NCBI GenBank assembly: GCA_900318775.1
Contig: ONLY01000020.1
Span: 1-62,981, forward strand
From: an uncultured Prevotellaceae bacterium
Lineage (GTDB): Bacteria > Bacteroidota > Bacteroidia > Bacteroidales > Bacteroidaceae
Length of the DNA: 62,981 nt
Direction of reading: 5' to 3'
Of the stretch, positions 1 to 62,981 are shown piece after piece (positions within the stretch are counted from its first letter, which is position 1; each line of letters begins with the position of its first letter). A program made the position numbers and the translations under genes. Under the pieces are notes generated by a model, which made no database searches, was not told the origin of the DNA, and worked only from the letters and a program-made list of their open reading frames with translations.

Positions 1-1
1 T

Positions 2-427
2 ATGTTGAACGGATTAATGAAAAGCAATGGTTGGTTCCCAACGATGTTTGATGATTTCTTTAACACTGATTTCATGCCTCGTGCCAATAGTACAGCACCT
101 GCAGTCAATGTCAAGGAGAGTGAGAAGGCCTACACGATGGAACTTGCAGCTCCAGGCATTAAGAAAGAATATTGCCGAGTTGGCATCAACGACGAGGGCT
201 ACCTGACCATCGCCATCGAGAACAAGGCTGAGCACAAGCATGAGGACAAGCACCACCACTATCTGCGCCGCGAGTTCAGCTACTCGAACTACGAGCAGAA
301 CTACACGCTGCCGGATGATGTCGTGAAAGACCAGATCTCTGCCAAGGTGGAGGACGGCATCCTGACTATCACCATGCCGAAGGCCGAGCAGAAGCAAAAG
401 GTCACCAAGGCCATTGAGGTCTCGTAA
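2..427 (+). CDS. Small heat shock protein (Hsp20/alpha-crystallin family)
   Basis: A 141-residue cytosolic ATP-independent holdase expected to bind unfolding proteins and pass them to DnaK/ClpB. Residues 30-140 form an alpha-crystallin domain: VNVKESEKAYTMELAAPGI is the typical first strands, and VEDGILTITMPK is the hallmark A-x-x-x-n-G-v-L motif near the end. The N-terminal arm WFPTMFDDFF is typical of Bacteroidetes members. The ATG lies at the second base of the window, so the promoter is not visible. A bidirectional terminator follows. Family assignment is sure; the start is likely because the length fits the family. Confidence 0.95.
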   Translation: MLNGLMKSNGWFPTMFDDFFNTDFMPRANSTAPAVNVKESEKAYTMELAAPGIKKEYCRVGINDEGYLTIAIENKAEHKHEDKHHHYLRREFSYSNYEQNYTLPDDVVKDQISAKVEDGILTITMPKAEQKQKVTKAIEVS

Positions 428-470
428 CAGATTGCTTGATAGCATAGCTTTAAAAACTCAGAACTAGAAT

Positions 471-505
471 AGCCCCGACCTGCAATGCAAGCCGGGGCTT
501 CTTTT
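471..505 (+). terminator. Rho-independent terminator, probably bidirectional
   Basis: AGCCCCG and CGGGGCT arms around a short loop, followed by CTTTT. It lies between the converging hsp20 gene and the dinB remnant. Confidence 0.85.
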
Positions 506-535
506 GGGATTATATGTCGTATGGCATGGTGTAAA

Positions 536-862
536 TCAAGCCTCTGGCCACGGCTCAAACTCCAGTTCAAGCATGACCCAAGGCTGCTGCTCCTGAGCGG
601 TGGCGTTCTTTTGGTTTGAAACACCCAAGCCTAACAAACGGATAGGGTGGGAGTGGAACTCTACGCCCTGCATAAGTTGTTTCGCTAAAGGAAGAATATC
701 GTCCTTGGTCCGCAAGATGTGGTCAACAATGATACTGCGGGTAATCTGCTGGAAGTCCAGGAACTTCACTTTCAGTGTCAGTGTGCGCCCCTCGAAGTCA
801 TTCTTCTCTATGCGCCTGACCAATTCTAATACCGTGTGATACAGGTGGATGGTGACGGCAGA
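536..862 (-). pseudogene. dinB: 3' remnant of dinB (DNA polymerase IV little-finger domain)
   Basis: About 108 residues match the C-terminal little-finger domain of Y-family Pol IV: YHTVLELVRRIEKNDFEGRT, LTLKVKFLDFQQITRS and HPIRLLGLGVSN, ending in ELEFEPWPEA as in Bacteroidales DinB. The palm, fingers and catalytic acidic residues (roughly 250 residues) are missing. Upstream of about position 862 the frame stays open but no longer resembles DinB, and it runs into the end of the permease gene. This is best read as what remains after a deletion that joined tauE-like DNA to the dinB 3' end. A little-finger domain without the catalytic core cannot polymerise. Confidence 0.85.
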
Positions 863-944
863 GTTCTCACTGATGAGCATCCAGACGGGACATTCATAAA
901 CAAATAGACATCCCCGCAAATGGAACTTCAAACCGGGTATGGAG

Positions 945-1667
945 CTACGATAAAAGTATGAACACACCACTTACGGTTATGTAGGCATAGACTATGTAGC
1001 GGAAGATGCGATTGGGGATGTGCTTGAACACATAGGCTCCCAAACACGTGCCTATAACGACCCCACCAAGGCCGAAACAATAATCTGTCAGGACAGTCGA
1101 AGTCAGGAAGCCGTTGTAGGCTCGAACGCCAGTCATCATCACGTTGCCAATCAGAAAATAGGTCTGCGCCATTGCCATATAGTGTTCTTTAGTCGGCTCA
1201 CTCTTGATGAAGTAAAGCACGGCAGGCGGGCCTTGCATGCCGAAGAAACCGCCCATCAGTCCACTCAATGTTCCTGCGCCTACCTGCACCTTCTTTGTAG
1301 TCGGCAGCTTTATGCGCTGGCTAAACAGCATGAAATAGATGCTGATCAAGATAAGTGCCACACCAAGGATGCGCCGCAAGATATGGTCTTCGATACGAGT
1401 CAGAGCGAATATGGCGATGGTCGAGACGATGATAAATGTCACCAGAATCGGCCAAAGTCTGTTCCACGTGACGTAGCCACGCAACCGCCATACGATAGCT
1501 GCAGAGGTCGTGATTGCCAACAGTCCTGAGAGGGTAGTGGCCTCGCCATAGCTTGGCAGGAGGAACGGCAGCACCGTCATGATGAAGATGCCGAATCCGA
1601 AGCCCGTGGTGCGCTGTATGAAACTCGCGCCGATGCTCAGCAGGAATATGGATAGAACGATACTCAC
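945..1667 (-). CDS. Sulfite exporter TauE/SafE family permease
   Basis: A 240-residue integral inner-membrane protein with about eight hydrophobic segments in two repeated halves. The family marker GAGTLSGLMGGFFGMQGPP begins the second half, and the N-terminal RTTGFGFGIF region is its counterpart. TauE/SafE proteins export sulfite, sulfoacetate or related organosulfur anions; the substrate here is unknown. It is a single gene with its own likely -7 element just upstream and no metabolic neighbours. Its 3' end borders the dinB remnant, so the locus has been rearranged downstream. Confidence 0.9.
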   Translation of the reverse strand: MSIVLSIFLLSIGASFIQRTTGFGFGIFIMTVLPFLLPSYGEATTLSGLLAITTSAAIVWRLRGYVTWNRLWPILVTFIIVSTIAIFALTRIEDHILRRILGVALILISIYFMLFSQRIKLPTTKKVQVGAGTLSGLMGGFFGMQGPPAVLYFIKSEPTKEHYMAMAQTYFLIGNVMMTGVRAYNGFLTSTVLTDYCFGLGGVVIGTCLGAYVFKHIPNRIFRYIVYAYITVSGVFILLS

Positions 1668-1683
1668 TTTTTAATATTCGCTA

Positions 1684-1691
1684 CAAAGATA
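1684..1691 (-). promoter_or_regulatory. Bacteroidetes -7 element before the TauE gene
   Basis: TATCTTTG on the minus strand matches the Bacteroidetes TAnnTTTG -7 consensus, 17 bases upstream of the ATG. No clear TTTG at -33. Confidence 0.45.
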
Positions 1692-1739
1692 CGAAAATTA
1701 CGGGAATTTTGCCTATCTTCGCAAATATATATGAATTAA

Positions 1740-2021
1740 GAAGAATTATTTGAATCAAGAGGGAAAACATCATTTGCAAACAGAATGTGGTGTTTGTTCA
1801 TGAAGTCAATCTTCTGGACTTACGAAGCATTTACAGTTAACGATTGTAAGACTGAAGTCAAGCAATCTAGTAAAAAGAGGTGCCAGTACTTTACATTAAC
1901 CCTGTAAGTAACCGATAATCAGAAGATAAAATATTAGCCGTGCAGGCTGCTGTCGAAGAGTAAGCAAAACTCTATATTATACTTTGAGCGCAATTCCATT
2001 CGAGAGTTGCGCTCTTTTTTT
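1740..2021 (+). ncRNA. Candidate structured non-coding RNA (family not identified)
   Basis: About 280 bases with no convincing gene contain a series of hairpins before a terminator: CAAAC/GTTTG near 1779, GACTT..AAGTC enclosing TTACA/TGTAA at 1819-1861, TTTACA/TGTAAG near 1883-1900, AGCC/GGCT near 1936, AGAGT/ACTCT at 1957-1973. A 35-codon ORF (1800-1907) lies inside but has no recognisable homology. Bacteroidales carry promoter-to-terminator RNAs related to 6S RNA (the Bacteroidales-1 motif), but I cannot show the diagnostic long bulged helix here. Low confidence. Confidence 0.25.
1985..2021 (+). terminator. Strong rho-independent terminator
   Basis: GAGCGCAA and TTGCGCTC form an 8-bp stem followed by eight T. 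No protein gene precedes it on the plus strand, so it implies an upstream transcript, the candidate RNA at 1740. Confidence 0.85.
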
Positions 2022-2046
2022 TGTTACTTATGCCCCGTACTTAGAA

Positions 2047-2080
2047 TTTGTCTTGTTTTTAAGTCACAAAACAAGACAAA
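2047..2080. repeat. Perfect 13-bp inverted repeat upstream of the DUF4143 ATPase
   Basis: TTTGTCTTGTTTT, an 8-base spacer, then AAAACAAGACAAA. It lies 97 bases before the ATPase start and just upstream of its -7 element. There is no T-run, so it is more likely an operator or a protein-binding palindrome than a terminator. Confidence 0.6.
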
Positions 2081-2125
2081 CTGTATCTTTTTTGTAAAAT
2101 GTTAGGTGGTACTACTTTTTATTTA

Positions 2126-2169
2126 TATATTTGCGCTGAGTAAAATTACTCACTTCACTGAGTAAAATT
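2126..2169 (+). promoter_or_regulatory. -7 element and GAGTAAAATT repeats before the ATPase gene
   Basis: TATATTTG (2126-2133) matches TAnnTTTG. It is followed by GAGTAAAATTACTC (2138-2151), a palindrome with 6-bp arms, and a second GAGTAAAATT (2160-2169) ending 7 bases before the ATG. The repeats fall in the presumed 5' untranslated region and could be a protein- or RNA-level control site. Confidence 0.55.
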
Positions 2170-2176
2170 TTGAATT

Positions 2177-3364
2177 ATGTACAAAAGGTCAGAATATCAA
2201 ATAATTACAAGTAGGCTAAAAGAGCCAAGAAAGTTCATTCAGGTTGTTATGGGACCGCGCCAAGTGGGTAAATCTACTGTTGTTAAGCAGGTGCTTCAAG
2301 ATTTGGATTTGCCTTATCAGCAGTTCTCTGCCGATAATGTGCCAGCATCAAATACTGCTTGGGTGTCTAACTGTTGGGCTGCTGTTCGTAGTCTGAAGGA
2401 GAGCAAAGGCCTTGATAGTATGATTCTTGTTATCGATGAAATTCAGAAGATATCTAATTGGAGTGAGGTCGTAAAGAAGGAGTGGGATGATGATACCTTA
2501 CACGATCGCAACATAAAAGTGTTGCTGCTTGGAAGTAGTCGTGTGCTTTTAGAAAAAGGACTTTCTGAGTCGTTAGGTGGGCGCTTCGAAGAAATACGCA
2601 TGACTCATTGGAGCTATCCTGAAATGAAAGAGTGTTTTGGCTTTACACTCGACCAGTATCTTTTCTTTGGAGGTTATCCTGGTGCTGCGGGCCTGATAAA
2701 TGAGGCTGACCGCTGGGAGCAGTATATACAGTCGGCAATCATTGATGCGACCATCAATAAGGATATCCTGATGAATACACCTATCAGTAAGCCAGCCCTT
2801 CTTCGTCAGACTTTTGAACTTGGTGCTTCTTACTCTGGCGAGATACTCTCTCTTAACAAGATGCTTGGCTCTTTACAAGATGCAGGAAACACCGTTACTC
2901 TGGCAGGTTATATTAATCTGCTTGATGAGAGTGGTATGCTGTGCGGACTTCAGAAGTATAGTATCGATACAGCCCGACGTCGAGCCAGTATTCCCAAATT
3001 TCAGGTATATAACAATGCCCTAACGATGGTGTATAATCCTCATACGTTCAATCAGGCTATTATGGATCGCAAGGAGTGGGGGCGCATCTTTGAATCGGGG
3101 ATAGGTGCTTGGATTGTCAGTCAGTCTTTTGTTCATCGTATTGAAGTGTTCTATTGGCGTGAACTTGCCGACGAGGTTGATTTTATTCTTCGCAAGAAGG
3201 GAACAGTCGTTGCCATCGAGGTAAAGAGTAATGCAGAAAAGAATACGAAAGGACTTGATAAGTTTAGAGAAAAGTTCCGCCCTAAATCTGCATTTATCGT
3301 GGGTGACGGTGGTATAAGCGCTGAAGAGTTCCTTTCTATGGATATAAGGACTCTTTTCAAATAA
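2177..3364 (+). CDS. ATP-binding protein, AAA_14/DUF4143 family
   Basis: A 395-residue P-loop ATPase. The AAA_14 domain occupies residues 15-150: GPRQVGKST is Walker A (near residue 26), LVIDEIQKI is Walker B and LLLGSSR is the sensor-1 strand. The C-terminal half is DUF4143, with a PD-(D/E)XK-like core VDFILRKKGTVVAIEVKSN near residue 335. These proteins are widespread in Bacteroidales in many copies and their function is unknown; a DNA-associated or conflict role has been suggested from the architecture. It stands alone, preceded by unusual inverted repeats and followed by a long gene-poor stretch, which suits an acquired single-gene unit. Confidence 0.9.
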   Translation: MYKRSEYQIITSRLKEPRKFIQVVMGPRQVGKSTVVKQVLQDLDLPYQQFSADNVPASNTAWVSNCWAAVRSLKESKGLDSMILVIDEIQKISNWSEVVKKEWDDDTLHDRNIKVLLLGSSRVLLEKGLSESLGGRFEEIRMTHWSYPEMKECFGFTLDQYLFFGGYPGAAGLINEADRWEQYIQSAIIDATINKDILMNTPISKPALLRQTFELGASYSGEILSLNKMLGSLQDAGNTVTLAGYINLLDESGMLCGLQKYSIDTARRRASIPKFQVYNNALTMVYNPHTFNQAIMDRKEWGRIFESGIGAWIVSQSFVHRIEVFYWRELADEVDFILRKKGTVVAIEVKSNAEKNTKGLDKFREKFRPKSAFIVGDGGISAEEFLSMDIRTLFK

Positions 3365-4160
3365 TAGTTTAATATTGGTGGCGTTTTGTTTGGTGATTTG
3401 ACAATATTTTAGTATTTTTTGCCGCAGAATTTGCGACGTTAAATACGATATTATGTTGCATAAAATGTCAAAAGCGTTCTATATATACACGAAAGAGATA
3501 ATTGGACAAACTACCGTTGGGAGCTTCTGAGGTGTCACTCTTTACTGGATGTATGCTCTGTCTTATGTAAAACAATGGAAGAACTTATATCAATCTTGTA
3601 TGCAGCCTCAATGCAATAAGCATACAATAAAGGAGTACCCTCAATTCTTGTCCGGTAGATGTCCGGTATTTGTCCAGTATTTGTCCGGTATATGTTCGGT
3701 AAATGACCGGACAAGTACCGATGATATAACGAGCAAATAGCGGACAGTGATAGAAGGAACATCGAAGCAACACCGAGGCTATTATATGGATAGAGTGTAG
3801 TTGGATATAAGAAATAACAAAGAATAACATATGAATTATCTATAATATGAGTATCATAATAACAAATTAAAGATAGGAGAAAAGAGCAATGAAGAAGAAA
3901 GGTTAAGGAGTATTGGGACTGACAATACCTAAAAGGGTACGTGTAGCAGGGATGACTTTTTACCTGCGTAACGGACAAGTAATCGGTCGAGAAACAGCGA
4001 CGCACGAGAAATATAGCATTCTAACTTTTCGTCACACTTGGACAACAGGACACAGATAGTTAGGAGATTACTCTGGTTTTTTCTGATACTGTGTTCTGTG
4101 TGTATACATGTATGCAAACTGGTCAAAAACTGTTTTGGAGCGTGTAGCTCACTTTTGCAG
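3365..4160. other. Gene-poor stretch with no supported gene
   Basis: Open frames of 60-156 codons exist on both strands, but they overlap each other, run through the short tandem repeats and resemble no protein family. AT-rich and spacer-like, apart from the repeat at 3648-3715. Nothing else recognised. Confidence 0.6.
3648..3715. repeat. 11-bp tandem repeat flanked by inverted repeats
   Basis: Five consecutive 11-bp units from 3651 to 3705 (TCCGGTAGATG, TCCGGTATTTG, TCCAGTATTTG, TCCGGTATATG, TTCGGTAAATG). The array is bounded by CTTGTCCGGT (3648-3657) and its exact inverse ACCGGACAAG (3706-3715). A period of one helical turn places every TCCGGT on the same face of DNA. Read on the minus strand the units translate to repeating TGQ and YRT tripeptides, but no gene is supported. 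Confidence 0.85.
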
Positions 4161-4167
4161 ATTTATA

Positions 4168-4200
4168 TTTGGCAGATTAATTTCTTTTTTCATATCTTTG
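4168..4200 (+). promoter_or_regulatory. Canonical Bacteroidetes promoter for the DUF2779 gene
   Basis: TTTG (4168-4171), 21 bases, TATCTTTG (4193-4200): a full sigma-ABfr-type promoter, 36 bases before the ATG. This differs from the shared element used by the genes downstream. Confidence 0.8.
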
Positions 4201-4236
4201 GGGCAATTAAAAACAAAATTGTAAAAAAACATATCC

Positions 4237-5844
4237 ATGGAAGGGCTATCTAAATCACGTTACACCGCTTTCTGCCAGTGCCCCAAGAACTTGTGGCTGA
4301 AGGTGTTCAAACCTGAAGAGGCAACAGTGGATGCTGGTGTGGAAGCACGTTTTGAGAGCGGCAATGAAGTGGGCGATTTGGCTATGGGTCTCTTTGGTGA
4401 TTACAAGGAAGCTCATGCCGAAAAGCCTGATGGTGGTCTTGACCTCGCAAAGATGGTGGAACAGACCCGCCAGTGGATGCAGGATGGCGTAGAGAACATC
4501 TGCGAGGCATCGTTTACCTACGACAGGGAGCATGTTGTGGAGAATGTGACATTACCGCCAGATAAGCCTTGGTTTACAAAATGGACAGAGTCGCATTATT
4601 GTGCTGTAGATATTCTGCGCAAGAACGGTGATGGATGGGACATCTACGAGGTGAAAAGCACCAGCTTCCCTGAGTTCAACGGAAATGAGGCGAAGTTGGA
4701 GAAGTATGCTCCCGACATCGCTTATCAGAAATGGGTGTTGAAGAAGTGTGGCGTCAAGGTGACGGGCACTTATCTGGTCTGTCTGAACAGCGATTATGTG
4801 CGACAGGGTGATCTTGACCTTCAACAACTTTTTGCTGTCATTGACATGAAAGAGTTGGTGGAGAATGAGTACACGAAAGTGTCGACACGTGTTCGTCGGG
4901 CAACCCGACTGCTTGCTAAGGAACAGGAACCCGAAATGGAACTTTCAGAACATTGCATGAAGCCTTATGCTTGTGCTTTCTGGAACTACTGCAAGCGTCA
5001 ACATGGTGTGTCTTCGCCTTCTGTGTTCGACATCTATGGTGGCAAAGGACGTGGCGGTTTCACTTTTAACAAGAAACTTGATTGCTATCATCAGGGGCTT
5101 GTCACGTTTGAGGATTTGCGCCAGAATGATATCGGTCTCATTCAGAATATGCAGATAGAGGCTGCTTTGACTGGTAAGGTGTTTATCAATCCCGATGGCA
5201 TACGTAAATTCCTTGAAAAACTGACCTATCCGCTCTACTTTCTCGACTTCGAGACGATGCAGGATGCTGTGCCGCAGTATGATGGGGCAAAGGTTTACGG
5301 ACAAATCACTTTCCAGTATTCCCTGCATATCAAGGAGAGCGAGACAGCTAAGTATGAGCATCGTGAGTTTCTGGCTCCAAGCAACGGCAGCGACCCTCGT
5401 CGTCCTTTAGCGGAACAACTCTGCAAGGACATCCCTAAGAATGTCTGCACGTTGGCATATAATAAGATGTTCGAGTGTGGACGCATCCGCGAGTTAGCTG
5501 CTTTGTATCCCGACCTTGCCCCGCATCTGTTGAATATCGCAGACCACATCGTTGACCTCATCGACCCCTTCCGAGCTGGCGACTATTATGTTCCAGCTAT
5601 GGGTGGTTCGTTCTCCATTAAGAGTGTGTTGCCAGCCCTCTTCCCTGATGAGCCGAGCCTCAACTATCACAACCTCGATGAGCGCTGCCAAAATGGAGGT
5701 GATGCAATGACCATCTTTCCTCGCATCAAAGATATGGAACCAGAAGAGGCCGCTGCCAGTCGTGAAGCCCTCCTCCGCTACTGTGAACTCGACACCTGGG
5801 CAATGGTGAAGGTGTGGGAGAAATTGAAAGAAATGGCCAAATAG
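4237..5844 (+). CDS. DUF2779 domain protein, putative nuclease
   Basis: A 535-residue two-domain protein. The N-terminal part begins SKSRYTAFCQCPKNLWL, the signature of RecB/Cas4-like PD-(D/E)XK relatives, and has candidate catalytic residues D125, E138 and K140 (IYEVKSTS). The C-terminal DUF2779 part has FLDFET (D337, E339) and late acidic residues (LRYCELDTWAMVKVW), the pattern of DEDD/RNase H-like 3'-5' exonucleases. Two nuclease folds in one chain suggest DNA or RNA processing; the true substrate is unknown. It is the first gene of the accessory island and has a canonical promoter. Its stop codon abuts the first copy of the shared promoter element, and its last 138 bases are duplicated at 7332-7469. 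Confidence 0.85.
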   Translation: MEGLSKSRYTAFCQCPKNLWLKVFKPEEATVDAGVEARFESGNEVGDLAMGLFGDYKEAHAEKPDGGLDLAKMVEQTRQWMQDGVENICEASFTYDREHVVENVTLPPDKPWFTKWTESHYCAVDILRKNGDGWDIYEVKSTSFPEFNGNEAKLEKYAPDIAYQKWVLKKCGVKVTGTYLVCLNSDYVRQGDLDLQQLFAVIDMKELVENEYTKVSTRVRRATRLLAKEQEPEMELSEHCMKPYACAFWNYCKRQHGVSSPSVFDIYGGKGRGGFTFNKKLDCYHQGLVTFEDLRQNDIGLIQNMQIEAALTGKVFINPDGIRKFLEKLTYPLYFLDFETMQDAVPQYDGAKVYGQITFQYSLHIKESETAKYEHREFLAPSNGSDPRRPLAEQLCKDIPKNVCTLAYNKMFECGRIRELAALYPDLAPHLLNIADHIVDLIDPFRAGDYYVPAMGGSFSIKSVLPALFPDEPSLNYHNLDERCQNGGDAMTIFPRIKDMEPEEAAASREALLRYCELDTWAMVKVWEKLKEMAK

Positions 5845-5875
5845 TTTGAATTTTTCAAGCGAAGTGACTATATTA
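5845..5875 (+). promoter_or_regulatory. Shared island promoter element, copy A
   Basis: TTTGAATTTTTC, seven bases, GTGACTATATTA. TTTG lies 20 bases before TATATTA, the normal -33/-7 spacing, but the -7 is TATATTA rather than TAnnTTTG. It starts directly after the DUF2779 stop codon and ends 26 bases before the next ATG. Confidence 0.8.
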
Positions 5876-5901
5876 TTACCACCCCCTAATACAACACAAT
5901 T

Positions 5902-6273
5902 ATGGAAAGTATTGATCCTCAAAAGTATTTTGAACTTCAAGAGAAGCTACAACAAGAAGCCAAAGCTGAAGCTATTGCACTATTGCGTGACAAGGTTGAA
6001 AATCATGCCATTGTTATAGATGACATTGATAAGCAGATTAGTGACCATGATTGGATTGTAACTAAAGTCGGCAATATTCATATTGTTCTTTATGCATACG
6101 GGGTGAATAAATATGGCAAACTATGTTTCAAAGCATTTTATCAGGTTACTAGAGAGGATTATAAAGAAGGAGAGTGGTGCATGTTTGAAGAATACGGCAT
6201 CAACAACCTTTATTGCGAAGTGTATGAAATCATTGCCGAACATATCATAGCAAATCAAGATGCTCAAGAGTAA
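5902..6273 (+). CDS. Hypothetical protein, 123 residues
   Basis: No family recognised. An acidic cytosolic protein with a charged amphipathic N-terminal helix (about residues 8-45, rich in E, A, Q and K) followed by a compact alpha/beta part with strands around IVTKVGNIHIVLYAYG and KLCFKAFYQV. No signal peptide or membrane segment. Driven by element copy A. Size and fold pattern resemble the many small accessory or immunity-type proteins found in such islands, but nothing in the sequence assigns a function. Confidence 0.7.
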   Translation: MESIDPQKYFELQEKLQQEAKAEAIALLRDKVENHAIVIDDIDKQISDHDWIVTKVGNIHIVLYAYGVNKYGKLCFKAFYQVTREDYKEGEWCMFEEYGINNLYCEVYEIIAEHIIANQDAQE

Positions 6274-6300
6274 ATAAAGTCAAAGTGTTGTCAAAACAAT

Positions 6301-6328
6301 TTAAAACCTCGCGATGTATAGGGAATCG
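6301..6328 (+). repeat. Second shared upstream element, copy 1
   Basis: TTAAAACCTCGCGA, one base, then GTATAGGGAATCG, ending 11 bases before the LRR gene. An almost identical copy precedes the gene at 7838. Possibly a promoter or leader of another class. Confidence 0.6.
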
Positions 6329-6339
6329 GTAAGTAAGTT

Positions 6340-7335
6340 ATGGCAAAGAAAAAAATGAAGATTGAGGTCATAAATGGTGTGGGGATTATTCCCCAAGATG
6401 CAAAGAAAATCCCCGAAGCAGCATTTCGTTACGACGAAAGTCTGACCAGTGTCACCATTCCGACATCAGTGGAGATAATTGGATGGATAGCTTTTGAGGG
6501 TTGTTCAAGTCTAAGTCGTATCAATATCCCTGAGTCGGTAAGAATTATCAGTTCTGAAGCTTTTTTCAATTGCTCAAAGTTAGAGGCAATTGTTATCCCC
6601 AAATCGGTCAAGACAATCGGTGAGAGAAATCCATGGCATGGCTGCTCATGCCTTCACAGCATAGAGGTTTCTTTAGAAAACGACACTTATGATTCAAGAA
6701 ACAATTGTAATGCTATCATAGAAACAAAAACTAACATTTTGTTGGCTGGATGCAAGACGACAAACATCCCAGATTCAGTAACAAGAATCGGAGATCTGGC
6801 CTTTGCTTATTGTATAGGTCTTACCAGTATCGTCATTCCCGAATCAGTAACAGAAATTGGGGAATGGGCATTCGCGGGCTGTACAGGACTTACCAGTATC
6901 GTCATTCCCGAATCAGTAACAGAAATTGGGGCAGGTGCATTCAGAGGCTGTACAGGACTGACCAGTATTGTCATTCCCGAATCAGTAACAGTAATTAGGG
7001 AAGGTGCATTCGAAGGCTGTACAGGACTGACCAGTATTGTCATTCCCGAATCTGTAAATAGAATTGACCGTTATGCTTTTTCTAAATGCAGTGGTTTGAC
7101 ATCTGTTAACATACCAAACAGCGTAACAAGCATCGGGTATAGTGCGTTCGGGGGTTGTCGTGCGTTAAAGCATGTCTCTATCATGGGCTCTTTTGAGAAT
7201 TTCAATGTTTTTGATGTGTTCTACCTTTCTGATTCTCTGGAAACATTGACTTTGGGCGTGGGCGTCAAAAAAGTTACTGGAATTGAAACCGAAGACTTCC
7301 CATCCCTAAAAAGCGTCACTTATCTGAAGTCATGA
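6340..7335 (+). CDS. BspA-type leucine-rich repeat protein without signal peptide
   Basis: 331 residues of about twelve 23-residue LRR_5 (Treponema/BspA-type) repeats with consensus GLTSIVIPESVTEIG..AF.GC. LRR_5 proteins of Bacteroidetes are usually surface adhesins, but this one starts MAKKKMKIEVING and has no signal peptide, lipobox or sorting domain, so it is predicted to be cytoplasmic. The four central repeats (about 6814-7050) are nearly identical at DNA level in 69-bp units, a sign of recent expansion or contraction. The C-terminal repeats diverge into a capping region. It may act as a recognition or scaffold module for its neighbours, but that is inference. Its stop overlaps the duplicated DUF2779 tail. 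Confidence 0.85.
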   Translation: MAKKKMKIEVINGVGIIPQDAKKIPEAAFRYDESLTSVTIPTSVEIIGWIAFEGCSSLSRINIPESVRIISSEAFFNCSKLEAIVIPKSVKTIGERNPWHGCSCLHSIEVSLENDTYDSRNNCNAIIETKTNILLAGCKTTNIPDSVTRIGDLAFAYCIGLTSIVIPESVTEIGEWAFAGCTGLTSIVIPESVTEIGAGAFRGCTGLTSIVIPESVTVIREGAFEGCTGLTSIVIPESVNRIDRYAFSKCSGLTSVNIPNSVTSIGYSAFGGCRALKHVSIMGSFENFNVFDVFYLSDSLETLTLGVGVKKVTGIETEDFPSLKSVTYLKS

Positions 7336-7469
7336 CTCTCTTCCCACGCATCAAAGATATGGAACCAGAAGAGGCCGCTGCCAGTCGTGAAGCTCTGCTC
7401 CGTTACTGCGAACTCGACACCTGGGCGATGGTGAAGGTGTGGGAGAAATTGAAAGAAATGGCCAAATAG
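7332..7469 (+). pseudogene. Duplicated 3' end of the DUF2779 gene
   Basis: These 138 bases encode 45 residues (MTLFPRIKDMEPEEAAASRE onwards to EKLKEMAK and stop) that match the last 45 residues of the protein at 4237-5844 almost exactly, with a handful of mostly silent changes. The similarity continues through the stop codon into a full copy of the shared promoter element. The rest of the gene is absent, so this is a fragment. An in-frame ATG overlaps the LRR stop, but translation as a functional peptide is doubtful. Confidence 0.9.
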
Positions 7470-7500
7470 TTTGAATTTTTCAAGCGAAGTGACTATATTA
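7470..7500 (+). promoter_or_regulatory. Shared island promoter element, copy B
   Basis: Identical over all 31 bases to copy A, duplicated together with the DUF2779 3' end. It ends 22 bases before the ATG of the 82-residue gene. Confidence 0.8.
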
Positions 7501-7522
7501 GGTCTCAACCAAATGAAATAAG

Positions 7523-7771
7523 ATGGAAAAAACTTATAACATCAACGGAACAAGTTATACGGTAAACGAGCTTATTGCCATTATGCGTGAGCAACTGCCC
7601 GGCCTTAAGAAGTATTCTCATTTCGCAGATGCAGAAATAGAGTTTTGTCGACAGAACAAAGAAGGTGCCCTCTTCTTTTATGTCTCTAATGACAATGGAG
7701 AGGATATGATGGTTAAAATTGGCCCTGAAGAGACAATCTATTGGGATTGGACCGGCCAGGTTCTGGACTAA
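7523..7771 (+). CDS. Hypothetical protein, 82 residues
   Basis: No family recognised. A small acidic soluble protein (MEKTYNINGTSYTVNELI...) with a helix after the initial beta hairpin and a C-terminal strand pair around GALFFYVSNDNGEDMMVKIGP. First gene after element copy B, probably cotranscribed with the two genes downstream (66-bp and 37-bp gaps). Confidence 0.7.
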   Translation: MEKTYNINGTSYTVNELIAIMREQLPGLKKYSHFADAEIEFCRQNKEGALFFYVSNDNGEDMMVKIGPEETIYWDWTGQVLD

Positions 7772-7796
7772 TATCAAAGGAAACAATCAAAATGAA

Positions 7797-7824
7797 ATTA
7801 AAACCTCGCGAAGTATAGGGAATC
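7797..7824 (+). repeat. Second shared upstream element, copy 2
   Basis: ATTAAAACCTCGCGA, one base, GTATAGGGAATCG, 13 bases before the 63-residue gene. It differs from copy 1 at only about three positions, while the flanking sequence is unrelated. Confidence 0.6.
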
Positions 7825-7837
7825 GTGGAAAAAAGTT

Positions 7838-8029
7838 ATGACACAGATAAAGTTTTTCATGTATAGGACTCCTGATATGGAGGCATTTGAAAAGAAAGTA
7901 AATGACTTCCTTAAAGATAATGAGGGCAAAATCCAAGTACGCGATATAAAGTATACCGCAGAATCCCCGAATCCCAACGATTCAGTATTGAAGAATTGGA
8001 CTGCTATGGTGATATACGAAACCAAATGA
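7838..8029 (+). CDS. Cse60-like small protein
   Basis: 63 residues resembling the Cse60 family (named for a Bacillus sporulation protein): a hydrophobic first strand IKFFMY, a charged helix with EKKVNDFLKD, a second strand VRDIKYTAES and a final strand WTAMVIYE. Members are small ferredoxin-like proteins found in mobile and accessory regions of many phyla, with no known biochemical role. The match is to pattern and length, from memory. Confidence 0.6.
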   Translation: MTQIKFFMYRTPDMEAFEKKVNDFLKDNEGKIQVRDIKYTAESPNPNDSVLKNWTAMVIYETK

Positions 8030-8066
8030 ATCATGTTACGGAATCTCTTATTAGGACAGAAACATT

Positions 8067-9254
8067 ATGAAGAATTTCTTTAATGCTATTGGTGTTGCAG
8101 ATATGGAAAAAGTCCATTCTGCTATGATTGCGTGGATTCTCGATAATGAGAATGATACAACGTTTTCTGCTAATCAAGGTGGAGTAAATAGTCTGTTCTC
8201 GACATTTCCGATAGCTGAACGTTCAGCATTATTATGTGGGATGTTTCATGAGAATCAAAGAGTATTTAAGTCCATCAAAACTCATGTTGAATGGAATGAT
8301 ATTGATATCATGATAGAGACAGAAGATGGTAATGGACAGAAAGAAATATGGGTGATAGAGAACAAGCTCAAATCTCAAGAACATAAGTCGAATGTTAGTT
8401 CTGATGAAAAGCAGAAGTGGAATATAAACGCAGATGAAATATGGCAAACAGAAAAGTACGAGCACATAATATGTGACAATTTCCCCAATGATTCCCACCA
8501 TTATTTGCTTTTATCATTAGGAGGAGATGTGGCAAATAGCAGTAGCAGATGTTGGAAATCGTATACTTATTCTGAATTGAAAGATCTGTTGAGCTATATG
8601 AACCCTAAGAGTTTCGTTCTCATAAAGGAATACACAGATGCCATCAGTAAAATGACTGTAGAGTTGAAGACATTCTTGAATTCTGGAAATAACATAAGTA
8701 AGTATCCACATGTATTCCAAAAGCTAACGAAGTCAAAAGCATCAAATGCCAATATAACACCTGAAGAAAAATATATTGTTGAGAATCGGTTGGAAACTAT
8801 TTTCCAAAAACAATTTCTGGCAATGATAGTTAATAATTATATTCCGACAATTGCAAGCATTGTGAGATATGACGAGAGGAATGGAATAGCAATGTTTATA
8901 GAACCAATAAAAGATATTGGTGATTACTCGCTAAGCATAGAATTTCAAGGTGGAACTTTCAAAGTGGTTTTGCTTCACAAAGATTATATTAAAAGTAACA
9001 GTTATGTGTATACTAAGCCATTATATGATAAAAATGGTAAAGTGTATCCTGAATTTGTAAAGCTTGCAAAAAATGAATGGGGAATAGCAAAGGCAAAGAA
9101 TCTTAAAACAGGCAAAGCGAAGCCAAGAATCGCTTTAGACAAGAGTATGGGTGGAAAATTGTATTGTAATTTACAAAACAATAACTTCTTGACAATATAT
9201 AAAGAAGCGAAAGACATCGCAAAGATCATTAGCTCCATCCCATCAATTCCATAA
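8067..9254 (+). CDS. PD-(D/E)XK nuclease superfamily protein (PDDEXK_4-like)
   Basis: 395 residues. The N-terminal domain has the nuclease signature: an early helix with AWILDNENDTTF, then D78/D80 (DIDIMIE) and E98-x-K100 in VIENKLKS, matching the PDDEXK_4 family, whose members are often stand-alone and uncharacterised. The C-terminal half (from about residue 220) is alpha/beta without a recognised domain. Lysine- and asparagine-rich, and more AT-rich than the MoxR-VWA part of the island, which suggests a separate origin. Likely a DNA-cleaving effector or a degenerate nuclease; target unknown. Confidence 0.75.
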   Translation: MKNFFNAIGVADMEKVHSAMIAWILDNENDTTFSANQGGVNSLFSTFPIAERSALLCGMFHENQRVFKSIKTHVEWNDIDIMIETEDGNGQKEIWVIENKLKSQEHKSNVSSDEKQKWNINADEIWQTEKYEHIICDNFPNDSHHYLLLSLGGDVANSSSRCWKSYTYSELKDLLSYMNPKSFVLIKEYTDAISKMTVELKTFLNSGNNISKYPHVFQKLTKSKASNANITPEEKYIVENRLETIFQKQFLAMIVNNYIPTIASIVRYDERNGIAMFIEPIKDIGDYSLSIEFQGGTFKVVLLHKDYIKSNSYVYTKPLYDKNGKVYPEFVKLAKNEWGIAKAKNLKTGKAKPRIALDKSMGGKLYCNLQNNNFLTIYKEAKDIAKIISSIPSIP

Positions 9255-9277
9255 ATAGTTCATTTAGTATTATGCCT

Positions 9278-9308
9278 ATTGAATTTTTCTCCCCATGTTA
9301 CTATATTA
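9278..9308 (+). promoter_or_regulatory. Shared island promoter element, copy C
   Basis: ATTGAATTTTTC, seven bases, GTTACTATATTA. The most diverged 5' half of the set but with intact TATATTA. It ends 28 bases before the 44-residue ORF. Confidence 0.75.
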
Positions 9309-9336
9309 CCCATACAAACAATAGAATTGAAGAGAT

Positions 9337-9471
9337 ATGGAACAAAGTTTAGATGTAATTCTTGCTGAGATTGATCGCACACCGTTGTTGAGTCACGAGG
9401 AAGAATTGGATTTGCTGATAGTCGATGGACTTTTGGCAACGGATAGTAAAATAAATGCTGCTAATCTTTGA
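9337..9471 (+). CDS. 44-residue protein resembling sigma-70 region 1.2
   Basis: MEQSLDVILAEIDRTPLLSH followed by EEELDLLIVDGLLATDSKIN and AANL. The core (L-x-E-I-x-R-T-P-L-L-S-x-E-E-E) closely follows the region 1.2 motif of primary sigma factors, where YLxEIGRxPLLTxEEE leads into region 2. Regions 2-4 are absent, so it cannot be a sigma factor by itself. It has its own copy of the shared promoter (C), and copy D overlaps its stop codon. It could be a remnant, or a peptide that mimics sigma to modulate RNA polymerase. The motif match is by eye. Confidence 0.55.
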   Translation: MEQSLDVILAEIDRTPLLSHEEELDLLIVDGLLATDSKINAANL

Positions 9472-9497
9472 ATTTTTCTGGCAAAGTGACTATATTA
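9467..9497 (+). promoter_or_regulatory. Shared island promoter element, copy D
   Basis: TTTGAATTTTTC, seven bases, GTGACTATATTA. Its first bases include the TGA stop of the 44-residue ORF. It ends 25 bases before the next ATG. Confidence 0.8.
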
Positions 9498-9522
9498 GAA
9501 AAGAATCAAAGAAGTATTGGAT

Positions 9523-9918
9523 ATGAATAATGCTAAAGAGCCAACGAAATTCCTTTGGAGTCGTACATACATTCTGAAAAAGAAAGGTGAACCAGATCGT
9601 TTCTTTGAGGTGAAGAAACGTGTGGGTGATATGCTTTTCGTTGAGTTGAAAGAAAAGGGCAATCGCCAACAGCTAGTAGGACGTATCTTTGTTCCAGAAG
9701 GCGAAAACCGTGAGGTATGTGGTTTTGACTGGAATGATGAATTTGTCTTCATTGTTGCCGATTACTATATCTCCCGTGGTTACAAAGGGCGCCACATTGA
9801 AAATCATGAACCTCAGGTTCTTGTCGGAAATGAATGGGTGGACCATACCAAATACAGAGAAGCCATAAGACGTATGGATGAACGTTTCCTGAATGGCCTC
9901 ATTACGGACGAAGAATAA
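9523..9918 (+). CDS. Hypothetical protein, 131 residues
   Basis: No family recognised. A basic, mostly beta protein in its first half (FLWSRTYILKKKGEPDRFFE, FVELKEKG, LVGRIFVPEG) with a C-terminal helix REAIRRMDERFLNGL. ATG 9523 is preferred over an in-frame TTG six bases upstream because it fits the element-to-start spacing of its neighbours. Soluble. Followed by a stretch that looks like a degraded small gene. Confidence 0.7.
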   Translation: MNNAKEPTKFLWSRTYILKKKGEPDRFFEVKKRVGDMLFVELKEKGNRQQLVGRIFVPEGENREVCGFDWNDEFVFIVADYYISRGYKGRHIENHEPQVLVGNEWVDHTKYREAIRRMDERFLNGLITDEE

Positions 9919-9961
9919 AAAACATTTCCTCCATTTTGCATGGAGCAACCATATGATATCA

Positions 9962-10196
9962 ATGACACAAGAGCAAATGCGACAGAAGGCGAGTGAAGCC
10001 CGTAGGGAGGCGAAGGCGTTGCAGAAGAAAATGCAGACGGTAATCATGCCATTATGCCTAAAATGTGGCGTAAAGAAGACTTCCAACGACTACTTGATCA
10101 CATCGATGCCCATCCCGAACTTTTTAGCGGATTACGTATCCGGCAGATCTAATGCCAAAGGAGAAGTATATGAAAGAAATTGCGGGGTGGTTTTAA
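9962..10196 (+). pseudogene. Probable degraded small gene (three frame segments)
   Basis: Three protein-like segments lie end to end in different frames: MTQEQMRQKASEARREAKAL (frame of 9962), then MWRKEDFQRLLDHIDAHPEL continuing FSGLRIRQI (frame of 10063), then MPKEKYMKEIAGWF ending in a TAA at 10194-10196. That TAA overlaps the next promoter element, exactly as intact genes do elsewhere in the island, which suggests it is the original stop. Two frameshifts would join the pieces into one gene of about 75 codons. A continuous frame 9893-10213 also exists but looks unlike a protein after residue 50. No family recognised. Confidence 0.4.
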
Positions 10197-10221
10197 TTTT
10201 TCTTCGAGAGTGACTATATTA
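10191..10221 (+). promoter_or_regulatory. Shared island promoter element, copy E
   Basis: TTTTAATTTTTC, seven bases, GTGACTATATTA. The G of TTTG is changed to T. It ends 39 bases before the next ATG, the longest spacing of the set. Confidence 0.75.
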
Positions 10222-10260
10222 TAATAATCGGACAAATAAACAACATAACACATTTTCACT

Positions 10261-11148
10261 ATGAGCGAAGGTCATGGAACAACCCTCAAGCTGAAACATC
10301 ATGGGGACTTAGAGAAAGTTGCAGCGTACGTGAAACAGCAAGTGCGTGAAAAAAGTATAGAACAGGTAGGAATAGACCTTTCGGAAAGGAAAGGAGATGA
10401 CCTCGTCGGTCTTTCGATTGATGAGGAGAAAAGCTGCATTTATTGGGACGACTATGGACACCACGGAGACCATCTTGACTTCCATTCCATAGCGGAATGC
10501 GTTATTAAAGTGTTTCCCGAGGTAGAGATGGAACGGCAGGACGATTATGGGCAAAGTGTGTGGAACTATGTCATAGCCGATGGCAAATGGCAGGAATATA
10601 CGCTTTGGAAGTTTGTCGCTTATATCGACGGAAAGGGTGAAGAGGTTCAGTTGGAGTACAGGGAACCGAAAGACGGACGGAGCGAGGAAGAAAGACATGA
10701 AGAACGCGACAAGATGTGCAAGGAAATGGCAGAGCGCCTCAGCCGGTTACATCCTGGCATGGAGATTGCTGTATATGCCTATGATTGGTATATAATTTAC
10801 ACGATTGTCGATGAGTTCTATAGGGCCAAAGACGGTTGCGCCGTTAAAGAATGGGTGGATCGCGGATTGTCGGGAATAATGCCCTACTTCGACGTATTGG
10901 AGTGGGTTGAGTGCATAGGTCATGTGCTTCTTCATCCTATGGAATTTGCAACTGAACTCATTAAACAAGCACGTGAGGGCGATTGTTTATGTCAGAATAT
11001 TGCTATCGACATACTGGAGTGCGATGATGTAGCAAGTCTGATAGGACCCGCTGACAAGGAATGGCTGATGGAATTGATTGAGGAGCGCAGGTTAAAACGC
11101 GAAGAAGACTGGGGCAGTGAGAATGATGACGATGAGCTGCCACGTTAA
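10261..11148 (+). CDS. Hypothetical protein, 295 residues
   Basis: No family recognised. A very acidic soluble protein (final residues EERRLKREEDWGSENDDDEL). The N-terminal part (1-130) has alternating strands and a conserved-looking DDYGHHGDHLDFHS patch rich in His and Asp. The middle (130-170) is a charged helix. The C-terminal part (residues 200-290) has short helical repeats (ATELIKQAREGDCLCQNIAIDI) like HEAT or other helical-repeat proteins. Monocistronic under element copy E. Confidence 0.7.
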   Translation: MSEGHGTTLKLKHHGDLEKVAAYVKQQVREKSIEQVGIDLSERKGDDLVGLSIDEEKSCIYWDDYGHHGDHLDFHSIAECVIKVFPEVEMERQDDYGQSVWNYVIADGKWQEYTLWKFVAYIDGKGEEVQLEYREPKDGRSEEERHEERDKMCKEMAERLSRLHPGMEIAVYAYDWYIIYTIVDEFYRAKDGCAVKEWVDRGLSGIMPYFDVLEWVECIGHVLLHPMEFATELIKQAREGDCLCQNIAIDILECDDVASLIGPADKEWLMELIEERRLKREEDWGSENDDDELPR

Positions 11149-11172
11149 GAGTAACTAAATTGATCTCTGTAT

Positions 11173-11202
11173 TTTGAATTTTCTCGGAAAGTGACTATAT
11201 TA
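11173..11202 (+). promoter_or_regulatory. Shared island promoter element, copy F
   Basis: TTTGAATTTT, eight bases, GTGACTATATTA, one T shorter than the others. It drives the longest unit: leader ORF, MoxR, VWA and three further genes. Confidence 0.8.
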
Positions 11203-11227
11203 TTGTATAACGTTAAAACCAGACAAT

Positions 11228-11275
11228 ATGAACACAAACATTGAAAGACTGAGCCAGATGCTCAAAAGGCATTGA
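11228..11275 (+). CDS. Possible 15-residue leader peptide before the MoxR gene
   Basis: MNTNIERLSQMLKRH and stop, starting 25 bases after promoter copy F, the same spacing at which real genes start after other copies. It is 27 bases upstream of the MoxR ATG. Either a leader that couples translation or the remnant of a gene. Too short to prove. Confidence 0.3.
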   Translation: MNTNIERLSQMLKRH

Positions 11276-11302
11276 TTTCATTGAACAAAAATTATAGTTA
11301 TT

Positions 11303-12367
11303 ATGGCAATAGCAATCAACACCAAAGAGTTGGAGACTCTCTTGGAGGTGACTCCTTCGTGGCAGAACATCATGCTGGCAGGCCGACATGGCATCGGCAA
11401 GTCGCAAATTCTGACCAACTATTTTGAATCGAAAGGCATGCGTGTCATAGCCTTGTTCCTGGGACAGATGAGCGACCCTGGCGACCTGCTTGGTTTGCCC
11501 AACAAGGACGAGGCGACGGGCAAGACGACCTTCATGCCACCTTATTGGTTCCCTGTCGATGGACAACCTATTGTGTTGTTCCTTGATGAGCTGAACCGCG
11601 CCCGTCCGGAAATCTTACAAACGGTGATGGACCTCGTGCTAAACCGCAAGTTGGCAGGGCGTATGTTGCCAGAGGGAAGTCGCATCATCTCGGCTTGCAA
11701 CGACGGCGACGAGTACCAGTTGACTGACCTTGACCCAGCCCTCGTTTCGCGTTTCAACATCTACACTTTCCGCCCATCTGTGGAGGAATGGCTGCTGTGG
11801 GCAACTCGCAAGGGACTGGACGAGCGTGTCATCAACTTCATCCAAGCCAATCCCGAACTGCTTGACCGCAGCGGTGACACCAAAGAGGAACAGGGACTGG
11901 AGAAAGACCCCGACCGACGGGCTTGGGAGAAAGTGGCACGTGCGATGGAGAACATTCCCAATCCGATGCCTGTGCATCAGAAGATTATTGCAGGCATCGT
12001 GGGTGTACAGGCTGCTGCCAAGTTGTTCCTCTCGTTCCAGAAGGAACTCGTCACACCGCAGGAACTGCTCACCGACTTCAAGAGCGTAAAACGACAGCTG
12101 GACAAGTATCAGTTGCATCAGTTCTCATTGGTGAACGATGCCCTTTGCCGTTTCTTCGAGACCGACCAAGCTGATACGATGGAGCGCACACTGGTTCGCG
12201 AAAACCTGAAAGCCTATCACGATTATCTGGCCAAGAACCATCGCGAAGCATACGCCCACTTTGTGTCGCTCATCGACGGTACGGGCTACAAGCAGATGCT
12301 CTTGTTCATCAACAAGGAATTGCCTGAGACCTATAAGCAAATCATTGAGTTTATCCAGTCGCTATGA
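11303..12367 (+). CDS. MoxR-type AAA+ ATPase
   Basis: 354 residues with an AAA+ core of the MoxR/dynein-related class: Walker A GRHGIGKS (residues 27-34), Walker B VLFLDELNRA (about 91-99), sensor 1 SACN (about 130) and arginine finger SRF (about 150). The C-terminal helical lid and tail extend to residue 354. MoxR ATPases are chaperone-like and work with VWA-domain partners to remodel or insert cofactors into client complexes. The next gene is such a partner and overlaps it by four bases (ATGA), so the pair is translationally coupled. MoxR-VWA modules also form the core of predicted NTP-dependent conflict systems. Confidence 0.92.
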   Translation: MAIAINTKELETLLEVTPSWQNIMLAGRHGIGKSQILTNYFESKGMRVIALFLGQMSDPGDLLGLPNKDEATGKTTFMPPYWFPVDGQPIVLFLDELNRARPEILQTVMDLVLNRKLAGRMLPEGSRIISACNDGDEYQLTDLDPALVSRFNIYTFRPSVEEWLLWATRKGLDERVINFIQANPELLDRSGDTKEEQGLEKDPDRRAWEKVARAMENIPNPMPVHQKIIAGIVGVQAAAKLFLSFQKELVTPQELLTDFKSVKRQLDKYQLHQFSLVNDALCRFFETDQADTMERTLVRENLKAYHDYLAKNHREAYAHFVSLIDGTGYKQMLLFINKELPETYKQIIEFIQSL

Positions 12368-13827
12368 GTGCCCTCGAACGCATACAACAAGAGACGGAGC
12401 AGTGGTTTCTGACCGAACCGCTCTTCTTCACCGTCTATTGTTCGCACCGGCTGACCATCAATCCCAATATGTTGTGCGCCCTGCGTTCAGGACAAGGGCG
12501 TATTGAATACAACCCGGAACTGATCGGCCGGATGACCGACCATCAGTTGCGGGCCTTGCTGAGCGTGGAGATGATTCGCATTCTGCTGAAGCATCCCTAC
12601 TCCCGTCAGCCGCTGGGTTGTCCTGGCATAGTTCTGAAGATGGCGAGTGATATGGTCATTGCGCCTGCCTATAACCTGACTTGGGCAGGTCTGACACATC
12701 CCCACGATTTCGGTTTGCCCACAGGACAGCACTTCGAGTGGTATGCCAACCGACTGAGTGCAATGGGAATCCACATGGATGGACCAGCCCCCAGCGAAGG
12801 AGATTCCTGTGCTGATGGCGAGGCAGGTGAAGGCGGTGCATCTTCTTCATCTGAACCTTCTGAGAAGCAAGGTGAAGATTCGGCAGGTGGCAGCAGTGGC
12901 GAAAATAAAGAGCAAAACGAGCAGGGAGAGAATGCAGAAGGGGCATTGTCCGGTGGAGCAGATTCTGAAGAAAGTAACGAAAAAGCTGTGCCTATCGAAG
13001 GTCAGGGAGGAATGCCTTCCTCTGGCGAACAAGAAGCGGCAGGCGTAGGCGGCACTTCATCGTCATCTGGAAGCTCGCAGGCAACTCTCAATTCTCTTCC
13101 GCCTGCGCCTAAACGAAGCGAAGAACTCTCAACTCTCGACTCTGCCCCGTCTTCCGACTATACATCTTTGTGGGAAGAGGATGCCTTCATGGGTCAGCAG
13201 ATTACGGACATCATCCATAGCACCACGCAATGGGGAAGTCTGCCACTAAGCATGGTGGAACTCATCCGGAAAGCTGCCGAAGGTAAGATTGACTATCGTA
13301 ATGCCTTGCGTGCTTTCCGCAGTTCCATCCTATCGCAGAAACGTCATCTCACCCGCATGTATCCCAGCCGCCGCTTTGGTTTCGAGCAGATGGGTAGCCG
13401 CTATGAATTCACTACTCGCCTATTGGTGGCCATCGACACCAGTGGTTCGGTAGGTTCAGAAGAATTGGGACGCTACTATCGCATCATCACCACCTTCTTC
13501 AAATATGGCATTCAGGAGATTGATGTGCTGATGTTCGCTTTCGATGTACAGGGAGAACCCGTTACTCTGAAAGAGGCACAGAAGAACAAGCAGACATTTG
13601 AGGTGAAAGGGCGCGGCGGAACAAACTTCCAGGCTCCAATCAATTATGTGGCAGAGCACCCCGGCTATGACGGACTCATCATCATGACTGATGGTTATGC
13701 CCCCGTCCCCTCTGTGCCTGCCTTTCTGAAAACCAAACTTCTCTGGGTTATCGACAACGAGCTATCCTATAAACAACATTACGAATCGCTGCGCAAGACA
13801 GGTCGCGTCTGTCTGATGCAGCTGTAA
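12364..13827 (+). CDS. VWA-like protein of the DUF2201 type (MoxR partner)
   Basis: 487 residues. The N-terminal domain (1-140) resembles the putative metallopeptidase half of DUF2201, but the expected HExxH motif is eroded: SVEMIRILLKHP keeps the Glu and the last His and replaces the other two His. A low-complexity Ser/Glu/Gly-rich linker (about 141-265) follows. The C-terminal VWA domain carries the MIDAS signature DTSGSVG (about residue 356) and MTDGYAP (about 441). It likely binds metal-dependently to a client and recruits the upstream ATPase. Start overlaps the ATPase stop. Confidence 0.88.
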   Translation: MSALERIQQETEQWFLTEPLFFTVYCSHRLTINPNMLCALRSGQGRIEYNPELIGRMTDHQLRALLSVEMIRILLKHPYSRQPLGCPGIVLKMASDMVIAPAYNLTWAGLTHPHDFGLPTGQHFEWYANRLSAMGIHMDGPAPSEGDSCADGEAGEGGASSSSEPSEKQGEDSAGGSSGENKEQNEQGENAEGALSGGADSEESNEKAVPIEGQGGMPSSGEQEAAGVGGTSSSSGSSQATLNSLPPAPKRSEELSTLDSAPSSDYTSLWEEDAFMGQQITDIIHSTTQWGSLPLSMVELIRKAAEGKIDYRNALRAFRSSILSQKRHLTRMYPSRRFGFEQMGSRYEFTTRLLVAIDTSGSVGSEELGRYYRIITTFFKYGIQEIDVLMFAFDVQGEPVTLKEAQKNKQTFEVKGRGGTNFQAPINYVAEHPGYDGLIIMTDGYAPVPSVPAFLKTKLLWVIDNELSYKQHYESLRKTGRVCLMQL

Positions 13828-13868
13828 AAATGATAGATTTATTTGATTTGGTAAAATGAAGATAGTAA

Positions 13869-14699
13869 ATGAAGGAGTATAAAGCATATTGGAAGGATGG
13901 GCGGAAAAGGAACATAACATGGGAAGCAAAACTCGCCCGCTATCTTGAGCATCACACCCCACTCAAGAGCATCCGGCATGACCTTTTCAAAGCTTTTGAC
14001 GAAGGGCTTGATGACTACGAGCTTTATAAAAAAGCCGAAGAGGAATACTCGTTCTACGCCAAGGGATATAAACTTGCCATAATGGATGGTCTAAGTGCCG
14101 ATGACATTGACTTCAAGCTGTGGGACGATGCGATGATACCCCAAAAGTTGGAGCCTCTTATCCGCAAGTCCCCATATTTTAGTGTGGATTCTGCCATAAG
14201 TAGGGCACTGAAGCCTTGGATGAATGCTATCAAAAAGTTGATAGTGAATACCACACAGGCAAGCACAAGTACGGGTGATAAGCTTTTCACACCATGGCTT
14301 CGCGATTGGAGCGGAGATTATGTCGTTTCTCCAGAGGACTATGTCAAGGATGTTCTTCGCCCCTATCTGGACGAACAGGGATTACAGGATGCAAAAACCT
14401 ATGTGCATGAACGGGGAAATGCACTCATCGTCATTGAATATCAGGGATGCCAGTTACTGCTGAAAGAGTTTCTTTTTGCCAAGTCGCCGTACCAATGTTA
14501 TTTCTATCCATACTCAGATGAAAAAGATTCATTCTTCAATGCTACATATCCCGTATCCGATAACTACCATATTCCATTTAGTATGCTCACATTGAACGCC
14601 ATCGCCAAATATGTGAAACTGATGCCAAGATACAAAGATACAATTGACGACATGAAAGCAAAAGTAACAAAATCATACCAATCAATTAAAGGAGAATAA
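13869..14699 (+). CDS. Hypothetical protein, 276 residues
   Basis: No family recognised. A soluble, mixed-charge protein, helical in residues 1-130 with many aromatic residues (EEEYSFYAKGYKLAIMDGL) and alpha/beta afterwards (ALIVIEYQGCQLLLKEFLFA). It begins 41 bases after the VWA gene and ends 2 bases before the next ATG, so it belongs to the MoxR-VWA transcription unit. A client or specificity subunit of that pair is a reasonable guess only. Confidence 0.72.
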   Translation: MKEYKAYWKDGRKRNITWEAKLARYLEHHTPLKSIRHDLFKAFDEGLDDYELYKKAEEEYSFYAKGYKLAIMDGLSADDIDFKLWDDAMIPQKLEPLIRKSPYFSVDSAISRALKPWMNAIKKLIVNTTQASTSTGDKLFTPWLRDWSGDYVVSPEDYVKDVLRPYLDEQGLQDAKTYVHERGNALIVIEYQGCQLLLKEFLFAKSPYQCYFYPYSDEKDSFFNATYPVSDNYHIPFSMLTLNAIAKYVKLMPRYKDTIDDMKAKVTKSYQSIKGE

Positions 14700-14701
14700 T
14701 T

Positions 14702-15172
14702 ATGCCAAACATTTGCACAACCAATTATGTGATCGAGGGCAAGAAGGATGAACTCGATGCACTGTATCAGAAAATGAAGGAACTCCGGGGGCAAAGCCTC
14801 GGGCAGCTGGTTGAAGCTTTGGGTAAAGACCCAAATGAAGTGATGTGCCGCGGCGGATGGACTGAACTTGAACGCGAGGGTGATATCCTTCGTATGACTT
14901 TTGAAACGGCTTGGACACCTTGCTACGAAGTCACTCAGTTGATGAAAGCTGTTTATCCATCACTCCGCATCTACTACAAAGCCGAAGAGCCAGGTTGCGA
15001 AGTCTATCTCAAGAATGATGCCGATGGCAAGTACTTCCCTGAGACAGAAGCCGACGGACATGCGTTCGAGCTAATGACAGAAGAGCGTGAGCAACTGCAG
15101 ACCCGTCTCATTCGTGGCATTAAGGACGGCAGCATAGAAGTTAAGGTCAGCAAAGAAAATGACAAAGGCTGA
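14702..15172 (+). CDS. YubB/DUF1281-like ferredoxin-fold protein
   Basis: 156 residues. The start MPNICTTNYVIEGKKDELDA matches the opening of Api92/DUF1281-type proteins (M-x-N-x-C-x-x-x-Y), and FETAWTPCYEVTQLMKAVYP followed by IYYKAEEPGCEVYL fits the YubB ferredoxin-like C-terminal domain. Such proteins are common on plasmids, prophages and accessory islands; their role is unknown. A purine-rich AAAGGAG lies before the ATG. Overlaps the next gene by 14 bases. Confidence 0.7.
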   Translation: MPNICTTNYVIEGKKDELDALYQKMKELRGQSLGQLVEALGKDPNEVMCRGGWTELEREGDILRMTFETAWTPCYEVTQLMKAVYPSLRIYYKAEEPGCEVYLKNDADGKYFPETEADGHAFELMTEEREQLQTRLIRGIKDGSIEVKVSKENDKG

Positions 15173-15845
15173 ATTAGATAAAGTCATCGTCAGATCGTTC
15201 CCCATCTACGAACTGCTGCAGATTCGCATAGAGGGCCATCGGTACCCTCGCCGGCGAATCTGTCAGCAGCGGTTAGGTTTCTTTGACACGAAGGAACATG
15301 CCGAGGAAGCCATGCTTTCGACTATCGAGTTTCAGAAGAAAGTATGTAAGCAAAGAGAAAAGAATTACTATGATGACTGTTTTGGGTTCTTTCTGTTTGA
15401 GCAGTTTGTCCATAATAAGGAAAGCTCATTCTATCGGAACGAACGGCCTCAGAAATGCTTCTCTTTTAACGCAGATGGAGAACTTAATGACTTTGTCGCT
15501 TTAGACGAAATGGGATGGTATCGTGGTCGCAAGATAGAGGACATCCGCTTCAAAGTTGGCGACATCGTGGAGGTCGTAGATGGAAACTATTCAGATCTGG
15601 GCATCGTGGGAGCCCTTCCTCTGACTACTGACAAATACAGTCGGTTAGAAGAAGATCCCGATGAGTGTGAGCATCCAAGCCATTTTCTTGATGAGAGTGA
15701 CGACTGCTACCTCGTCTATACTCTTGGCGAAGCCGGTTCTCACATCCATCCTGTCTGCTACACAGTGTTTCCACCCACACATCCTGTTCCTGAGAGAATT
15801 GCAGCCCAGCTAAAGGCAAATCTGGAAGAAGTAGAAAAAAGTTAG
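15159..15845 (+). CDS. Hypothetical protein, 228 residues
   Basis: No family recognised. The first 110 residues have a basic strand-helix unit (QRLGFFDTKEHAEEAMLSTI), as in small RNA- or DNA-binding accessory proteins. Residues 125-165 (FKVGDIVEVVDGNYSDLGIV) look like an SH3/KOW-type beta barrel start, and the C-terminal part is rich in Asp, His and Cys (DPDECEHPSHFLDESDDCYL). Last gene of the MoxR-VWA unit, with start inside the preceding gene. The next promoter element begins 7 bases after the stop. Confidence 0.7.
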   Translation: MTKAELDKVIVRSFPIYELLQIRIEGHRYPRRRICQQRLGFFDTKEHAEEAMLSTIEFQKKVCKQREKNYYDDCFGFFLFEQFVHNKESSFYRNERPQKCFSFNADGELNDFVALDEMGWYRGRKIEDIRFKVGDIVEVVDGNYSDLGIVGALPLTTDKYSRLEEDPDECEHPSHFLDESDDCYLVYTLGEAGSHIHPVCYTVFPPTHPVPERIAAQLKANLEEVEKS

Positions 15846-15852
15846 GGCAATC

Positions 15853-15883
15853 TTTGAATTTTTCTGGTGATGTGACTATATTA
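15853..15883 (+). promoter_or_regulatory. Shared island promoter element, copy G
   Basis: TTTGAATTTTTC, seven bases, GTGACTATATTA, starting just after the preceding stop. It precedes a G-poor ORF that ends inside a terminator. Confidence 0.8.
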
Positions 15884-15910
15884 TGTTCGTAATATAAAAA
15901 AAGAAAGATT

Positions 15911-16126
15911 ATGAACACAACAATCATCACCACCAATTCAATCAACAAATTCAACCAACTTCTTAACTTCTTATATTCAAAAAAAATCTCTATTTTTCCC
16001 TCTCCCGCCACACTCTCTATCACCCTCTTCACTAACTCTTCTTCTCAAACAAACTCCATTCTTTCGAGGCTTACTAAACTTCTTAATCTCAAACCCATAC
16101 AGCCCTCATACGCTCTCACAGCGTAA
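15911..16126 (+). CDS. G-poor 71-codon ORF or non-coding transcript
   Basis: MNTTIITTNSINKFNQLLNF and onward: rich in Ser, Thr, Asn, Leu and Ile with no family match. The plus strand from 15911 to about 16100 contains fewer than ten G among some 190 bases, unlike every neighbour. The stop codon lies within the loop of the terminator at 16101-16136. The start is 27 bases after promoter copy G, the standard spacing. It may be a small translated protein, or a C- and U-rich unstructured RNA whose open frame is incidental. Confidence 0.4.
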   Translation: MNTTIITTNSINKFNQLLNFLYSKKISIFPSPATLSITLFTNSSSQTNSILSRLTKLLNLKPIQPSYALTA

Positions 16127-16136
16127 GGGGGCTTTT
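16101..16136 (+). terminator. Rho-independent terminator closing the G-poor transcript
   Basis: AGCCCTC pairs with GGGGGCT, with an inner ACGCT/AGCGT stem, then TTTTT. It separates promoter copy G from the gene at 16154, so part of the transcription from G should stop here. Confidence 0.8.
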
Positions 16137-16153
16137 TAAACTTTTCAACTTTT

Positions 16154-16540
16154 ATGAGACGCGGCATACCTATTATCAGTGATTATACAAGGGATTCCTT
16201 TATGGACCGGGTAAAACATCAAGAACTGCAGATTGGTGATGCGGTTTACTATCTCTCGCCCTTTTCGAGGTATTCTGTCAGGAAATCAACTATTGTCAAG
16301 AAGGGGCTCGTGCCAACGGACTTCCTTAAAGACATCGAACTGACGCTTGCTGACGGCACAGTGCTGCCATACCGCGAAGCCTTCGACTCGAAGGAAATGG
16401 CAATCGCATACATCGTTGACGACCTCAGATGCAGTCTGGCTAACCACCGTACAGGGCTTCAGACGCTTCTACGACAAATTGCGGAAGACGAGCGATTACT
16501 TGCGATGTTTGAAAAGAAGCAGAAAGAATTTATCAACTGA
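16154..16540 (+). CDS. Hypothetical protein, 128 residues
   Basis: No family recognised. After a basic start (MRRGIPIISDYTRDSF), residues 20-75 look like a small beta barrel (ELQIGDAVYYLSPF, RKSTIVKKGLVPTDFLKDIE, LTLADGTVLPYREAF). The C-terminal part is one helix ending KQKEFIN. It lies 18 bases beyond a terminator and depends on readthrough from promoter copy G or on an unseen promoter. Confidence 0.65.
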   Translation: MRRGIPIISDYTRDSFMDRVKHQELQIGDAVYYLSPFSRYSVRKSTIVKKGLVPTDFLKDIELTLADGTVLPYREAFDSKEMAIAYIVDDLRCSLANHRTGLQTLLRQIAEDERLLAMFEKKQKEFIN

Positions 16541-16600
16541 CGTTTGGTGTCATCAAACTTGACTGACATCGATCTTTGGTTGACTTGCGTCGAGCTAAAG

Positions 16601-16654
16601 CTTCACGTGTGAAAATGGCAAAGCTGACACGTGAAGTTTATCGACTTCACGTGT
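16601..16654 (+). repeat. Three CACGTG-containing arms able to form alternative hairpins
   Basis: CTTCACGTGT (16601-16610), ACACGTGAAG (16627-16636) and CTTCACGTGT again (16645-16654). The middle arm can pair with either side; the right-hand hairpin extends to 11 bp with a 6-base loop and is followed by ATTGTTTT. It sits between the 128-residue gene and promoter copy H. Probably a terminator, possibly with a switching arm or a protein-binding palindrome. Confidence 0.6.
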
Positions 16655-16702
16655 ATTGTTTTATAAAATAACGAGAATAAGCAAAAAAAGTTACCCTGAT
16701 TT

Positions 16703-16733
16703 TTTGAATTTTTTCTTGTTTGTGACCATATTA
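16703..16733 (+). promoter_or_regulatory. Shared island promoter element, copy H
   Basis: TTTGAATTTTTT, seven bases, GTGACCATATTA, ending 28 bases before the AAA+ ATPase gene. One T-to-C change inside GTGACT. Confidence 0.75.
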
Positions 16734-16761
16734 TATCAGTCCTAATTAAAAATGGAATATT

Positions 16762-18432
16762 ATGGCAAAGAAGATTGAAACAAAAGTCGTGAAAAGAACG
16801 AAAGTTGAGAAAGAAATGACGCTGCTGCGGGCTATTGAGCGCGTGGTGGAACTGTCGAAGGACACGAAGATGAGCGAAGAGTTCATGCTACAGGCATCAC
16901 CAGAGATTGGACTGCTGGCAGAAAGTTTCGACATTACCGAACGGCAGGCTGTGCTGTTCTGCATCTGTATGGAGAAAGGGCCACGACGGGTAGATTATGA
17001 TGATCTGGCCAGTTTCCTCGACGTTAGCAATATACGCATACTGAGCTATGCAAGCGATATCGATGCTCTTGTGCGTCGCCGGTTGCTGCGTTATCGGGAT
17101 GCAAAAGACGAGGACAGTTTCGATGTACCCCATCCTGTAATCAAAGCTCTGAAACACAATGAGGTATATGAATTACCAAGTCGTTCAGGATTGGATTGTG
17201 CTTCGCTGTTTGAGGTGCTTGATCAGATGTTTAGTGACCTGAGCGATGATGCTATTATCCCCAAAGACTTGATTGAGGAAATCAATGTGCTCTTGAAAGA
17301 TAATATGCAGGTGAGCTTTGCCAAACAAATTGAGGAACTTAGTCTGTCTTCGCAGGATAAAATGCTGTTGCTTTATTTCTGTCACCGCCTGGTAAATAAA
17401 GATGACGATGACATTCGTTTCTGCGATATGGAAGACTGCTTCTTTAGCTCTTCGAACTATATTAATGCGAAAGCTTTACTACGTAGCGGTGAGCACAATT
17501 TGATGAAGAAAAAAATAATCGAGCATCGTTGTGAGGATGGTATAGCAAACACCAGTCGATACAAACTTACGGAACAGGCAAAGCGTTTGTTGCTGGCTGA
17601 GATGAAAATTAACGCAACAGAAGAGAAACTGGCCAATGTCATCAAGGCAAAAGACCTAAAAGAGAAGAAGATGTTCTATGTAGAGGAGAACCAAAGGCAG
17701 GTGGGCGAACTGCAATCGTTCTTCGTCCCCGAGAACTACCAGAAGATACGATCACGGATGGAGCAGACTGGTTTCCGAACTGGTTTCGCCTGCCTCTTCT
17801 ATGGCGGTCCTGGAACAGGAAAGACGGAAACTGTCTATCAATTGGCTCGCGAAACAGGTCGCGACATCATGGTAGTTGATGTACCGCAAATCAAGAGCAA
17901 ATGGGTGGGCGACTCCGAGAAGAACATCAAAGCCCTCTTCGACCGTTATCGTGAACTTGTGAAGAAAGCCAAGCAGACCCCAATCCTACTCTTCAACGAG
18001 GCAGACGCCATCATCGGCATCCGTCAGCAAGGAGCGCAACGCGCAGTCGAGAAGATGGAGAATAGCATCCAGAACATCATCCTGCAAGAGATGGAAGCGC
18101 TGGACGGCATCATGATTGCCACCACCAACCTCCAGCAGAACCTCGACAAAGCCTTCGAGCGCCGCTTCCTCTACAAGATTAAGTTCGAGAAACCGACGGT
18201 TGAAGCCCGTGTTCTAATATGGCACTCGATGATACCGGAATTGAACGATATGGATGCCAAGACGCTGGCTGCAAAATACGATTTCAGCGGTGGACAGATA
18301 GAGAACATCGCCCGACACTACACCATCGACAGCATCCTGCACGATGCCAAGGAAGATAAACTTGCTATGCTCATCAACCATTGTGACAATGAAAGACTGG
18401 ACGAAAACACTCCCAAACGAATTGGATTTTAG
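16762..18432 (+). CDS. AAA+ ATPase with N-terminal helical/winged-helix region
   Basis: 556 residues. Residues 1-300 are helical, with a winged-helix-like part (ITERQAVLFCICMEKGPRRV, then DYDDLASFLDVSN). The AAA+ core follows: Walker A GGPGTGKT (348-355), WVGDSEKNIKALF as in classic AAA proteins, a Walker B in which the usual Asp is Asn (LLFNEADAI, N412-E413), sensor 1 ATTN and arginine fingers FERRF. Such ATPases form hexamers that remodel proteins or nucleoprotein complexes. A D-to-N change beside an intact catalytic Glu may slow the cycle but also occurs in active relatives. It is the last gene of the island, alone under promoter copy H. Confidence 0.88.
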   Translation: MAKKIETKVVKRTKVEKEMTLLRAIERVVELSKDTKMSEEFMLQASPEIGLLAESFDITERQAVLFCICMEKGPRRVDYDDLASFLDVSNIRILSYASDIDALVRRRLLRYRDAKDEDSFDVPHPVIKALKHNEVYELPSRSGLDCASLFEVLDQMFSDLSDDAIIPKDLIEEINVLLKDNMQVSFAKQIEELSLSSQDKMLLLYFCHRLVNKDDDDIRFCDMEDCFFSSSNYINAKALLRSGEHNLMKKKIIEHRCEDGIANTSRYKLTEQAKRLLLAEMKINATEEKLANVIKAKDLKEKKMFYVEENQRQVGELQSFFVPENYQKIRSRMEQTGFRTGFACLFYGGPGTGKTETVYQLARETGRDIMVVDVPQIKSKWVGDSEKNIKALFDRYRELVKKAKQTPILLFNEADAIIGIRQQGAQRAVEKMENSIQNIILQEMEALDGIMIATTNLQQNLDKAFERRFLYKIKFEKPTVEARVLIWHSMIPELNDMDAKTLAAKYDFSGGQIENIARHYTIDSILHDAKEDKLAMLINHCDNERLDENTPKRIGF

Positions 18433-18588
18433 CGTCTAATGACAGTAAACGCACAATAAAAAGTGTCTTCAGTAAAAAGAAAATCGTCTTTGTTGGAGAA
18501 ACATCAATTCATTGATTCACCATAATAACTAAAAGTTGTGCCTGATACAATACTTATGATGAAAAGTGAGAGGTGAAAACAATTATTA

Positions 18589-18612
18589 ACCGTGAACCTT
18601 GAACCATGAACC
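18589..18612. repeat. 7-bp tandem repeat
   Basis: ACCGTGA, ACCTTGA, ACCATGA, ACC in the spacer between the converging AAA and antiporter genes. Short heptad repeats of this kind are frequent in Bacteroidales spacers. No terminator hairpin was recognised in the 206-bp gap. Confidence 0.7.
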
Positions 18613-18638
18613 GAAAGTGGGTGAAGGGAGAGGGTGTT

Positions 18639-19904
18639 TTAGTTAGTGGAGTATTTGCGTGGATAGCGCAGGAGGATGGAGAGGAGGAGCGCTGCGCCGA
18701 TGAGCATGGGGTAGTAGAGGTTGGGGATGATGGCGATGGGGTTCAGTCCTGACAGGCTTGCGGCTATGAGCACTTGGGCGCCGTAGGGAAGGAGGCCCTG
18801 GGTGAAGCAGGAGGCGGTGTCGAGGATGGAGGCTGACTTGCGGGGGTCGATGCGGAACCTGGTTGCTATGTCTTTGGCGATAGGGCCGGTGGTGATGATC
18901 GCTACGGTGTTGTTGGCTGTGCAGATGTTGACCAAGCAGGTGAGGGCTGCAATGCAGAGTTCGCCTCCGCGCGTGCTGTGTATGTTGCGTGTGAGGGTCC
19001 TGATGATGAGGTCGATGCCTCCGTTGTAGCGTATGATTTCGAGCATTCCGCCTGCAAGGATGGTGACGATGATGAGCTCGGACATTCCCATTATTCCCTC
19101 ATTCATGGCTGAGAACCAGCTGAATACGTTGTAGGTGCCGAGGAGCATGCCGATGACTCCTGTGAGGAGAACGCCAATGCTGAGGGTGAGCAGCACGTTC
19201 ACGCCGCTGATGGCGAGAAGGACGACTGCGAGGTAGGGCATTACAAGCCAAGGGTTGGTTTCATTCAAGTGGGGAGTAGCATGCATCTGTCTGCCTACGA
19301 AGTAGTAGACAATGAGCATGATGATGGCGACGGGGGCTACAATGCGGATGTTGACGCGGAACTTGTCTCGCATGCTGCAGCCTTGTGTCTGGGTGGCTAC
19401 GATGGTGGTGTCGCTGATGAAGGAGAGGTTGTCGCCAAAGTAGGTGCCTCCCACGACGAGCCCTACCATCAGCGGTACGGAGAAGCCTGAATGCTGTGCG
19501 ATGCCGACTGCCAGGGGGGTGAGGGCGGCGATGGTGCCGCAGCTGGTGCCGATGCTGAGAGAGATGAAGCAGGAGGCAAGGAAGATGCCGGGCAAGATGG
19601 CTTGCTCAGGCAGGTAGCGCAGGGCAAGGTCGACGGTGGCATCTACAGCTCCCATGGATTTGGCTGATGCAGCGAAGGCGCCAGCGAGGATGAAGATGGC
19701 GAGCATGAGCACCATAGTGGGGTTGCCGGCTCCTTGGGCAAAGATGTTGATGCGCTCGTTCATAGTCCCCCGCACGGTGAGCAGCGCATAGACGGAGCTG
19801 ACCAGGAAGGCTACAGCAATGGGGACCTTGTAGAAGTCTTGCGCAATGATGCTGGTGGCCAAATAGAGTATGAGGAATACAAATAGCGGCGAGATGGCTT
19901 TCAT
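18639..19904 (-). CDS. nhaC: Na+/H+ antiporter, NhaC family
   Basis: 421 residues with about eleven membrane segments. SFISLSIGTSCGTIAALTPL and VGLVVGGTYFGDNLSFISDT (with TTIVATQTQGC) are the conserved half-helix motifs of the NhaC/ArsB-like ion transporter fold, including the charged GDNLS stretch. It likely exchanges Na+ for H+, or Na+/H+ coupled to an organic acid, across the inner membrane. It follows uxaA by 15 bases in a presumed three-gene operon, so import or counter-transport linked to uronate use is possible but unproven. Confidence 0.85.
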   Translation of the reverse strand: MKAISPLFVFLILYLATSIIAQDFYKVPIAVAFLVSSVYALLTVRGTMNERINIFAQGAGNPTMVLMLAIFILAGAFAASAKSMGAVDATVDLALRYLPEQAILPGIFLASCFISLSIGTSCGTIAALTPLAVGIAQHSGFSVPLMVGLVVGGTYFGDNLSFISDTTIVATQTQGCSMRDKFRVNIRIVAPVAIIMLIVYYFVGRQMHATPHLNETNPWLVMPYLAVVLLAISGVNVLLTLSIGVLLTGVIGMLLGTYNVFSWFSAMNEGIMGMSELIIVTILAGGMLEIIRYNGGIDLIIRTLTRNIHSTRGGELCIAALTCLVNICTANNTVAIITTGPIAKDIATRFRIDPRKSASILDTASCFTQGLLPYGAQVLIAASLSGLNPIAIIPNLYYPMLIGAALLLSILLRYPRKYSTN

Positions 19905-19919
19905 GTTAATTTGTGTGTG

Positions 19920-21467
19920 TTACAGGGTGACGCCGTTCTTGAAGATAGCGATTTCCTGATAGTTTTTCTTCTCATTCCAAGTGGGTTCTCCACTTGCTAT
20001 CTCTATGACTTTCTGTACAAAGCGATGGAATACTTCCACCATTGGTTCATTTTCTACGATGGTGCCGGCGTTGAAGTCTATCCACGTGGGCTTGTTCTTG
20101 GCAAGGGTGCTGTTGGTGCTGACTTTCATGGTGGGGACGAAGGTGCCGAAGGGGGTGCCTCGCCCTGTGGTGAAGAGCACGATGTGGCATCCGGAGGAGG
20201 CAAGGGCTGTGGATGCTACAAGGTCGTTGCCGGGAGCGGAGAGGAGGTTGAGCCCCTTCACGCTGAGGCGTTCGCCATATGAGAGCACACCTTTGACAGC
20301 GCTCTTGCCGCATTTCTGTGTGCATCCGAGGGCCTTCTCCTCAAGTGTGGAGATGCCGCCTGCCTTGTTGCCAGGTGAGGGGTTCTCTCCTACCGGTTCG
20401 CCGTGTGAGAGGAAGTACTGCTTGAAGTCGTTGACGAGGCTGACGGTTTGCTGGAAGAGGCTGGTGTTTTCGCAGCGGTTCATGAGGATGGTTTCGGCGC
20501 CAAACATCTCGGGCACTTCGGTGAGGACGGTGGTGCCCCCCTGGCTGACGATGAAGTCGCTGAACACACCGAGGAGTGGATTGGCTGTGATGCCGGAGAA
20601 TCCGTCGGAGCCTCCGCACTTGAGGCCTACACGGAGTTCGCTCAAGGGGATGGGTTGGCGCTTGTCTTGTGATGCGATGACATAGAGCTCACGCAATATC
20701 TTGAGTCCTTCTTCCACTTCGTCTCCTTCCACTTTCTGAGTGACCATGAACCGGATGCGCTCTTTGTCGTAGTCGCCAAGAAGAGCCTCAAACTGGTCGG
20801 GTTGATTGTTCTCGCATCCAAGGCCTACAACGAGCACGGCTCCTGCATTGGGGTGCAGGACGAGGTCGCGCAGCACCTTGCGGGTGTTCTCATGGTCGTC
20901 GGAGAGCTGAGAGCAGCCATAGTTGTGGGGATAGGCTACGATGCGCAGGCGTTCGGTGCCGGCTGGAAGCATCTGGCAGAGTGGAGAAGCCGGGTTGTAA
21001 AGCTCGTGTGTGAGTGCTCCTGCCAACTGGTTGACAACACCATTGACACACCCCACGGTGGGCACAATCCACACTTCGTTGCGGATGCCTACATCGCCGT
21101 TCTTGCGGCGGTAGCCTTGGAAGGTGAGCTGTTCTTGTGGGAACCACTCTGCATAGGCTGGATTGGTGAGCTCCTCCTTGCCCACAGGGTGGTATTCGTA
21201 GTCGAGCAAGCCAGACAGGTTTGTCTTGATGTGCTCGTGGCTCACCCAGTCACCCTTCTTGTGGTTTTCCTTCAGGTGTCCGATGGGGTAGCCGTATTTG
21301 ATGATATTCTCGCCTTGCTTGAGGTCTGTAAGCAGTATTTTGTGTCCGGCGGGAACATCGCTGTTGATGGTGATGCTTTCGCCCTCTACCTGGATGGTTT
21401 CGTCTTTTTTGAGTGCCTCAATGGCTACAGCCACGTTGTCGGCAGGATTGATTTTGATAGTTTTCAT
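19920..21467 (-). CDS. uxaA: Altronate dehydratase
   Basis: 515 residues. UxaA dehydrates D-altronate to 2-keto-3-deoxygluconate in galacturonate breakdown. The N-terminal SAF domain (residues 1-95) includes PAGHKILLTDLKQGENIIKYG. The large domain carries AYPHNYGCSQ, VVGLGCENNQ and GLKCGGSDGFSGITANP, with Cys and His residues typical of the iron-dependent UxaA/GarD family. It lies between an AraC regulator and an NhaC antiporter on the same strand. uxaB and uxaC are not in the window. Confidence 0.95.
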   Translation of the reverse strand: MKTIKINPADNVAVAIEALKKDETIQVEGESITINSDVPAGHKILLTDLKQGENIIKYGYPIGHLKENHKKGDWVSHEHIKTNLSGLLDYEYHPVGKEELTNPAYAEWFPQEQLTFQGYRRKNGDVGIRNEVWIVPTVGCVNGVVNQLAGALTHELYNPASPLCQMLPAGTERLRIVAYPHNYGCSQLSDDHENTRKVLRDLVLHPNAGAVLVVGLGCENNQPDQFEALLGDYDKERIRFMVTQKVEGDEVEEGLKILRELYVIASQDKRQPIPLSELRVGLKCGGSDGFSGITANPLLGVFSDFIVSQGGTTVLTEVPEMFGAETILMNRCENTSLFQQTVSLVNDFKQYFLSHGEPVGENPSPGNKAGGISTLEEKALGCTQKCGKSAVKGVLSYGERLSVKGLNLLSAPGNDLVASTALASSGCHIVLFTTGRGTPFGTFVPTMKVSTNSTLAKNKPTWIDFNAGTIVENEPMVEVFHRFVQKVIEIASGEPTWNEKKNYQEIAIFKNGVTL

Positions 21468-21476
21468 TGTGTATGG

Positions 21477-22400
21477 TTATAGTTCTTTGTATTCTTTAGG
21501 TGTGTAGCCAGTGTGCTGTTTGAAGAACTTAGCGAAGAAGCTTTGGTTGGCAAAGTGGAGCTTGTTGCTTACGTCCTTGATAGAAATACCTTCAGATCTT
21601 AGCAGGGCTTTGGCTTCCAATATGACGTACTGGCTGATAAGTTCGGTGGCATACTTTCCGCTGACGGCATGCACCACGCTGGAGAGGTACTTGGGCGACA
21701 CGCACAGCTGGTCGGCATAGAAGGTGATGTTGCGGTGATTGATGTAGTGTTCTTTCACCGTTGCCATGAATTGCATGAAGAGTTCTTCTTTCCTGCTGAT
21801 GGGGCGCTCCTCGCCTTTCTGTCCTTGTCCTTGGGAAAATGCCTGAAACACATTCGACTGCAGGATTTGCAAATAGGCTTTAGCCACCGTCTCCTTGTAC
21901 TGATAGTCTTTCTGGGTGAGTTTCTTTTTCAGCGCCTGGTAGATGCTGATGCTTTCTTCCAGCTCGTCTGGTTGGAGCACGTGCATGGGGTGTTCTCTCG
22001 TGATGCGTCCAAACTCTATGCTTGTTTTCACGTCGCCCACAAGTTTGATGAAATCGGACGAGATGGCCATGAAGATGCACTTGGTTCCTGGGGCTACGTG
22101 TTTCATGCGCACGAAGCTGCCAGGCATGATAAGCACGGAGTGGCTGTCTGTCAGCCGGTATTCGGTCAGGTCGATGTCTATCACCATTTCGCCAGATGGG
22201 CAAATGATGCTCACAGCCATGGTGACCTGCACAGGAAAACTGGGGTGCTGTGGTTCATTCTCTTCGTTCCAGTCCTCTTCAAGATTGTCACTTAGCACTA
22301 GTTTCCCTGGTATCTGAGCAAACCGCCCGTCGGTGGGGAATTGCAGCAGGTCCACCTTGATGATGGGGTTGGGGGAGAATGGTTTTTGTATAGTGTTCAC
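21477..22400 (-). CDS. AraC-family transcriptional regulator
   Basis: 307 residues. Residues 1-190 form a cupin-like sensing domain (SVLIMPGSFVRMKHVAPGTK). Residues 205-307 form the double helix-turn-helix: ITFYADQLCVSPKYLSSVVH, then ISIKDVSNKLHFANQSFFAK and FFKQHTGYTPKEYKEL. It probably senses a sugar acid and controls uxaA and nhaC, which follow 9 bases downstream in the same direction. Confidence 0.92.
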   Translation of the reverse strand: MNTIQKPFSPNPIIKVDLLQFPTDGRFAQIPGKLVLSDNLEEDWNEENEPQHPSFPVQVTMAVSIICPSGEMVIDIDLTEYRLTDSHSVLIMPGSFVRMKHVAPGTKCIFMAISSDFIKLVGDVKTSIEFGRITREHPMHVLQPDELEESISIYQALKKKLTQKDYQYKETVAKAYLQILQSNVFQAFSQGQGQKGEERPISRKEELFMQFMATVKEHYINHRNITFYADQLCVSPKYLSSVVHAVSGKYATELISQYVILEAKALLRSEGISIKDVSNKLHFANQSFFAKFFKQHTGYTPKEYKEL

Positions 22401-22423
22401 AATATAATTGTTCTATTTGTCGG

Positions 22424-22431
22424 CAAATATA
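22424..22431 (-). promoter_or_regulatory. -7 element for the AraC-uxaA-nhaC unit
   Basis: TATATTTG on the minus strand, 23 bases before the AraC ATG. No good -33 box, which suits an activator-dependent promoter. Confidence 0.5.
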
Positions 22432-22445
22432 CAAATAATGCCACA

Positions 22446-22483
22446 TAAAAAGGGAGAAAACTTGCGATTTTCTCCCCCTTTTT
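22446..22483 (-). terminator. Rho-independent terminator after the 165-residue gene
   Basis: GGGAGAAAA and TTTTCTCCC arms with A- and T-runs on both sides, so potentially bidirectional. It lies between the start of the AraC gene and the end of the upstream gene. Confidence 0.8.
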
Positions 22484-22537
22484 ACGTCAGTTTGTTGTTT
22501 GTGAATGTCTTGAGCCTTGTTTGGAGGTGCTTGTGTC

Positions 22538-23035
22538 TTACTTCAACGCGGCTTTAGCAAGTGTGGTGGCTTGGTCGTAGGCCTTCTCCCAATCGGTGTC
22601 GAGACAGAAAGGTGTCAGCGAGCCCTTTTCGTTCACGAAGGCATTGGCACGCTCCTTGTTGGTGTCTTTGAACATGGGATTGTACTTGCAGGCGTCTGAG
22701 TAAATCTTAAGGATTTCGTTGCGCTTGGCTGGTGAAATCTCCTGCGCCTTGAGTACGTTGGCGTGATAGTCGGTGACAAAAGACGACATCATGACGGCTT
22801 GAGTGGCGAAGAACATGTCATCCTTCTTCATGCCACGCTTCTGGAGCATCATGGTCATATAGTTCAATGCAGTCACCTTGAACTGGTTAATCTGAATCTG
22901 GTCATCAGATGATTTGGGGTTGTTCACCACTTTCATAGCCTCTTCATATACCACATCGTAGAGATTCTTGCTCTGGGCCCACATGCTGTTCGCTGTTGCG
23001 ATGAGCACGAGGAATGTAAGGATTGTTTTCTTCAT
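22538..23035 (-). CDS. Exported hypothetical protein, 165 residues
   Basis: The signal peptide MKKTILTFLVLIATANSMWA is followed by QSKNLYDVV with cleavage predicted after SMWA, so the mature protein is periplasmic. The mature part is helical (LYDVVYEEAMKVVNNPKSSD, QFKVTALNYMTMMLQKRGMK), a pattern seen in Bacteroidales periplasmic proteins without assigned function. Monocistronic, with its own -7 element and terminator. Confidence 0.8.
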   Translation of the reverse strand: MKKTILTFLVLIATANSMWAQSKNLYDVVYEEAMKVVNNPKSSDDQIQINQFKVTALNYMTMMLQKRGMKKDDMFFATQAVMMSSFVTDYHANVLKAQEISPAKRNEILKIYSDACKYNPMFKDTNKERANAFVNEKGSLTPFCLDTDWEKAYDQATTLAKAALK

Positions 23036-23076
23036 ATTCTTTCAGTTTTATTGATGCCCGTCTGTAAACGGTGCCA

Positions 23077-23084
23077 CAAAGTTA
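23077..23084 (-). promoter_or_regulatory. -7 element before the exported 165-residue protein
   Basis: TAACTTTG on the minus strand, 41 bases before the ATG. Confidence 0.5.
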
Positions 23085-23152
23085 GGGCTTCTATGTTGAT
23101 TACACCTCGGAATATAGGGGTGAATATGAGTTTCTTTAATTTTGTTTAACAA

Positions 23153-24331
23153 TTATTGTCCTGCGAACTCGCTGATTTCGTAATTATTGGCCACGGCCAG
23201 CCGTGCACAGTTCTGCAGGAGGCGCCTGTTCTCGTCGTTTACTTGGCCAACGTCGGTCACCTTGCCAAAGACGGTGCGGTCATCGCGCAAGCTGCGGTTC
23301 ATGCAGGGAGCAACGATGGTTTCGAAGAAGGTGCATGCCAGCAGATAACGTCCTGCATAGTAATTGATATGGGTGCCGTCGCGTGTCAGTTCGTTGTCCA
23401 CATTCAGCAGTTCTACGCTGCGTGCATTCTGTACAGCTGTGCCGCATGGGATGATGATGTCGATGCCCGAGGCTGCTTTCATTTTCTTCACCGAGGTGCA
23501 GATGTTCTTCCACATCATGGTGGGGTTCTTATACTTGGCGATGTTTTTGTTGGTGGAGGAATAGGCCCATGTTTCGTTGAACGCGAACGTGGTGCGTGCC
23601 GCCTGCTTGGTGATGTTGTATGCCTGAATCAGTCGGGAAAGATAGGGCTCGTAGGTGGTGTAATCGCCCGATTCCAATGAGTACTGCTGGAAGACAACGA
23701 CATCGTAGGCATATCTCTGCATCACGTCACTGATGGTCACGCCTCGTTCCATCAACTGTTCACCACTTTGGTTATAGCGGTAGAAGTCATAGACTTTCTC
23801 CTCGTTCTTGAATGATTCGTAGTGTTGCTTCATGGAACAGCCTCCACGGTAGAGCACATACACATTGACGTTGCTGATATTCATGGAGCGGAAGAGTTCT
23901 GGTAGTGCGGCGCTGGTGTCGAGCGAGAACGAATTGCCGATGAAAAGCACGTCCAGCTTCTGTGGCATGTAGGGAAGGGGCGTGTTGCACAGGTAGCCGC
24001 ATGAAGGCTGCTGGGCAACTTCTTTCTTGGCGTCATCCTCTTTCTTCGAGACGGCATCCTTTTTTGTGGCAGCTGCGGCTGATGATTTTGCTGTAGCAGT
24101 AGTGCTCTTAGCTGCAGATGTTGACTTTGTGGTGGTTGTTTTGCTGCTTTGTGCGTTCTTGTTGCTTTGTGCAGCTCCCGATTTAGCAGTTGAACTTGTC
24201 TTTGTCTTGGTGATTACCATCGTCTTCCGGATGATTGTCGGAGACGTCTTTACCTGTGCAATCTTCTTGGTTTGTGCTGTCGCCTGTAAACAGAGCAAAG
24301 ACAGCATGAACATCAACAAAATGTGTTTCAT
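23153..24331 (-). CDS. Exported DUF4886 protein, SGNH-hydrolase-like
   Basis: 392 residues. Signal peptide MKHILLMFMLSLLCLQATAQ; then a linker (about 28-110) rich in Ser, Thr, Ala and Lys and probably unstructured; then DUF4886. Block I is LFIGNSFSLD (nucleophile Ser in GNSFS) and block V is DGTHINYYAG (Asp-His), so the catalytic triad of SGNH esterases looks intact. Such enzymes often deacylate or deacetylate polysaccharides; the substrate here is unknown. Confidence 0.85.
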   Translation of the reverse strand: MKHILLMFMLSLLCLQATAQTKKIAQVKTSPTIIRKTMVITKTKTSSTAKSGAAQSNKNAQSSKTTTTKSTSAAKSTTATAKSSAAAATKKDAVSKKEDDAKKEVAQQPSCGYLCNTPLPYMPQKLDVLFIGNSFSLDTSAALPELFRSMNISNVNVYVLYRGGCSMKQHYESFKNEEKVYDFYRYNQSGEQLMERGVTISDVMQRYAYDVVVFQQYSLESGDYTTYEPYLSRLIQAYNITKQAARTTFAFNETWAYSSTNKNIAKYKNPTMMWKNICTSVKKMKAASGIDIIIPCGTAVQNARSVELLNVDNELTRDGTHINYYAGRYLLACTFFETIVAPCMNRSLRDDRTVFGKVTDVGQVNDENRRLLQNCARLAVANNYEISEFAGQ

Positions 24332-24357
24332 TGTTCTCCTGATTTGTTATTCGGGCG

Positions 24358-24365
24358 CAAAGGTA
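24358..24365 (-). promoter_or_regulatory. -7 element before the DUF4886 gene
   Basis: TACCTTTG on the minus strand, 26 bases before the ATG. Confidence 0.5.
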
Positions 24366-24526
24366 CAAATTTAATTGACAATATTGCTTAATTGGCAATT
24401 GATAATTACCCAAGCGGCCTGTTTTTTGTTGCTGCGCAATCAATTAGGTCATAACATTGATTCTTTGGGTAGAGCCTAGAAATGGAGAGAGTAATGAATG
24501 GCTCGGGGGCATATCAAGAATTAGAG

Positions 24527-24570
24527 AACGCCGAAGGCCTCGCTTTGCTTGAGAGGCCTTCAGCGTTTTA
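24527..24570 (-). terminator. Terminator of the trp operon
   Basis: AACGCCGAAGGCCT pairs with AGGCCTTCAGCGTT around a short loop, 18 bases beyond the trpA stop codon. Confidence 0.85.
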
Positions 24571-24587
24571 GAAAAAACATGTGGCAA

Positions 24588-25475
24588 TTATTTTTTCAAT
24601 GCGTCGAGCAGGGCATCCATTGCTTGGGCTGCATCTTGGGTCTCTTCGATGAGATTGACGAATTTGCTGCCGATGATGGCTCCTGCAGCATTGGCTTGTG
24701 CGGATTCGAGGGTTTGCTTGTTGCTGATGCCGAAACCTATCATGCGAGGGTGCTTGAGGTTCATGCTGTTGATGCGTGAGAAGTATGCTTGCTTCTGGTC
24801 GCCAAACTCTTTCTGCGCGCCTGTAGTTGCTGCAGAGGAAACCATGTAGATGAAACCGTCTGTGTGCTCGTCGATGAAGCGAATGCGCTCGTCGCTTGTC
24901 TCGGGGGTGATGAGCATGATGATGCGGATGTCGTACTTGTCGGCAATGGGCTTGTACTCTTCCAGGTAGTCCTTGAAAGGAAGGTCTGGGATGATGACAC
25001 CGTCGACACCCACTTCTGTACAGCGTTTGCAGAAGGCTTCAAACCCAAACTGCATGATGGGGTTGAGGTAGCCCATCAAAATCAATGGGAGCCCCCCTCT
25101 TGTCCCCCCAAGGGGGGATGATTTGCCATTCGGACAGGGTTCCTTGCTCTGGGGAGATGATGTGCTGTCCGGATGGTTTTCCTCCCCTTTGGGGGAGGTT
25201 AGGAGGGGGCTTCTGTGTAGCTCTTCCAGTTGTGAGAAGAGCTTCTTGAGGCTCATGCCGTTGCGCAGAGCCTTGGTGGCTGCATTCTGAATGACAGGTC
25301 CGTCTGCCATAGGGTCGGAGAAGGGGATACCTACCTCAATCATGTCCACCCCTTTTTTCTCTAATGTCTTGATGGTCTCTGCTGTTCCTTCCAATGTGGG
25401 GTGTCCTGCACAGAAGTAGATGGAGAGGATTTTTTCGCTTTTTGTGGCGAAGAGTTGATTGATTCTGTTCACCAT
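24588..25475 (-). CDS. trpA: Tryptophan synthase alpha chain carrying an inserted segment
   Basis: 295 residues. It cleaves indole-3-glycerol phosphate to indole and glyceraldehyde 3-phosphate in the alpha2-beta2 complex. Conserved: catalytic Glu in MIEVGIPFSDPMADGP, LILMGYLNPIMQFGFEAF, catalytic Asp in GVIIPDLP, phosphate loop GFGISNKQT. It is about 40 residues longer than usual because of an insert (SPLLTSPKGEENHP through PLGGTRGG) between the helix after the first catalytic loop and the strand LPLILMG. The insert is encoded by a palindromic repeat at 25090-25211 and is in frame, so the gene may still be functional. Confidence 0.95.
   Translation of the reverse strand: MVNRINQLFATKSEKILSIYFCAGHPTLEGTAETIKTLEKKGVDMIEVGIPFSDPMADGPVIQNAATKALRNGMSLKKLFSQLEELHRSPLLTSPKGEENHPDSTSSPQSKEPCPNGKSSPLGGTRGGLPLILMGYLNPIMQFGFEAFCKRCTEVGVDGVIIPDLPFKDYLEEYKPIADKYDIRIIMLITPETSDERIRFIDEHTDGFIYMVSSAATTGAQKEFGDQKQAYFSRINSMNLKHPRMIGFGISNKQTLESAQANAAGAIIGSKFVNLIEETQDAAQAMDALLDALKK
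25090..25211. repeat. Palindromic element inserted in frame in trpA
   Basis: About 120 bp with ends AGCCCCCCTC and GAGGGGGCT, nested hairpins CCCCCCAAGGGGGG near 25103-25118 and CCTCCCCTTTGGGGGAGG near 25181-25198, and inner arms CATTCGGACAG/CTGTCCGGATG. The pattern matches short palindromic repeats seen in Bacteroidetes spacers. It keeps trpA open and adds about 40 Ser/Pro/Gly/Lys-rich residues. Confidence 0.8.
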
Positions 25476-25525
25476 ATGATTTACAATTTTACGATTGACG
25501 ATTTGTTATTTGAATATCAACTGAA

Positions 25526-26143
25526 TTATTTGATGAGGGCAAGGAAACTCTGGATGAGTTCTGGATCTTTGAGCGCAGGAGCTGTCTCGAAACCGGAGTT
25601 GAGGTCGATTCCAGCAAACTGAGGATGTTGGAAAGCCTTCACCTTTTCTGTGTCTTTGGCTCCGATGCCTCCCGTGATGAGGAAGGGTGTCTTGCCTGTG
25701 TAGTGCTGCAGGATGTTCCAGTTGAACTGCTGTCCGCTGCCTCCATAGCTGCTGCATTTCGTCTCGAAGAGGAAATAATCGACGTCGTCCTCGTAAGGGT
25801 GTGTCTTTTCCAAGTCTTCGGGAGATGTGATGGCTATCATCTTGATGATTTGTGTGCCCGCTTTCAGATGGGTACGGAGTGCATGGCAGAATAGAGGAGG
25901 TTCATCGCCATGCAGCTGGATGAGGTCAAAACTAAACTCTTCCTGGCGGTGTCGGATGTCAGGGAGTGTTGCATTGACGAACACGCCCACTCGCTTGCTA
26001 TGCTGTGGCAGGTAAGCGGGAACTTCAGCCACGAAACGGGAAGAGGGTGGATAGAAGATGAAGCCCATCCAGTCAACGCTTTGCAGGGTATCCACTTGCC
26101 GAATGTTGTCGGCCTCTCTCATGCCACAGACCTTCACAATCAT
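25526..26143 (-). CDS. trpF: Phosphoribosylanthranilate isomerase
   Basis: 205 residues, a TIM barrel. It converts N-(5-phosphoribosyl)anthranilate to CdRP. The opening MIVKVCGMREADNIRQVD has the catalytic Cys (KVCGM), the general acid Asp is expected in GIDLNSGFE near the end, and phosphate-binding LITGGIGAKD is present. Overlaps trpC by four bases, so coupled to it. A 50-bp gap separates it from trpA. Confidence 0.95.
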   Translation of the reverse strand: MIVKVCGMREADNIRQVDTLQSVDWMGFIFYPPSSRFVAEVPAYLPQHSKRVGVFVNATLPDIRHRQEEFSFDLIQLHGDEPPLFCHALRTHLKAGTQIIKMIAITSPEDLEKTHPYEDDVDYFLFETKCSSYGGSGQQFNWNILQHYTGKTPFLITGGIGAKDTEKVKAFQHPQFAGIDLNSGFETAPALKDPELIQSFLALIK

Positions 26144-26943
26144 TTGGTTACCTCCTCAATGAATGTTCTTAATGCACTTCCTGGGTTGGGAGTCTTCATG
26201 AAGGTTTCGCCGATTAGGAAGCCTCGGAAGCCCGCTTCACGCAGTTCACGTACTGTCTGAGGGTTGCTGATGCCGCTTTCGCTGACCAGCAAGTAGTCCT
26301 TGGGAAGGAGTGAGGCGAGGCGATAGGAGTTGACCACATCGGTGTGGAAAGTGCCGAGGTTGCGGTTATTCACCCCCACCATGTCGATGTTGTCGCCCAC
26401 ATATTCCAGTTCTTGTTCTGAATGTACTTCGAGCAGGGTCTCAAGTTCCAGCTCGTGCGCTTTCTTGGCGAGGTCCTTGCACTCTTGCTTGGTCAGGTCG
26501 GCCGCAATGAGCAGTACCGCGTCGGCACCTACCATCTTTGCCTGATAGAGCTGATACTCGTCGACGATGAAGTCCTTGCGCAGGATAGGGCATGAAACTG
26601 TGGGGCGAGCGATGCGCACATATCTCAGGTTGCCTCCGAAATATTTCTCGTCGGTGAGGATGGAGATGGCGCTGGCACCATTCTGGCAGTAGGAAGCAGG
26701 AATGACATCTGGTGTGCCTTCTTCCTTGATCCATCCTTTAGAGGGGCTTTTGCGCTTGAACTCCGCGATGATGCCTGAAGCGCTCTGGGCAAGGCTCTGA
26801 CGCATGGAGCGGCGAGTGCCTGTATTCTCTGTCATCAGAGTGTCCACATTGCTGTATAATGTGGCAGGTGTGATGACGGCCTTCTGCTGTTCTATCTCGA
26901 TGCGCTTATTGGCAACGATTTCTTCAAGGATGTCTTTAGCCAT
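26140..26943 (-). CDS. trpC: Indole-3-glycerol phosphate synthase
   Basis: 267 residues, a TIM barrel that closes the indole ring from CdRP with loss of CO2. Markers: IIAEFKRKSPSKGWI with the catalytic Lys, SILTDEKYFGG, CPILRKDFIVDEYQ with the second Lys, and VGVNNRNLGTF. A separate protein here, not fused to TrpF. It lies 7 bases from trpD. Confidence 0.96.
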   Translation of the reverse strand: MAKDILEEIVANKRIEIEQQKAVITPATLYSNVDTLMTENTGTRRSMRQSLAQSASGIIAEFKRKSPSKGWIKEEGTPDVIPASYCQNGASAISILTDEKYFGGNLRYVRIARPTVSCPILRKDFIVDEYQLYQAKMVGADAVLLIAADLTKQECKDLAKKAHELELETLLEVHSEQELEYVGDNIDMVGVNNRNLGTFHTDVVNSYRLASLLPKDYLLVSESGISNPQTVRELREAGFRGFLIGETFMKTPNPGSALRTFIEEVTK

Positions 26944-26950
26944 GTGGGTC

Positions 26951-27946
26951 TTAGGAATTGATTTCTACGAACTTCTTGAAGGTCTGGAACGCTTTGCCGC
27001 TGTCGAGCGATTCGCGAGCCATTGCTACGGAGTCGGCCATAGATATGTTTCTGTCCATGATGCTGATGCCGCAAGCAGCATTGGCAATCACAACATTTTT
27101 CTGTGCCTCAGTGGAGGTGCCTTCGAGCACCGCATCAAATATCTTCATGGCTTCTTCTGCTGTCTCGCCGCCATAGATGTCGCTCTGCTCAATGTACTTC
27201 AAGCCCAAATCAACGGGAGTGAGCACCTTCTCGAAGTTGTTGGTACAGATTTTGAAACCGCTTGTGAGTGAAATTTCATCGTAGCCATCATAGGAAGTGA
27301 TGACGCCAAAGTTGTCGCCTATGCGCTGGTGCAGGTTGGTGTAGAGGCGCAGCTGTGCTTGGTTGGCGGTGCCGTGTAGGGAGTTCTTTGGATGGCATGG
27401 GTTGACGAGCGGACCCAGCAAATTGAAACAGGTGGGGATGCCCAGTGCCTTGCGGGTGGGGCCTACGAACTTCATGCCATAAGCGAAGAGGGGCGCGTGG
27501 AAGTAGCAGATGCCTGTCTCGTCGAGTGAGCGCTTCAGCTGATTGATGTCGTCGGTGAACTTCACGCCGTGACCTTGCAGCACGTTGCTGGCACCGCTCA
27601 CAGAGGAAGAGCCTCCGTTGCCGTGCTTGGTCACCTGATAGCCGGCGCCTGCGATGACAAAGGATGAGCAGGTGGAGATGTTGAACGTGTTCTTGCCGTC
27701 ACCTCCTGTTCCTACCACGTCGAGGGTGTTGTATTCGGTGAAGTCCAGATACTTGCCCGTTTCGAGCAATCCCTGACGGAAACCAAGCAGTTCGTCTACT
27801 GTCACGCCGCGTGTCTGCATGGCCATAAACAAGGCCGCAATCTGCTGTACGTTGTATTTTTCCTCAACGATGTTGAGCATAATCTGATGGGTGTCTTCCT
27901 GTGAGAGGGTTTGTCCATCGATGAGTTGCAAAAGATATTGTTTCAT
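26951..27946 (-). CDS. trpD: Anthranilate phosphoribosyltransferase
   Basis: 331 residues. It transfers phosphoribosyl from PRPP to anthranilate. Markers: DVVGTGGDGKNTFNISTC (PRPP-binding glycine-rich loop), KHGNGGSSSVSGASNVLQ and the GPLVNP loop. It overlaps trpG by four bases, so the TrpG and TrpD chains are coupled but not fused. Confidence 0.96.
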   Translation of the reverse strand: MKQYLLQLIDGQTLSQEDTHQIMLNIVEEKYNVQQIAALFMAMQTRGVTVDELLGFRQGLLETGKYLDFTEYNTLDVVGTGGDGKNTFNISTCSSFVIAGAGYQVTKHGNGGSSSVSGASNVLQGHGVKFTDDINQLKRSLDETGICYFHAPLFAYGMKFVGPTRKALGIPTCFNLLGPLVNPCHPKNSLHGTANQAQLRLYTNLHQRIGDNFGVITSYDGYDEISLTSGFKICTNNFEKVLTPVDLGLKYIEQSDIYGGETAEEAMKIFDAVLEGTSTEAQKNVVIANAACGISIMDRNISMADSVAMARESLDSGKAFQTFKKFVEINS

Positions 27947-28515
27947 TGTGCTTCGTGTTTTAACCAGTTGTTGATGATTGTTTTACCATCCTTTGTGAGC
28001 ACGCTCTCAGGGTGGTACTGAATGCCTCTGATGTCGAACTGCTTATGCCTGAGTGACATGATAAGGCCTTCGTCGGAGACGCTGGTCACTTCAAGGCACT
28101 CGGGGAGGCTGTTGGCATCGACGACCCATGAGTGATAGCGTCCCACCTCGATGTGTTCTGGCAGGCCTTCAAAGAGGTAGTCGCGAACGGTGATGGTGGC
28201 AGGTGTTGCTACGCCGTGATAGACTTCGGAGAGATTGGTGAGTTGTGCGCCAAAGCTCTCGCCGATGGCTTGATGTCCGAGGCATACACCGAGGATGGGC
28301 TTCTTGCCTGCATAGGTTTTGATGACGTCGAGCAGGAGGCCTGCCTCGCTGGGAATGCCAGGACCAGGAGAGAGGATAATCTTGTCGAAGGCCTCCAGCT
28401 GCTCCATCTGGAACTTGTCGTTGCGATAGACGGTCACTTCAGCTCCGAGTTCCTTGACGAGGTGGCTCAGGTTGTAGGTGAATGAGTCGTAATTATCGAT
28501 GATGACTATTTTCAT
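27943..28515 (-). CDS. trpG: Anthranilate synthase component II (glutamine amidotransferase)
   Basis: 190 residues, class I GATase supplying ammonia to TrpE. Start chosen at MKIVIIDNYDSFTYNL, the conserved first strand; an upstream in-frame ATG would add 20 non-homologous residues. Catalytic triad: Cys in GVCLGHQAIG, and His and Glu in QYHPES. Oxyanion region SPGPGIPSEAG. Confidence 0.95.
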   Translation of the reverse strand: MKIVIIDNYDSFTYNLSHLVKELGAEVTVYRNDKFQMEQLEAFDKIILSPGPGIPSEAGLLLDVIKTYAGKKPILGVCLGHQAIGESFGAQLTNLSEVYHGVATPATITVRDYLFEGLPEHIEVGRYHSWVVDANSLPECLEVTSVSDEGLIMSLRHKQFDIRGIQYHPESVLTKDGKTIINNWLKHEAQ

Positions 28516-28558
28516 GAGTGTAATTGAGTGATTGGTTAAATGAGAACGTGAGGGGCTC

Positions 28559-29974
28559 TTAAAGATTCTCTGCAATACTGATGGCCTTGCGGAGCGCGCC
28601 GAGCTTGTTGTTCACTTCCTGAAGTTCGTACTCTACATCGCTCTTGGCCACGATGCCGCCACCGGCTTGGAACCAGAGTTCGCTGTTGCGCGAGACAAAG
28701 GTGCGGATGGTGATGGCTTGATTGAGGCTGCCATCGAAACTGATGCTGCCTACACAGCCTCCGTAGGCACCACGATTGTGTGGCTCGTATTCGGAAATGA
28801 GCTGCATGGCGCGCACTTTGGGAGCTCCCGACAGGGTGCCGGCAGGGAAGGTGTCGATGAAGGTCTTCACGGGGTCGGCTCCTTCGTTGAGCGTGCCGCT
28901 CACACGCGATACGAGGTGGATGACGTGGCTGTAGAACTGCATGTCCTTGTAGAAATCTACCTGCACATCGTGGCAGTTGCGGCTGAGGTCATTGCGGGCA
29001 AGGTCTACCAGCATCACGTGCTCAGCATTTTCCTTCGGGTCGTTCTTCAGATAGAGTGCGTTCTGGCGGTCCTGCTCTGGGTCACCAGTACGTTTGGTGG
29101 TGCCTGCAATGGGGTCAATGTAGGCTTTGAAGGCTGTGTTGCCGGATGAGAGCCGCTCCACACGGCAGTGGGTTTCGGGCGAGGAACCGAAAATGCGGAA
29201 TCCTCCGAAGTCCATGTAGAAGAGGTATGGAGAAGGATTGATGGTGCGGAGTGCGCGGTAAAGCTTGAAGTCGTCGCCTTCATACTTCTGCTTGAAACGG
29301 CGTGAAAGCACAATCTGGAACACATCGCCACGCAGGCAATGCTGAATGCCACGACGAATATTCTCACGGTGCTCGTCGTCTGTGAGTGTCGATGTGTAGT
29401 TGCCTACTGGGTGGAAACCATATTGCTGGAAGGGACGGCTATTCACGTCGTGCTCCAGCTTGTCGAGGTCATCTTCCTCGCCATCGGCCAGCAGCTCGAT
29501 GAGTGTCACCTCGTTCTTAAAGTGGTCAAAGATGATATAGTCCTTATAGAGAATATAAAGCAAGTCGGGGGCATCGTTCTCTGCCTGTGTCTCGTCCTTC
29601 ACGTCGATGTGCTCGAAATAGCGGACGGCATTGAAGGTGGTGTAGCCAAAGAGACCACAGTCGCCCTTGTCTGCTCCTTCGATGTGGAAGCTGTTGAGAA
29701 AGCCGTTGATGAGCTGTGCCGTATCGTCTGCATTCGCAATAGGAGTGCGTGTTTCCTCTCCATTAGGAAACTTCATCACGCCCACACCGTGCTCTACAGA
29801 CACGCTGCCAATGGGGTGAAGGCAGATGAATGAACGTGAATTCTTTCCGTCGTGATAGTCGGAACATTCCATCAGCGCGCTTTGTGGATAGGCGTCGCGT
29901 ACACGGAGATAAACACTTACAGGAGTGTTGAGGTCGCCAAGAATCTTTTTGGAGGCGGTGTGATAGTTATACAT
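28559..29974 (-). CDS. trpE: Anthranilate synthase component I
   Basis: 471 residues of the chorismate-binding family: RGDVFQIVLSRRF, IAGTTKRTGD, EHVMLVDLARNDLSR, GTLSGAPKVRAMQLI and the C-terminal GGGIVAKSDVEYE are the typical motifs. It converts chorismate plus ammonia to anthranilate, with expected tryptophan feedback at the N-terminal domain. It lies 43 bases before trpG; the 183-bp spacer to trpB upstream carries a 21-bp tandem repeat. Confidence 0.96.
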   Translation of the reverse strand: MYNYHTASKKILGDLNTPVSVYLRVRDAYPQSALMECSDYHDGKNSRSFICLHPIGSVSVEHGVGVMKFPNGEETRTPIANADDTAQLINGFLNSFHIEGADKGDCGLFGYTTFNAVRYFEHIDVKDETQAENDAPDLLYILYKDYIIFDHFKNEVTLIELLADGEEDDLDKLEHDVNSRPFQQYGFHPVGNYTSTLTDDEHRENIRRGIQHCLRGDVFQIVLSRRFKQKYEGDDFKLYRALRTINPSPYLFYMDFGGFRIFGSSPETHCRVERLSSGNTAFKAYIDPIAGTTKRTGDPEQDRQNALYLKNDPKENAEHVMLVDLARNDLSRNCHDVQVDFYKDMQFYSHVIHLVSRVSGTLNEGADPVKTFIDTFPAGTLSGAPKVRAMQLISEYEPHNRGAYGGCVGSISFDGSLNQAITIRTFVSRNSELWFQAGGGIVAKSDVEYELQEVNNKLGALRKAISIAENL

Positions 29975-30022
29975 ATTGGTTGTTGTGTTATTTGTTGTTT
30001 GATGTCGTGGCTACTTATTCGT

Positions 30023-30083
30023 AACTTATGAATAATTGTTCGCAAGTTATGAATAATTGTTCCAAACTTATGAACGAATTTCC
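30023..30083. repeat. 21-bp tandem repeat in the trpB-trpE spacer
   Basis: Copies begin at 30023, 30044 and 30065 (the third partial) with core ACTTATGAATAATTGTTC. Two helical turns per unit. Its position inside the operon, before trpE on the minus strand, leaves room for a regulatory or RNA-processing role. Confidence 0.8.
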
Positions 30084-30157
30084 TTGCGGAATAATCCTGC
30101 TTCTGCTTGTTGGTGCAAGTGGATTCCGTCACAAGGTATGCCGTTCATGTGTTAGCA

Positions 30158-31342
30158 CTATACTTGATGTTTCAGATACGTGTCCAAGTCTTTGTCGCCT
30201 CTTCCGCTAACGGTGAGCACCACTACTGAGTCTTTTGAGAACTGGTCTTTCACTTTTGGAAGCAGAGCCAAGGCATGAGCACTCTCGAGGGCTGGGATGA
30301 TGCCTTCCATGCGTGTCAACTCAAAGGCAGCACGAAGCGCTTCGTCGTCGTTGGCAGGAAGTACCTGGGCACGTCCTGTCTCATAGAGGTTGCAATGGAT
30401 AGGGCCTGTGCCTGGATAATCAAGACCCGCAGAGATGGAATAAGGCTCGATGATTTGGCCATCCTCTGTCTGCATCAGTTTGATGCGGCTGCCATGCAGA
30501 ATGCCTACGGTGCCCACTTGCATGCTGGCAGCTGTCTGACCTGTTTCTATGCCGAGGCCTCCAGCTTCGCCCAAGATAATCTTCACACGTTCGTCGTTGA
30601 TGTAATGATAAATGGTGCCTGCTGCGTTAGAGCCTCCACCCACACAAGCCATCAGGTAGTCAGGGTAGTCGCGTCCAATCTTCTCCTGCAACTGCCATTT
30701 GATTTCTTCTGAAATGACTGACTGCAGACGAGCCACCATGTCGGGATAAGGGTGTGGGCCTACGGTGCTGCCGATGATGTAGAAGGTGTCGGCAGGATGA
30801 CAGCACCAGTCGCGGATAGCCTCGTTGGTGGCATCTTTCAGCGTTTTGTTGCCGCTCTCCACGGGCACAACAGTAGCTCCCAGCATCTTCATACGCTCTA
30901 CGTTGACGTGCTGACGCTGCACATCAAGCGCTCCCTGATACACCGTGCAGGGCATATCCATCAGCGCACATGCTGTAGCCGTAGCCACACCGTGCTGACC
31001 AGCTCCCGTCTCAGCAATGATGCGCTTCTTGCCCATCTTCTTCGCCAAGAGAATCTGTCCCAGAGCATTGTTGATTTTGTGTGCACCCGTGTGGTTCAGA
31101 TCCTCACGCTTCAGGTACAGCTGGCATCCATATTTCTCACTCATGCGCTTGGCGTAATAGAGTGGGGAAGGACGTCCCACATAATCCTTTAGCAGAGCAT
31201 GATACTCGTGCTTGAACTCTTCACTCTCCAGAATGGGAAGGTAAGCCTTCTTCAGGTCCTCCACGGTCTTGTAGAGAATCTCTGGAATGTAAGCCCCTCC
31301 GAATTGTCCGTAGAAGCCATTTTCATCTACTTGATAAGTCAT
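30158..31342 (-). CDS. trpB: Tryptophan synthase beta chain
   Basis: 394 residues. PLP enzyme condensing indole with serine. Markers: [15 protein letters not shown] with the PLP Lys, [18 protein letters not shown], and the PLP-phosphate loop [10 protein letters not shown]. Start set at [20 protein letters not shown], the usual first residues; an upstream ATG would add 19 unrelated residues. It is the first structural gene of the operon, 141 bases after the leader terminator, an order (B-E-G-D-C-F-A) usual in Bacteroidales. Confidence 0.96.
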
Positions 31343-31482
31343 ATTATTGATGATGTTTTTAATGTACTTAATCTTTAGAAGTCTCATGGGGGGATTCATT
31401 TCTCCTTTTATTTCCCTTCAACTTCGACTTTTACTTTAACTCCCTTTCAACGTCAACTATATTTGTGCCTAAGACAAGAAAA

Positions 31483-31510
31483 AGAGCCTATCGCAAGTAC
31501 GATAGGCTCT
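31483..31510 (-). terminator. Probable trp attenuator
   Basis: AGAGCCTATCG and CGATAGGCTCT form a perfect 11-bp stem with a 6-base loop, followed on the minus strand by TTTTTCTTG. It lies between the leader peptide and trpB, so operon transcription must pass it. Confidence 0.85.
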
Positions 31511-31561
31511 TTCTTTGCTATGCTTTATGTTTATCTTTGCATAGGGGTGTGACCATGTGAC

Positions 31562-31621
31562 TTACGATTTTTTGAATCCCAAGTTACGCCACCACCAATA
31601 TGCGTTAAACAGCGTTGTCAT
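31562..31621 (-). CDS. trpL: trp operon leader peptide with three consecutive Trp codons
   Basis: The minus strand reads ATG then MTTLFNAYWWWRNLGFKKS and stop. Three TGG codons in a row (31589-31597) in a 19-residue ORF lying between the trp promoter and an intrinsic terminator is the arrangement of ribosome-mediated attenuation: when charged Trp-tRNA is scarce the ribosome should stall on the Trp codons and let transcription continue into trpB. A CTATGC/GCATAG pairing (about 31518-31544) is available between the ORF and the terminator, but it does not overlap the terminator arm, so the antiterminator is not resolved. Confidence 0.8.
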   Translation of the reverse strand: MTTLFNAYWWWRNLGFKKS

Positions 31622-31678
31622 TGTTTTGTCTTCTTATCCTTTTGGTTTGATAAGTTTGTTGTTTTGTTGTTTCGACTG

Positions 31679-31710
31679 CAAAGTAATGGCTTTTTTCATT
31701 AACAGCCAAA
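31679..31710 (-). promoter_or_regulatory. trp operon promoter
   Basis: On the minus strand TTTG (31707-31710), 20 bases, TTACTTTG (31679-31686). It lies about 57 bases before the leader ATG, with ideal Bacteroidetes spacing. Confidence 0.75.
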
Positions 31711-31712
31711 GA

Positions 31713-31756
31713 AAAAGGGGAAAAAATCGATGGTTCGCTGATTTTTTCTCCCTTTT
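31713..31756 (-). terminator. Terminator of the upstream secreted-protein gene
   Basis: AAAAGGGGAAAAAATC pairs with GATTTTTTCTCCCTTTT. It directly precedes the trp promoter on the minus strand and insulates it. Confidence 0.8.
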
Positions 31757-31796
31757 ATGCAGATTCTATTGCTGTAATCCTATTGTCAGGCACGGA

Positions 31797-32585
31797 TTAT
31801 TGCACTAGGAAGGTTTTGCCTTTTACTACATATGCGCCTTTCTGCAACCTGTTGATGTCGGCTTCGGTAATTTGGCTAGCCACTTTTACGCCTGATACAT
31901 TGAATACATCTACTCGTTCACCTGGAGCCACAAGGCCTTTGAGCGACGTGGTTCCTTCTTCTTTGCCTGTGAGGTGGTTGGTGGAGAGTAATTTGGAATT
32001 GCCTCCAGAGAGCCGAACGAAGCAACGTGTGGCATAAAATCCATTGCTGCTTTGGTCAACATTTACAAAAGCTGCATCTGTATTGTCCACCGCCAGGATG
32101 CCATAGAGCCCCTGTGCTGCCGTTTGCTGTTTGGCTGTTCCCATAGTAACTGTCTCACCAGTCCCTTCTGCGGTGAATGTAACCTCGGAGACTCCGTCAA
32201 CGATGAGCACGTTTTCGGCAGAGAATTTGATGCTGCCCGTCTCGCCTGTATAATATAATATGTAGGGAACATTGGCCTTGATGCCTTCTTCCTTGCAGTT
32301 TTGGAAATTCAGTTTTACCTTTTGGCCGTCATTCTCCACGCCCACAAGCTTCTCCAAACTGCAATCGGTTCCGAAAGTGGCGTCCACTTCATCCTTCGTC
32401 ATGGAGAAGGGAAGTGAAATGGTGTTCCATCCGTTGAAGATGTAGCGATTGACTGACACATTCATGATTTTTCCCGCATACTTCGAAAGGTCAGTTCCCT
32501 TATAGGTGTTCAGCGTGAGGGTTTCTTGTGCTGACGCATGGACGCAGCCGAGTGTGATGGCTGCAAGAAGTAATAATTTTTTCAT
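31797..32585 (-). CDS. Secreted protein with type IX secretion-like C-terminus
   Basis: 262 residues. Signal peptide MKKLLLLAAITLGCVHASAQ. The body is beta-rich with a repeated motif seen in Bacteroidetes surface proteins (YIFNGWNTISLPFSMTKDEV, VPYILYYTGETGSIKF). The last 45 residues (VDVFNVSGVKVASQI, LQKGAYVVKGKTFLVQ) match the Por/T9SS type A sorting pattern, so export to the surface is likely. Function unknown. Has its own -7 element and terminator. Confidence 0.82.
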   Translation of the reverse strand: MKKLLLLAAITLGCVHASAQETLTLNTYKGTDLSKYAGKIMNVSVNRYIFNGWNTISLPFSMTKDEVDATFGTDCSLEKLVGVENDGQKVKLNFQNCKEEGIKANVPYILYYTGETGSIKFSAENVLIVDGVSEVTFTAEGTGETVTMGTAKQQTAAQGLYGILAVDNTDAAFVNVDQSSNGFYATRCFVRLSGGNSKLLSTNHLTGKEEGTTSLKGLVAPGERVDVFNVSGVKVASQITEADINRLQKGAYVVKGKTFLVQ

Positions 32586-32649
32586 ATGTTTTCGGTTTGG
32601 GATGATTGTTTTGTTATTGTTATTTACTACGAATCAGGCTTTGACATCA

Positions 32650-32657
32650 CAAAATTA
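32650..32657 (-). promoter_or_regulatory. -7 element of the secreted-protein gene
   Basis: TAATTTTG on the minus strand, 64 bases before the ATG. Confidence 0.4.
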
Positions 32658-32701
32658 GGGATTTTGTTTCTTATCAGCAATGATTTCTTGCGAAAATGTT
32701 T

Positions 32702-32709
32702 TACCTTTG
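32702..32709 (+). promoter_or_regulatory. -7 element of the glutamine synthetase gene
   Basis: TACCTTTG, 30 bases before the ATG. No clear TTTG at the right distance upstream. Confidence 0.55.
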
Positions 32710-32739
32710 TGCCCAAATTTAAAAAACAGACATCAGATT

Positions 32740-34929
32740 ATGGCTGCAAGACTTAGATTTAAGGTTGTGGACGAGGCGTTTATGCGTGCTCCCGTATATG
32801 TGGAACAACCAGAGGAACGCCCCAGCGAGTATTTTGGCAAATATGTCTTCAACAAGGAGAAGATGTATAAATATCTGCCAGCAAACGTATATAAACAAAT
32901 GTGTGATGTCATTGATAACGGTGCGCCGTTTGACCGTGCTATTGCCGATGCAGTGGCACAAGGCATCAAGACCTGGGCCATCGAGAATGGCGTTACTCAT
33001 TACACCCACTGGTTCCAGCCTCTTACGGAAGGAACTGCCCAGAAGCACGACGGATTTGTGGAGCACGACGGCAAGGGCGGAATGGTGGAAGAGTTCGAGG
33101 GCAAACTCCTTGTGCAGCAAGAACCTGATGCCAGTTCTTTCCCTTCTGGCGGTATCCGCTCCACATTCGAGGCGCGTGGCTACTCAGCATGGGACCCCAC
33201 ATCGCCAGTCTTCATCATTGGTGACACGCTTATGATTCCTACCATCTTCATCTCTTATACAGGTGAAGCCCTCGACTACAAGGTGCCACTTAAGAAATCT
33301 CTTCATGCTGTCGATTTGGCTGCCACTGCTGTGGCTCAGTATTTCTATCCCGATGTGAAGAAAGTTATCTCCAACCTCGGTTGGGAACAAGAATATTTCC
33401 TTGTTGACGAGTCGCTCTTCGCGGCACGCCCAGATCTTGTGATGACAGGGCGCACCTTGATGGGGCATGACTCTGCCAAGAACCAGCAAATGGATGACCA
33501 TTACTTCGGTTCTATCCCTGCCCGCGTAGAGGAATTTATGAAGGATATAGAGATACAGGCTCTTCAGTTAGGCATCCCCTGCAAGACTCGTCACAACGAG
33601 GTCGCACCTAACCAATTTGAGTTGGCTCCTATCTTTGAGGAGACAAACCTTGCTGTTGACCACAACATGCTCATGATGGCTATCATGCGCCGTGTGGCAC
33701 GCAAGCATGGCTTCCGCTGCCTCTTGCACGAAAAGCCTTTCAAGGGTGTGAATGGATCAGGCAAGCACTGCAATTGGTCTTTGGCTACAGACAAGGGGAC
33801 GCTGTTGCATGCGCCAGGCAAGACAGCTATGGACAATTTGCGCTTTGTGGTGTTCACAGTCGAAACCCTCAAAGCTGTATATGACCACAATGGACTGCTG
33901 AAAGCTTCCATCATGAGCGCTACTAACGCACATCGTTTAGGAGCCAATGAAGCACCTCCTGCCATCATATCTTCTTTCCTTGGGAAGACCGTGACAGACC
34001 TGCTTGAGCACGTAGAGCAAGCGGATGACAATGACCTTTCGGTAGCAGGCAAGACTGCATTCAAACTGGACTTGCCATCTGTGCCAGAACTTCTCATTGA
34101 CAATACTGACCGCAATCGCACCTCACCTTTCGCCTTTACAGGAAACCGCTTTGAGTTCCGTGCTGTGGGAAGTGAGGCTAACTGCGCCTCAGCCATGCTT
34201 CTGCTCAACTCTGCTATGGCTGAAGCCTTGAACCATTTCAAGGAGCGGGTTGATGCACTCATCGCAAAAGGAGAATCCAAGGAATCTGCAATTCTGAAAG
34301 TGGTGCGTGAAGATATTAAGCACATCAAGCCCATTATCTTCAATGGCAACGGCTATAGCGATGAATGGAAAGAAGAAGCTGCAAAACGTGGACTTGACTG
34401 CGAGACCTCAGCTCCTCTCGTGTTTGACAACTATCTTAAAGAATCTTCCGTCAAGATGTTTGAGAGCACTCATGTGATGACACGCTTGGAACTCGAAGCA
34501 CGCAATGAAATCAAGTGGGAAACCTATACGAAGAAGATACAAATAGAATCACGTATTTTCGGTGATCTCTGTCTTAACCACATCATTCCTGTAGTCACTA
34601 AATATCAGTCGGTTTTGATTGACAATGTGCACAAAGTGCAAGACATTTTCCCTGCAGAGAAATCCCAAAAGATATCGAAAGAAAACCTTCACCTTATCGA
34701 GAAGATTTCAGACCACGAATCATTCATTATCGAGAACGTGGAAAAGATGGTGGAAGCTCGCAAGGTTGCCAATCGCATTGAGTCAGAGCGAGAGAAGGCT
34801 ATTGCCTATCATGACACCGTGGCACCTCTTCTCGAAGAGATACGCTATCATGTTGACAAGCTTGAAACCATCGTTGACGACGAGGCATGGCCATTGCCAA
34901 AATATCGCGAACTACTCTTCATCCGATAA
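32740..34929 (+). CDS. glnN: Glutamine synthetase type III
   Basis: 729 residues, the usual length of GSIII. It forms glutamine from glutamate, ammonia and ATP as a double-ring dodecamer in the cytosol. Start MAARLRFKVVDEAF matches the family; an in-frame ATG 60 bases upstream would fall within the promoter. Motifs: PSGGIRSTFEARGYSAWDP, GWEQEYFLVDE (metal-binding Glu), RHNEVAPNQFELAPIFEE, FKGVNGSGKHCNWSL and NRTSPFAFTGNRFEFRAVGS. Expected nitrogen control is not visible beyond the -7 box. Confidence 0.97.
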   Translation: MAARLRFKVVDEAFMRAPVYVEQPEERPSEYFGKYVFNKEKMYKYLPANVYKQMCDVIDNGAPFDRAIADAVAQGIKTWAIENGVTHYTHWFQPLTEGTAQKHDGFVEHDGKGGMVEEFEGKLLVQQEPDASSFPSGGIRSTFEARGYSAWDPTSPVFIIGDTLMIPTIFISYTGEALDYKVPLKKSLHAVDLAATAVAQYFYPDVKKVISNLGWEQEYFLVDESLFAARPDLVMTGRTLMGHDSAKNQQMDDHYFGSIPARVEEFMKDIEIQALQLGIPCKTRHNEVAPNQFELAPIFEETNLAVDHNMLMMAIMRRVARKHGFRCLLHEKPFKGVNGSGKHCNWSLATDKGTLLHAPGKTAMDNLRFVVFTVETLKAVYDHNGLLKASIMSATNAHRLGANEAPPAIISSFLGKTVTDLLEHVEQADDNDLSVAGKTAFKLDLPSVPELLIDNTDRNRTSPFAFTGNRFEFRAVGSEANCASAMLLLNSAMAEALNHFKERVDALIAKGESKESAILKVVREDIKHIKPIIFNGNGYSDEWKEEAAKRGLDCETSAPLVFDNYLKESSVKMFESTHVMTRLELEARNEIKWETYTKKIQIESRIFGDLCLNHIIPVVTKYQSVLIDNVHKVQDIFPAEKSQKISKENLHLIEKISDHESFIIENVEKMVEARKVANRIESEREKAIAYHDTVAPLLEEIRYHVDKLETIVDDEAWPLPKYRELLFIR

Positions 34930-34978
34930 AACAGTTTGACATTATCAGCAATAAGAGATTGTCTCAAAATGAAGTGAG

Positions 34979-35008
34979 CCCCAGAAGTTAGACAGAAAGC
35001 TTCTGGGG
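34979..35008 (+). terminator. Hairpin after glnN
   Basis: CCCCAGAAG, 12 bases, CTTCTGGGG, in a 345-bp gap. It lacks a proper T-run. The arms with GTTAGACAG resemble IS3-family ends, so an element remnant is an alternative. Nothing else was recognised between 34930 and 35274. Confidence 0.45.
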
Positions 35009-35274
35009 TTCACTATGTTAATGCATCAGACTCATAGTCAATTGAACATTAATGATAATTAGAGTCGAAATTAAAAATAATTACCATTAAATGAAGCCAT
35101 ATAGCTTTATGGTACAAAAAACGATTCTCTGATAGCCACTTCGTCCCCGCTTTTGCTTGCGAGGACTTCAGCTTTCTTTATGAATATTTAATACCTGGCA
35201 GATAAAGAAAAAACAAGGAGCTGCATCGTTGGATACAGCTCTTTGATATGTTGGTTGGAAGTTGTTGCGGTATA

Positions 35275-36894
35275 TTATTCTACACCTTTCATCATCTTCT
35301 TCAGCAATGGGCAGAGGCAGAATAGAAGGACTGCAGCTGCTCCAGCCATGACGGCAAAGAGGGTGAAGAAGTCGGTGAGATTTGTGATTTGGAAACCGAG
35401 GAAAGAGTGAACGGGCTGTTCTGCTGTGGGGAGGAGGGTTGCCAGTTTTCCTGCAAGGATGTTGCTGGCAGCATTGCTCATGAACCACACACCCATCAGG
35501 AGTGATGCAAGGTGGATGGGGGAGAGCTTGTTTACCATTGATAAACCTATAGGCGAAAGTGAAAGTTCACCAATGGTATGGATGAAATACAATGCGAACA
35601 ACCACCACATGGATGCCTTCTGGCCATCTGCCAATCCGTTGGTGCCAAAGGCGATAATAGCGTAGCCTACCGCCAAAAGGAGCAAACCGATGGCTTGTTT
35701 GACGGGTGATGCAGGTTCCATCTTGTGCTTGGCAAGCGTTTCCCAAAGGGTGGCCATGATTGGCGCAAAGGCAACGACGACAATAGGATTGATGGACTGG
35801 AACCATGTGGTTGGCATTTCCCAATTGCCGATGGTGCGGTCGCATTGTTGGTCGGCAAAGATGGTTAATGACGAACCTGCCTGTTCAAAAGCACTCCAGA
35901 AGAAGATGACAAACACGGCGATGATGTAGATAACGCCGATGCGCTGCTTCTCCACATTTGAGAGTCCCTTGTCTGTGATGATGAAGATGGGCAGAGCGAT
36001 AGAGATAGCATAGATGGCTGCGGAGATGTAGTCATTGAAATTATCCACTTCGAGAGAGAACACCACAAACAGCACGATGGCGCCAATTAAACATCCCCAC
36101 AGGCGTAGTGGAGAATTCTTGACTTTCTCAACATGTTGAGCAGCGTGTTCCTGTTCCTCTTTCAAGTCTTTCAGATGCATCAGAGGACTCTTTGATGGGG
36201 GTAGGCCAATGGCAAGGCCTTCGGGGGTGTTGAGGTATTTCTTTTTACCTAACATAAATACCACGACAGAGAGGATCATGGCTACGCCTGCACAGAAGAA
36301 GCCCCACTTGAATGCTCCAGGGTTCATCCAGTTACCATTCGATGCTACGGAGCCGCAAACCAACGGAGCAATGAGCGCGCCTGTGTTGATGCCCATGTAG
36401 AAGATGGTGAAGGCGGAGTCTTTGCGATGATCTTGTGGAGCGTAGAGATCTCCCACCATTGTGGAGATGTTAGGCTTGAAGAAGCCATTGCCAATGATGA
36501 GGGCTCCAAGACCTATAAACATCAGGGTCAATGCCAGCCCATTGTTGACTTGGTTGCTGATGACACCTCCTGCTGCGGGGTCTGTAAAGATGCTTTGCTG
36601 TACAACGCATGCAGAGGCGAACATGAGGAATTGGCCTATCGCCATGACGATGCCGCCTACAATGATGCTGCGTCGATTGCCCCAATAGCGGTCAGCGATA
36701 TAGCCACCCAAAAGGGGAGTGAGGTAAACGAGTCCTGTGTAGGATCCATATATTTGGCTTGCGTCAGCACTATTGAAGAAGGCCGCCACAAGGTAGAGCA
36801 CAAAGAGCGCTCTCATGCCATAGTAACTAAAGCGCTCTGCCATCTCTGTTACAAAGAGGAGGTAGAGGCCTTTGGGATGTCCATGTTGTGCCAT
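35275..36894 (-). CDS. Peptide MFS transporter (POT/PTR family)
   Basis: 539 residues with about fourteen membrane segments. Proton-coupled uptake of di- and tripeptides across the inner membrane. The signature EMAERFSYYGMRALFVLYLV (ExxER-type motif on helix 1) and the second PTR motif FTIFYMGINTGALIAPLVCG are present. It lies 10 bases downstream of yidC on the same strand, so probably cotranscribed; a functional link is not known. Confidence 0.95.
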   Translation of the reverse strand: MAQHGHPKGLYLLFVTEMAERFSYYGMRALFVLYLVAAFFNSADASQIYGSYTGLVYLTPLLGGYIADRYWGNRRSIIVGGIVMAIGQFLMFASACVVQQSIFTDPAAGGVISNQVNNGLALTLMFIGLGALIIGNGFFKPNISTMVGDLYAPQDHRKDSAFTIFYMGINTGALIAPLVCGSVASNGNWMNPGAFKWGFFCAGVAMILSVVVFMLGKKKYLNTPEGLAIGLPPSKSPLMHLKDLKEEQEHAAQHVEKVKNSPLRLWGCLIGAIVLFVVFSLEVDNFNDYISAAIYAISIALPIFIITDKGLSNVEKQRIGVIYIIAVFVIFFWSAFEQAGSSLTIFADQQCDRTIGNWEMPTTWFQSINPIVVVAFAPIMATLWETLAKHKMEPASPVKQAIGLLLLAVGYAIIAFGTNGLADGQKASMWWLFALYFIHTIGELSLSPIGLSMVNKLSPIHLASLLMGVWFMSNAASNILAGKLATLLPTAEQPVHSFLGFQITNLTDFFTLFAVMAGAAAVLLFCLCPLLKKMMKGVE

Positions 36895-36904
36895 AGTGTC
36901 TGTC

Positions 36905-38794
36905 TTATTTTTGATTATTTCTTTCTTGTTGCTGCTTCAAAATTTCCATTTGCTTTTCCTGCATGGCTTGCAGACGCTCCATGATGCTGGATGTCTTCTT
37001 TTTGTCGCCAGCGCTTGCTTTGCGTTCTGCATGACGGCGCTCGAGCTTGCTCAGCAATTCTGTATCGTCGGTTGTCTTACGCAAAAACCACATCATAATG
37101 ATGCTTACGAGGCCGGAGATGAAGTAATACCAGTTCAGACCAGCGCTGTAGCTGTTGAACGAGAAGAAGAAAATGAGTGGCATCAGGTAGGTCATCCACT
37201 TCATCATTTTCATTTGCTGCTGCTGTTCGTCTGTCATGGCGTAAGACTGCTGGCGCTGGGTGATGACAGAGTTAAACACAGTGGAGAGACACCACAGGAT
37301 ACAGAATAATGAAAGGTGGTCGCCAATGCCCCAAATATGGAAACCCCAGTTAATGATGTCATCATATGTAGAAAGGTCATCAGCCCATAGGAATGATTGA
37401 CCGCGCATCTCAATGTAGTTGGGAATGAAGTTGAACAGTGCAATCCAGATTGGCATCTGAATCAGCATGGGGAGGCATCCTCCCATAGGGCTTACGCCGT
37501 ACTCGCTGTAGAACTTCATCACTTCCTGCTGTTTCAACATAGCATCCTCTTTCTTGGGATACTTGGCGTTGATTTCCTCCATCTTAGGGCGCAGCACGCG
37601 CATGTTGGCAGAGGCGATGTAGCTCTTCTTCATCAGCGGGAAGACGAGGAACTTCACGATAAGGGTGAGCAATACAAGCACGATGCCCATGTTCAGGCCC
37701 AGGCCTGTGAGGAAGTCGAAGGCATAGAGGAAGAAGAAGCGGTTAATCCATTTGATGATAGGCCAACCCATATAGACAAGTGACTGAAGGTCAAGGTCAT
37801 CACCTGCGTTCAGCAGTTCTTCATTCTCCTTCAGCGTGGAGAACTTGTTGGGGCCAAGGTAAAGATGGAAACTAGTAGGCTTGAGGCCCTTGGTGTCAAA
37901 GTCCGCTGTCATTGTCGTCTTGTAGGTCTTCAAGTAGCCAGACCCTTCATTCAAGTACTCAGAAGACATGGCACTGACTTCCAAAGGCTGCTCGGCAATG
38001 AGTATCTGGCTGAAGAATTGAGTTTTGTAGGTAATCCACTTGATTTTCTCTTCAAACTCGTCTTCTTCGGTGTTGCCTCCGCTTGCAGAGAGCTCATGGG
38101 TATCGCCATCCACATCGCGGTAGGTGATAGTAGAGTAGCGGTTCTCAAAGTCATATCCCTTCTCCTGTTGCTTCATGTCTTCAGTCCATTCCAACTGCAT
38201 GGAGTTGGTCTTGGAGGGGAAAAAGCCTTCCAGTCCGTTGGCCTTCACGTCCATGTCCAAAAGATAGGCGTTAGGCTTTAGAGAATAGATAATGTCGATG
38301 GAACCTTTTCCTACAGGCAGGTGCATGGTCACACCATTTTTCTTGATGTCGGTGGGCTGAAAATAAAGTTCGTCTGTCACAATGTTGGAAGTCTTGCCAT
38401 CCAACATCATGCGCATGTTTTGGTCTTTCGCGTCGAAAAGAACTACATGACCACCTTGGCGGCTCTTGTAGGCCTCGTCCTTTAATTCTACTTTCTGCAA
38501 CTGTCCACCCTTGTTGGTGAGTGTCACTTTCAGTAGCTCGTTCTCAATGATGGTTGTGCCGGCAGTGCCCTGACGCGCTTCGAAAAGCGGGTTTAAGGTG
38601 TCAGTTGCTTCTGCCGCCAGCTTTTCTTGCTTTTTCTTTTCCAGCTTCGCCTCTTTCTTCGCCTCTACGTTAGCAATGGAATCCAGCACACGAATTTCCT
38701 CTGCCTGATTGCGACGCGCATAGTTCTCATAGGTGGAGAAACCTATCATCACCAGCACCATAAGGGCCAAGCCTGTCAATGTGTTTTTGTTCAT
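36905..38794 (-). CDS. yidC: Membrane protein insertase YidC
   Basis: 629 residues. It inserts and folds inner-membrane proteins alone or with SecYEG. N-terminal anchor (NTLTGLALMVLVMIGFST), large periplasmic beta domain (about 55-340), then the conserved five-helix region: FDFLTGLGLNMGIVLVLLTL, MKKSYIASANMRVLRPKMEE, GVSPMGGCLPMLIQMPIWIA and GLNWYYFISGLVSIIMMWFL. A basic Gln-rich C-terminal tail ends QQQERNNQK. Divergent from the DUF1573 gene. Confidence 0.97.
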   Translation of the reverse strand: MNKNTLTGLALMVLVMIGFSTYENYARRNQAEEIRVLDSIANVEAKKEAKLEKKKQEKLAAEATDTLNPLFEARQGTAGTTIIENELLKVTLTNKGGQLQKVELKDEAYKSRQGGHVVLFDAKDQNMRMMLDGKTSNIVTDELYFQPTDIKKNGVTMHLPVGKGSIDIIYSLKPNAYLLDMDVKANGLEGFFPSKTNSMQLEWTEDMKQQEKGYDFENRYSTITYRDVDGDTHELSASGGNTEEDEFEEKIKWITYKTQFFSQILIAEQPLEVSAMSSEYLNEGSGYLKTYKTTMTADFDTKGLKPTSFHLYLGPNKFSTLKENEELLNAGDDLDLQSLVYMGWPIIKWINRFFFLYAFDFLTGLGLNMGIVLVLLTLIVKFLVFPLMKKSYIASANMRVLRPKMEEINAKYPKKEDAMLKQQEVMKFYSEYGVSPMGGCLPMLIQMPIWIALFNFIPNYIEMRGQSFLWADDLSTYDDIINWGFHIWGIGDHLSLFCILWCLSTVFNSVITQRQQSYAMTDEQQQQMKMMKWMTYLMPLIFFFSFNSYSAGLNWYYFISGLVSIIMMWFLRKTTDDTELLSKLERRHAERKASAGDKKKTSSIMERLQAMQEKQMEILKQQQERNNQK

Positions 38795-38844
38795 TTCTAT
38801 TTTGTTCTTTTATTGTTGATTCTTAAAATATACAAAAAACCGTG

Positions 38845-38852
38845 CAAAGATA
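38845..38852 (-). promoter_or_regulatory. -7 element of yidC
   Basis: TATCTTTG on the minus strand, 50 bases before the ATG. Confidence 0.5.
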
Positions 38853-38896
38853 CAGAAAAAAAGGGAGTTTGGCGACAGGAGTCAATAGTTTTTTCC

Positions 38897-38904
38897 TACC
38901 TTTG
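38897..38904 (+). promoter_or_regulatory. -7 element of the DUF1573 gene
   Basis: TACCTTTG, 27 bases before the ATG; a TTTG at 38868 is 25 bases upstream, slightly too far. Confidence 0.5.
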
Positions 38905-38931
38905 CGTCAAAAATCAACAAAACAACACAAT

Positions 38932-39339
38932 ATGAAAACAAAACTTTTACTATTTATCGCGATGATTGCTTTGTCGCTGAACGTGCAGGCCAAGAAATAC
39001 CCGCAAATCAAGTTTGAGAAGACTACTATAGACTTTGGCACTTTCTCAATGGATAATCCTATACAGAAATGCGTGTTTAAATTCACCAATGTGGGCAATG
39101 CAAAACTGGTTATTACTCAGGTACATGCTTCGTGCGGCTGCACCGTGGCTGAATACCCCAAGGACTTTATTGCTCCTGGTGCATCAGGTGAAATAAAAGT
39201 CACTTATGATGGTTCTAACAAGATGCCTGCACGTTTCAAGAAGAGCATCCAAATTTTCACCAATAGCAAAGAAGAGATGACAAGAATCTTCATTGTTGGC
39301 GATATGACAGATGTGCCTGTCAGCAAAAAAAGCAAATGA
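38932..39339 (+). CDS. Exported DUF1573 protein
   Basis: 135 residues. Signal peptide MKTKLLLFIAMIALSLNVQA, then one immunoglobulin-like DUF1573 domain: FEKTTIDFGTFSMDNPIQKC, VHASCGCTVAEYP and GEIKVTYDG are the hallmark strands with the CGC motif. Common, often multicopy, periplasmic proteins of Bacteroidetes with unknown function. Start at ATG 38932 because the signal peptide begins there; an upstream frame of 30 codons would disrupt it and crosses the promoter. Confidence 0.9.
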   Translation: MKTKLLLFIAMIALSLNVQAKKYPQIKFEKTTIDFGTFSMDNPIQKCVFKFTNVGNAKLVITQVHASCGCTVAEYPKDFIAPGASGEIKVTYDGSNKMPARFKKSIQIFTNSKEEMTRIFIVGDMTDVPVSKKSK

Positions 39340-39385
39340 TTTGACTTCCTCAAGCTAAATGCTCAACGAGCCCAAGAGGCATCCG

Positions 39386-42007
39386 TCAAAAGGTCATTCG
39401 AACCTTGAAGCGGATGCCCCATTTGTTTGTGTTGGGGTCATCTAAATAAGTAATGCGTCGAACATAATCTATTTCAATGAGCTTGAAAATGTTGTGGATG
39501 CCAATTCTCCATTCCGCATAGGGCTTTTTCTCATCCATGCGTACTGTGTTTTGTTCGTATGTGCCATCAGCCCGGAAATGTCCTGGAAAATAGAACAAGT
39601 CGGGGTCTGTGTAGTCAAGTGAGGCCGGGTTGTTCTTGCTAGTCAGTTGTCCCCACAGCACATTAATGCCCACACACTCGCGCCATTTCAGTCGTTTAAG
39701 CAATGGAATGCGGTTGAAGAGCCATCCGTTGAGATCCCATTCTGCCATTAGCGAGGCGTAGCGATCGTTGAGAAATTCCAGGTTGGACAACAAGTAAAAA
39801 GTGTTGTCTTCAATAATATAGGAGGTGTTTACTGCTGGGTGTATCAGCAGAGGGAAAGGCACCTTGCTCCATTGTGCTCCAGCTTTGGCATCGAGATCGA
39901 GCTTTCCGAATTGCCTTAGATACAAACGTTTGTATAGCCCTAATTCAGTGATGTTATAGTTGTATTGCCCACCCAGGAAACCGTCAATTCCACGCGTGTA
40001 ACTGAGAGAGAGGATGGGGGCATCGTGGTTCACTTTCACACGGCGCTGCTTGGTGTTGATGTAGGTGACGTTGGGCTCATACGACACACAAACCTTGAAC
40101 TCAGAGGTGGTGATGCCTGAAAGCCATTTCGCAGGGTCGTTTGTGGGAGTCCCTGCACCATTTAGGCGCTGATAAAAAAGTGCGTCAACAGGATGGCTTC
40201 TGGTGCTGGTGAACTGGGCATTGAACTTTATGCCTTGTTCCCATTCGCGGGTATAGTCAATATGCAGTTCGCGGATATGGTTGTATTGGTCCACTTTTGA
40301 CGCATGCAGTGCGGTAAACATATTGTCTTTGTCTGTTGGCACATACCGGTCATAAGGTGACATGACATCGTCCCACCAATACACACTTAGATTATGCTGC
40401 GGGAACTCACGTGGCAAGTATGCTTTTTTGTTGAAAGAGTAGGTGAGTTGTCCCTTCCAATATACATGATGAGTTTTTGTGCCGTAAGATGTATAGCCAT
40501 TAGCAAAGAGATGTGGCGACAGATGGGCTGTGGTGAGGGCTGAAGCACGGAGGCGTAGCCCATCGTAGTGGTTGGCAGAGATAATGGTGTTGACAGGACC
40601 TATGTCTATCTTGCTGGGATGGATTGAATCGCCCGTCTCCACAAAGTTCTCCACTAATGCCTTGAATCCGAAGAGCACGTATTTGAAGCCTTTGATGTGT
40701 GTGAGCCTGTCCAGAAAACTATCCATCTTGCTCTCCGAAGAGGAGAGTTTCACTTGCCGGTAGTCGTTCCAGTAGGAGTCATCGTGCATGGAGGCATCGG
40801 GTTCTCGGAACACATTGCCCTTGATGTGTTTGAAGAGGGAACGAGGAATAGGCTCGAAAGATACGTCTGACATACGAGTGACACGCTGCACTTGAAACTT
40901 TCCAAGCCATTTGGTCAGTTGCAGCTCTACCAGCATGTCGTTGGTGGAAGTGATGCGCTCGCCCGTCTCGAGTTCGGTGAAATCTTGAGCTATCATCATA
41001 TTCTCTACAAAGTTCACGTCGCTGCGACGTGGCAGAGTGAGTTCCACACGGCGAACTTGGTATGTAGAGTCTGGGGTGAGAAGGATGTACAAGTGGCCGG
41101 AGAATCCGAAATCCTGCTGATTGTTAGGTAGAAAACCTACGTCAACCACTTTTTCCTTCTCCATGTAGATGGTGTCTTGCAGATAGTAGCGATAGAACGA
41201 AATGGCATTGTCAGCGATGGGTGAGCGGAAAGGGAACTGTAGCAGGCGGCACTCGTTGTCATAGATGTTGACATCTGTGAAGACATCCTTCAGCGTTGTC
41301 GTAAAGATTTCACCTGAATTGACGAGTTCTGATACACCCTTATTGCTTTCCCCTTTGATGACTTGTTTCTCCGATTGAGGGTCTTTCCGATAATACACTT
41401 CCGAAAGTGTTTCGTCAACTGTCAGTGGCAAGATGAGTTTACCTGTCTGCGGGGAGCGCTCCACATGATCTTTCATGAAAGCAAAACGCTTGTATTCATT
41501 CTCTTCAAACACCTTGTCACTCACTTCGTTCAGTGAGAACGTCATTTTCTCATACTTGGTATAAGTGAAATAGTCTTTGGAGCGGAGATCACTCTGTCGC
41601 TTGTTGGCAATCACTTTCTTCATCAACTCTACAGCAGGGTTGTTCTTGCGGCTGTATTTGCCTTTCTTTGCTGACACAGTTACGCCAGACAGCGTTTTTG
41701 TGTCGGGTACCAGCTTGATGGTTAGGTCTTTATTCTTTCCGAACTCTTTCAGCTTGAACGTCTGTGTCTGGTATCCCATCGACGCAATTGTCAACACCCT
41801 CCACGTGCTGTCTTCTTTGATGACGAAGCTACCGTCTTCCTCCGTCTGCACCCCCACATTCTTACTCTCGTAGTACACGTTCACATAGTCGAGCGGCTCA
41901 CGTGACTTGCTGTCTATGACCTTGCCTGTCACCTGCGCATGTGTCGTCATATATGTACATAACAGTACAAATAGCATCACCCCAAATCCCGTCAAACGTG
42001 TTCTCAT
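39386..42007 (-). CDS. Outer-membrane DUF5686 protein with CarboxypepD_reg-like domain
   Basis: 873 residues. Signal peptide MRTRLTGFGVMLFVLLCTYM through THAQ, then a carboxypeptidase-regulatory-like domain (TGKVIDSKSREPLDYVNVYY), then DUF5686, which ends in a predicted 12- to 14-strand beta barrel with C-terminal residues RFKVRMTF typical of outer-membrane barrels. Function unknown; these proteins are widespread in Bacteroidetes. It overlaps the HAD gene by four bases and is the last gene of the eight-gene run starting at rlmN. Confidence 0.88.
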   Translation of the reverse strand: MRTRLTGFGVMLFVLLCTYMTTHAQVTGKVIDSKSREPLDYVNVYYESKNVGVQTEEDGSFVIKEDSTWRVLTIASMGYQTQTFKLKEFGKNKDLTIKLVPDTKTLSGVTVSAKKGKYSRKNNPAVELMKKVIANKRQSDLRSKDYFTYTKYEKMTFSLNEVSDKVFEENEYKRFAFMKDHVERSPQTGKLILPLTVDETLSEVYYRKDPQSEKQVIKGESNKGVSELVNSGEIFTTTLKDVFTDVNIYDNECRLLQFPFRSPIADNAISFYRYYLQDTIYMEKEKVVDVGFLPNNQQDFGFSGHLYILLTPDSTYQVRRVELTLPRRSDVNFVENMMIAQDFTELETGERITSTNDMLVELQLTKWLGKFQVQRVTRMSDVSFEPIPRSLFKHIKGNVFREPDASMHDDSYWNDYRQVKLSSSESKMDSFLDRLTHIKGFKYVLFGFKALVENFVETGDSIHPSKIDIGPVNTIISANHYDGLRLRASALTTAHLSPHLFANGYTSYGTKTHHVYWKGQLTYSFNKKAYLPREFPQHNLSVYWWDDVMSPYDRYVPTDKDNMFTALHASKVDQYNHIRELHIDYTREWEQGIKFNAQFTSTRSHPVDALFYQRLNGAGTPTNDPAKWLSGITTSEFKVCVSYEPNVTYINTKQRRVKVNHDAPILSLSYTRGIDGFLGGQYNYNITELGLYKRLYLRQFGKLDLDAKAGAQWSKVPFPLLIHPAVNTSYIIEDNTFYLLSNLEFLNDRYASLMAEWDLNGWLFNRIPLLKRLKWRECVGINVLWGQLTSKNNPASLDYTDPDLFYFPGHFRADGTYEQNTVRMDEKKPYAEWRIGIHNIFKLIEIDYVRRITYLDDPNTNKWGIRFKVRMTF

Positions 42008-42744
42008 TTCTGAATGATAGTTGCTGGCAAGTCCTTTATATTATAGATAATGTAAGTGGGAACTGATTCATCAACCTTTTCCTCATTCCATCCCAGCCCT
42101 TTCAGCCACATGGTCTGACAACCAATAGCTGTAGCCGGGAGAATGTCTTTTGAGTAACTGTCACCTACGACAATAATGTCCTCTGCGGGAAGTTCTTCTG
42201 GAGTCTTTCCCGTCACTTGGCGGAGGGCCTCTACACCCAACTGGAATATTTGAGGGTCAGGTTTGCGTACTCCGACTACAGCACTCTCCACGATGTGCTG
42301 AAAATATTCCAGCTGGAAGTCCTTGAGGATAGTTTCGATGTTGCCATAGAAGTTGCTGACCAGTACCAACGGGTAGTGCTGTGCCAATTGGGCGATGACG
42401 GGACGGCTGATTTGTAGTATTTGTAGCACATGTTGATAGCAGTAGTGGGCTACTGCATCACTCTGATTCTTTCTTGTAGTTTCATCTACCTTCCAAATAC
42501 CACGTTTCACCAAGTCTTTCGTCTCTAGGTCGCACTTGATGATGAGCAGGTCGAGAAAGTTGTGGTGAGGTTGGATATAGGGATGTTTGGCCAAGGCACG
42601 CTCTGCAACCACGTAACTATGGCGGAAATCTTCTTTGGATATAGGAATGCCGACATGTTCGTAACCCATCCACAACACCTCGCTCCAATGCATGGCGTTT
42701 GTGTCAATCGTGCCTCCGTAGTCGAATATGATGCCTTGAATCAT
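42004..42744 (-). CDS. HAD-superfamily hydrolase
   Basis: 246 residues with a Rossmann-type HAD fold. Motif I is IIFDYGGTIDT: the nucleophile Asp is present, but the second acidic residue typical of phosphatases (DxD) is Gly. Motif II is LVLVSNFYGN (Ser), motif III Lys in VVGVRKPDPQIFQLGVEAL and motif IV IIVVGDSYSKDILPA. Likely a phosphatase or phosphomutase of a small phosphorylated metabolite. Directly follows the CDP-alcohol phosphotransferase and may dephosphorylate its product. Confidence 0.88.
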   Translation of the reverse strand: MIQGIIFDYGGTIDTNAMHWSEVLWMGYEHVGIPISKEDFRHSYVVAERALAKHPYIQPHHNFLDLLIIKCDLETKDLVKRGIWKVDETTRKNQSDAVAHYCYQHVLQILQISRPVIAQLAQHYPLVLVSNFYGNIETILKDFQLEYFQHIVESAVVGVRKPDPQIFQLGVEALRQVTGKTPEELPAEDIIVVGDSYSKDILPATAIGCQTMWLKGLGWNEEKVDESVPTYIIYNIKDLPATIIQK

Positions 42745-42751
42745 GAATCTG

Positions 42752-43732
42752 TTACAATTTACTGTTCAGTTGTTTACAAAAACTTTCATGCGTGCGACGC
42801 ATATAGAGATATAGCCAAGTGAGCAACGTGAGTTCCACCAACATATACAACCAAGGGAAGTCAATGAGGCATGCTATATAGAGCGTGATGGCACGCGTGT
42901 TGAATGTCAGAATGTTGGCCCATTTCATCAAAGGCAGGCTTAACTGGCGGAATTCATCACGGAATGCCTGCGGAATGTTTTCCGTGGCTCCATACTTCTC
43001 TTTGAGTGTCTGCCTGAGACGTTGGAACTGCGGTGTTTGTTTCTCCTGTCCATGAGTATAGTTGATATAGGTGAGCAGAAAGAACTTATATAAAATGTTG
43101 CCCTTCCAAGGTGTCTCTTCGTAGATTCTTTTCTGTTGGACAGATGAATCGAATTCGCTGCCAGCCTTACCCTTCAAGAAGAAGAGGTGAATTTGGCGGT
43201 AATAGTCGGAGAGTCCGCATTGACGTGCATGACAACCGATACCGGAAATCCATGCAAAGGCATAGAACACAAGGGTGGCAATCAGTGTGTTGCGGTTGGT
43301 GTTTTCAATTCCTAACCATTGGAACTCGAGGGTGTGATGGAAGTAGAAACGGATGGTAAGTGCATGATAAATGGCCAAGAACCATACATCGCCAGCCGCG
43401 CCATCGAGGATACGCCCCAATTGTGTCTTCTTTCCGGTTAGACGGGCTAATTGTCCATCAGCGCTGTCGTAGAAGTTTGCCCAAGCCAATAGCAAAACAG
43501 CACCGATGTTGTACATCAACCCTTCTGTTCCTTCTGTGCGGAAACTTCCGTGCACAAAGAAGAAAGCGGATGCGACACCAATAATCATCGAAAGGATGGT
43601 CACCGTGTTGGGATGAATGTCGAAGTAGTTAAAGAAACGTGTCCATTGATAGCCAATGGGACGAGTCCACACAACATCAAGCCACTCTTCGGTATCACCC
43701 GATTTGAAAGTCTTTTCTATCGTATCCTTCAT
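42752..43732 (-). CDS. CDP-alcohol phosphatidyltransferase family protein
   Basis: 326 residues with several membrane helices. The complete family signature is present: D-S-A-D-G-Q-L-A-R, eight residues, G, three residues, D, three residues, D (in NFYDSADGQLARLTG then LGRILDGAAGD). It joins a CDP-activated lipid or alcohol to a second alcohol at the inner membrane. Longer than plain PgsA or PssA, with extra N-terminal and middle soluble parts. Start at MKDTIEKTFKSG because its ATG overlaps the ATP-grasp stop (ATGA). Exact lipid unknown. Confidence 0.88.
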   Translation of the reverse strand: MKDTIEKTFKSGDTEEWLDVVWTRPIGYQWTRFFNYFDIHPNTVTILSMIIGVASAFFFVHGSFRTEGTEGLMYNIGAVLLLAWANFYDSADGQLARLTGKKTQLGRILDGAAGDVWFLAIYHALTIRFYFHHTLEFQWLGIENTNRNTLIATLVFYAFAWISGIGCHARQCGLSDYYRQIHLFFLKGKAGSEFDSSVQQKRIYEETPWKGNILYKFFLLTYINYTHGQEKQTPQFQRLRQTLKEKYGATENIPQAFRDEFRQLSLPLMKWANILTFNTRAITLYIACLIDFPWLYMLVELTLLTWLYLYMRRTHESFCKQLNSKL

Positions 43733-44583
43733 CGTTGCAAAATTCGTTGAGCAATCGCCTCCGCAGCCCTCGCTCGACACGAGGAGAAACTGGGAAAGTC
43801 ATTAAAGTCAATAAACCAAAATTCTCCATCTTCATCAATCACAACATCGCCACCATATACCGGCACTCTCAGTTTCTTGGCCAGCATGTCGGCATAGAGT
43901 TTGATACGGCTGGCATCAAAGGCATAGCCTTTCTCCTTTCCATTCACTTCTTCTTGCCCAAACTTAGAGTGTCCCTCGCTGGCGTACTGCCAATGGAAGA
44001 AGTTTGTGCCCTCTACACCATAGAACTTCACTAAGTCACCACGCTGATGCTCCTGTGCCATCCATAAATGCACATTGCGCTTTTCCATAGCCTTCAGTGC
44101 TTTACTTACATCTTCCTGAGTGCGGCAGAACACCACATCTTCAGGCACCACAGCACTACCATCACAGTTTTTCAGCCAGAGTGGGGGAATGATGTCCTCC
44201 TTGCTTTCTGTAGAGCAAAACATCAAGCGATGCTGCTCACCCACAAGGAATTCTGGTTGGGGGATACCGGCATCCAGCATTCGCGAGGCCACAGAAGCTT
44301 TGTTTGTACAAGTCAAAATGCCGTCAATGCTGTTGAGGAATTTCTGTTGAGTTGCCACATCTGTATCCTTCTCCAAAATAACCAGGGAGTAGATGTCACG
44401 TGCCATTGTAAACACTCGGTCGTAGGGCGTATAGTTAAAACCCACCATCTCGTTTTCACAAATGGTATCCACTTCGTTTCCCAAGGATTTTAGTTCATTG
44501 GCTACCGACGTAAAGATGGCAGCATCGTTACTCGCCATGTTGGGCGAATAGACAGTTCCTCTGCTAATTCCAACTATTTTCAT
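43729..44583 (-). CDS. ATP-grasp enzyme
   Basis: 284 residues. An ATP-grasp fold is suggested by the pre-ATP-grasp region (MKIVGISRGTVYSPN), PLWLKNCDGSAVVPEDVVFC (ATP-binding lysine region), VHLWMAQEHQRGDLVKFYGV and the metal-binding end EFWFIDFNDFPSFSSCR. Such enzymes ligate a carboxylate to an amine or similar nucleophile. Placed between a flippase-like protein and a CDP-alcohol phosphotransferase, it might add an amino-acid-like group to a lipid headgroup or its precursor; that is inference. Confidence 0.8.
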   Translation of the reverse strand: MKIVGISRGTVYSPNMASNDAAIFTSVANELKSLGNEVDTICENEMVGFNYTPYDRVFTMARDIYSLVILEKDTDVATQQKFLNSIDGILTCTNKASVASRMLDAGIPQPEFLVGEQHRLMFCSTESKEDIIPPLWLKNCDGSAVVPEDVVFCRTQEDVSKALKAMEKRNVHLWMAQEHQRGDLVKFYGVEGTNFFHWQYASEGHSKFGQEEVNGKEKGYAFDASRIKLYADMLAKKLRVPVYGGDVVIDEDGEFWFIDFNDFPSFSSCRARAAEAIAQRILQR

Positions 44584-44611
44584 GATTGATTCCCTGTGTT
44601 TAATTCCTTAC

Positions 44612-45649
44612 TCAGCATTCTTTACAGTCCGCTTTTTTGTTTCCATTTCCCACCTTCATCAGTAACAGGCCTATAGCTGTCCAAACGAGTTCACGCACCC
44701 TACAAATGATGCTGACAAAGAGACCTATTTCTGCCGTCATGCCCATTTGAGCCACAGACATGGCAAAACCACCTTCGCGACCTCCCAACTGAAGGGGAAG
44801 GAAGAATAGCAAATTGGCAAAGAGGCTGGTGAAAGAGAGAATGAGGAAGGCATACACGAATGTAAGGTTCCCGCCAGTGTCTGCATCGAAAAGAATCAGC
44901 ATAAAGTAGATTTCAAGGCTCTGAAGAAAACGCCCCACGTACTCAAGAAAAAAACTTCCGTAGAAACTGCGGCGGTTCTGTGACTGGAGTTCTGAAATTT
45001 GTTGATCGATCTTCTGCAAGTCCTCTTGGTGGTTCTCTGAAAATGTATGGGCCCAATTCTTCAACCCCGGGATGTGTCCGATGAAATGAATCAGTTTGAC
45101 AACCATCCCGTTTCTATACCCACGAATGAAGAGGTAGATACCTGCCGCACAGAAACAGAGCATGAACAGCAATACACTCACCATGCCTATGCCGATAGGT
45201 AGAATTCCGAATAGAGCAAGTGCTACATATACCACAATGCTGGAAACCCAAAACCAAAAGTGGGAGAAGATATGCATCATCGCAAAGAGGAGCACGCTGG
45301 AGGTGGCTCGTTGGGTACCAATGTAGGGCTTCAGTTCCAGAATTTTATAAGGTTCTCCCCCCATCAGTCCTGCTGGTGTAGCATAATTGAGAGCGAAGCC
45401 TGTGATGGTAAGTTTCAATATCTTCCAAAATGGAACGGGACAGTCGCCAGAACCAAGGATAATGGTGCGCCACGTGAAAGCATTCATGATATATAGCACC
45501 ACCCAGAGCCCCAAAATGGCAAAGAGCCAATACCCCGCATGACAAATATCTCGCCACAGTTGGTCAAATGACACCTTAAATGTGAACAGCATCACGACAA
45601 CTGCGATGAGTCCGAAGGCAAAGAAGATATTGCGAGTGGTATTCTTCAT
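44612..45649 (-). CDS. Flippase-like protein (LPG synthase transmembrane region family)
   Basis: 345 residues with about eight membrane segments, matching the UPF0104/MprF-like transmembrane family: TWRTIILGSGDCPVPFWKIL, then GFALNYATPAGLMGGEPYKI (the conserved N-x-x-x-P-x-x-x-G-G-E motif) and PLQLGGREGGFAMSVAQMG. In MprF this region translocates modified lipids. Here it probably moves a lipid made by the downstream genes. It lies 36 bases from pdxA. Confidence 0.85.
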   Translation of the reverse strand: MKNTTRNIFFAFGLIAVVVMLFTFKVSFDQLWRDICHAGYWLFAILGLWVVLYIMNAFTWRTIILGSGDCPVPFWKILKLTITGFALNYATPAGLMGGEPYKILELKPYIGTQRATSSVLLFAMMHIFSHFWFWVSSIVVYVALALFGILPIGIGMVSVLLFMLCFCAAGIYLFIRGYRNGMVVKLIHFIGHIPGLKNWAHTFSENHQEDLQKIDQQISELQSQNRRSFYGSFFLEYVGRFLQSLEIYFMLILFDADTGGNLTFVYAFLILSFTSLFANLLFFLPLQLGGREGGFAMSVAQMGMTAEIGLFVSIICRVRELVWTAIGLLLMKVGNGNKKADCKEC

Positions 45650-45685
45650 CTGCTTGAATGAGAAAAATGACCCTATGCAGGCTAA

Positions 45686-46771
45686 TTAATTTTCCTCTTC
45701 TGTCACTTGGTCGAGCTTCAGTTTGTCGGAGTCGTCACGTTTTTCAAAGTACTGGCGTTTCAGCGGGTTGCTGCGCTCCTGATCGAAACGGGTTCTGTTT
45801 TGGGCCATGTCCACAGCCATATAGATGGCTTGGCGGAAGGCTTGCTCATCCACTTGATTCTTGCCAGCCATCTCATAGCCGACTCCTACAGCAGGAGCGG
45901 TGCGCAGCACGGAGAGGCCTGCTGTGTAGTTGACACCTTCATCCAAAGACCATGCCTTGAAGGCGGATACACCTTGGTCATAATACATGGCTAAGATGGC
46001 ATCGAAATGGTTATGGTTACCTGAACCAAAGAAATCTTCTGCAGAATAGGGACCTACACAGCGCACACCACGCTTGAAGAGCTCATCTATTACTGGCGCA
46101 ATCACTTCTTGCTCTTCTTTGCCTTCCGCACGCGGGTTGAGCGCTAAAACAGCGATGCGTGGATTGTCTATGAAGAAGTCGCGCTTGAGCGTATTATGCA
46201 GAATGACCAGCTTCTCTGCGATAGTCTCCTTGTTGATATGGGCTGGAATTTCGCTGACAGGCATCTTGTCGGTCGCCAAGGCAATGCGCAGATTGTTGCT
46301 GACAAATATCTTTAAAGCTTTCCTTTCCTCTTCCAGCTGCTGCTCAATGTATGAGGTCTGCCCCTTGAACGCTTCGCCATTTTCCAGACGAATGGTGTTG
46401 TTGTTGAGTGGAGCTGTCACCAAAGCATCAATTGTGCCTGCTTTCAAATCGGCAAGAGCGCAGTCCAAAGAGATGCGTGCAGCAGTTCCAGCATCTTCTG
46501 TCGCCTGTCCCAAGTCAATCTTCAGTTCTTCTTCGCCAAAGCAATTCACCATGTTGACATGGCCATGCTTAGCCTGTTCTGCAGAATCAACCACTTGGAA
46601 ACTTGTCTGGCATTCCAGTGCTTTGCGGTGATAGGTTGCTGTTTTGGGCGAGCCGTAGATAACAGGGGTGCAGACAGATGCCATTTCCTCTGCCTCAAAC
46701 GTTTTCAATATCAATTCATAGCCAACACCATTGATGTCGCCATGTGTAATGCCTATTTTAATCTTTTCCAT
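45686..46771 (-). CDS. pdxA: 4-hydroxythreonine-4-phosphate dehydrogenase
   Basis: 361 residues. NAD-dependent step of pyridoxal phosphate synthesis by the DXP-dependent route. Motifs: IGITHGDINGVGYELILKTF, LVTAPLNNNTIRLENGEAFK, ALNPRAEGKEEQEVIAPVID, MYYDQGVSAFKAWSLDEGVN and RTAPAVGVGYEMAGKNQVDE, which include the metal-binding His/Asp set, although the family's usual TPH (His) context around HINKETIAEKL differs. Start MEKIKIGITHGD preferred over an ATG nine codons upstream. Overlaps the DUF4837 gene by 14 bases. Confidence 0.93.
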   Translation of the reverse strand: MEKIKIGITHGDINGVGYELILKTFEAEEMASVCTPVIYGSPKTATYHRKALECQTSFQVVDSAEQAKHGHVNMVNCFGEEELKIDLGQATEDAGTAARISLDCALADLKAGTIDALVTAPLNNNTIRLENGEAFKGQTSYIEQQLEEERKALKIFVSNNLRIALATDKMPVSEIPAHINKETIAEKLVILHNTLKRDFFIDNPRIAVLALNPRAEGKEEQEVIAPVIDELFKRGVRCVGPYSAEDFFGSGNHNHFDAILAMYYDQGVSAFKAWSLDEGVNYTAGLSVLRTAPAVGVGYEMAGKNQVDEQAFRQAIYMAVDMAQNRTRFDQERSNPLKRQYFEKRDDSDKLKLDQVTEEEN

Positions 46772-47804
46772 GTTCTTTCTTTGTATTATCGTCTTCACTT
46801 GGAGTTTCTAAGGTATATAATGCTGCTTCGAGTCGTCGAAGCATAGTGCGCTTCATCTTTTCGGGCGCATAGACAAACCCTTCCACAACGATGACACGTC
46901 CATTTTTTGCGTCGATGCGTGAATGACTTACGAAGGGACCGCCCATAGCATCGTTGCGCATTTCCCACAATCCACGCGCTTCCATCGCATACATACCGTT
47001 CACACTGATGTTTTTAGTCCACACAAACTCGGGGTTTGTCTGCATCCACATGCCGGGGTGCCCGCCAGGAATGTTGCGCTTCATCACGGTGTCGCGCAAA
47101 GCAATATAAGGCTTCTTGGTGAACATCTTTTCGCTCACATAAGGCAGGGAGTAGATGCAAATATTCTGTATGGACGAAAGGCCGTCGTCGCTGGCCCAGA
47201 TGAAGTTTTCGCCCACTTTCATTTTCTTGATGTCAACTGGAATATAGAACTCGCAATCAAACATCTCTTTCACTTTCTTGGCAAACTTCACGTTGTGCTC
47301 AAAATAGAGGTCATTCGCCTCGCGGTTGATTTCTGTGCTTGTAATCAGGCTCTCAATGCCCTTGGCATGCTCCGTGATATATATTGATGCTTCCACTTGG
47401 CTGGGAGCATTGAGGGTCATGATGAGCTGAGGGGTGGAATGTACATCCTTCTCCACCGTCAGCTTGGCCTTGGTGTATTCATTGCCAATGTGGATGTGAA
47501 ATATATTTCGGAACAAGTTTGTAATCTTGTCGAAGTGCTTTTCTGTAATGTGGCTCTTGTGAAACTGTGGCTCGTCCTGTGGAAGACCTCTCAGAGGTTT
47601 ATCTAAAATGTTTTGGATGGATTTGCCTGCATAGCCTGTCCACACGCTGTCGTCTGCCACTACCATCACTTCGTAGGGGTTACCCGATGAGGCTGGTGTC
47701 AGCAAGCTCGCACTTCTGCGGCGACGTCCCGTATTCGTTGGTTCGTCGCAAGCGGAGAATGCCAATGCTGTCAGTAAAAGTATTGCGATAAGTTTCAGTT
47801 TCAT
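46758..47804 (-). CDS. DUF4837 family lipoprotein
   Basis: 348 residues. Lipobox LAFSAC at residues 14-19 predicts a lipid-anchored periplasmic protein. NPYEVMVVADDSVWTGYAGK, then PQDEPQFHKSHITEKHF are typical of DUF4837, a Bacteroidetes-specific family without known function that is usually found beside pdxA or rlmN, as here. Four-base overlap with rlmN. Confidence 0.92.
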   Translation of the reverse strand: MKLKLIAILLLTALAFSACDEPTNTGRRRRSASLLTPASSGNPYEVMVVADDSVWTGYAGKSIQNILDKPLRGLPQDEPQFHKSHITEKHFDKITNLFRNIFHIHIGNEYTKAKLTVEKDVHSTPQLIMTLNAPSQVEASIYITEHAKGIESLITSTEINREANDLYFEHNVKFAKKVKEMFDCEFYIPVDIKKMKVGENFIWASDDGLSSIQNICIYSLPYVSEKMFTKKPYIALRDTVMKRNIPGGHPGMWMQTNPEFVWTKNISVNGMYAMEARGLWEMRNDAMGGPFVSHSRIDAKNGRVIVVEGFVYAPEKMKRTMLRRLEAALYTLETPSEDDNTKKEHGKD

Positions 47805-48853
47805 TTCGTTTGATTTTCAAGTTGTTTCTTTGTAGTTAGCAATCCGCATGCTGCCCAGATATCTTGTCCTCTTGATGCGCGGATGGTGGCGGTGATGCCA
47901 TGATTGTTCAGATAGTCGCGGAAATGTTCCATGGTGGCCATGTCCACCTCCTTCAGAGGTACATCTGGCACCCGGTGCCAACGTATCAGATTCACGCGGC
48001 AGTCTAAACCTTGCAAGAGCTTCAGCAGTTCCTTGGCGTGAAGCGTCGAGTCGTTGGTGCCGCCAAACATGGTGTATTCAAAGGTGATGCGTCGCTGATG
48101 GCTCCAATCGTATTCCTTCAGCAAGGCAATGATGTCGCTGATGGGGAACTGCTTTTCTGCAGGCATCAGTTGCAAGCGCTGCTCATGAATGGGCGAGTGG
48201 AGTGAAACAGCCACATGGCACTCGCTCTCGTCCAGCAGGCGCCGCATCGTTGTTTTCAGTCCTACTGTTGAGATGGTGATGCGTCGAGGGCTCCAAGCCC
48301 AGCCGTAGTCAGCGGTTAGAATCTGTGTTGATTTCAGTACATTGTCGAGATTGTCGAGCGGTTCTCCTTGACCCATATAGACAATGTTGCTCAGCGGTGT
48401 CTTGCCTTCAGCGGCTACAAGCTGGTCAACGGTGTAGATTTGGTTGAGGATATCCCTGACAGTCAAGTTGCCTTGCCAGCCCTGCTTGCCTGTCTGACAG
48501 AAAAGGCAATTCATTTTACAACCCACCTGACAGCTCACACATAAGGTGGCTCGGTCTCCATCGGGAATATAGACAGTCTCCACAAACTTGCCGCTCTCAG
48601 TGGGGAAAAGGTACTTCATCGTACCATCCTTGCTGCGAGTGGTTTCTATGGGTTCAGCACACCCCACACAAAACAACGAATCCAACTTCTCGCGGTTTGC
48701 CTTAGAGAGGTTGGTCATTTCATCGATGGCACGCACATGCTTGCCGTATATCCATTGCGCCATTTGTTTGGCGGTGAATTTAGGCATAGAGAGTTGCAGG
48801 CACACGTCCTGCAACTCTTCCAGTGTCATACCTAATAGTGGGGTCTTGTTCAT
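47801..48853 (-). CDS. rlmN: 23S rRNA (adenine(2503)-C(2))-methyltransferase
   Basis: 350 residues. Radical SAM enzyme methylating A2503 of 23S rRNA (and tRNA A37 in some bacteria). Cluster motif Cys112-x3-Cys116-x2-Cys119 (GCKMNCLFC); GQGEPLDNLDNVLKS, RRITISTVGL and the C-terminal catalytic Cys in DIWAACGLL (about residue 341). It is the first gene of a tightly packed eight-gene unit; glyA lies 76 bases upstream on the same strand. Confidence 0.96.
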   Translation of the reverse strand: MNKTPLLGMTLEELQDVCLQLSMPKFTAKQMAQWIYGKHVRAIDEMTNLSKANREKLDSLFCVGCAEPIETTRSKDGTMKYLFPTESGKFVETVYIPDGDRATLCVSCQVGCKMNCLFCQTGKQGWQGNLTVRDILNQIYTVDQLVAAEGKTPLSNIVYMGQGEPLDNLDNVLKSTQILTADYGWAWSPRRITISTVGLKTTMRRLLDESECHVAVSLHSPIHEQRLQLMPAEKQFPISDIIALLKEYDWSHQRRITFEYTMFGGTNDSTLHAKELLKLLQGLDCRVNLIRWHRVPDVPLKEVDMATMEHFRDYLNNHGITATIRASRGQDIWAACGLLTTKKQLENQTK

Positions 48854-48879
48854 TTACAATTTGACAATTAACAATTATG

Positions 48880-48903
48880 CCATCCGGTTTGTTGGCCGGA
48901 TGG
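48880..48903 (-). terminator. Hairpin between glyA and rlmN
   Basis: CCATCCGG and CCGGATGG arms with an 8-base loop, without a T-run on the minus strand. A weak terminator or processing hairpin. Confidence 0.4.
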
Positions 48904-48929
48904 AGAAAGTCGCTAAGCGCGTGGGCTTA

Positions 48930-50210
48930 TTACCATGCGAACAATGGGTAGTTCTTCATGGTCTCGTTCACCTCACCGCGAACTTTGGCGATAACTGCCT
49001 CGTTTTCTGGGTCGTTGAGCACTTCCTCAATCCATGCTGCAATCTTCACCATGAGGTCTTCCTTCGCGCCGCGAGTGGTGATGGCTGGTGTGCCAAGACG
49101 GAAACCAGAAGTCTGGAATGCAGAACGAGTGTCGAATGGCACCATGTTCTTGTTGATGGTGATGTCAGCAGCTACAAGGGCATTCTCTGCCACCTTACCA
49201 GTCAGGTCTGGGTACTTCGTACGGAGGTCAACCAGCATAGAGTGGTTGTCTGTACCACCGCTCACGATCGCGAAACCGCGCTTCGTCAGTTCGTCAGCCA
49301 ATACAGCTGCGTTCTTCTTCACCTGCTTAGCATACTCCTTGAACTCAGGCTTCAGTGCCTCGCCGAATGCTACAGCCTTGGCTGCAATCACGTGCTCCAG
49401 AGGACCACCTTGCTGTCCTGGGAATACGGCAGAGTTGAGAAGTTGAGACATCTTCTTCACTACGCCCTTTGGAGTTGTGTAGCCCCATGGGTTGTCGAAG
49501 TCCTTGCCCAGCAGAATGAGACCGCCACGAGGACCACGGAGCGTCTTGTGTGTGGTAGTTGTCACGATGTGAGCATACTTTACAGGATTCTCGAGCAGGC
49601 CTGCTGCAATCAGACCTGCAGGGTGAGCCATGTCAATCATCAGAAGGGCGCCCACCTCGTCTGCAATCTTGCGCATACGAGCATAGTCCCATTCGCGGCT
49701 GTAAGCTGAACCGCCACCGATGATGAGTTTGGGCTTGTGTTCCTTGGCAAGAGCTTCCATCTCATCGTAATCCACACGGCCTGTCTCCTTGTTGAGGTTG
49801 TAGCCTACAGGCTTGTAGAGGATACCAGATGTGTTGACGAGAGAACCGTGAGAGAGGTGACCACCGTGGTCGAGGTTCAGCCCCATGAACACATCACCTG
49901 GCTTCAGCACAGCCAGCAGTACAGCAGCATTAGCCTGTGCGCCAGAGTGGGGCTGTACGTTGGCATACTCAGCACCGAAAAGCTGGCATGCACGGTCAAT
50001 AGCCAACTGCTCAATTTCGTCCACCACTTGGCAGCCGCCATAGTAGCGGTGGCCAGGATAACCCTCGGCGTACTTGTTTGTGCAGTAGCTACCCATAGCT
50101 TCCATGACCTGGTCGCTTACGAAGTTCTCCGATGCAATCAATTCGATGCCTTTCAGCTGACGCTGATGCTCTTTCTCGATGAGAGAGAAGATAACGTTGT
50201 CTCTTTCCAT
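48930..50210 (-). CDS. glyA: Serine hydroxymethyltransferase
   Basis: 426 residues. PLP enzyme interconverting serine and glycine with tetrahydrofolate. Markers: [35 protein letters not shown], and the PLP Lys in [34 protein letters not shown] follows. Full length, with a well-formed promoter. Confidence 0.97.
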
Positions 50211-50269
50211 TTTATGCTTTTATTGTGTTTATTGTTTTGTTTCTGTTTGGATTTTCCCTAAAAATCATG

Positions 50270-50301
50270 CAAAAGTATGAATAATTCTTGTAATAGGCAA
50301 A
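50270..50301 (-). promoter_or_regulatory. glyA promoter
   Basis: On the minus strand TTTG (50298-50301), 20 bases, TACTTTTG (50270-50277), about 60 bases before the ATG. Confidence 0.75.
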
Positions 50302-50408
50302 CGATTTGTAAATATTCAAACAAATCCATCGTGGATTAGTAGATTGGATGTGTTTTTTGAAGAACAGATTGAAAAAGTCGGTAGATAGGAAGTCTTTGAT
50401 TAATTTCT

Positions 50409-50516
50409 ATGAAGACCCGCAATCTGTTAGTGTTCATCAATGGCATCAATGACAATGAGCGACGTGTCCGAGAGAATGCTGAATACCTTCAAGCCCTGCT
50501 CAAGATATACGCATAA
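50409..50516 (+). CDS. 35-residue ORF, possible gene remnant
   Basis: MKTRNLLVFINGINDNERRV, then RENAEYLQALLKIYA. It reads like part of a real protein (a strand then a charged helix), but no family is recognised and no promoter precedes it. Likely the edge of a deleted gene. The rest of the 480-bp gap holds only the glyA promoter and the -7 box of the next unit. Confidence 0.3.
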   Translation: MKTRNLLVFINGINDNERRVRENAEYLQALLKIYA

Positions 50517-50647
50517 AGTAATGGCAGCGCATATTTTATTTATAAATGGTAAGGTGTTAAAGGAGCCTTGAACATTGTATGTTGCTAAGATGAGGCTTAA
50601 ATGCAGCTTTTTTTATCAAAATCTTTTTTCGTTCTGAATATAAGTTG

Positions 50648-50655
50648 TACTTTTG
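50648..50655 (+). promoter_or_regulatory. -7 element of the DUF3791-DUF3990 unit
   Basis: TACTTTTG, 34 bases before the ATG. Confidence 0.5.
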
Positions 50656-50689
50656 CAATAGAGATAAAGAAACATCATAAAAAAAATCC

Positions 50690-50983
50690 ATGAATATGAT
50701 ATTCCGCCCATCAAAGGAAACTTATATTTGGGATGAAGGCTATGCCTATCCCACTGAGCAGGAACGCATGATGACGTTTGTCAGTTCCTGTATCGAATCC
50801 GTTGCATTGGCTCTGAAGGAATCTCCTTCTGCCATATTCCAACGCATGAATAAGGTGGGGTTGATTCATGATTATTTGATGGCTTGTTATGACACGCTAC
50901 ACACAGAGAGCCGCGAGAATGTAACTGCCGATGTGATAGAGACATTAAAGTATTGGGAAGAGAAGAAAGGAGGGGTACGATGA
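50690..50983 (+). CDS. DUF3791 family protein, putative antitoxin
   Basis: 97 residues. The core FVSSCIESVALALKESPSAI, then FQRMNKVGLIHDYLMACYDT and a late HTES motif are typical of DUF3791. These small proteins usually sit directly before a DUF3990 gene, as here with an ATGA overlap. By the usual toxin-antitoxin order and the ADP-ribosyltransferase-like fold of DUF3990, this should be the antitoxin. An in-frame ATG two codons in (50696) is also possible. Confidence 0.8.
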   Translation: MNMIFRPSKETYIWDEGYAYPTEQERMMTFVSSCIESVALALKESPSAIFQRMNKVGLIHDYLMACYDTLHTESRENVTADVIETLKYWEEKKGGVR

Positions 50984-51462
50984 AAGTATATCATGGTTCT
51001 ATTGTTGAGGTGGTTCATCCCTTGGTGTCATTAGGACGACAAAACCTTGATTTTGGTGAAGGTTTTTATGTTACTGATATGAAAGAGCAAGCTGTGCGAT
51101 GGGCGGAACGGATGGGGAGAAGGAAATTGACTGCACCTGTTGTGAGTGTTTATGATTTTGATTTGGAAGAGGCAAAGAAGATATGTCAATATTTGAAGTT
51201 TGAAGCATACGATAAGACATGGCTTGATTTTATTGTGGGCAATCGTAAAGGCCGTAATTTGTGGAAATCGTATGACGTGGTGGAAGGTGGCGTCGCTAAT
51301 GATAATGTGATTGATACGGTCGAAGACTATATGAATGGTAGAATGTCGGCAGAAGCGGCATTGATGGAATTGTCAAAGCATCAACCCAACAATCAAATTT
51401 GTATTCTGAATCAATCTATTGTTGATGCTTGCCTTCAATTTGTTGAATCCCAAACTGTTTAG
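50980..51462 (+). CDS. DUF3990 family protein, putative ADP-ribosyltransferase toxin
   Basis: 160 residues. MKVYHGSIVEVVHPLVSLGR, then LDFGEGFYVTDMKEQAVRWA match the ART-like opening (Y-H-G-S, then G-F-Y-x-T with a Q-A-x-x-W-A helix), and ISxxNQIC-type residues near the end (QPNNQICILNQ) follow the DUF3990 pattern. It likely modifies a cellular target with ADP-ribose from NAD; the target is unknown. Start at MKVYHGS because of the four-base overlap with the upstream gene. Confidence 0.82.
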   Translation: MKVYHGSIVEVVHPLVSLGRQNLDFGEGFYVTDMKEQAVRWAERMGRRKLTAPVVSVYDFDLEEAKKICQYLKFEAYDKTWLDFIVGNRKGRNLWKSYDVVEGGVANDNVIDTVEDYMNGRMSAEAALMELSKHQPNNQICILNQSIVDACLQFVESQTV

Positions 51463-51465
51463 ATT

Positions 51466-51672
51466 ATGTTACGCCCTGATCAGATGTGGTATAAAATAGG
51501 AGGAATAGTAATGGCGCTTGCTGAGCAACTCAACATTACTCCCGAACGTGCGTTAGAATTGTTTTACACGTCTAAAACGTGTGAAGAATTGCACGACCCT
51601 TCCACCTTGCTTTACACTTTCGGAAATCGATATATAGCAGATGAAGTGATTGCTGAGTATAGGGGAATGTGA
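51466..51672 (+). CDS. Second DUF3791-type protein
   Basis: 68 residues (MLRPDQMWYKIGGIVMALAE, LNITPERALELFYTSKTCEE). The helical core and the PERALELFYTSKTC stretch fit the DUF3791 family, though it is unlike the protein at 50690. It follows the DUF3990 gene by 3 bases. Having an antitoxin-like gene on each side of the toxin is unusual. A strong terminator follows. Confidence 0.75.
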   Translation: MLRPDQMWYKIGGIVMALAEQLNITPERALELFYTSKTCEELHDPSTLLYTFGNRYIADEVIAEYRGM

Positions 51673-51737
51673 GGAAGCTTTACTAACCAGAACTTTCATT
51701 CTGTATCCATCATTTTATCTGGCAATAGGCCATAAAC

Positions 51738-51775
51738 AAAGGGCTCGTAAACTAACGATTATTTACGAGCCCTTT
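51738..51775 (+). terminator. Terminator of the DUF3791-DUF3990-DUF3791 unit
   Basis: AAAGGGCTCGTAAA and TTTACGAGCCCTTT: a perfect 14-bp inverted repeat with a 10-base loop, likely active in both directions. Confidence 0.85.
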
Positions 51776-51830
51776 GTCTTATAATTGAGCGTCAATAAAT
51801 TTAAGTGCTCTTGGCTCTTGTCTTTGGGTC

Positions 51831-52013
51831 TTATGAAGAGAATCTGTATCTACTATGTTTTTCGAATACTTTTCGGGCATTGTCTGATAGCGTGTTCCCT
51901 GGAATATTACAGACGAAATCGATGTCACATACGACAATGAGTTTATGACGAGCTCTACTTATTGCAACATCATGAAGTCTTTCTTTCTGTGACAAGCGTA
52001 ACACACCGTCTGT
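51831..52013 (-). pseudogene. C-terminal remnant of a superfamily 1 helicase
   Basis: The minus strand reads RLSQKERLHDVAISRARHKL, then IVVCDIDFVCNIPGNTLSDN and a stop. VAISRARHKLIVVCD is the motif VI region of UvrD/AAA_12-type helicases (consensus VAxTRAxxxLxVV). Everything before about position 52013 is missing, so roughly 60 codons survive. A leftover of a larger defence or mobile gene. Confidence 0.75.
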
Positions 52014-52051
52014 AACATTTGTAACACACCGTGTGTTGCATATGTTACACA
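51998..52051. repeat. Cluster of GTAACA direct and inverted repeats
   Basis: GTAACACACCGT occurs at 51998-52009 and again at 52021-52032; the second runs into an AACACA-CCG-TGTGTT palindrome, and TGTAACA/TGTTACA arms enclose the region. It lies 150 bases before the DUF6078 gene. Confidence 0.6.
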
Positions 52052-52144
52052 GGCACTGTTACGGATGTTGCATAAGCACATGGAAGAGTTGTCTGTATAG
52101 CGCGCCTATTGTGCGTTTGTGGGTGTGACGGTGAAGAGAAATGT

Positions 52145-52175
52145 TTTGTAGATTGAAACACTTTTCGTATCTTTG
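52145..52175 (+). promoter_or_regulatory. Promoter of the DUF6078 gene
   Basis: TTTG (52145-52148), 19 bases, TATCTTTG (52168-52175), 32 bases before the ATG. Confidence 0.8.
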
Positions 52176-52207
52176 CAAATACAAATTTAAAACCAAACAA
52201 ACACGAG

Positions 52208-52642
52208 ATGGAAACTCCAGCCTTGAATATAGAGAAACTACAGAAGAAAGTGGCGCAATGCCAGCGCTCTGAATGCCCTTCGGCAAAGGTGTGTCTGCGT
52301 CAGATTGTGCGCAGCAAGTGTGATAAAACCTTGGAAACCGTGCTGATGGTGAATCCAGATGCCATTGTGATGAAAGGGGACAAGTGTCAAATGTATAAGG
52401 ATGCCAATGGCACTACATACGGTGTTGGCTTTGAACACTATTTCGACCTGCTCCCATACAAGGAAGCCAAGGCGGCTTATGCTGTGCTGCTGGCTTATTT
52501 CAATAATCGTACCCAATTGGGCCGTTACCGCTCCGGACAATTACGCATTTCACCAGAACGCAAAGCAGAAATAGACGCTTCCCTTCGAGCAAACGGCGTG
52601 TCAGTACCTTTTGAGTGCGACGCGTATGAAGTGGACTTGTAA
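52208..52642 (+). CDS. DUF6078 family protein
   Basis: 144 residues. The opening has a Cys pattern (AQCQRSECPSAKVCLRQIVR with four Cys), possibly a metal site, followed by GVGFEHYFDLLPYKEAKAAY and a late segment YRSGQLRISPERKAEIDASL. This matches the Bacteroidetes DUF6078 family, which has no known function. Cytosolic, single gene, with its own promoter. Confidence 0.75.
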   Translation: METPALNIEKLQKKVAQCQRSECPSAKVCLRQIVRSKCDKTLETVLMVNPDAIVMKGDKCQMYKDANGTTYGVGFEHYFDLLPYKEAKAAYAVLLAYFNNRTQLGRYRSGQLRISPERKAEIDASLRANGVSVPFECDAYEVDL

Positions 52643-52803
52643 AATGGTTGCCCCTCCCATGAATAGAGCGTAAAAATATTAGGTGTAAATACGGATGGCT
52701 ATTTTCGTGCTTTGACACGAATGGTAGCTTATATTGGGGAACGAAAGAAAATATCAAGAAAAGATTATTTGTATTGTTTTATAGTATTGTGCTGCGTTAT
52801 TCG

Positions 52804-52811
52804 TAACTTTG
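52804..52811 (+). promoter_or_regulatory. -7 element before the T5orf172 remnant
   Basis: TAACTTTG, 27 bases before the ATG; it may now serve the decayed methyltransferase locus. The remaining gap bases 52643-52803 hold nothing recognised. Confidence 0.5.
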
Positions 52812-52838
52812 CGATGAAATCTAAAACCTAGAAATAAA

Positions 52839-52961
52839 ATGATTGATAAAGAATCTGGATACGTATATATACTGACTAACCCCAGTTTCCGTGAAGATTG
52901 GGTAAAGATTGGTAAGAGTTCACGCCCTGTGGATGTGAGAAGCAAGGTTTTCTATAAATAG
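52839..52961 (+). pseudogene. 5' fragment of a GIY-YIG/T5orf172-type gene
   Basis: 40 codons: SGYVYILTNPSFREDWVKIG, then KSSRPVDVRSK. YVYILTNP..KIGKS is the opening of the T5orf172/GIY-YIG nuclease-like domain. It stops at a TAG immediately followed by sequence belonging to the type III methyltransferase, so two genes have been fused by a deletion that removed the end of one and the start of the other. Confidence 0.75.
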
Positions 52962-52962
52962 G

Positions 52963-54864
52963 ATTTAATATGGCAGCAAGCTCAAATAAAGGATGATGAT
53001 TTGCGCAACAGGATTGATGCGGAATTAAAACGTCTTTTGAAGCAGAAGAAATTCGGCTTGGTGTTTGAGGATCATATGCCTGAGGGACTCAACGAGGGTC
53101 CTATATATCCTACTCTCAGAATAATGGACCAAGTTTTGCATGCTCCCGATAAAGACTTATGGCATGCGTTGATAGAGGCAGACAATTATTATGCCCTGCA
53201 GCTCTTGGCTTATCTATATCCGGGAATGGTAGATTGCATCTATATTGACCCGCCATACAATACTGGTGAACAATGATTATGTTGATTCTTCCGACCAATA
53301 TCGTCACTCCAAATGGCTATCAATGATGAAGCGCCGTTTGCTGTTGGCAAAGAAGTTGCTGAATCCGAAAGACTCTGTGCTCATTGTCACTATCGATGAA
53401 AAAGAATACCTACATCTTGGATGTCTGCTGGAGGAATTGTTTCCAGAGGCAAAGATACAGATGATTAGTAGTGTAATTAATAATGGCGGTTCAATGCGCT
53501 CAAAAGAGTTTACTCGTGTAGATGAATATTTGTTTTTTGTTATGTTGGGCGGCAGTGGCCCTGAGCAATTACCATTAGAAAAAGAGTGGCTTGGTAATGT
53601 TAAGCATACAACAACAGAAAAACTTCGTTGGCGAGAATTAATGCGTTATGGTGATAATGGAAAAAGAAGTGCACGCCCCAATCTATTTTATCCAATATTT
53701 GTTTCTAAAGCAGGCGATAAATTTGTTGGAGTGGGAACTCCATTACCTTGGGATAAAAACATTAGTGATATTGAAGTGCCACAAGGGACTGTTGCGGTTT
53801 GGCCAATTCGCCCAAATGGAGATGAAGGCACATGGGGATATGATGGAAAAGGTTTACTCAAGCTTCAGGAAAAAGGATATGTCAAACTTGGTCGTTTTAA
53901 CAAGAATAGCATGGCTATTACCTTCATTCAACCTGGGTGGCAAAAGAAAGTTGAAAGTGGAGAAATTAAAATTGTGGGATATGCGACAGATGGTTCTATT
54001 ATAGAAAGCAATGATGGCTATACCGCAAAATATGCCCCTAAGACACAATGGGCAATATCTACACATTCAGCATCTGAGTACGGAACGAAACTCATACAAA
54101 GTATAATCGGAAAGCGTTTTTCTTTCCCAAAATCCCTTTATGCTGTCCACGACACTATCAGATTCTTCGTTGCCAACAAGCCCAATGCATTGATTGTGGA
54201 TTTCTTTGCAGGCTCAGGCACAACTCTTCATGCTGTTAACCTGCTGAATGCAGAAGATGGTGGCAATCGTCGCTGTATTATGGTGACCAACAACGAGGTG
54301 AGCGAACAGGAGGCTAAGACGCTGACAAAGCAGGGCTTTAAGCCAGGCGATGAAGAATGGGAACGATTAGGCATAGCCCGATATGTGAACTGGCCTCGCA
54401 CAGTATGTTCTATAGAAGGACACGATGTGAACGGACAACCGCTGAAAGGTGAATACTTAGGCACAGACCACAGGCAGATGAAAGAAGGATTTGAATCTAA
54501 CTGTGTATTCTTCAAACTTGACTTCCTCGACAAGACGCAAGTTGCATTAGGACGCCAGTTCCGCGAACTTCTACCAATGCTGTGGATGAAAGCGGGCGCT
54601 TTTGGTCAATGTCCACAATTGGAGAAAGACGGTGTTCCAGAAATGCTTGTATTGCCAGAAAACCACTTAGCTGTGCTGACAGACGAGAAATCTTTCGGGC
54701 AGTTTGTTGATGAAGTAGATAAGCATGAAGACATTACAATGATATATCTTGTAGTAGATAGTGACATGATGTATAAAGAAATGGCGAAACATTTTCCAAA
54801 GAGGCAGACATGCCAGTTATATCGTGACTACTTAGATAACTTTAGAATTAACGTGACAAGATGA
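52963..54864 (+). pseudogene. Type III DNA methyltransferase (mod), truncated and frameshifted
   Basis: Similarity begins at LIWQQAQIKDDDLRNRIDAE without a start codon and continues KKFGLVFEDHMPEG to the catalytic DPPYNTG (53247-53267). Then TGA interrupts, and the normal continuation NNDYVDSSDQYRHSKWL resumes in another frame. In relatives a few residues (about RDWKY) lie between the two, so a short deletion explains the shift. The 3' part keeps the AdoMet motif FFAGSGTT and the rest of the protein. As read, no intact N6-adenine methyltransferase is made, though the 3' frame of 539 codons is long and open. Confidence 0.88.
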
Positions 54865-56303
54865 CCGAAAAAGAACTTATAGAACTATGTAGTCTTGGTG
54901 AATCCACGACAGTGCAATACAAATTGGAGTTCACCACCCAGAAGCAGATAGCTGAGGAGTTGGTTGCCTTCGCTAATACCCGTGGTGGCATCATCGTATT
55001 TGGCGCTGAAGACAAAACAGGTAGAATGGTTGGACTGACTTACGAACAAGTGCAGTACACCTCGCGTGAGTTGGGAAATGCAGCCAACGAACAGGTGCGT
55101 CCCGTTATTTATATCGAGACGGAGACAGTAAAACATGATGGTAAGGCTTATGTGATTGCATACGTGAAGAATGGTGCCTATAAACCTTATAAGGACTTGG
55201 CTGGAAATATTTGGGTAAAGCAGAGTTCGGATAAGCGTAGGGTGACAGAAAATGTAGAGATTCGTCGTTTATTGCAAAACTCACACCAATATCAGGCTGA
55301 TGCTGATGGTGTGGAAGGTTCTACGGAAGATGATATTGATACAAAGGCATTGGATAGTTATTTTATTCACGTGTATAATAAAGAGATAGACGACTTTAAG
55401 ATGCCTCGCAGAAACGTGCTTCGTAATGCTCATATCATTGACGATATGGGACGGCTGACTATTGCAGGGTTAATGTTCTTTGCAAAAGAACCTCAACAGT
55501 ACCGCCCTCAGCATTGCATTAAAGCAGTGTGGTTCTACGGCAACGAAATGAGTGGTACTAAATATCGTGACAGTCGAGACATTACGGGTACGATACCAGA
55601 GATGTATGAAGAGGCTATGAGGTGGGTGAAATCTTGTTTGCATCGTCCGCAAAACGCCCAGTCATTCAATAGTGTCGGCGAATTGGAAATACCAGAGGTG
55701 GTGCTGGAAGAGCTGATACAGAATGCCCTCGTACACCTTGATCTGTTGAAACCTGCAGCAATCCGGTTGTTAGTGTTTGATAATCGCGTGGAAATTATCA
55801 ATCCTGGTAGTCTGCCTGACGGGCAAACAATCGAAGAAATAATGTTGGGTAACTCTGACCCAAGGAATATGTTGTTGGCACAATTTGGTTCAAATACGAT
55901 GCCGTATAGAGGATTGGGCTCAGGTATTCCTCGTGTGATGGCATCTGGTAGCGATGTAGAGCTGATAGATCGTCCTGATGGTAACCAATTTATTGCTCGC
56001 ATCTGGCGTACTACCCAAAAGGATGATTCTACTACCCAAAAGGCTAATGAAAACCTTATTGATACTACCCAAAAGGATGAAGCAACTACCCAAAAGCCAC
56101 TAAACACTACCCAAAAGAGAATTTTAGAGTATTTGAAGAACTACCCAAAAGCCACAAGGCAGAATATTGCTGAAGCCTTGGGGGATATAACTGCAGATGG
56201 TGTAAAATTCAACATCGGACTATTGCAGCGATATGGGGCACTGAAACGTGTGAATGGCAGAAAGAATGGTGAATGGGAAGTTAATCCTCTTTATTTAAAG
56301 TAA
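54861..56303 (+). CDS. AlbA/Schlafen-type ATP-binding transcriptional regulator-like protein
   Basis: 480 residues. N-terminal AlbA_2 domain (ESTTVQYKLEF, ELVAFANTRGGIIVFGAEDK), an ATPase-like HATPase_c_4 region (EELIQNALVHLDLLKPAAIR, VEIINPGSLPDG), then a winged helix at the end (RILEYLKNYPKATRQNIAEA). Five TTQK motifs lie in the linker before the last domain (residues 388-422). Such proteins occur often inside restriction-modification and other defence loci with unclear roles. It overlaps the mod stop by four bases and ends 7 bases before res, so it is part of this operon. Confidence 0.85.
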   Translation: MTEKELIELCSLGESTTVQYKLEFTTQKQIAEELVAFANTRGGIIVFGAEDKTGRMVGLTYEQVQYTSRELGNAANEQVRPVIYIETETVKHDGKAYVIAYVKNGAYKPYKDLAGNIWVKQSSDKRRVTENVEIRRLLQNSHQYQADADGVEGSTEDDIDTKALDSYFIHVYNKEIDDFKMPRRNVLRNAHIIDDMGRLTIAGLMFFAKEPQQYRPQHCIKAVWFYGNEMSGTKYRDSRDITGTIPEMYEEAMRWVKSCLHRPQNAQSFNSVGELEIPEVVLEELIQNALVHLDLLKPAAIRLLVFDNRVEIINPGSLPDGQTIEEIMLGNSDPRNMLLAQFGSNTMPYRGLGSGIPRVMASGSDVELIDRPDGNQFIARIWRTTQKDDSTTQKANENLIDTTQKDEATTQKPLNTTQKRILEYLKNYPKATRQNIAEALGDITADGVKFNIGLLQRYGALKRVNGRKNGEWEVNPLYLK

Positions 56304-56310
56304 TTATTTT

Positions 56311-59040
56311 ATGTTAGACGAACTTATAACCTTTCAGAAACGAGCATTAGAGAAGTTGCGCAACCATTGTGCGGCAGCTCACAATGAATATAAGAATAGC
56401 AGAGAGAATCAGGTTGTTTCCTTCACTGCCCCAACGGGTGCCGGCAAGACCATCATCATGTCGGCTCTGATAGAAGACATCTTGTTTGGTGACGAGAAGT
56501 TTGTTGAGCAGCCTGATGCCATTTTTGTATGGTTGTCGGACTCTCCAGAACTAAATTTGCAATCGAAGGAGAAGATTGACACAAAGGCAGACAAGATAAA
56601 ACTCAACCAATGTGTAGTAATCTCTGACGATTCTTTTGACCGTGAGACACTGGAGGAAGGACATATTTATTTTCTGAATACACAGAAGTTGAGCAAGAGC
56701 AGTAATCTGACTCAACACTCAGACAATCGCCAATATACGATATGGGAGACGTTAGCAAACACAATATATGAGAAGGCTGACAAACTATACTTTATCATCG
56801 ATGAGGCGCATCGTGGTATGAAAGGAACTGATGCAGGACGTGCTACCACCATCATGCAGAAATTCATCTTAGGTAGTGAGAAAGATGGACTTCCTCCTGT
56901 GCCAGTAGTTATAGGAATGTCTGCAACAATTGAACGTTTCAATCAGTTGGTAAAGAATTCCACAGCAACGAATAGACCTGTGCGTGTAAGTCCTGAAGAA
57001 GTTCGTTCTTCTGGATTACTGAAAGACAGAGTTATTATTTACTACCCCAAGAATATTAATGAACAGAAAGATATAGCCGTACTTCAAGCAGCAACAGATG
57101 AATGGATAGCAAAATGCCAACACTGGGAAACATTTTGTAGAGAGCAACATCATTGGATGGTAAAGCCTATCTTTGTTATTCAGGTGCTGAATGGTACGGC
57201 AAGCACTATCACGGAAACACCTTTAGATGAATGTCTTGCAAAGATTGAGGGGCGTACAGGTTTCACCTTTAATAAAGGTGAGGTAGTACATTCATTTGGA
57301 GATATTAAGGGGAACATAACAATAAATGGTCTTGATGTGCCATATTTAGAGCCTTCGAAGATACAAGACAACAAACAGGCAAGAGTGGTGTTCTTTAAGG
57401 AAACACTATCTACAGGCTGGGACTGTCCAAGAGCAGAGACAATGATGTCATTCCGAAGATATATTGATTCTACTGCTATAGCTCAGCTATTGGGCAGAAT
57501 GGTGCGTACGCCAATTCAACAGCGCATAATGGTTGACGATATGCTAAATGATGTGCAGTTGTTCCTTCCTCACTTCGATAAAGAAAATGTTAAGAAGGTT
57601 GTTGACGAACTTCAAAACGAAGAAGGTGGGGAATTGCCGACTGATATTATGGATGAAGAAATCGGACATGGAACTTATGTAATGCTTACCTCAAAGCGTA
57701 ATCATCACAAAGCGCCACAAAAAAATTATACCCTTCCACTATTTGGAGAAACAGATTATGGTGATAATGTAGAAACGAATAACTCAACACCTAAAAATTC
57801 TTCCGTAAGTCATACACCAAACCAGAATAAGCAATCAGCAGAAGGCAGCAATTCTGAACCTATAAATATAGAGTTTGAATATGATGGAATAGATCGTGAG
57901 AAGATAGTTGATTTTATAAATAGCTTGTCTCTGCCAACTTATCAGATACGTTCATTCCAAATGAATGACTATCTAAAATCATTATTCAGCTTATGCAACT
58001 TTCTTCTTTTATCAGGTTTAGATTTGAATGCAAGAGAGCAAGTTATAGACAAGATAATTGAAAGAATATTTGCCTATATTCAACAACTTAAGCAAAGTGG
58101 CAGATATGCAGAAGCAAAGGCTAAAGTGGAAAATTTCGAGATGCTTGCAAATGTGTATGATGCGTTCGGTGAAATAATAAAGGCAGAGCCCGTAAATAGC
58201 ATTTTCTCTGAATCGAATGTTGATATAGAGAGACAATACAGAATAGCAGAGAAGAAATTAAACAATGAGGGAGTAGGCGCTGCGTATGGAAAGAAATATG
58301 ATAATCCAGATAAGCAAGATACCTTCATGGTGGATGTTATATTGTTTGTCAGTGACGAGGAACAGTTACAGCAACTGCATGACTTTGCAAAGAGGGAATA
58401 CCACAAGTTAAATGACGCCTATAGACATAAGACAACCCGTTTGTCGGATGCTCTTAAAACAAAATATAGAAACATTGTGCGAGATAGTGAGGAGATATCA
58501 AATGTCCCCTTCTACTTAGGCGAAAATATAATGTTCCGTAATGATGAAGAGGGTGAAGAATACAATGACCATCTGTTTGTAAATGAGCAGACGGGTGTGG
58601 TGTGCATCAAACTCAATAATTGGGAACAAAATGTGATAAAGGAAGAACGCAAGCGTGAGGACTATCGTTGTTGGTATCGCAATCCATCACGTGGCAGCGA
58701 TGCATTAACATTGTACCATAACTATAAAGGTACAAAGAAACCATTCTATCCTGATTTCTTGGTTATCAGAAAAGAGAATGGAGGTGACTATATTATAGAT
58801 ATACTTGAACCACACGACCCTACTCGTGATGACAATGTGAGCAAGGCAAAAGCATTAGCTCAATATACAACAGAAAATCCATGTATTGGACGTGCTCAAC
58901 TGATTCGCCAAACAAAAACAGCGACAGGTGATGTGCTCCGCAGGCTTGATTTTGCTGCACATAGCGAGTTGCGCGAGAAAGTTGCAGTTATTAACACGAA
59001 TGAAGAATTAGACAATTTGTTTGTGCAGTATGGGGAGTAG
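56311..59040 (+). CDS. Type III restriction endonuclease subunit Res
   Basis: 909 residues. An SF2 helicase-translocase with Walker A PTGAGKT (41-47), DEAH near residue 164 (IDEAHRGMKG), motif III GMSATIERF, SxGWDCPRAE and motif VI LLGRMVRTP. The C-terminal PD-(D/E)XK nuclease is suggested by PFYPDFLVIRKE, then YIIDILEPHD. Type III Res needs Mod to recognise DNA and to cut, and Mod here is broken. Res itself reads intact, so the pair is probably inactive or depends on Mod from elsewhere. Confidence 0.92.
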   Translation: MLDELITFQKRALEKLRNHCAAAHNEYKNSRENQVVSFTAPTGAGKTIIMSALIEDILFGDEKFVEQPDAIFVWLSDSPELNLQSKEKIDTKADKIKLNQCVVISDDSFDRETLEEGHIYFLNTQKLSKSSNLTQHSDNRQYTIWETLANTIYEKADKLYFIIDEAHRGMKGTDAGRATTIMQKFILGSEKDGLPPVPVVIGMSATIERFNQLVKNSTATNRPVRVSPEEVRSSGLLKDRVIIYYPKNINEQKDIAVLQAATDEWIAKCQHWETFCREQHHWMVKPIFVIQVLNGTASTITETPLDECLAKIEGRTGFTFNKGEVVHSFGDIKGNITINGLDVPYLEPSKIQDNKQARVVFFKETLSTGWDCPRAETMMSFRRYIDSTAIAQLLGRMVRTPIQQRIMVDDMLNDVQLFLPHFDKENVKKVVDELQNEEGGELPTDIMDEEIGHGTYVMLTSKRNHHKAPQKNYTLPLFGETDYGDNVETNNSTPKNSSVSHTPNQNKQSAEGSNSEPINIEFEYDGIDREKIVDFINSLSLPTYQIRSFQMNDYLKSLFSLCNFLLLSGLDLNAREQVIDKIIERIFAYIQQLKQSGRYAEAKAKVENFEMLANVYDAFGEIIKAEPVNSIFSESNVDIERQYRIAEKKLNNEGVGAAYGKKYDNPDKQDTFMVDVILFVSDEEQLQQLHDFAKREYHKLNDAYRHKTTRLSDALKTKYRNIVRDSEEISNVPFYLGENIMFRNDEEGEEYNDHLFVNEQTGVVCIKLNNWEQNVIKEERKREDYRCWYRNPSRGSDALTLYHNYKGTKKPFYPDFLVIRKENGGDYIIDILEPHDPTRDDNVSKAKALAQYTTENPCIGRAQLIRQTKTATGDVLRRLDFAAHSELREKVAVINTNEELDNLFVQYGE

Positions 59041-59068
59041 ATAATAAATAGAAAATAATTAAATATAA

Positions 59069-59332
59069 ATGGAAATAGACACAACATCAATAAAAGGGGA
59101 AACATTTGAAAAAGATGTTTTCAGACTCATTTCGAACTGTTTAAGCCAAGACGAAGGCATTGTCTTTGGTGGGGAGTTTGAGAAGATAGCAGAGTTGTAT
59201 ATTGAACAGTTGAAAACAATATTTGAGTATGTGACAGAAAAGCCTCTTGTTTTGTACAATAGCAGGAAAACGCCTATCTTTCATTTTGCCTGTGCTTCGA
59301 ACAATTCTACGGCAATCAAAATAGCAAGTTAA
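59069..59332 (+). pseudogene. Fragment of three-Cys-motif partner protein TcmP
   Basis: 87 codons. The stretch ELYIEQLKTIFEYVTEKPLV, then SRKTPIFHFACASNN matches the C-terminal part of TcmP, normally a protein of about 280-400 residues encoded beside a Gp37/Gp68-type three-Cys gene, as here. The front is missing and the end is cut after AIKIAS. It might still be translated, since it has an ATG and an open frame. Confidence 0.65.
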
Positions 59333-59355
59333 ATCATCAATAAAAAGCAATCGAA

Positions 59356-60093
59356 ATGAGAACAACAAAGATAGAATGGACGGACAAAACTTGGAATCCG
59401 ATTACGGGGTGTACCAAGAAATCAACAGGTTGTGCTCACTGTTATGCGGAGGTGATGGCGAGACGATTGAAGGCGATGGGTTTGGAAAAGTATCGCAATG
59501 GATTTGGCTTGACCTTGCATGAGGATGATTTGGAGGAACCTATGCAATGGCAGAAGCCGCATAATATCTTTGTCTGTTCGATGAGTGACATTTTCCACGA
59601 GGATGTTCCTTTTGATTTTGTGGATAAAATCATGAATACCATCGTGAGAACTCCACAACATCGGTATCAGATTTTAACGAAAAGAGCAGAGCGGATGGAA
59701 GAGTATTTCAGTACAAGACTTATACCACGAAACGTGTGGTTGGGAGTGACTGTTGAGTGCAAGTCTTCCAAAGACAGAATTGACCATTTGAGAAAATTAG
59801 GTGCTACGGTGAAATTCTTGTCATGTGAGCCGTTGATTGAAGATTTGGGAGAGATGAATCTAGAGGGTATTGACTGGATTATTGTAGGTGGTGAGAGTGG
59901 CCCCAAGGCAAGACCGATGCAACCAGAGTGGGCCATCAACATCAAACGACAAGTGGAACAACAAGGTGCTGCATTCTTTTTTAAGCAATGGGGCACATGG
60001 GGAAGTGATGGCATTAAGCGTAACAAGCATGCTAATGGGAAGTTGTTGTTAGGTGAGGTGATACAACAAATGCCAGGAAGAAAAGTCGTATAA
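59356..60093 (+). CDS. Phage Gp37/Gp68 family (DUF5131) three-Cys protein
   Basis: 245 residues. TTKIEWTDKTWNPITGC with Cys-x6-Cys-x2-Cys (GCTKKSTGCAHCYAE) is the family's cluster-binding motif, as in radical-SAM-like proteins; IFVCSMSDIFHEDVPFDFVD, then VGGESGPKARPM complete the signature. A mobile-element-associated enzyme of unknown reaction that normally pairs with TcmP. Intact here, while its partner is a fragment. Confidence 0.9.
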   Translation: MRTTKIEWTDKTWNPITGCTKKSTGCAHCYAEVMARRLKAMGLEKYRNGFGLTLHEDDLEEPMQWQKPHNIFVCSMSDIFHEDVPFDFVDKIMNTIVRTPQHRYQILTKRAERMEEYFSTRLIPRNVWLGVTVECKSSKDRIDHLRKLGATVKFLSCEPLIEDLGEMNLEGIDWIIVGGESGPKARPMQPEWAINIKRQVEQQGAAFFFKQWGTWGSDGIKRNKHANGKLLLGEVIQQMPGRKVV

Positions 60094-60184
60094 GGAATAA
60101 TTACCTTTGTAAAAGACAGAAGATTGGTGGAGGAAAAATGAAAACTGGTGCTTTTATTGGAAATAGAATTTTTATATAGACATC

Positions 60185-61456
60185 ATGCAGCCATTAGCAG
60201 AAAGATTGCGTCCGCAGACACTGGACGAGTATATCGGGCAGAAGCACCTTGTGGGCGAGGGAGCGGTGATACGCCGAATGATTGAGCAGAAGCGTATCTC
60301 GTCATTCATCCTGTGGGGGCCTCCTGGAGTGGGGAAGACCACACTGGCGAATATCATCGCCAAAACCTTGGATGTGCCCTTCTTTACGCTGAGCGCTGTC
60401 ACATCGGGTGTGAAGGATGTGCGTGAGGTGATAGAGAAGGCAAAGGCCTCGTCGTTCTTTGGCAATGTGCGAGGTGGCGTGTCGCCCATCTTGTTCATCG
60501 ACGAAATACACCGTTTCTCGAAGTCGCAGCAAGATAGTTTGTTGGGGGCTGTGGAGCAGGGAACGGTAACGCTGATTGGCGCTACAACGGAGAATCCTTC
60601 ATTCGAGGTGATTCGTCCGCTGCTGAGCCGTTGCCAAGTGTATGTGCTGAAGAGCCTTGAGGTGGAAGATTTGCAAGGTTTGCTTGAGCATGCCTTGAAG
60701 ACGGATGTGTTCCTGAAAGAGCGGGAAATAGACGTGCAGGAAACAACTGCTATGATGCGATATAGTGGAGGGGATGCTCGAAAGTTCTTGAATATCCTTG
60801 AATTGGTAACAGAAACATCTTCAATCATAAACGATGAAATCGTTACAGAGACACTTCAGCAGAATCCGCTGGCTTATGACAAGGACGGGGAGATGCACTA
60901 TGACATCATTTCTGCCTTCATCAAGAGCATCAGAGGAAGTGACCCTGACGCTGCCATATACTATTTGGCACGCATGATTGAAGGTGGTGAAGACCCTATC
61001 TTTATCGCCCGTCGTCTGGTCATTTCTGCCAGTGAGGATATAGGACTGGCCAACCCCAATGCATTACTATTGGCAAATGCGGCTTTCGATACAGTATCGA
61101 AGATTGGCATGCCTGAAGGACGCATCCCTTTGGCGGAAGCAACGGTTTATCTGGCCACATCCCCAAAGAGCAACTCGGCTTATGAGGCCATCAACGCTGC
61201 CCTGGGATATGTAAAGGAAACTGGCAACCTGCCAGTTCCGCTTCATTTGCGCAATGCGCCCACCAAACTTATGTCCCAACTGGGATATGGTAAGGATTAT
61301 AAGTATGCGCATGCCTATGAGGGCAACTTTGTGCAGCAGCAATTCTTGCCCGACGGCGCCACAGAGGCCCGCTTCTGGCATCCACAGGGGAATGCTTCGG
61401 AAAACAAGCTTCACGAACGAATGAAGCAATTGTGGGGTGAACGCTTTGAAAAGTGA
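60185..61456 (+). CDS. rarA: Replication-associated recombination protein A (MgsA/RarA)
   Basis: 423 residues. An AAA+ ATPase of the clamp-loader-like class acting at stalled forks, as a tetramer with SSB. Start MQPLAERLRPQTLDEYIGQK is typical; Walker A WGPPGVGKTT (about 40-49), Walker B LFIDEIHRFSKSQQD, sensor 1 GATTENPSFE, arginine finger SRC, then the MgsA tetramerisation domain (SIRGSDPDAAIYYLARMIEG). The 91-bp gap upstream shows no clear promoter box. Confidence 0.96.
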   Translation: MQPLAERLRPQTLDEYIGQKHLVGEGAVIRRMIEQKRISSFILWGPPGVGKTTLANIIAKTLDVPFFTLSAVTSGVKDVREVIEKAKASSFFGNVRGGVSPILFIDEIHRFSKSQQDSLLGAVEQGTVTLIGATTENPSFEVIRPLLSRCQVYVLKSLEVEDLQGLLEHALKTDVFLKEREIDVQETTAMMRYSGGDARKFLNILELVTETSSIINDEIVTETLQQNPLAYDKDGEMHYDIISAFIKSIRGSDPDAAIYYLARMIEGGEDPIFIARRLVISASEDIGLANPNALLLANAAFDTVSKIGMPEGRIPLAEATVYLATSPKSNSAYEAINAALGYVKETGNLPVPLHLRNAPTKLMSQLGYGKDYKYAHAYEGNFVQQQFLPDGATEARFWHPQGNASENKLHERMKQLWGERFEK

Positions 61457-61502
61457 AGTATTTCATTTCCGAAGGTTGAGTAAACCAAAAGCCGTTGAAA
61501 GA

Positions 61503-61539
61503 AAAAGCCCCGATTGTCATGATGACTCTCGGGGCTTTT
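61503..61539 (+). terminator. Bidirectional terminator
   Basis: AAAAGCCCCGA and TCGGGGCTTTT: perfect 11-bp arms between converging rarA and the 103-residue gene. Confidence 0.9.
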
Positions 61540-61568
61540 GTGTTTCTTGTATGTTCTGTGATTTTCCT

Positions 61569-61880
61569 TTAGAAAGCGCTTTCCATGTGGAAATATAGAC
61601 CTAAGCCATGTGCGTCTTCAATCTCGCTGGCGTAGATGTTGAAAGCGATGCGGATATGCTCTCGGTCTGCAAAAGGAACAGAGATGGTGGCATCAGCTTG
61701 AGAGTCGGAACCTGTCAGCGGTGTCACGATGGTCAGATTAAACGATTGAGAAGCTTGCTCAATAAAGCCTCCCAGCAAAGTGGTAGCATTGAGATCCTCT
61801 AGACGGTTTTCTACGCTGATGTGCACGGGAAACGGCATGGGTGATTGTTTTTTATCCATAGAAAGGTGCTTTTTTGTCAT
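61569..61880 (-). CDS. Hypothetical protein, 103 residues
   Basis: No family recognised. Cytosolic, with alternating strands and one helix (VHISVENRLEDLNATTLLGG, HIRIAFNIYASEIEDAHGLG). The start may be the ATG seven codons in (MDKKQSPMPF). It ends 29 bases before a strong terminator, which supports a real gene. Confidence 0.6.
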   Translation of the reverse strand: MTKKHLSMDKKQSPMPFPVHISVENRLEDLNATTLLGGFIEQASQSFNLTIVTPLTGSDSQADATISVPFADREHIRIAFNIYASEIEDAHGLGLYFHMESAF

Positions 61881-61930
61881 AAATAAGGTTAAAAATCCAT
61901 GCTTTCGTTTAGTGGCACGGTATTAACCCT

Positions 61931-61938
61931 TATCTTTG
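61931..61938 (+). promoter_or_regulatory. -7 element of the small membrane protein gene
   Basis: TATCTTTG, with TTTA (61908-61911) 19 bases upstream in place of TTTG; 30 bases before the ATG. Confidence 0.6.
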
Positions 61939-61968
61939 CATTTAATTTGGTGACAAAGGTAAGTATTT

Positions 61969-62172
61969 ATGCTGGAAACATTTGTTTTTTGTATCATAAT
62001 AATTGGCATAGCAATGCTTTTATTGAGTGTGCGAGTGCTCTTCAAGAAGAATGGACGTTTCGTGAAGACGCATGTAAGCCAGTCAAAGGCCATGCGTGAA
62101 CGTGGCATCACCTGTGTACAAAGTCAGGACTTTGCCATGCGCCACCAGTCGCCACATGCAATTAAAGAATAA
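61969..62172 (+). CDS. Small membrane protein of Bacteroidales, 67 residues
   Basis: A single N-terminal membrane helix (FVFCIIIIGIAMLLLSVRVL) followed by a basic cytosolic tail with FKKNGRFVKTHVSQSKAMRE and RGITCVQSQD containing a Cys. From memory this is a conserved short protein in Bacteroidales, with no known function. It lies 24 bases before the OmpH-like gene, so probably cotranscribed. Confidence 0.75.
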   Translation: MLETFVFCIIIIGIAMLLLSVRVLFKKNGRFVKTHVSQSKAMRERGITCVQSQDFAMRHQSPHAIKE

Positions 62173-62196
62173 AAAGAAAAGAAGAATATAACTAGT

Positions 62197-62829
62197 ATGA
62201 AGAAAATGACTACAAGGGTCCTCAGTGGACTGATGATGACAGCCCTTGCTGCATCAATGGTATCATGCAACAAGGCAGGTGAAGAAGCTCCAGAAGCTGC
62301 AGCCACGCCAACTAAAGTAGCTACACAAAAAGCTGCAGGCTACAAGATTGCTTACGTGCAGATTGACACGCTCACTTCTCAGTATCAGAAGTGCAAAGAT
62401 CTTGAAGACGAATTCACCAAGAAGCGTGCCAACGCAGAATCAACCATCAACGCCAAGGGCAAGACGTTCACGGCACAGATGCAGGAATTCAATCGCAAGT
62501 ATCAGAGCAACCAGTTCACTCAGCAGCAGTTCGAGGCAGAACAGGCCCGTTTGGCTAAGTTGCAGCAGGATTTGCAGGACTTGCAGGCACGTCTGAGCAA
62601 TTCGCTTCAGGAAGAGTACCAGAAAGAGTTCCAAGCGCTGACAGACACCATTCAGAATTTCACCAAGTCATATGCCAAGGAGAAAGGTTATGACTTCATC
62701 CTTTGCAAGTCGTCTGGTATTGACAATGTGCTCTATGCTAACGAAGCATACGATGTGACTGATGAAGTAGTGAAGGCACTCAATAAACGCTACTCAAAAC
62801 AACCATCCAAGAAGGACGCTAAGAAATAA
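62197..62829 (+). CDS. OmpH/Skp-family periplasmic lipoprotein
   Basis: 210 residues. Signal with lipobox (LAASMVSCNK), an Ala/Pro/Thr-rich linker, then the OmpH domain: KIAYVQIDTLTSQYQKCKDL, a long coiled coil (about 70-155) rich in Gln, Glu and Lys, and the closing strand GYDFILCKSSGIDNVLYAN. Skp-like proteins hold unfolded outer-membrane proteins in the periplasm; the lipid anchor is common in Bacteroidetes versions. Confidence 0.92.
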   Translation: MKKMTTRVLSGLMMTALAASMVSCNKAGEEAPEAAATPTKVATQKAAGYKIAYVQIDTLTSQYQKCKDLEDEFTKKRANAESTINAKGKTFTAQMQEFNRKYQSNQFTQQQFEAEQARLAKLQQDLQDLQARLSNSLQEEYQKEFQALTDTIQNFTKSYAKEKGYDFILCKSSGIDNVLYANEAYDVTDEVVKALNKRYSKQPSKKDAKK

Positions 62830-62944
62830 ACCAGGCAGCAATACAAAGGGTATTCAAGCCAACAATACGACAAAACAAAAAGCGGTAGTGTAAGTTGAAC
62901 TGTGTCAAGGCTATTGTCCTTTTTATATTAACCTCAGATGGGGG

Positions 62945-62963
62945 ACACGATTTTTAATCGTGT
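62945..62963. repeat. Short hairpin near the window end
   Basis: ACACGATT and AATCGTGT around a 3-base loop followed by TTTTCC. It may end a transcript or belong to a gene beyond the window. Bases 62830-62944 hold nothing recognised. Confidence 0.4.
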
Positions 62964-62981
62964 TTTCCAGATGAGGAGCCT

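Follow-up and report, generated by a model that had tools for sequence, protein, structure and literature searches.

Integrons carry an integrase gene and attC sites that fold as single strands, while in phage T4 gp55 a sigma activity has been reduced to a partial sigma factor. Both are relevant to the gene island described here, which lies in a 62,981-nt contig of an uncultured Prevotellaceae bacterium (this whole stretch of DNA is referred to as the window) and is punctuated by a repeated 31-bp element.

Among the other related systems, sigma-ABfr promoters of Bacteroidota are outlined as having a -33 TTTG and a -7 TAnnTTTG box (PMC7366714). The recombinase-associated acquired interbacterial defence (rAID) arrays of Bacteroidales, according to their published summary, bear conserved intergenic motifs and are delineated by at least two genes that point the same way and have a GC content under 41% (PMC12247911). 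In Bacillus, SigO-RsoA is summarized as a two-subunit sigma factor with its activity split between the subunits (PMC10141391).

The island element shares with sigma-ABfr promoters a TTTG and a TA box at a spacing of 20 and a similar distance to the start codon, but differs from them by a mostly TATATTA -7 box and by conserved AATTTTT and GTkwC in the spacer and, unlike them, is confined in its own genome to the island. As in rAID arrays (by their description), the genes form a variable, co-oriented and often short set with some conserved intergenic motif; on the other hand, the tyrosine recombinase that precedes rAID arrays is missing from the island contigs searched, no immunity-protein domain, as expected of their orphan immunity proteins, was found by Pfam, GC reaches 55%, and DUF2779 and AAA ATPase genes are recurrent ends. 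Exchange between repeated elements is common to integron cassettes and the island, whereas the latter has no integrase on the contigs searched and no folded attC-like site, and its element heads each gene as a predicted promoter. The truncated sigma-like proteins of some related islands ("half-sigmas", see below) recall SigO-RsoA, as outlined, and gp55 in that sigma activity would be split or carried by a part of a sigma factor; they differ in that, as predicted from sequence, they resemble regions 1.2-2 of RpoD, their core-binding face is altered and no regular partner was found.

The repeated element and its island

A search of the whole window for TTTGAATTTTTC-N7-GTGACTATATTA with at most three mismatches returned exactly eight matches, all on the + strand, against a mean of 0.00 in 100 dinucleotide shuffles of the window. 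The eight copies proposed in the initial annotation were thereby recovered at their positions, as were the 20-base spacing between the TTTG and TATATTA boxes (19 in one copy), a start codon 22-39 bp behind every copy, and the placement of several copies on or directly after the preceding stop codon. They head eight genes or gene groups of one island (window coordinates):

4237..5844, + strand: DUF2779 gene at the island head (E 1.6e-44), its first half weakly Cas4-like (E 9.8e-6)
5845..5875, + strand: copy 1, directly after the TAG stop of the DUF2779 gene, spacer AAGCGAA; ATG 26 bp on, 123-aa gene 5902-6273
7470..7500, + strand: copy 2, directly after a TAG stop, spacer AAGCGAA as in copy 1; start codon 22 bp on, gene 7523-7771
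7501..9277, + strand: putatively exchanged cassette between copies 2 and 3, with 82-aa and 63-aa genes and a PD-(D/E)XK protein (8067-9254)
9278..9308, + strand: copy 3, variant with ATTG at its start and GTTAC; ATG 28 bp on, opening the next feature
9337..9471, + strand: 44-aa fragment like sigma region 1.2 (Pfam Sigma70_r1_2, E 2.2e-4, 21.6 bits, cut-off 22)
9467..9497, + strand: copy 4, spacer TGGCAAA, including the stop of the 44-aa frame; start codon 25 bp on, gene 9523-9918
10191..10221, + strand: copy 5, TTTT variant, including the stop of the preceding frame; ATG 39 bp on, gene 10261-11148
11173..11202 (start 11172/11173), + strand: copy 6, one base shorter, box spacing 19; the frame 25 bp on is a 15-codon remnant
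11303..13827, + strand: AAA_5/MoxR-like ATPase, beginning 100 bp downstream of copy 6, and VWA-like DUF2201 protein (domain matches)
15853..15883, + strand: copy 7; start codon 27 bp on, 71-aa gene next
15911..16126, + strand: 71-aa protein; in its family the C-terminal end is mostly a match to that of the ssrA tag (ALTA in this member)
16703..16733, + strand: copy 8, GTGACCATATTA; start codon 28 bp on, AAA ATPase gene next
16762..18432, + strand: AAA ATPase, recurrent island tail gene, distantly IetA-like

For the copies at 7470 and 16703, an earlier ATG opening just a few codons was not used for the start distance. Copy 2 is preceded by a duplicated 3' end of the DUF2779 gene (7336-7500 versus 5711-5875, 156/165 identical, element included), and in the genome G031 the element of copy 3 and a similar leader (23/28) are followed by an NT5C-like gene. 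An exact GTGACTATATTA at 58784 lies inside a 909-aa reading frame, its 5' half being absent, and looks like a chance occurrence.

The PD-(D/E)XK protein matches both PDDEXK_4 (E 9.1e-8) and PADLOC PDC-S26 (E 2.2e-16). The last codons of the 71-aa gene lie within an RNA hairpin with U's next to it, and, because the same codons form this hairpin, selection on the ssrA-like tail at the protein level alone is unproven. In 500-bp windows the island GC ranges from 33% to 55%, with 7501-9500 below 41% and much of the remainder above. Pfam searches revealed no immunity-protein domains among the 17 island proteins and one neighbour (distant ones could escape), and no clear DNA-binding regulator among the 17 (one DnaT-like match, E 0.022).

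Promoter geometry, confinement and conservation

A profile search of the 2.62-Mb genome of this organism gave eight strong matches, all in the island (next best 13 bits, E 0.33); the element is thus neither frequent nor randomly placed. A weight matrix detected 185 copies in 65 of 80 related AAA-ATPase loci (29 in the six training loci, 156 in 59 of the 74 others), with no matches in one Markov shuffle per locus (best null score 7.3 versus a threshold of 13); 15 loci were without the element at this threshold. By raw count, 179 of the 185 copies share the strand of the AAA gene. Conservation in homologous islands, a check suggested in the initial annotation, is seen across related genera, with the element standing ahead of island genes. 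At the family level, 43 of 251 genomes matched with an E-value no higher than 0.1 (15 below 1e-3, own genome counted), while 393 order-level genomes (a set that includes the own genome and a small number from the family) added only two further single borderline matches. Profile matches were also noted upstream of rpoD in G259 and G004. An exact-match search did not find the element in viral contigs, and literature searches on the element strings and similar arrays gave nothing relevant among the matches listed. Within loci, core identity (0.863) exceeded that obtained by shuffling elements among loci (0.838 ± 0.005, maximum 0.853 in 500).

The start codon follows the related-locus copies at a median of 28 bp, and an ATG reading frame opens 15-40 bp downstream of 68% of copies, compared with 13% for random positions (59% of which also have one within 150 bp; in 9/185 copies the next ATG lies inside the element itself). 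The 928 upstream regions taken from these loci contain TTTG-N20-TAnnTTTG 35 times and its N19 form 22 times, and 28 of 39 TTTG/TATATTA pairs have N20, which is the mode for both box types; 65 canonical promoters of these loci have a median of 30 from -7 to ATG. Among 150 copies scoring at least 20 bits, the -33 box is TTTG in 121 and ATTG in 18, and the -7 box is TATATTA in 111, unlike the sigma-ABfr box; of 177 matches to the operator half, 8 are followed by a canonical TAnnTTTG. The information content of 42 non-redundant copies is 1.3-1.7 bits in AATTTTT and 0.7-2.0 in GTkwC versus 0.2-0.5 in the 7-bp spacer between them, albeit in copies picked by core similarity, a choice that favours high core conservation. 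We regard the element as very probably a promoter, supplemented by additional conserved bases that resemble an operator. This geometry, the confinement to the island and the recurrence before island genes in related genera make "regulon island" a fair description.

The initial annotation further proposed a dedicated regulator or alternative sigma factor. The extra conserved bases look like a regulator site, but the spacing is that of ordinary local promoters and eight of the 177 operator-half matches have a canonical -7 box, so a housekeeping sigma could read the element; the sigma-like genes present in some related islands are truncated. A sigma search of the own genome (91% complete) with RpoD and half-sigma queries matched RpoD alone. 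A common regulon with rpoD was rejected, as 31 of 33 rpoD upstream regions, including the own one, have no copy under 7 mismatches. The canonical promoter assigned to the DUF2779 head gene is present in the window (TTTG-N21-TATCTTTG before 4237) but does not hold throughout: among the 25 DUF2779 upstream regions listed, one (L146, genome G036) has the element and another (L188) an element whose -7 box is canonical.

Cassette boundaries at the elements

Homology breakpoints fell within 10 bp of an element in 41 of 409 cases, compared with 4.6 ± 2.6 for random shifts (maximum 20 in 1000), the remaining 368 lying away from elements; BLAST alignments tend to extend through a shared element to its distal end, inflating this count, and the counts are not independent because every breakpoint enters twice, once for each locus. 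Among 174 elements, 35 bore a breakpoint; among 1034 control stretches upstream of genes, the number was also 35. The cassette 7501-9277 is nearly identical to its G031 counterpart (1773/1777), with divergent flanks beyond both bounding elements (111/134 upstream of the left one; 23/28 and then 45/130 past the right one). At 9467, the element (31/31) and the downstream sequence (489/493 in G031, 486/493 in G040) are conserved versus 44/130 and 45/130, respectively, upstream. The G040 junction falls in the 5' half of the element, whereas the window join at 5845 probably lies in its 3' half. Joining thus seems possible in both halves, a pattern more in keeping with homology than with a single fixed point of cutting. 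No seam was seen at the copies 15853 and 16703 against G040, nor against G031 upstream. The comparison with relatives thus points to gene swaps at several element copies, and the repeat may be both a common switch and a seam of an exchangeable array. The latter role was absent from the initial annotation.

Overall, we consider it reasonably probable that the element combines a unit promoter, a putative shared operator and a homology seam for cassette exchange. It would provide each island unit with its promoter (-33 TTTG and -7 TATATTA at housekeeping-sigma spacing), while the conserved AATTTTT and GT(G/T)(A/T)C would form a putative binding site for a regulator common to all copies. The same header on every unit would double as short common homology, within which incoming or neighbouring units would recombine, so that whole cassettes could be gained, lost, duplicated or swapped with their control unchanged, presumably by general (RecA-type) recombination with no special recombinase.

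Half-sigmas and alternative explanations

It appears somewhat unlikely that the elements are ordinary housekeeping promoters, alike through recent cassette duplication or exchange, with no dedicated regulator. The canonical box spacing, the occasional canonical -7 box and the exchange observed at elements would all be accommodated, but recent copying leaves unexplained the conservation of AATTTTT and GTkwC around a variable spacer (a pattern that copy selection favours), and the element is missing elsewhere in its own genome. A dedicated alternative sigma could be sought in the half-sigmas, RpoD regions 1.2-2 without regions 3-4, which occur in some related islands, often behind an element (30 reading frames, spread over 22 of the 80 loci; 13 frames start 23-30 bp behind an element, and 21 of the 22 loci also carry elements) and mostly keep the positions that we take to read the -10 box (F102 in 30/31, R111 in 29/31, W108 in 24/31). 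That they steer RNA polymerase to the element is nevertheless unlikely: their sigma portion stops at the end of region 2, leaving them unable to recognise the conserved TTTG, and the presumed core-binding face is altered (D78 to E in 29/31, E82 to A, V or I in 31/31). A search for a region 3/4 partner returned one protein in L196, an uncertain hit in L216 (E 0.05) and no others, and 44 of the 65 element-bearing loci as well as four own-genus islands have no half-sigma in the stretch examined. The only sigma-like remains in the window are the 44-aa fragment. The sigma region 4 protein of L196 is located about 8 kb past the AAA gene of that locus. A phage origin was dropped, the half-sigma not being found in viral contigs by a search that detects close relatives only.

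Elements bounding cassettes, and the conserved intergenic motifs outlined for rAID arrays (PMC12247911), would also suit an element that serves as a target of site-specific recombination, as in integrons or rAID arrays, its promoter look being secondary. We find this very improbable: none of 40 tyrosine recombinase (PF00589) matches in eight genomes is on an element-cluster contig (some of these are short), serine recombinases are absent from three of four own-genus genomes and on a contig other than that of the island in the fourth, and no attC-like fold was found in any of the eight window copies (~70 nt each, best z -1.62). The apparent use of both sides of the spacer for joins, the regular ATG distance and the canonical promoter spacing are likewise at odds with it. 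Assembly artefacts at repeated 31-mers are a quite unlikely source of the joins, even though, by record titles, 78 of the 80 genomes come from metagenome bins, in which repeats can give false joins. Truncated pieces do adjoin window elements (9337-9471, 7336-7469 and the 15 codons after 11202), and, by a 20-base seed test, none of the other loci compared shares the window joins at 5845, on the two sides of 11173, upstream of 7470 or upstream of 9467. However, the 9467 element with its downstream sequence recurs in the separate assemblies G031 and G040, and both genomes not titled bins follow the trend with modest seam support (4/83 ends versus 0.76, equalled in 44 of 1000 shifts; 6/99 versus 0.45, equalled in 16 of 1000).

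A self-contained stress or infection circuit, with one operator-promoter, tuning by island-borne half-sigmas that would still read -10 DNA and the 71-aa protein as an ssrA-tailed sensor, such that blocked translation induces every cassette, is a quite improbable extension; if true, the 71-aa protein would report proteolytic or tmRNA load, and newly captured cassettes would also be switched on. As for the combined promoter, operator and seam, the analysis has revealed a family of RpoD pieces without the -35-reading half, the element offers a sequence handle for locating such arrays, and the two hosts with records not titled metagenome bins make the system testable. If the promoter is indeed the seam, rumen and gut bacteria would be able to plug foreign genes into common regulation without an integrase.

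The element and its island

The eight near-identical promoter-like elements reported in the initial annotation (at 5845, 7470, 9278, 9467, 10191, 11173, 15853 and 16703) were recovered in the window as eight matches, all on the + strand, versus 0.00 expected. A profile built from 12 copies returned the same eight across the whole own genome, with the next-best match at 13 bits (E 0.33); a wide scatter of the element over the genome, named in that annotation as an argument against a dedicated regulon, is thus not what is found. An exact copy of one element half at 58784, within a coding frame, looks like a chance match. Genes of the island include:

4237-5844, DUF2779 gene
15911-16126, gene for a 71-aa protein of a family also found in L140-L219 (loci in relatives)
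16762-18432, AAA ATPase, distantly like the anti-phage protein IetA (PADLOC E 3.1e-31)

Several short genes, a PD-(D/E)XK protein and a MoxR/VWA pair are also present. In the NCBIfam comparison the AAA ATPase scores 102 bits, far under the cut-off of 510. Just 5' of its element lies a 12-pair hairpin (ACACGTGAAG...CTTCACGTGT, 16627-16654).

Homologous islands are present in three genomes of the same genus. The AAA ATPase as a query gave 81 loci, the best 80 of which were kept for comparison; they are titled Prevotella, Prevotellaceae, Bacteroidaceae, Muribaculaceae or broader Bacteroidota groups, all but two as metagenome bins or uncultured, and the exceptions (Prevotella sp. ne3005 and Prevotella ruminicola KHT3) are, judging by title, presumably cultured strains. 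A 31-column matrix made from 41 copies located 185 copies, spread over 65 of the 80 loci (six loci that had contributed to its training account for 29 of them), and none in a shuffled control (one Markov shuffle per locus, 80 loci, same matrix). The conserved blocks are (T/A)TTGAATTTTT, GT(G/T)(A/T)C and TATATT(A/G), with seven variable bases between the first two. In many copies an A-tract lies on the 5' side, together with bases resembling GTTGCC, at 0.2-0.7 bits per column. With an E-value threshold of 0.1, 43 of 251 genomes in a family sample had a match, and in 15 of these the value was under 1e-3; an order-level sample of 393 genomes added just two single matches, both borderline. Element-like sequences also occur 47 and 73 bp before rpoD at two of 33 rpoD loci (L073, ~8138; L074, ~8329), upstream of the ordinary rpoD promoter.

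Promoter likeness and the half-sigma proteins

A reading frame follows within 150 bp in 164 of the 185 copies versus 59% of random positions, and a frame start lies 15-40 bp downstream for 68% versus 13%; in nine copies the next ATG falls within the element. The proposed Bacteroidetes -33/-7 spacing holds, TTTG preceding TATATTA by N20 in 28 of 39 cases, as in canonical promoters of the same loci (TTTG-N20-TAnnTTTG, 35 cases; N19, 22). The element agrees with the published consensus (PMC7366714), departing from it at the end of the -7 box. In some lineages (8 of 177 operator-half matches) the operator-like half is joined to a canonical -7 box, and a TTGAAT-N17-TATATT reading is also possible in five of the eight window copies.

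Some related islands encode half-sigmas, RpoD-like proteins with no sigma sequence beyond region 2: 30 frames in 22 of the 80 loci, not counting two full RpoDs and a single region-4 protein. Mostly 69-128 aa long, with a few fused behind an NT5C-like domain or continuing into another domain, they start 23-30 bp 3' of an element in 13 of 30 cases. Examples with regions 1.2-2 or 2 alone are L152:3053-3391, L055:4663-4887 and L216:7545-8333. Pfam confirmed region 2 in four proteins of the first island set, including an NT5C fusion in which region 1.2 was confirmed too. Judged by the roles of sigma residues in reading DNA or binding core, most DNA-reading residues are retained and core-binding positions altered. 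The window itself holds only a 44-aa region-1.2-like piece, with its stop codon in an element; no half-sigma came up in searches of the rest of the own genome. At L196:19624-20673, ~8 kb past the AAA gene, a 349-aa protein is encoded that has stretches resembling sigma region 4.

The idea of a regulon is upheld in part: promoter-like copies are confined in the own genome to this island. A half-sigma is unlikely to act as a stand-alone sigma because region 4 is needed to read the conserved TTTG. The half-sigmas may be modulators, decoys or passengers.

The 71-aa family

Thirty-three members of the 71-aa family are located behind elements, and 28 of them end in LAA versus 0 of 1157 frames of at least 150 aa (unfiltered, same loci). 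This ending resembles the tmRNA tag of the own genome (GETRYALAA); the window member ends in ALTA. The end codons also fold into a stable, strong RNA hairpin, and since the same codons encode the tail and form the hairpin, selection could act on RNA, protein or both.

Cassette boundaries

Between two elements, window 7501-9277 is identical to the related genome G031 at 1773 of 1777 positions; identity falls to 111/134 5' of the left element and, 3' of the right one, to 23/28 over the leader and 45/130 beyond it. At 9467 the DNA 5' of the element is unrelated to G031 and to a second relative, G040; from the element through the gene 3' of it, the sequences are nearly identical. The G040 element at 88 matches window 10191 on its upstream side (81/87) and window 7470 in its spacer and downstream side (31/31, 39/39). 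Across loci, 41 of 409 homology breakpoints fall no more than 10 bp from an element, versus 4.6 for shifted positions, the remaining 368 not being at elements; the rate of hits at elements (35/174) is about sixfold that at matched stretches ahead of other genes (35/1034). The same trend shows weakly in the two genomes whose titles do not mark them as bins, and the window copies 15853 and 16703 are no seams in the comparisons made.

Since joins appear to fall on one side of the spacer or the other, and neither a recombinase on the island contigs searched nor a special fold at the element site was found, we infer that general recombination at short homology would exchange the cassettes. The element is best read as a putative promoter-operator at the head of each cassette in an exchangeable array.
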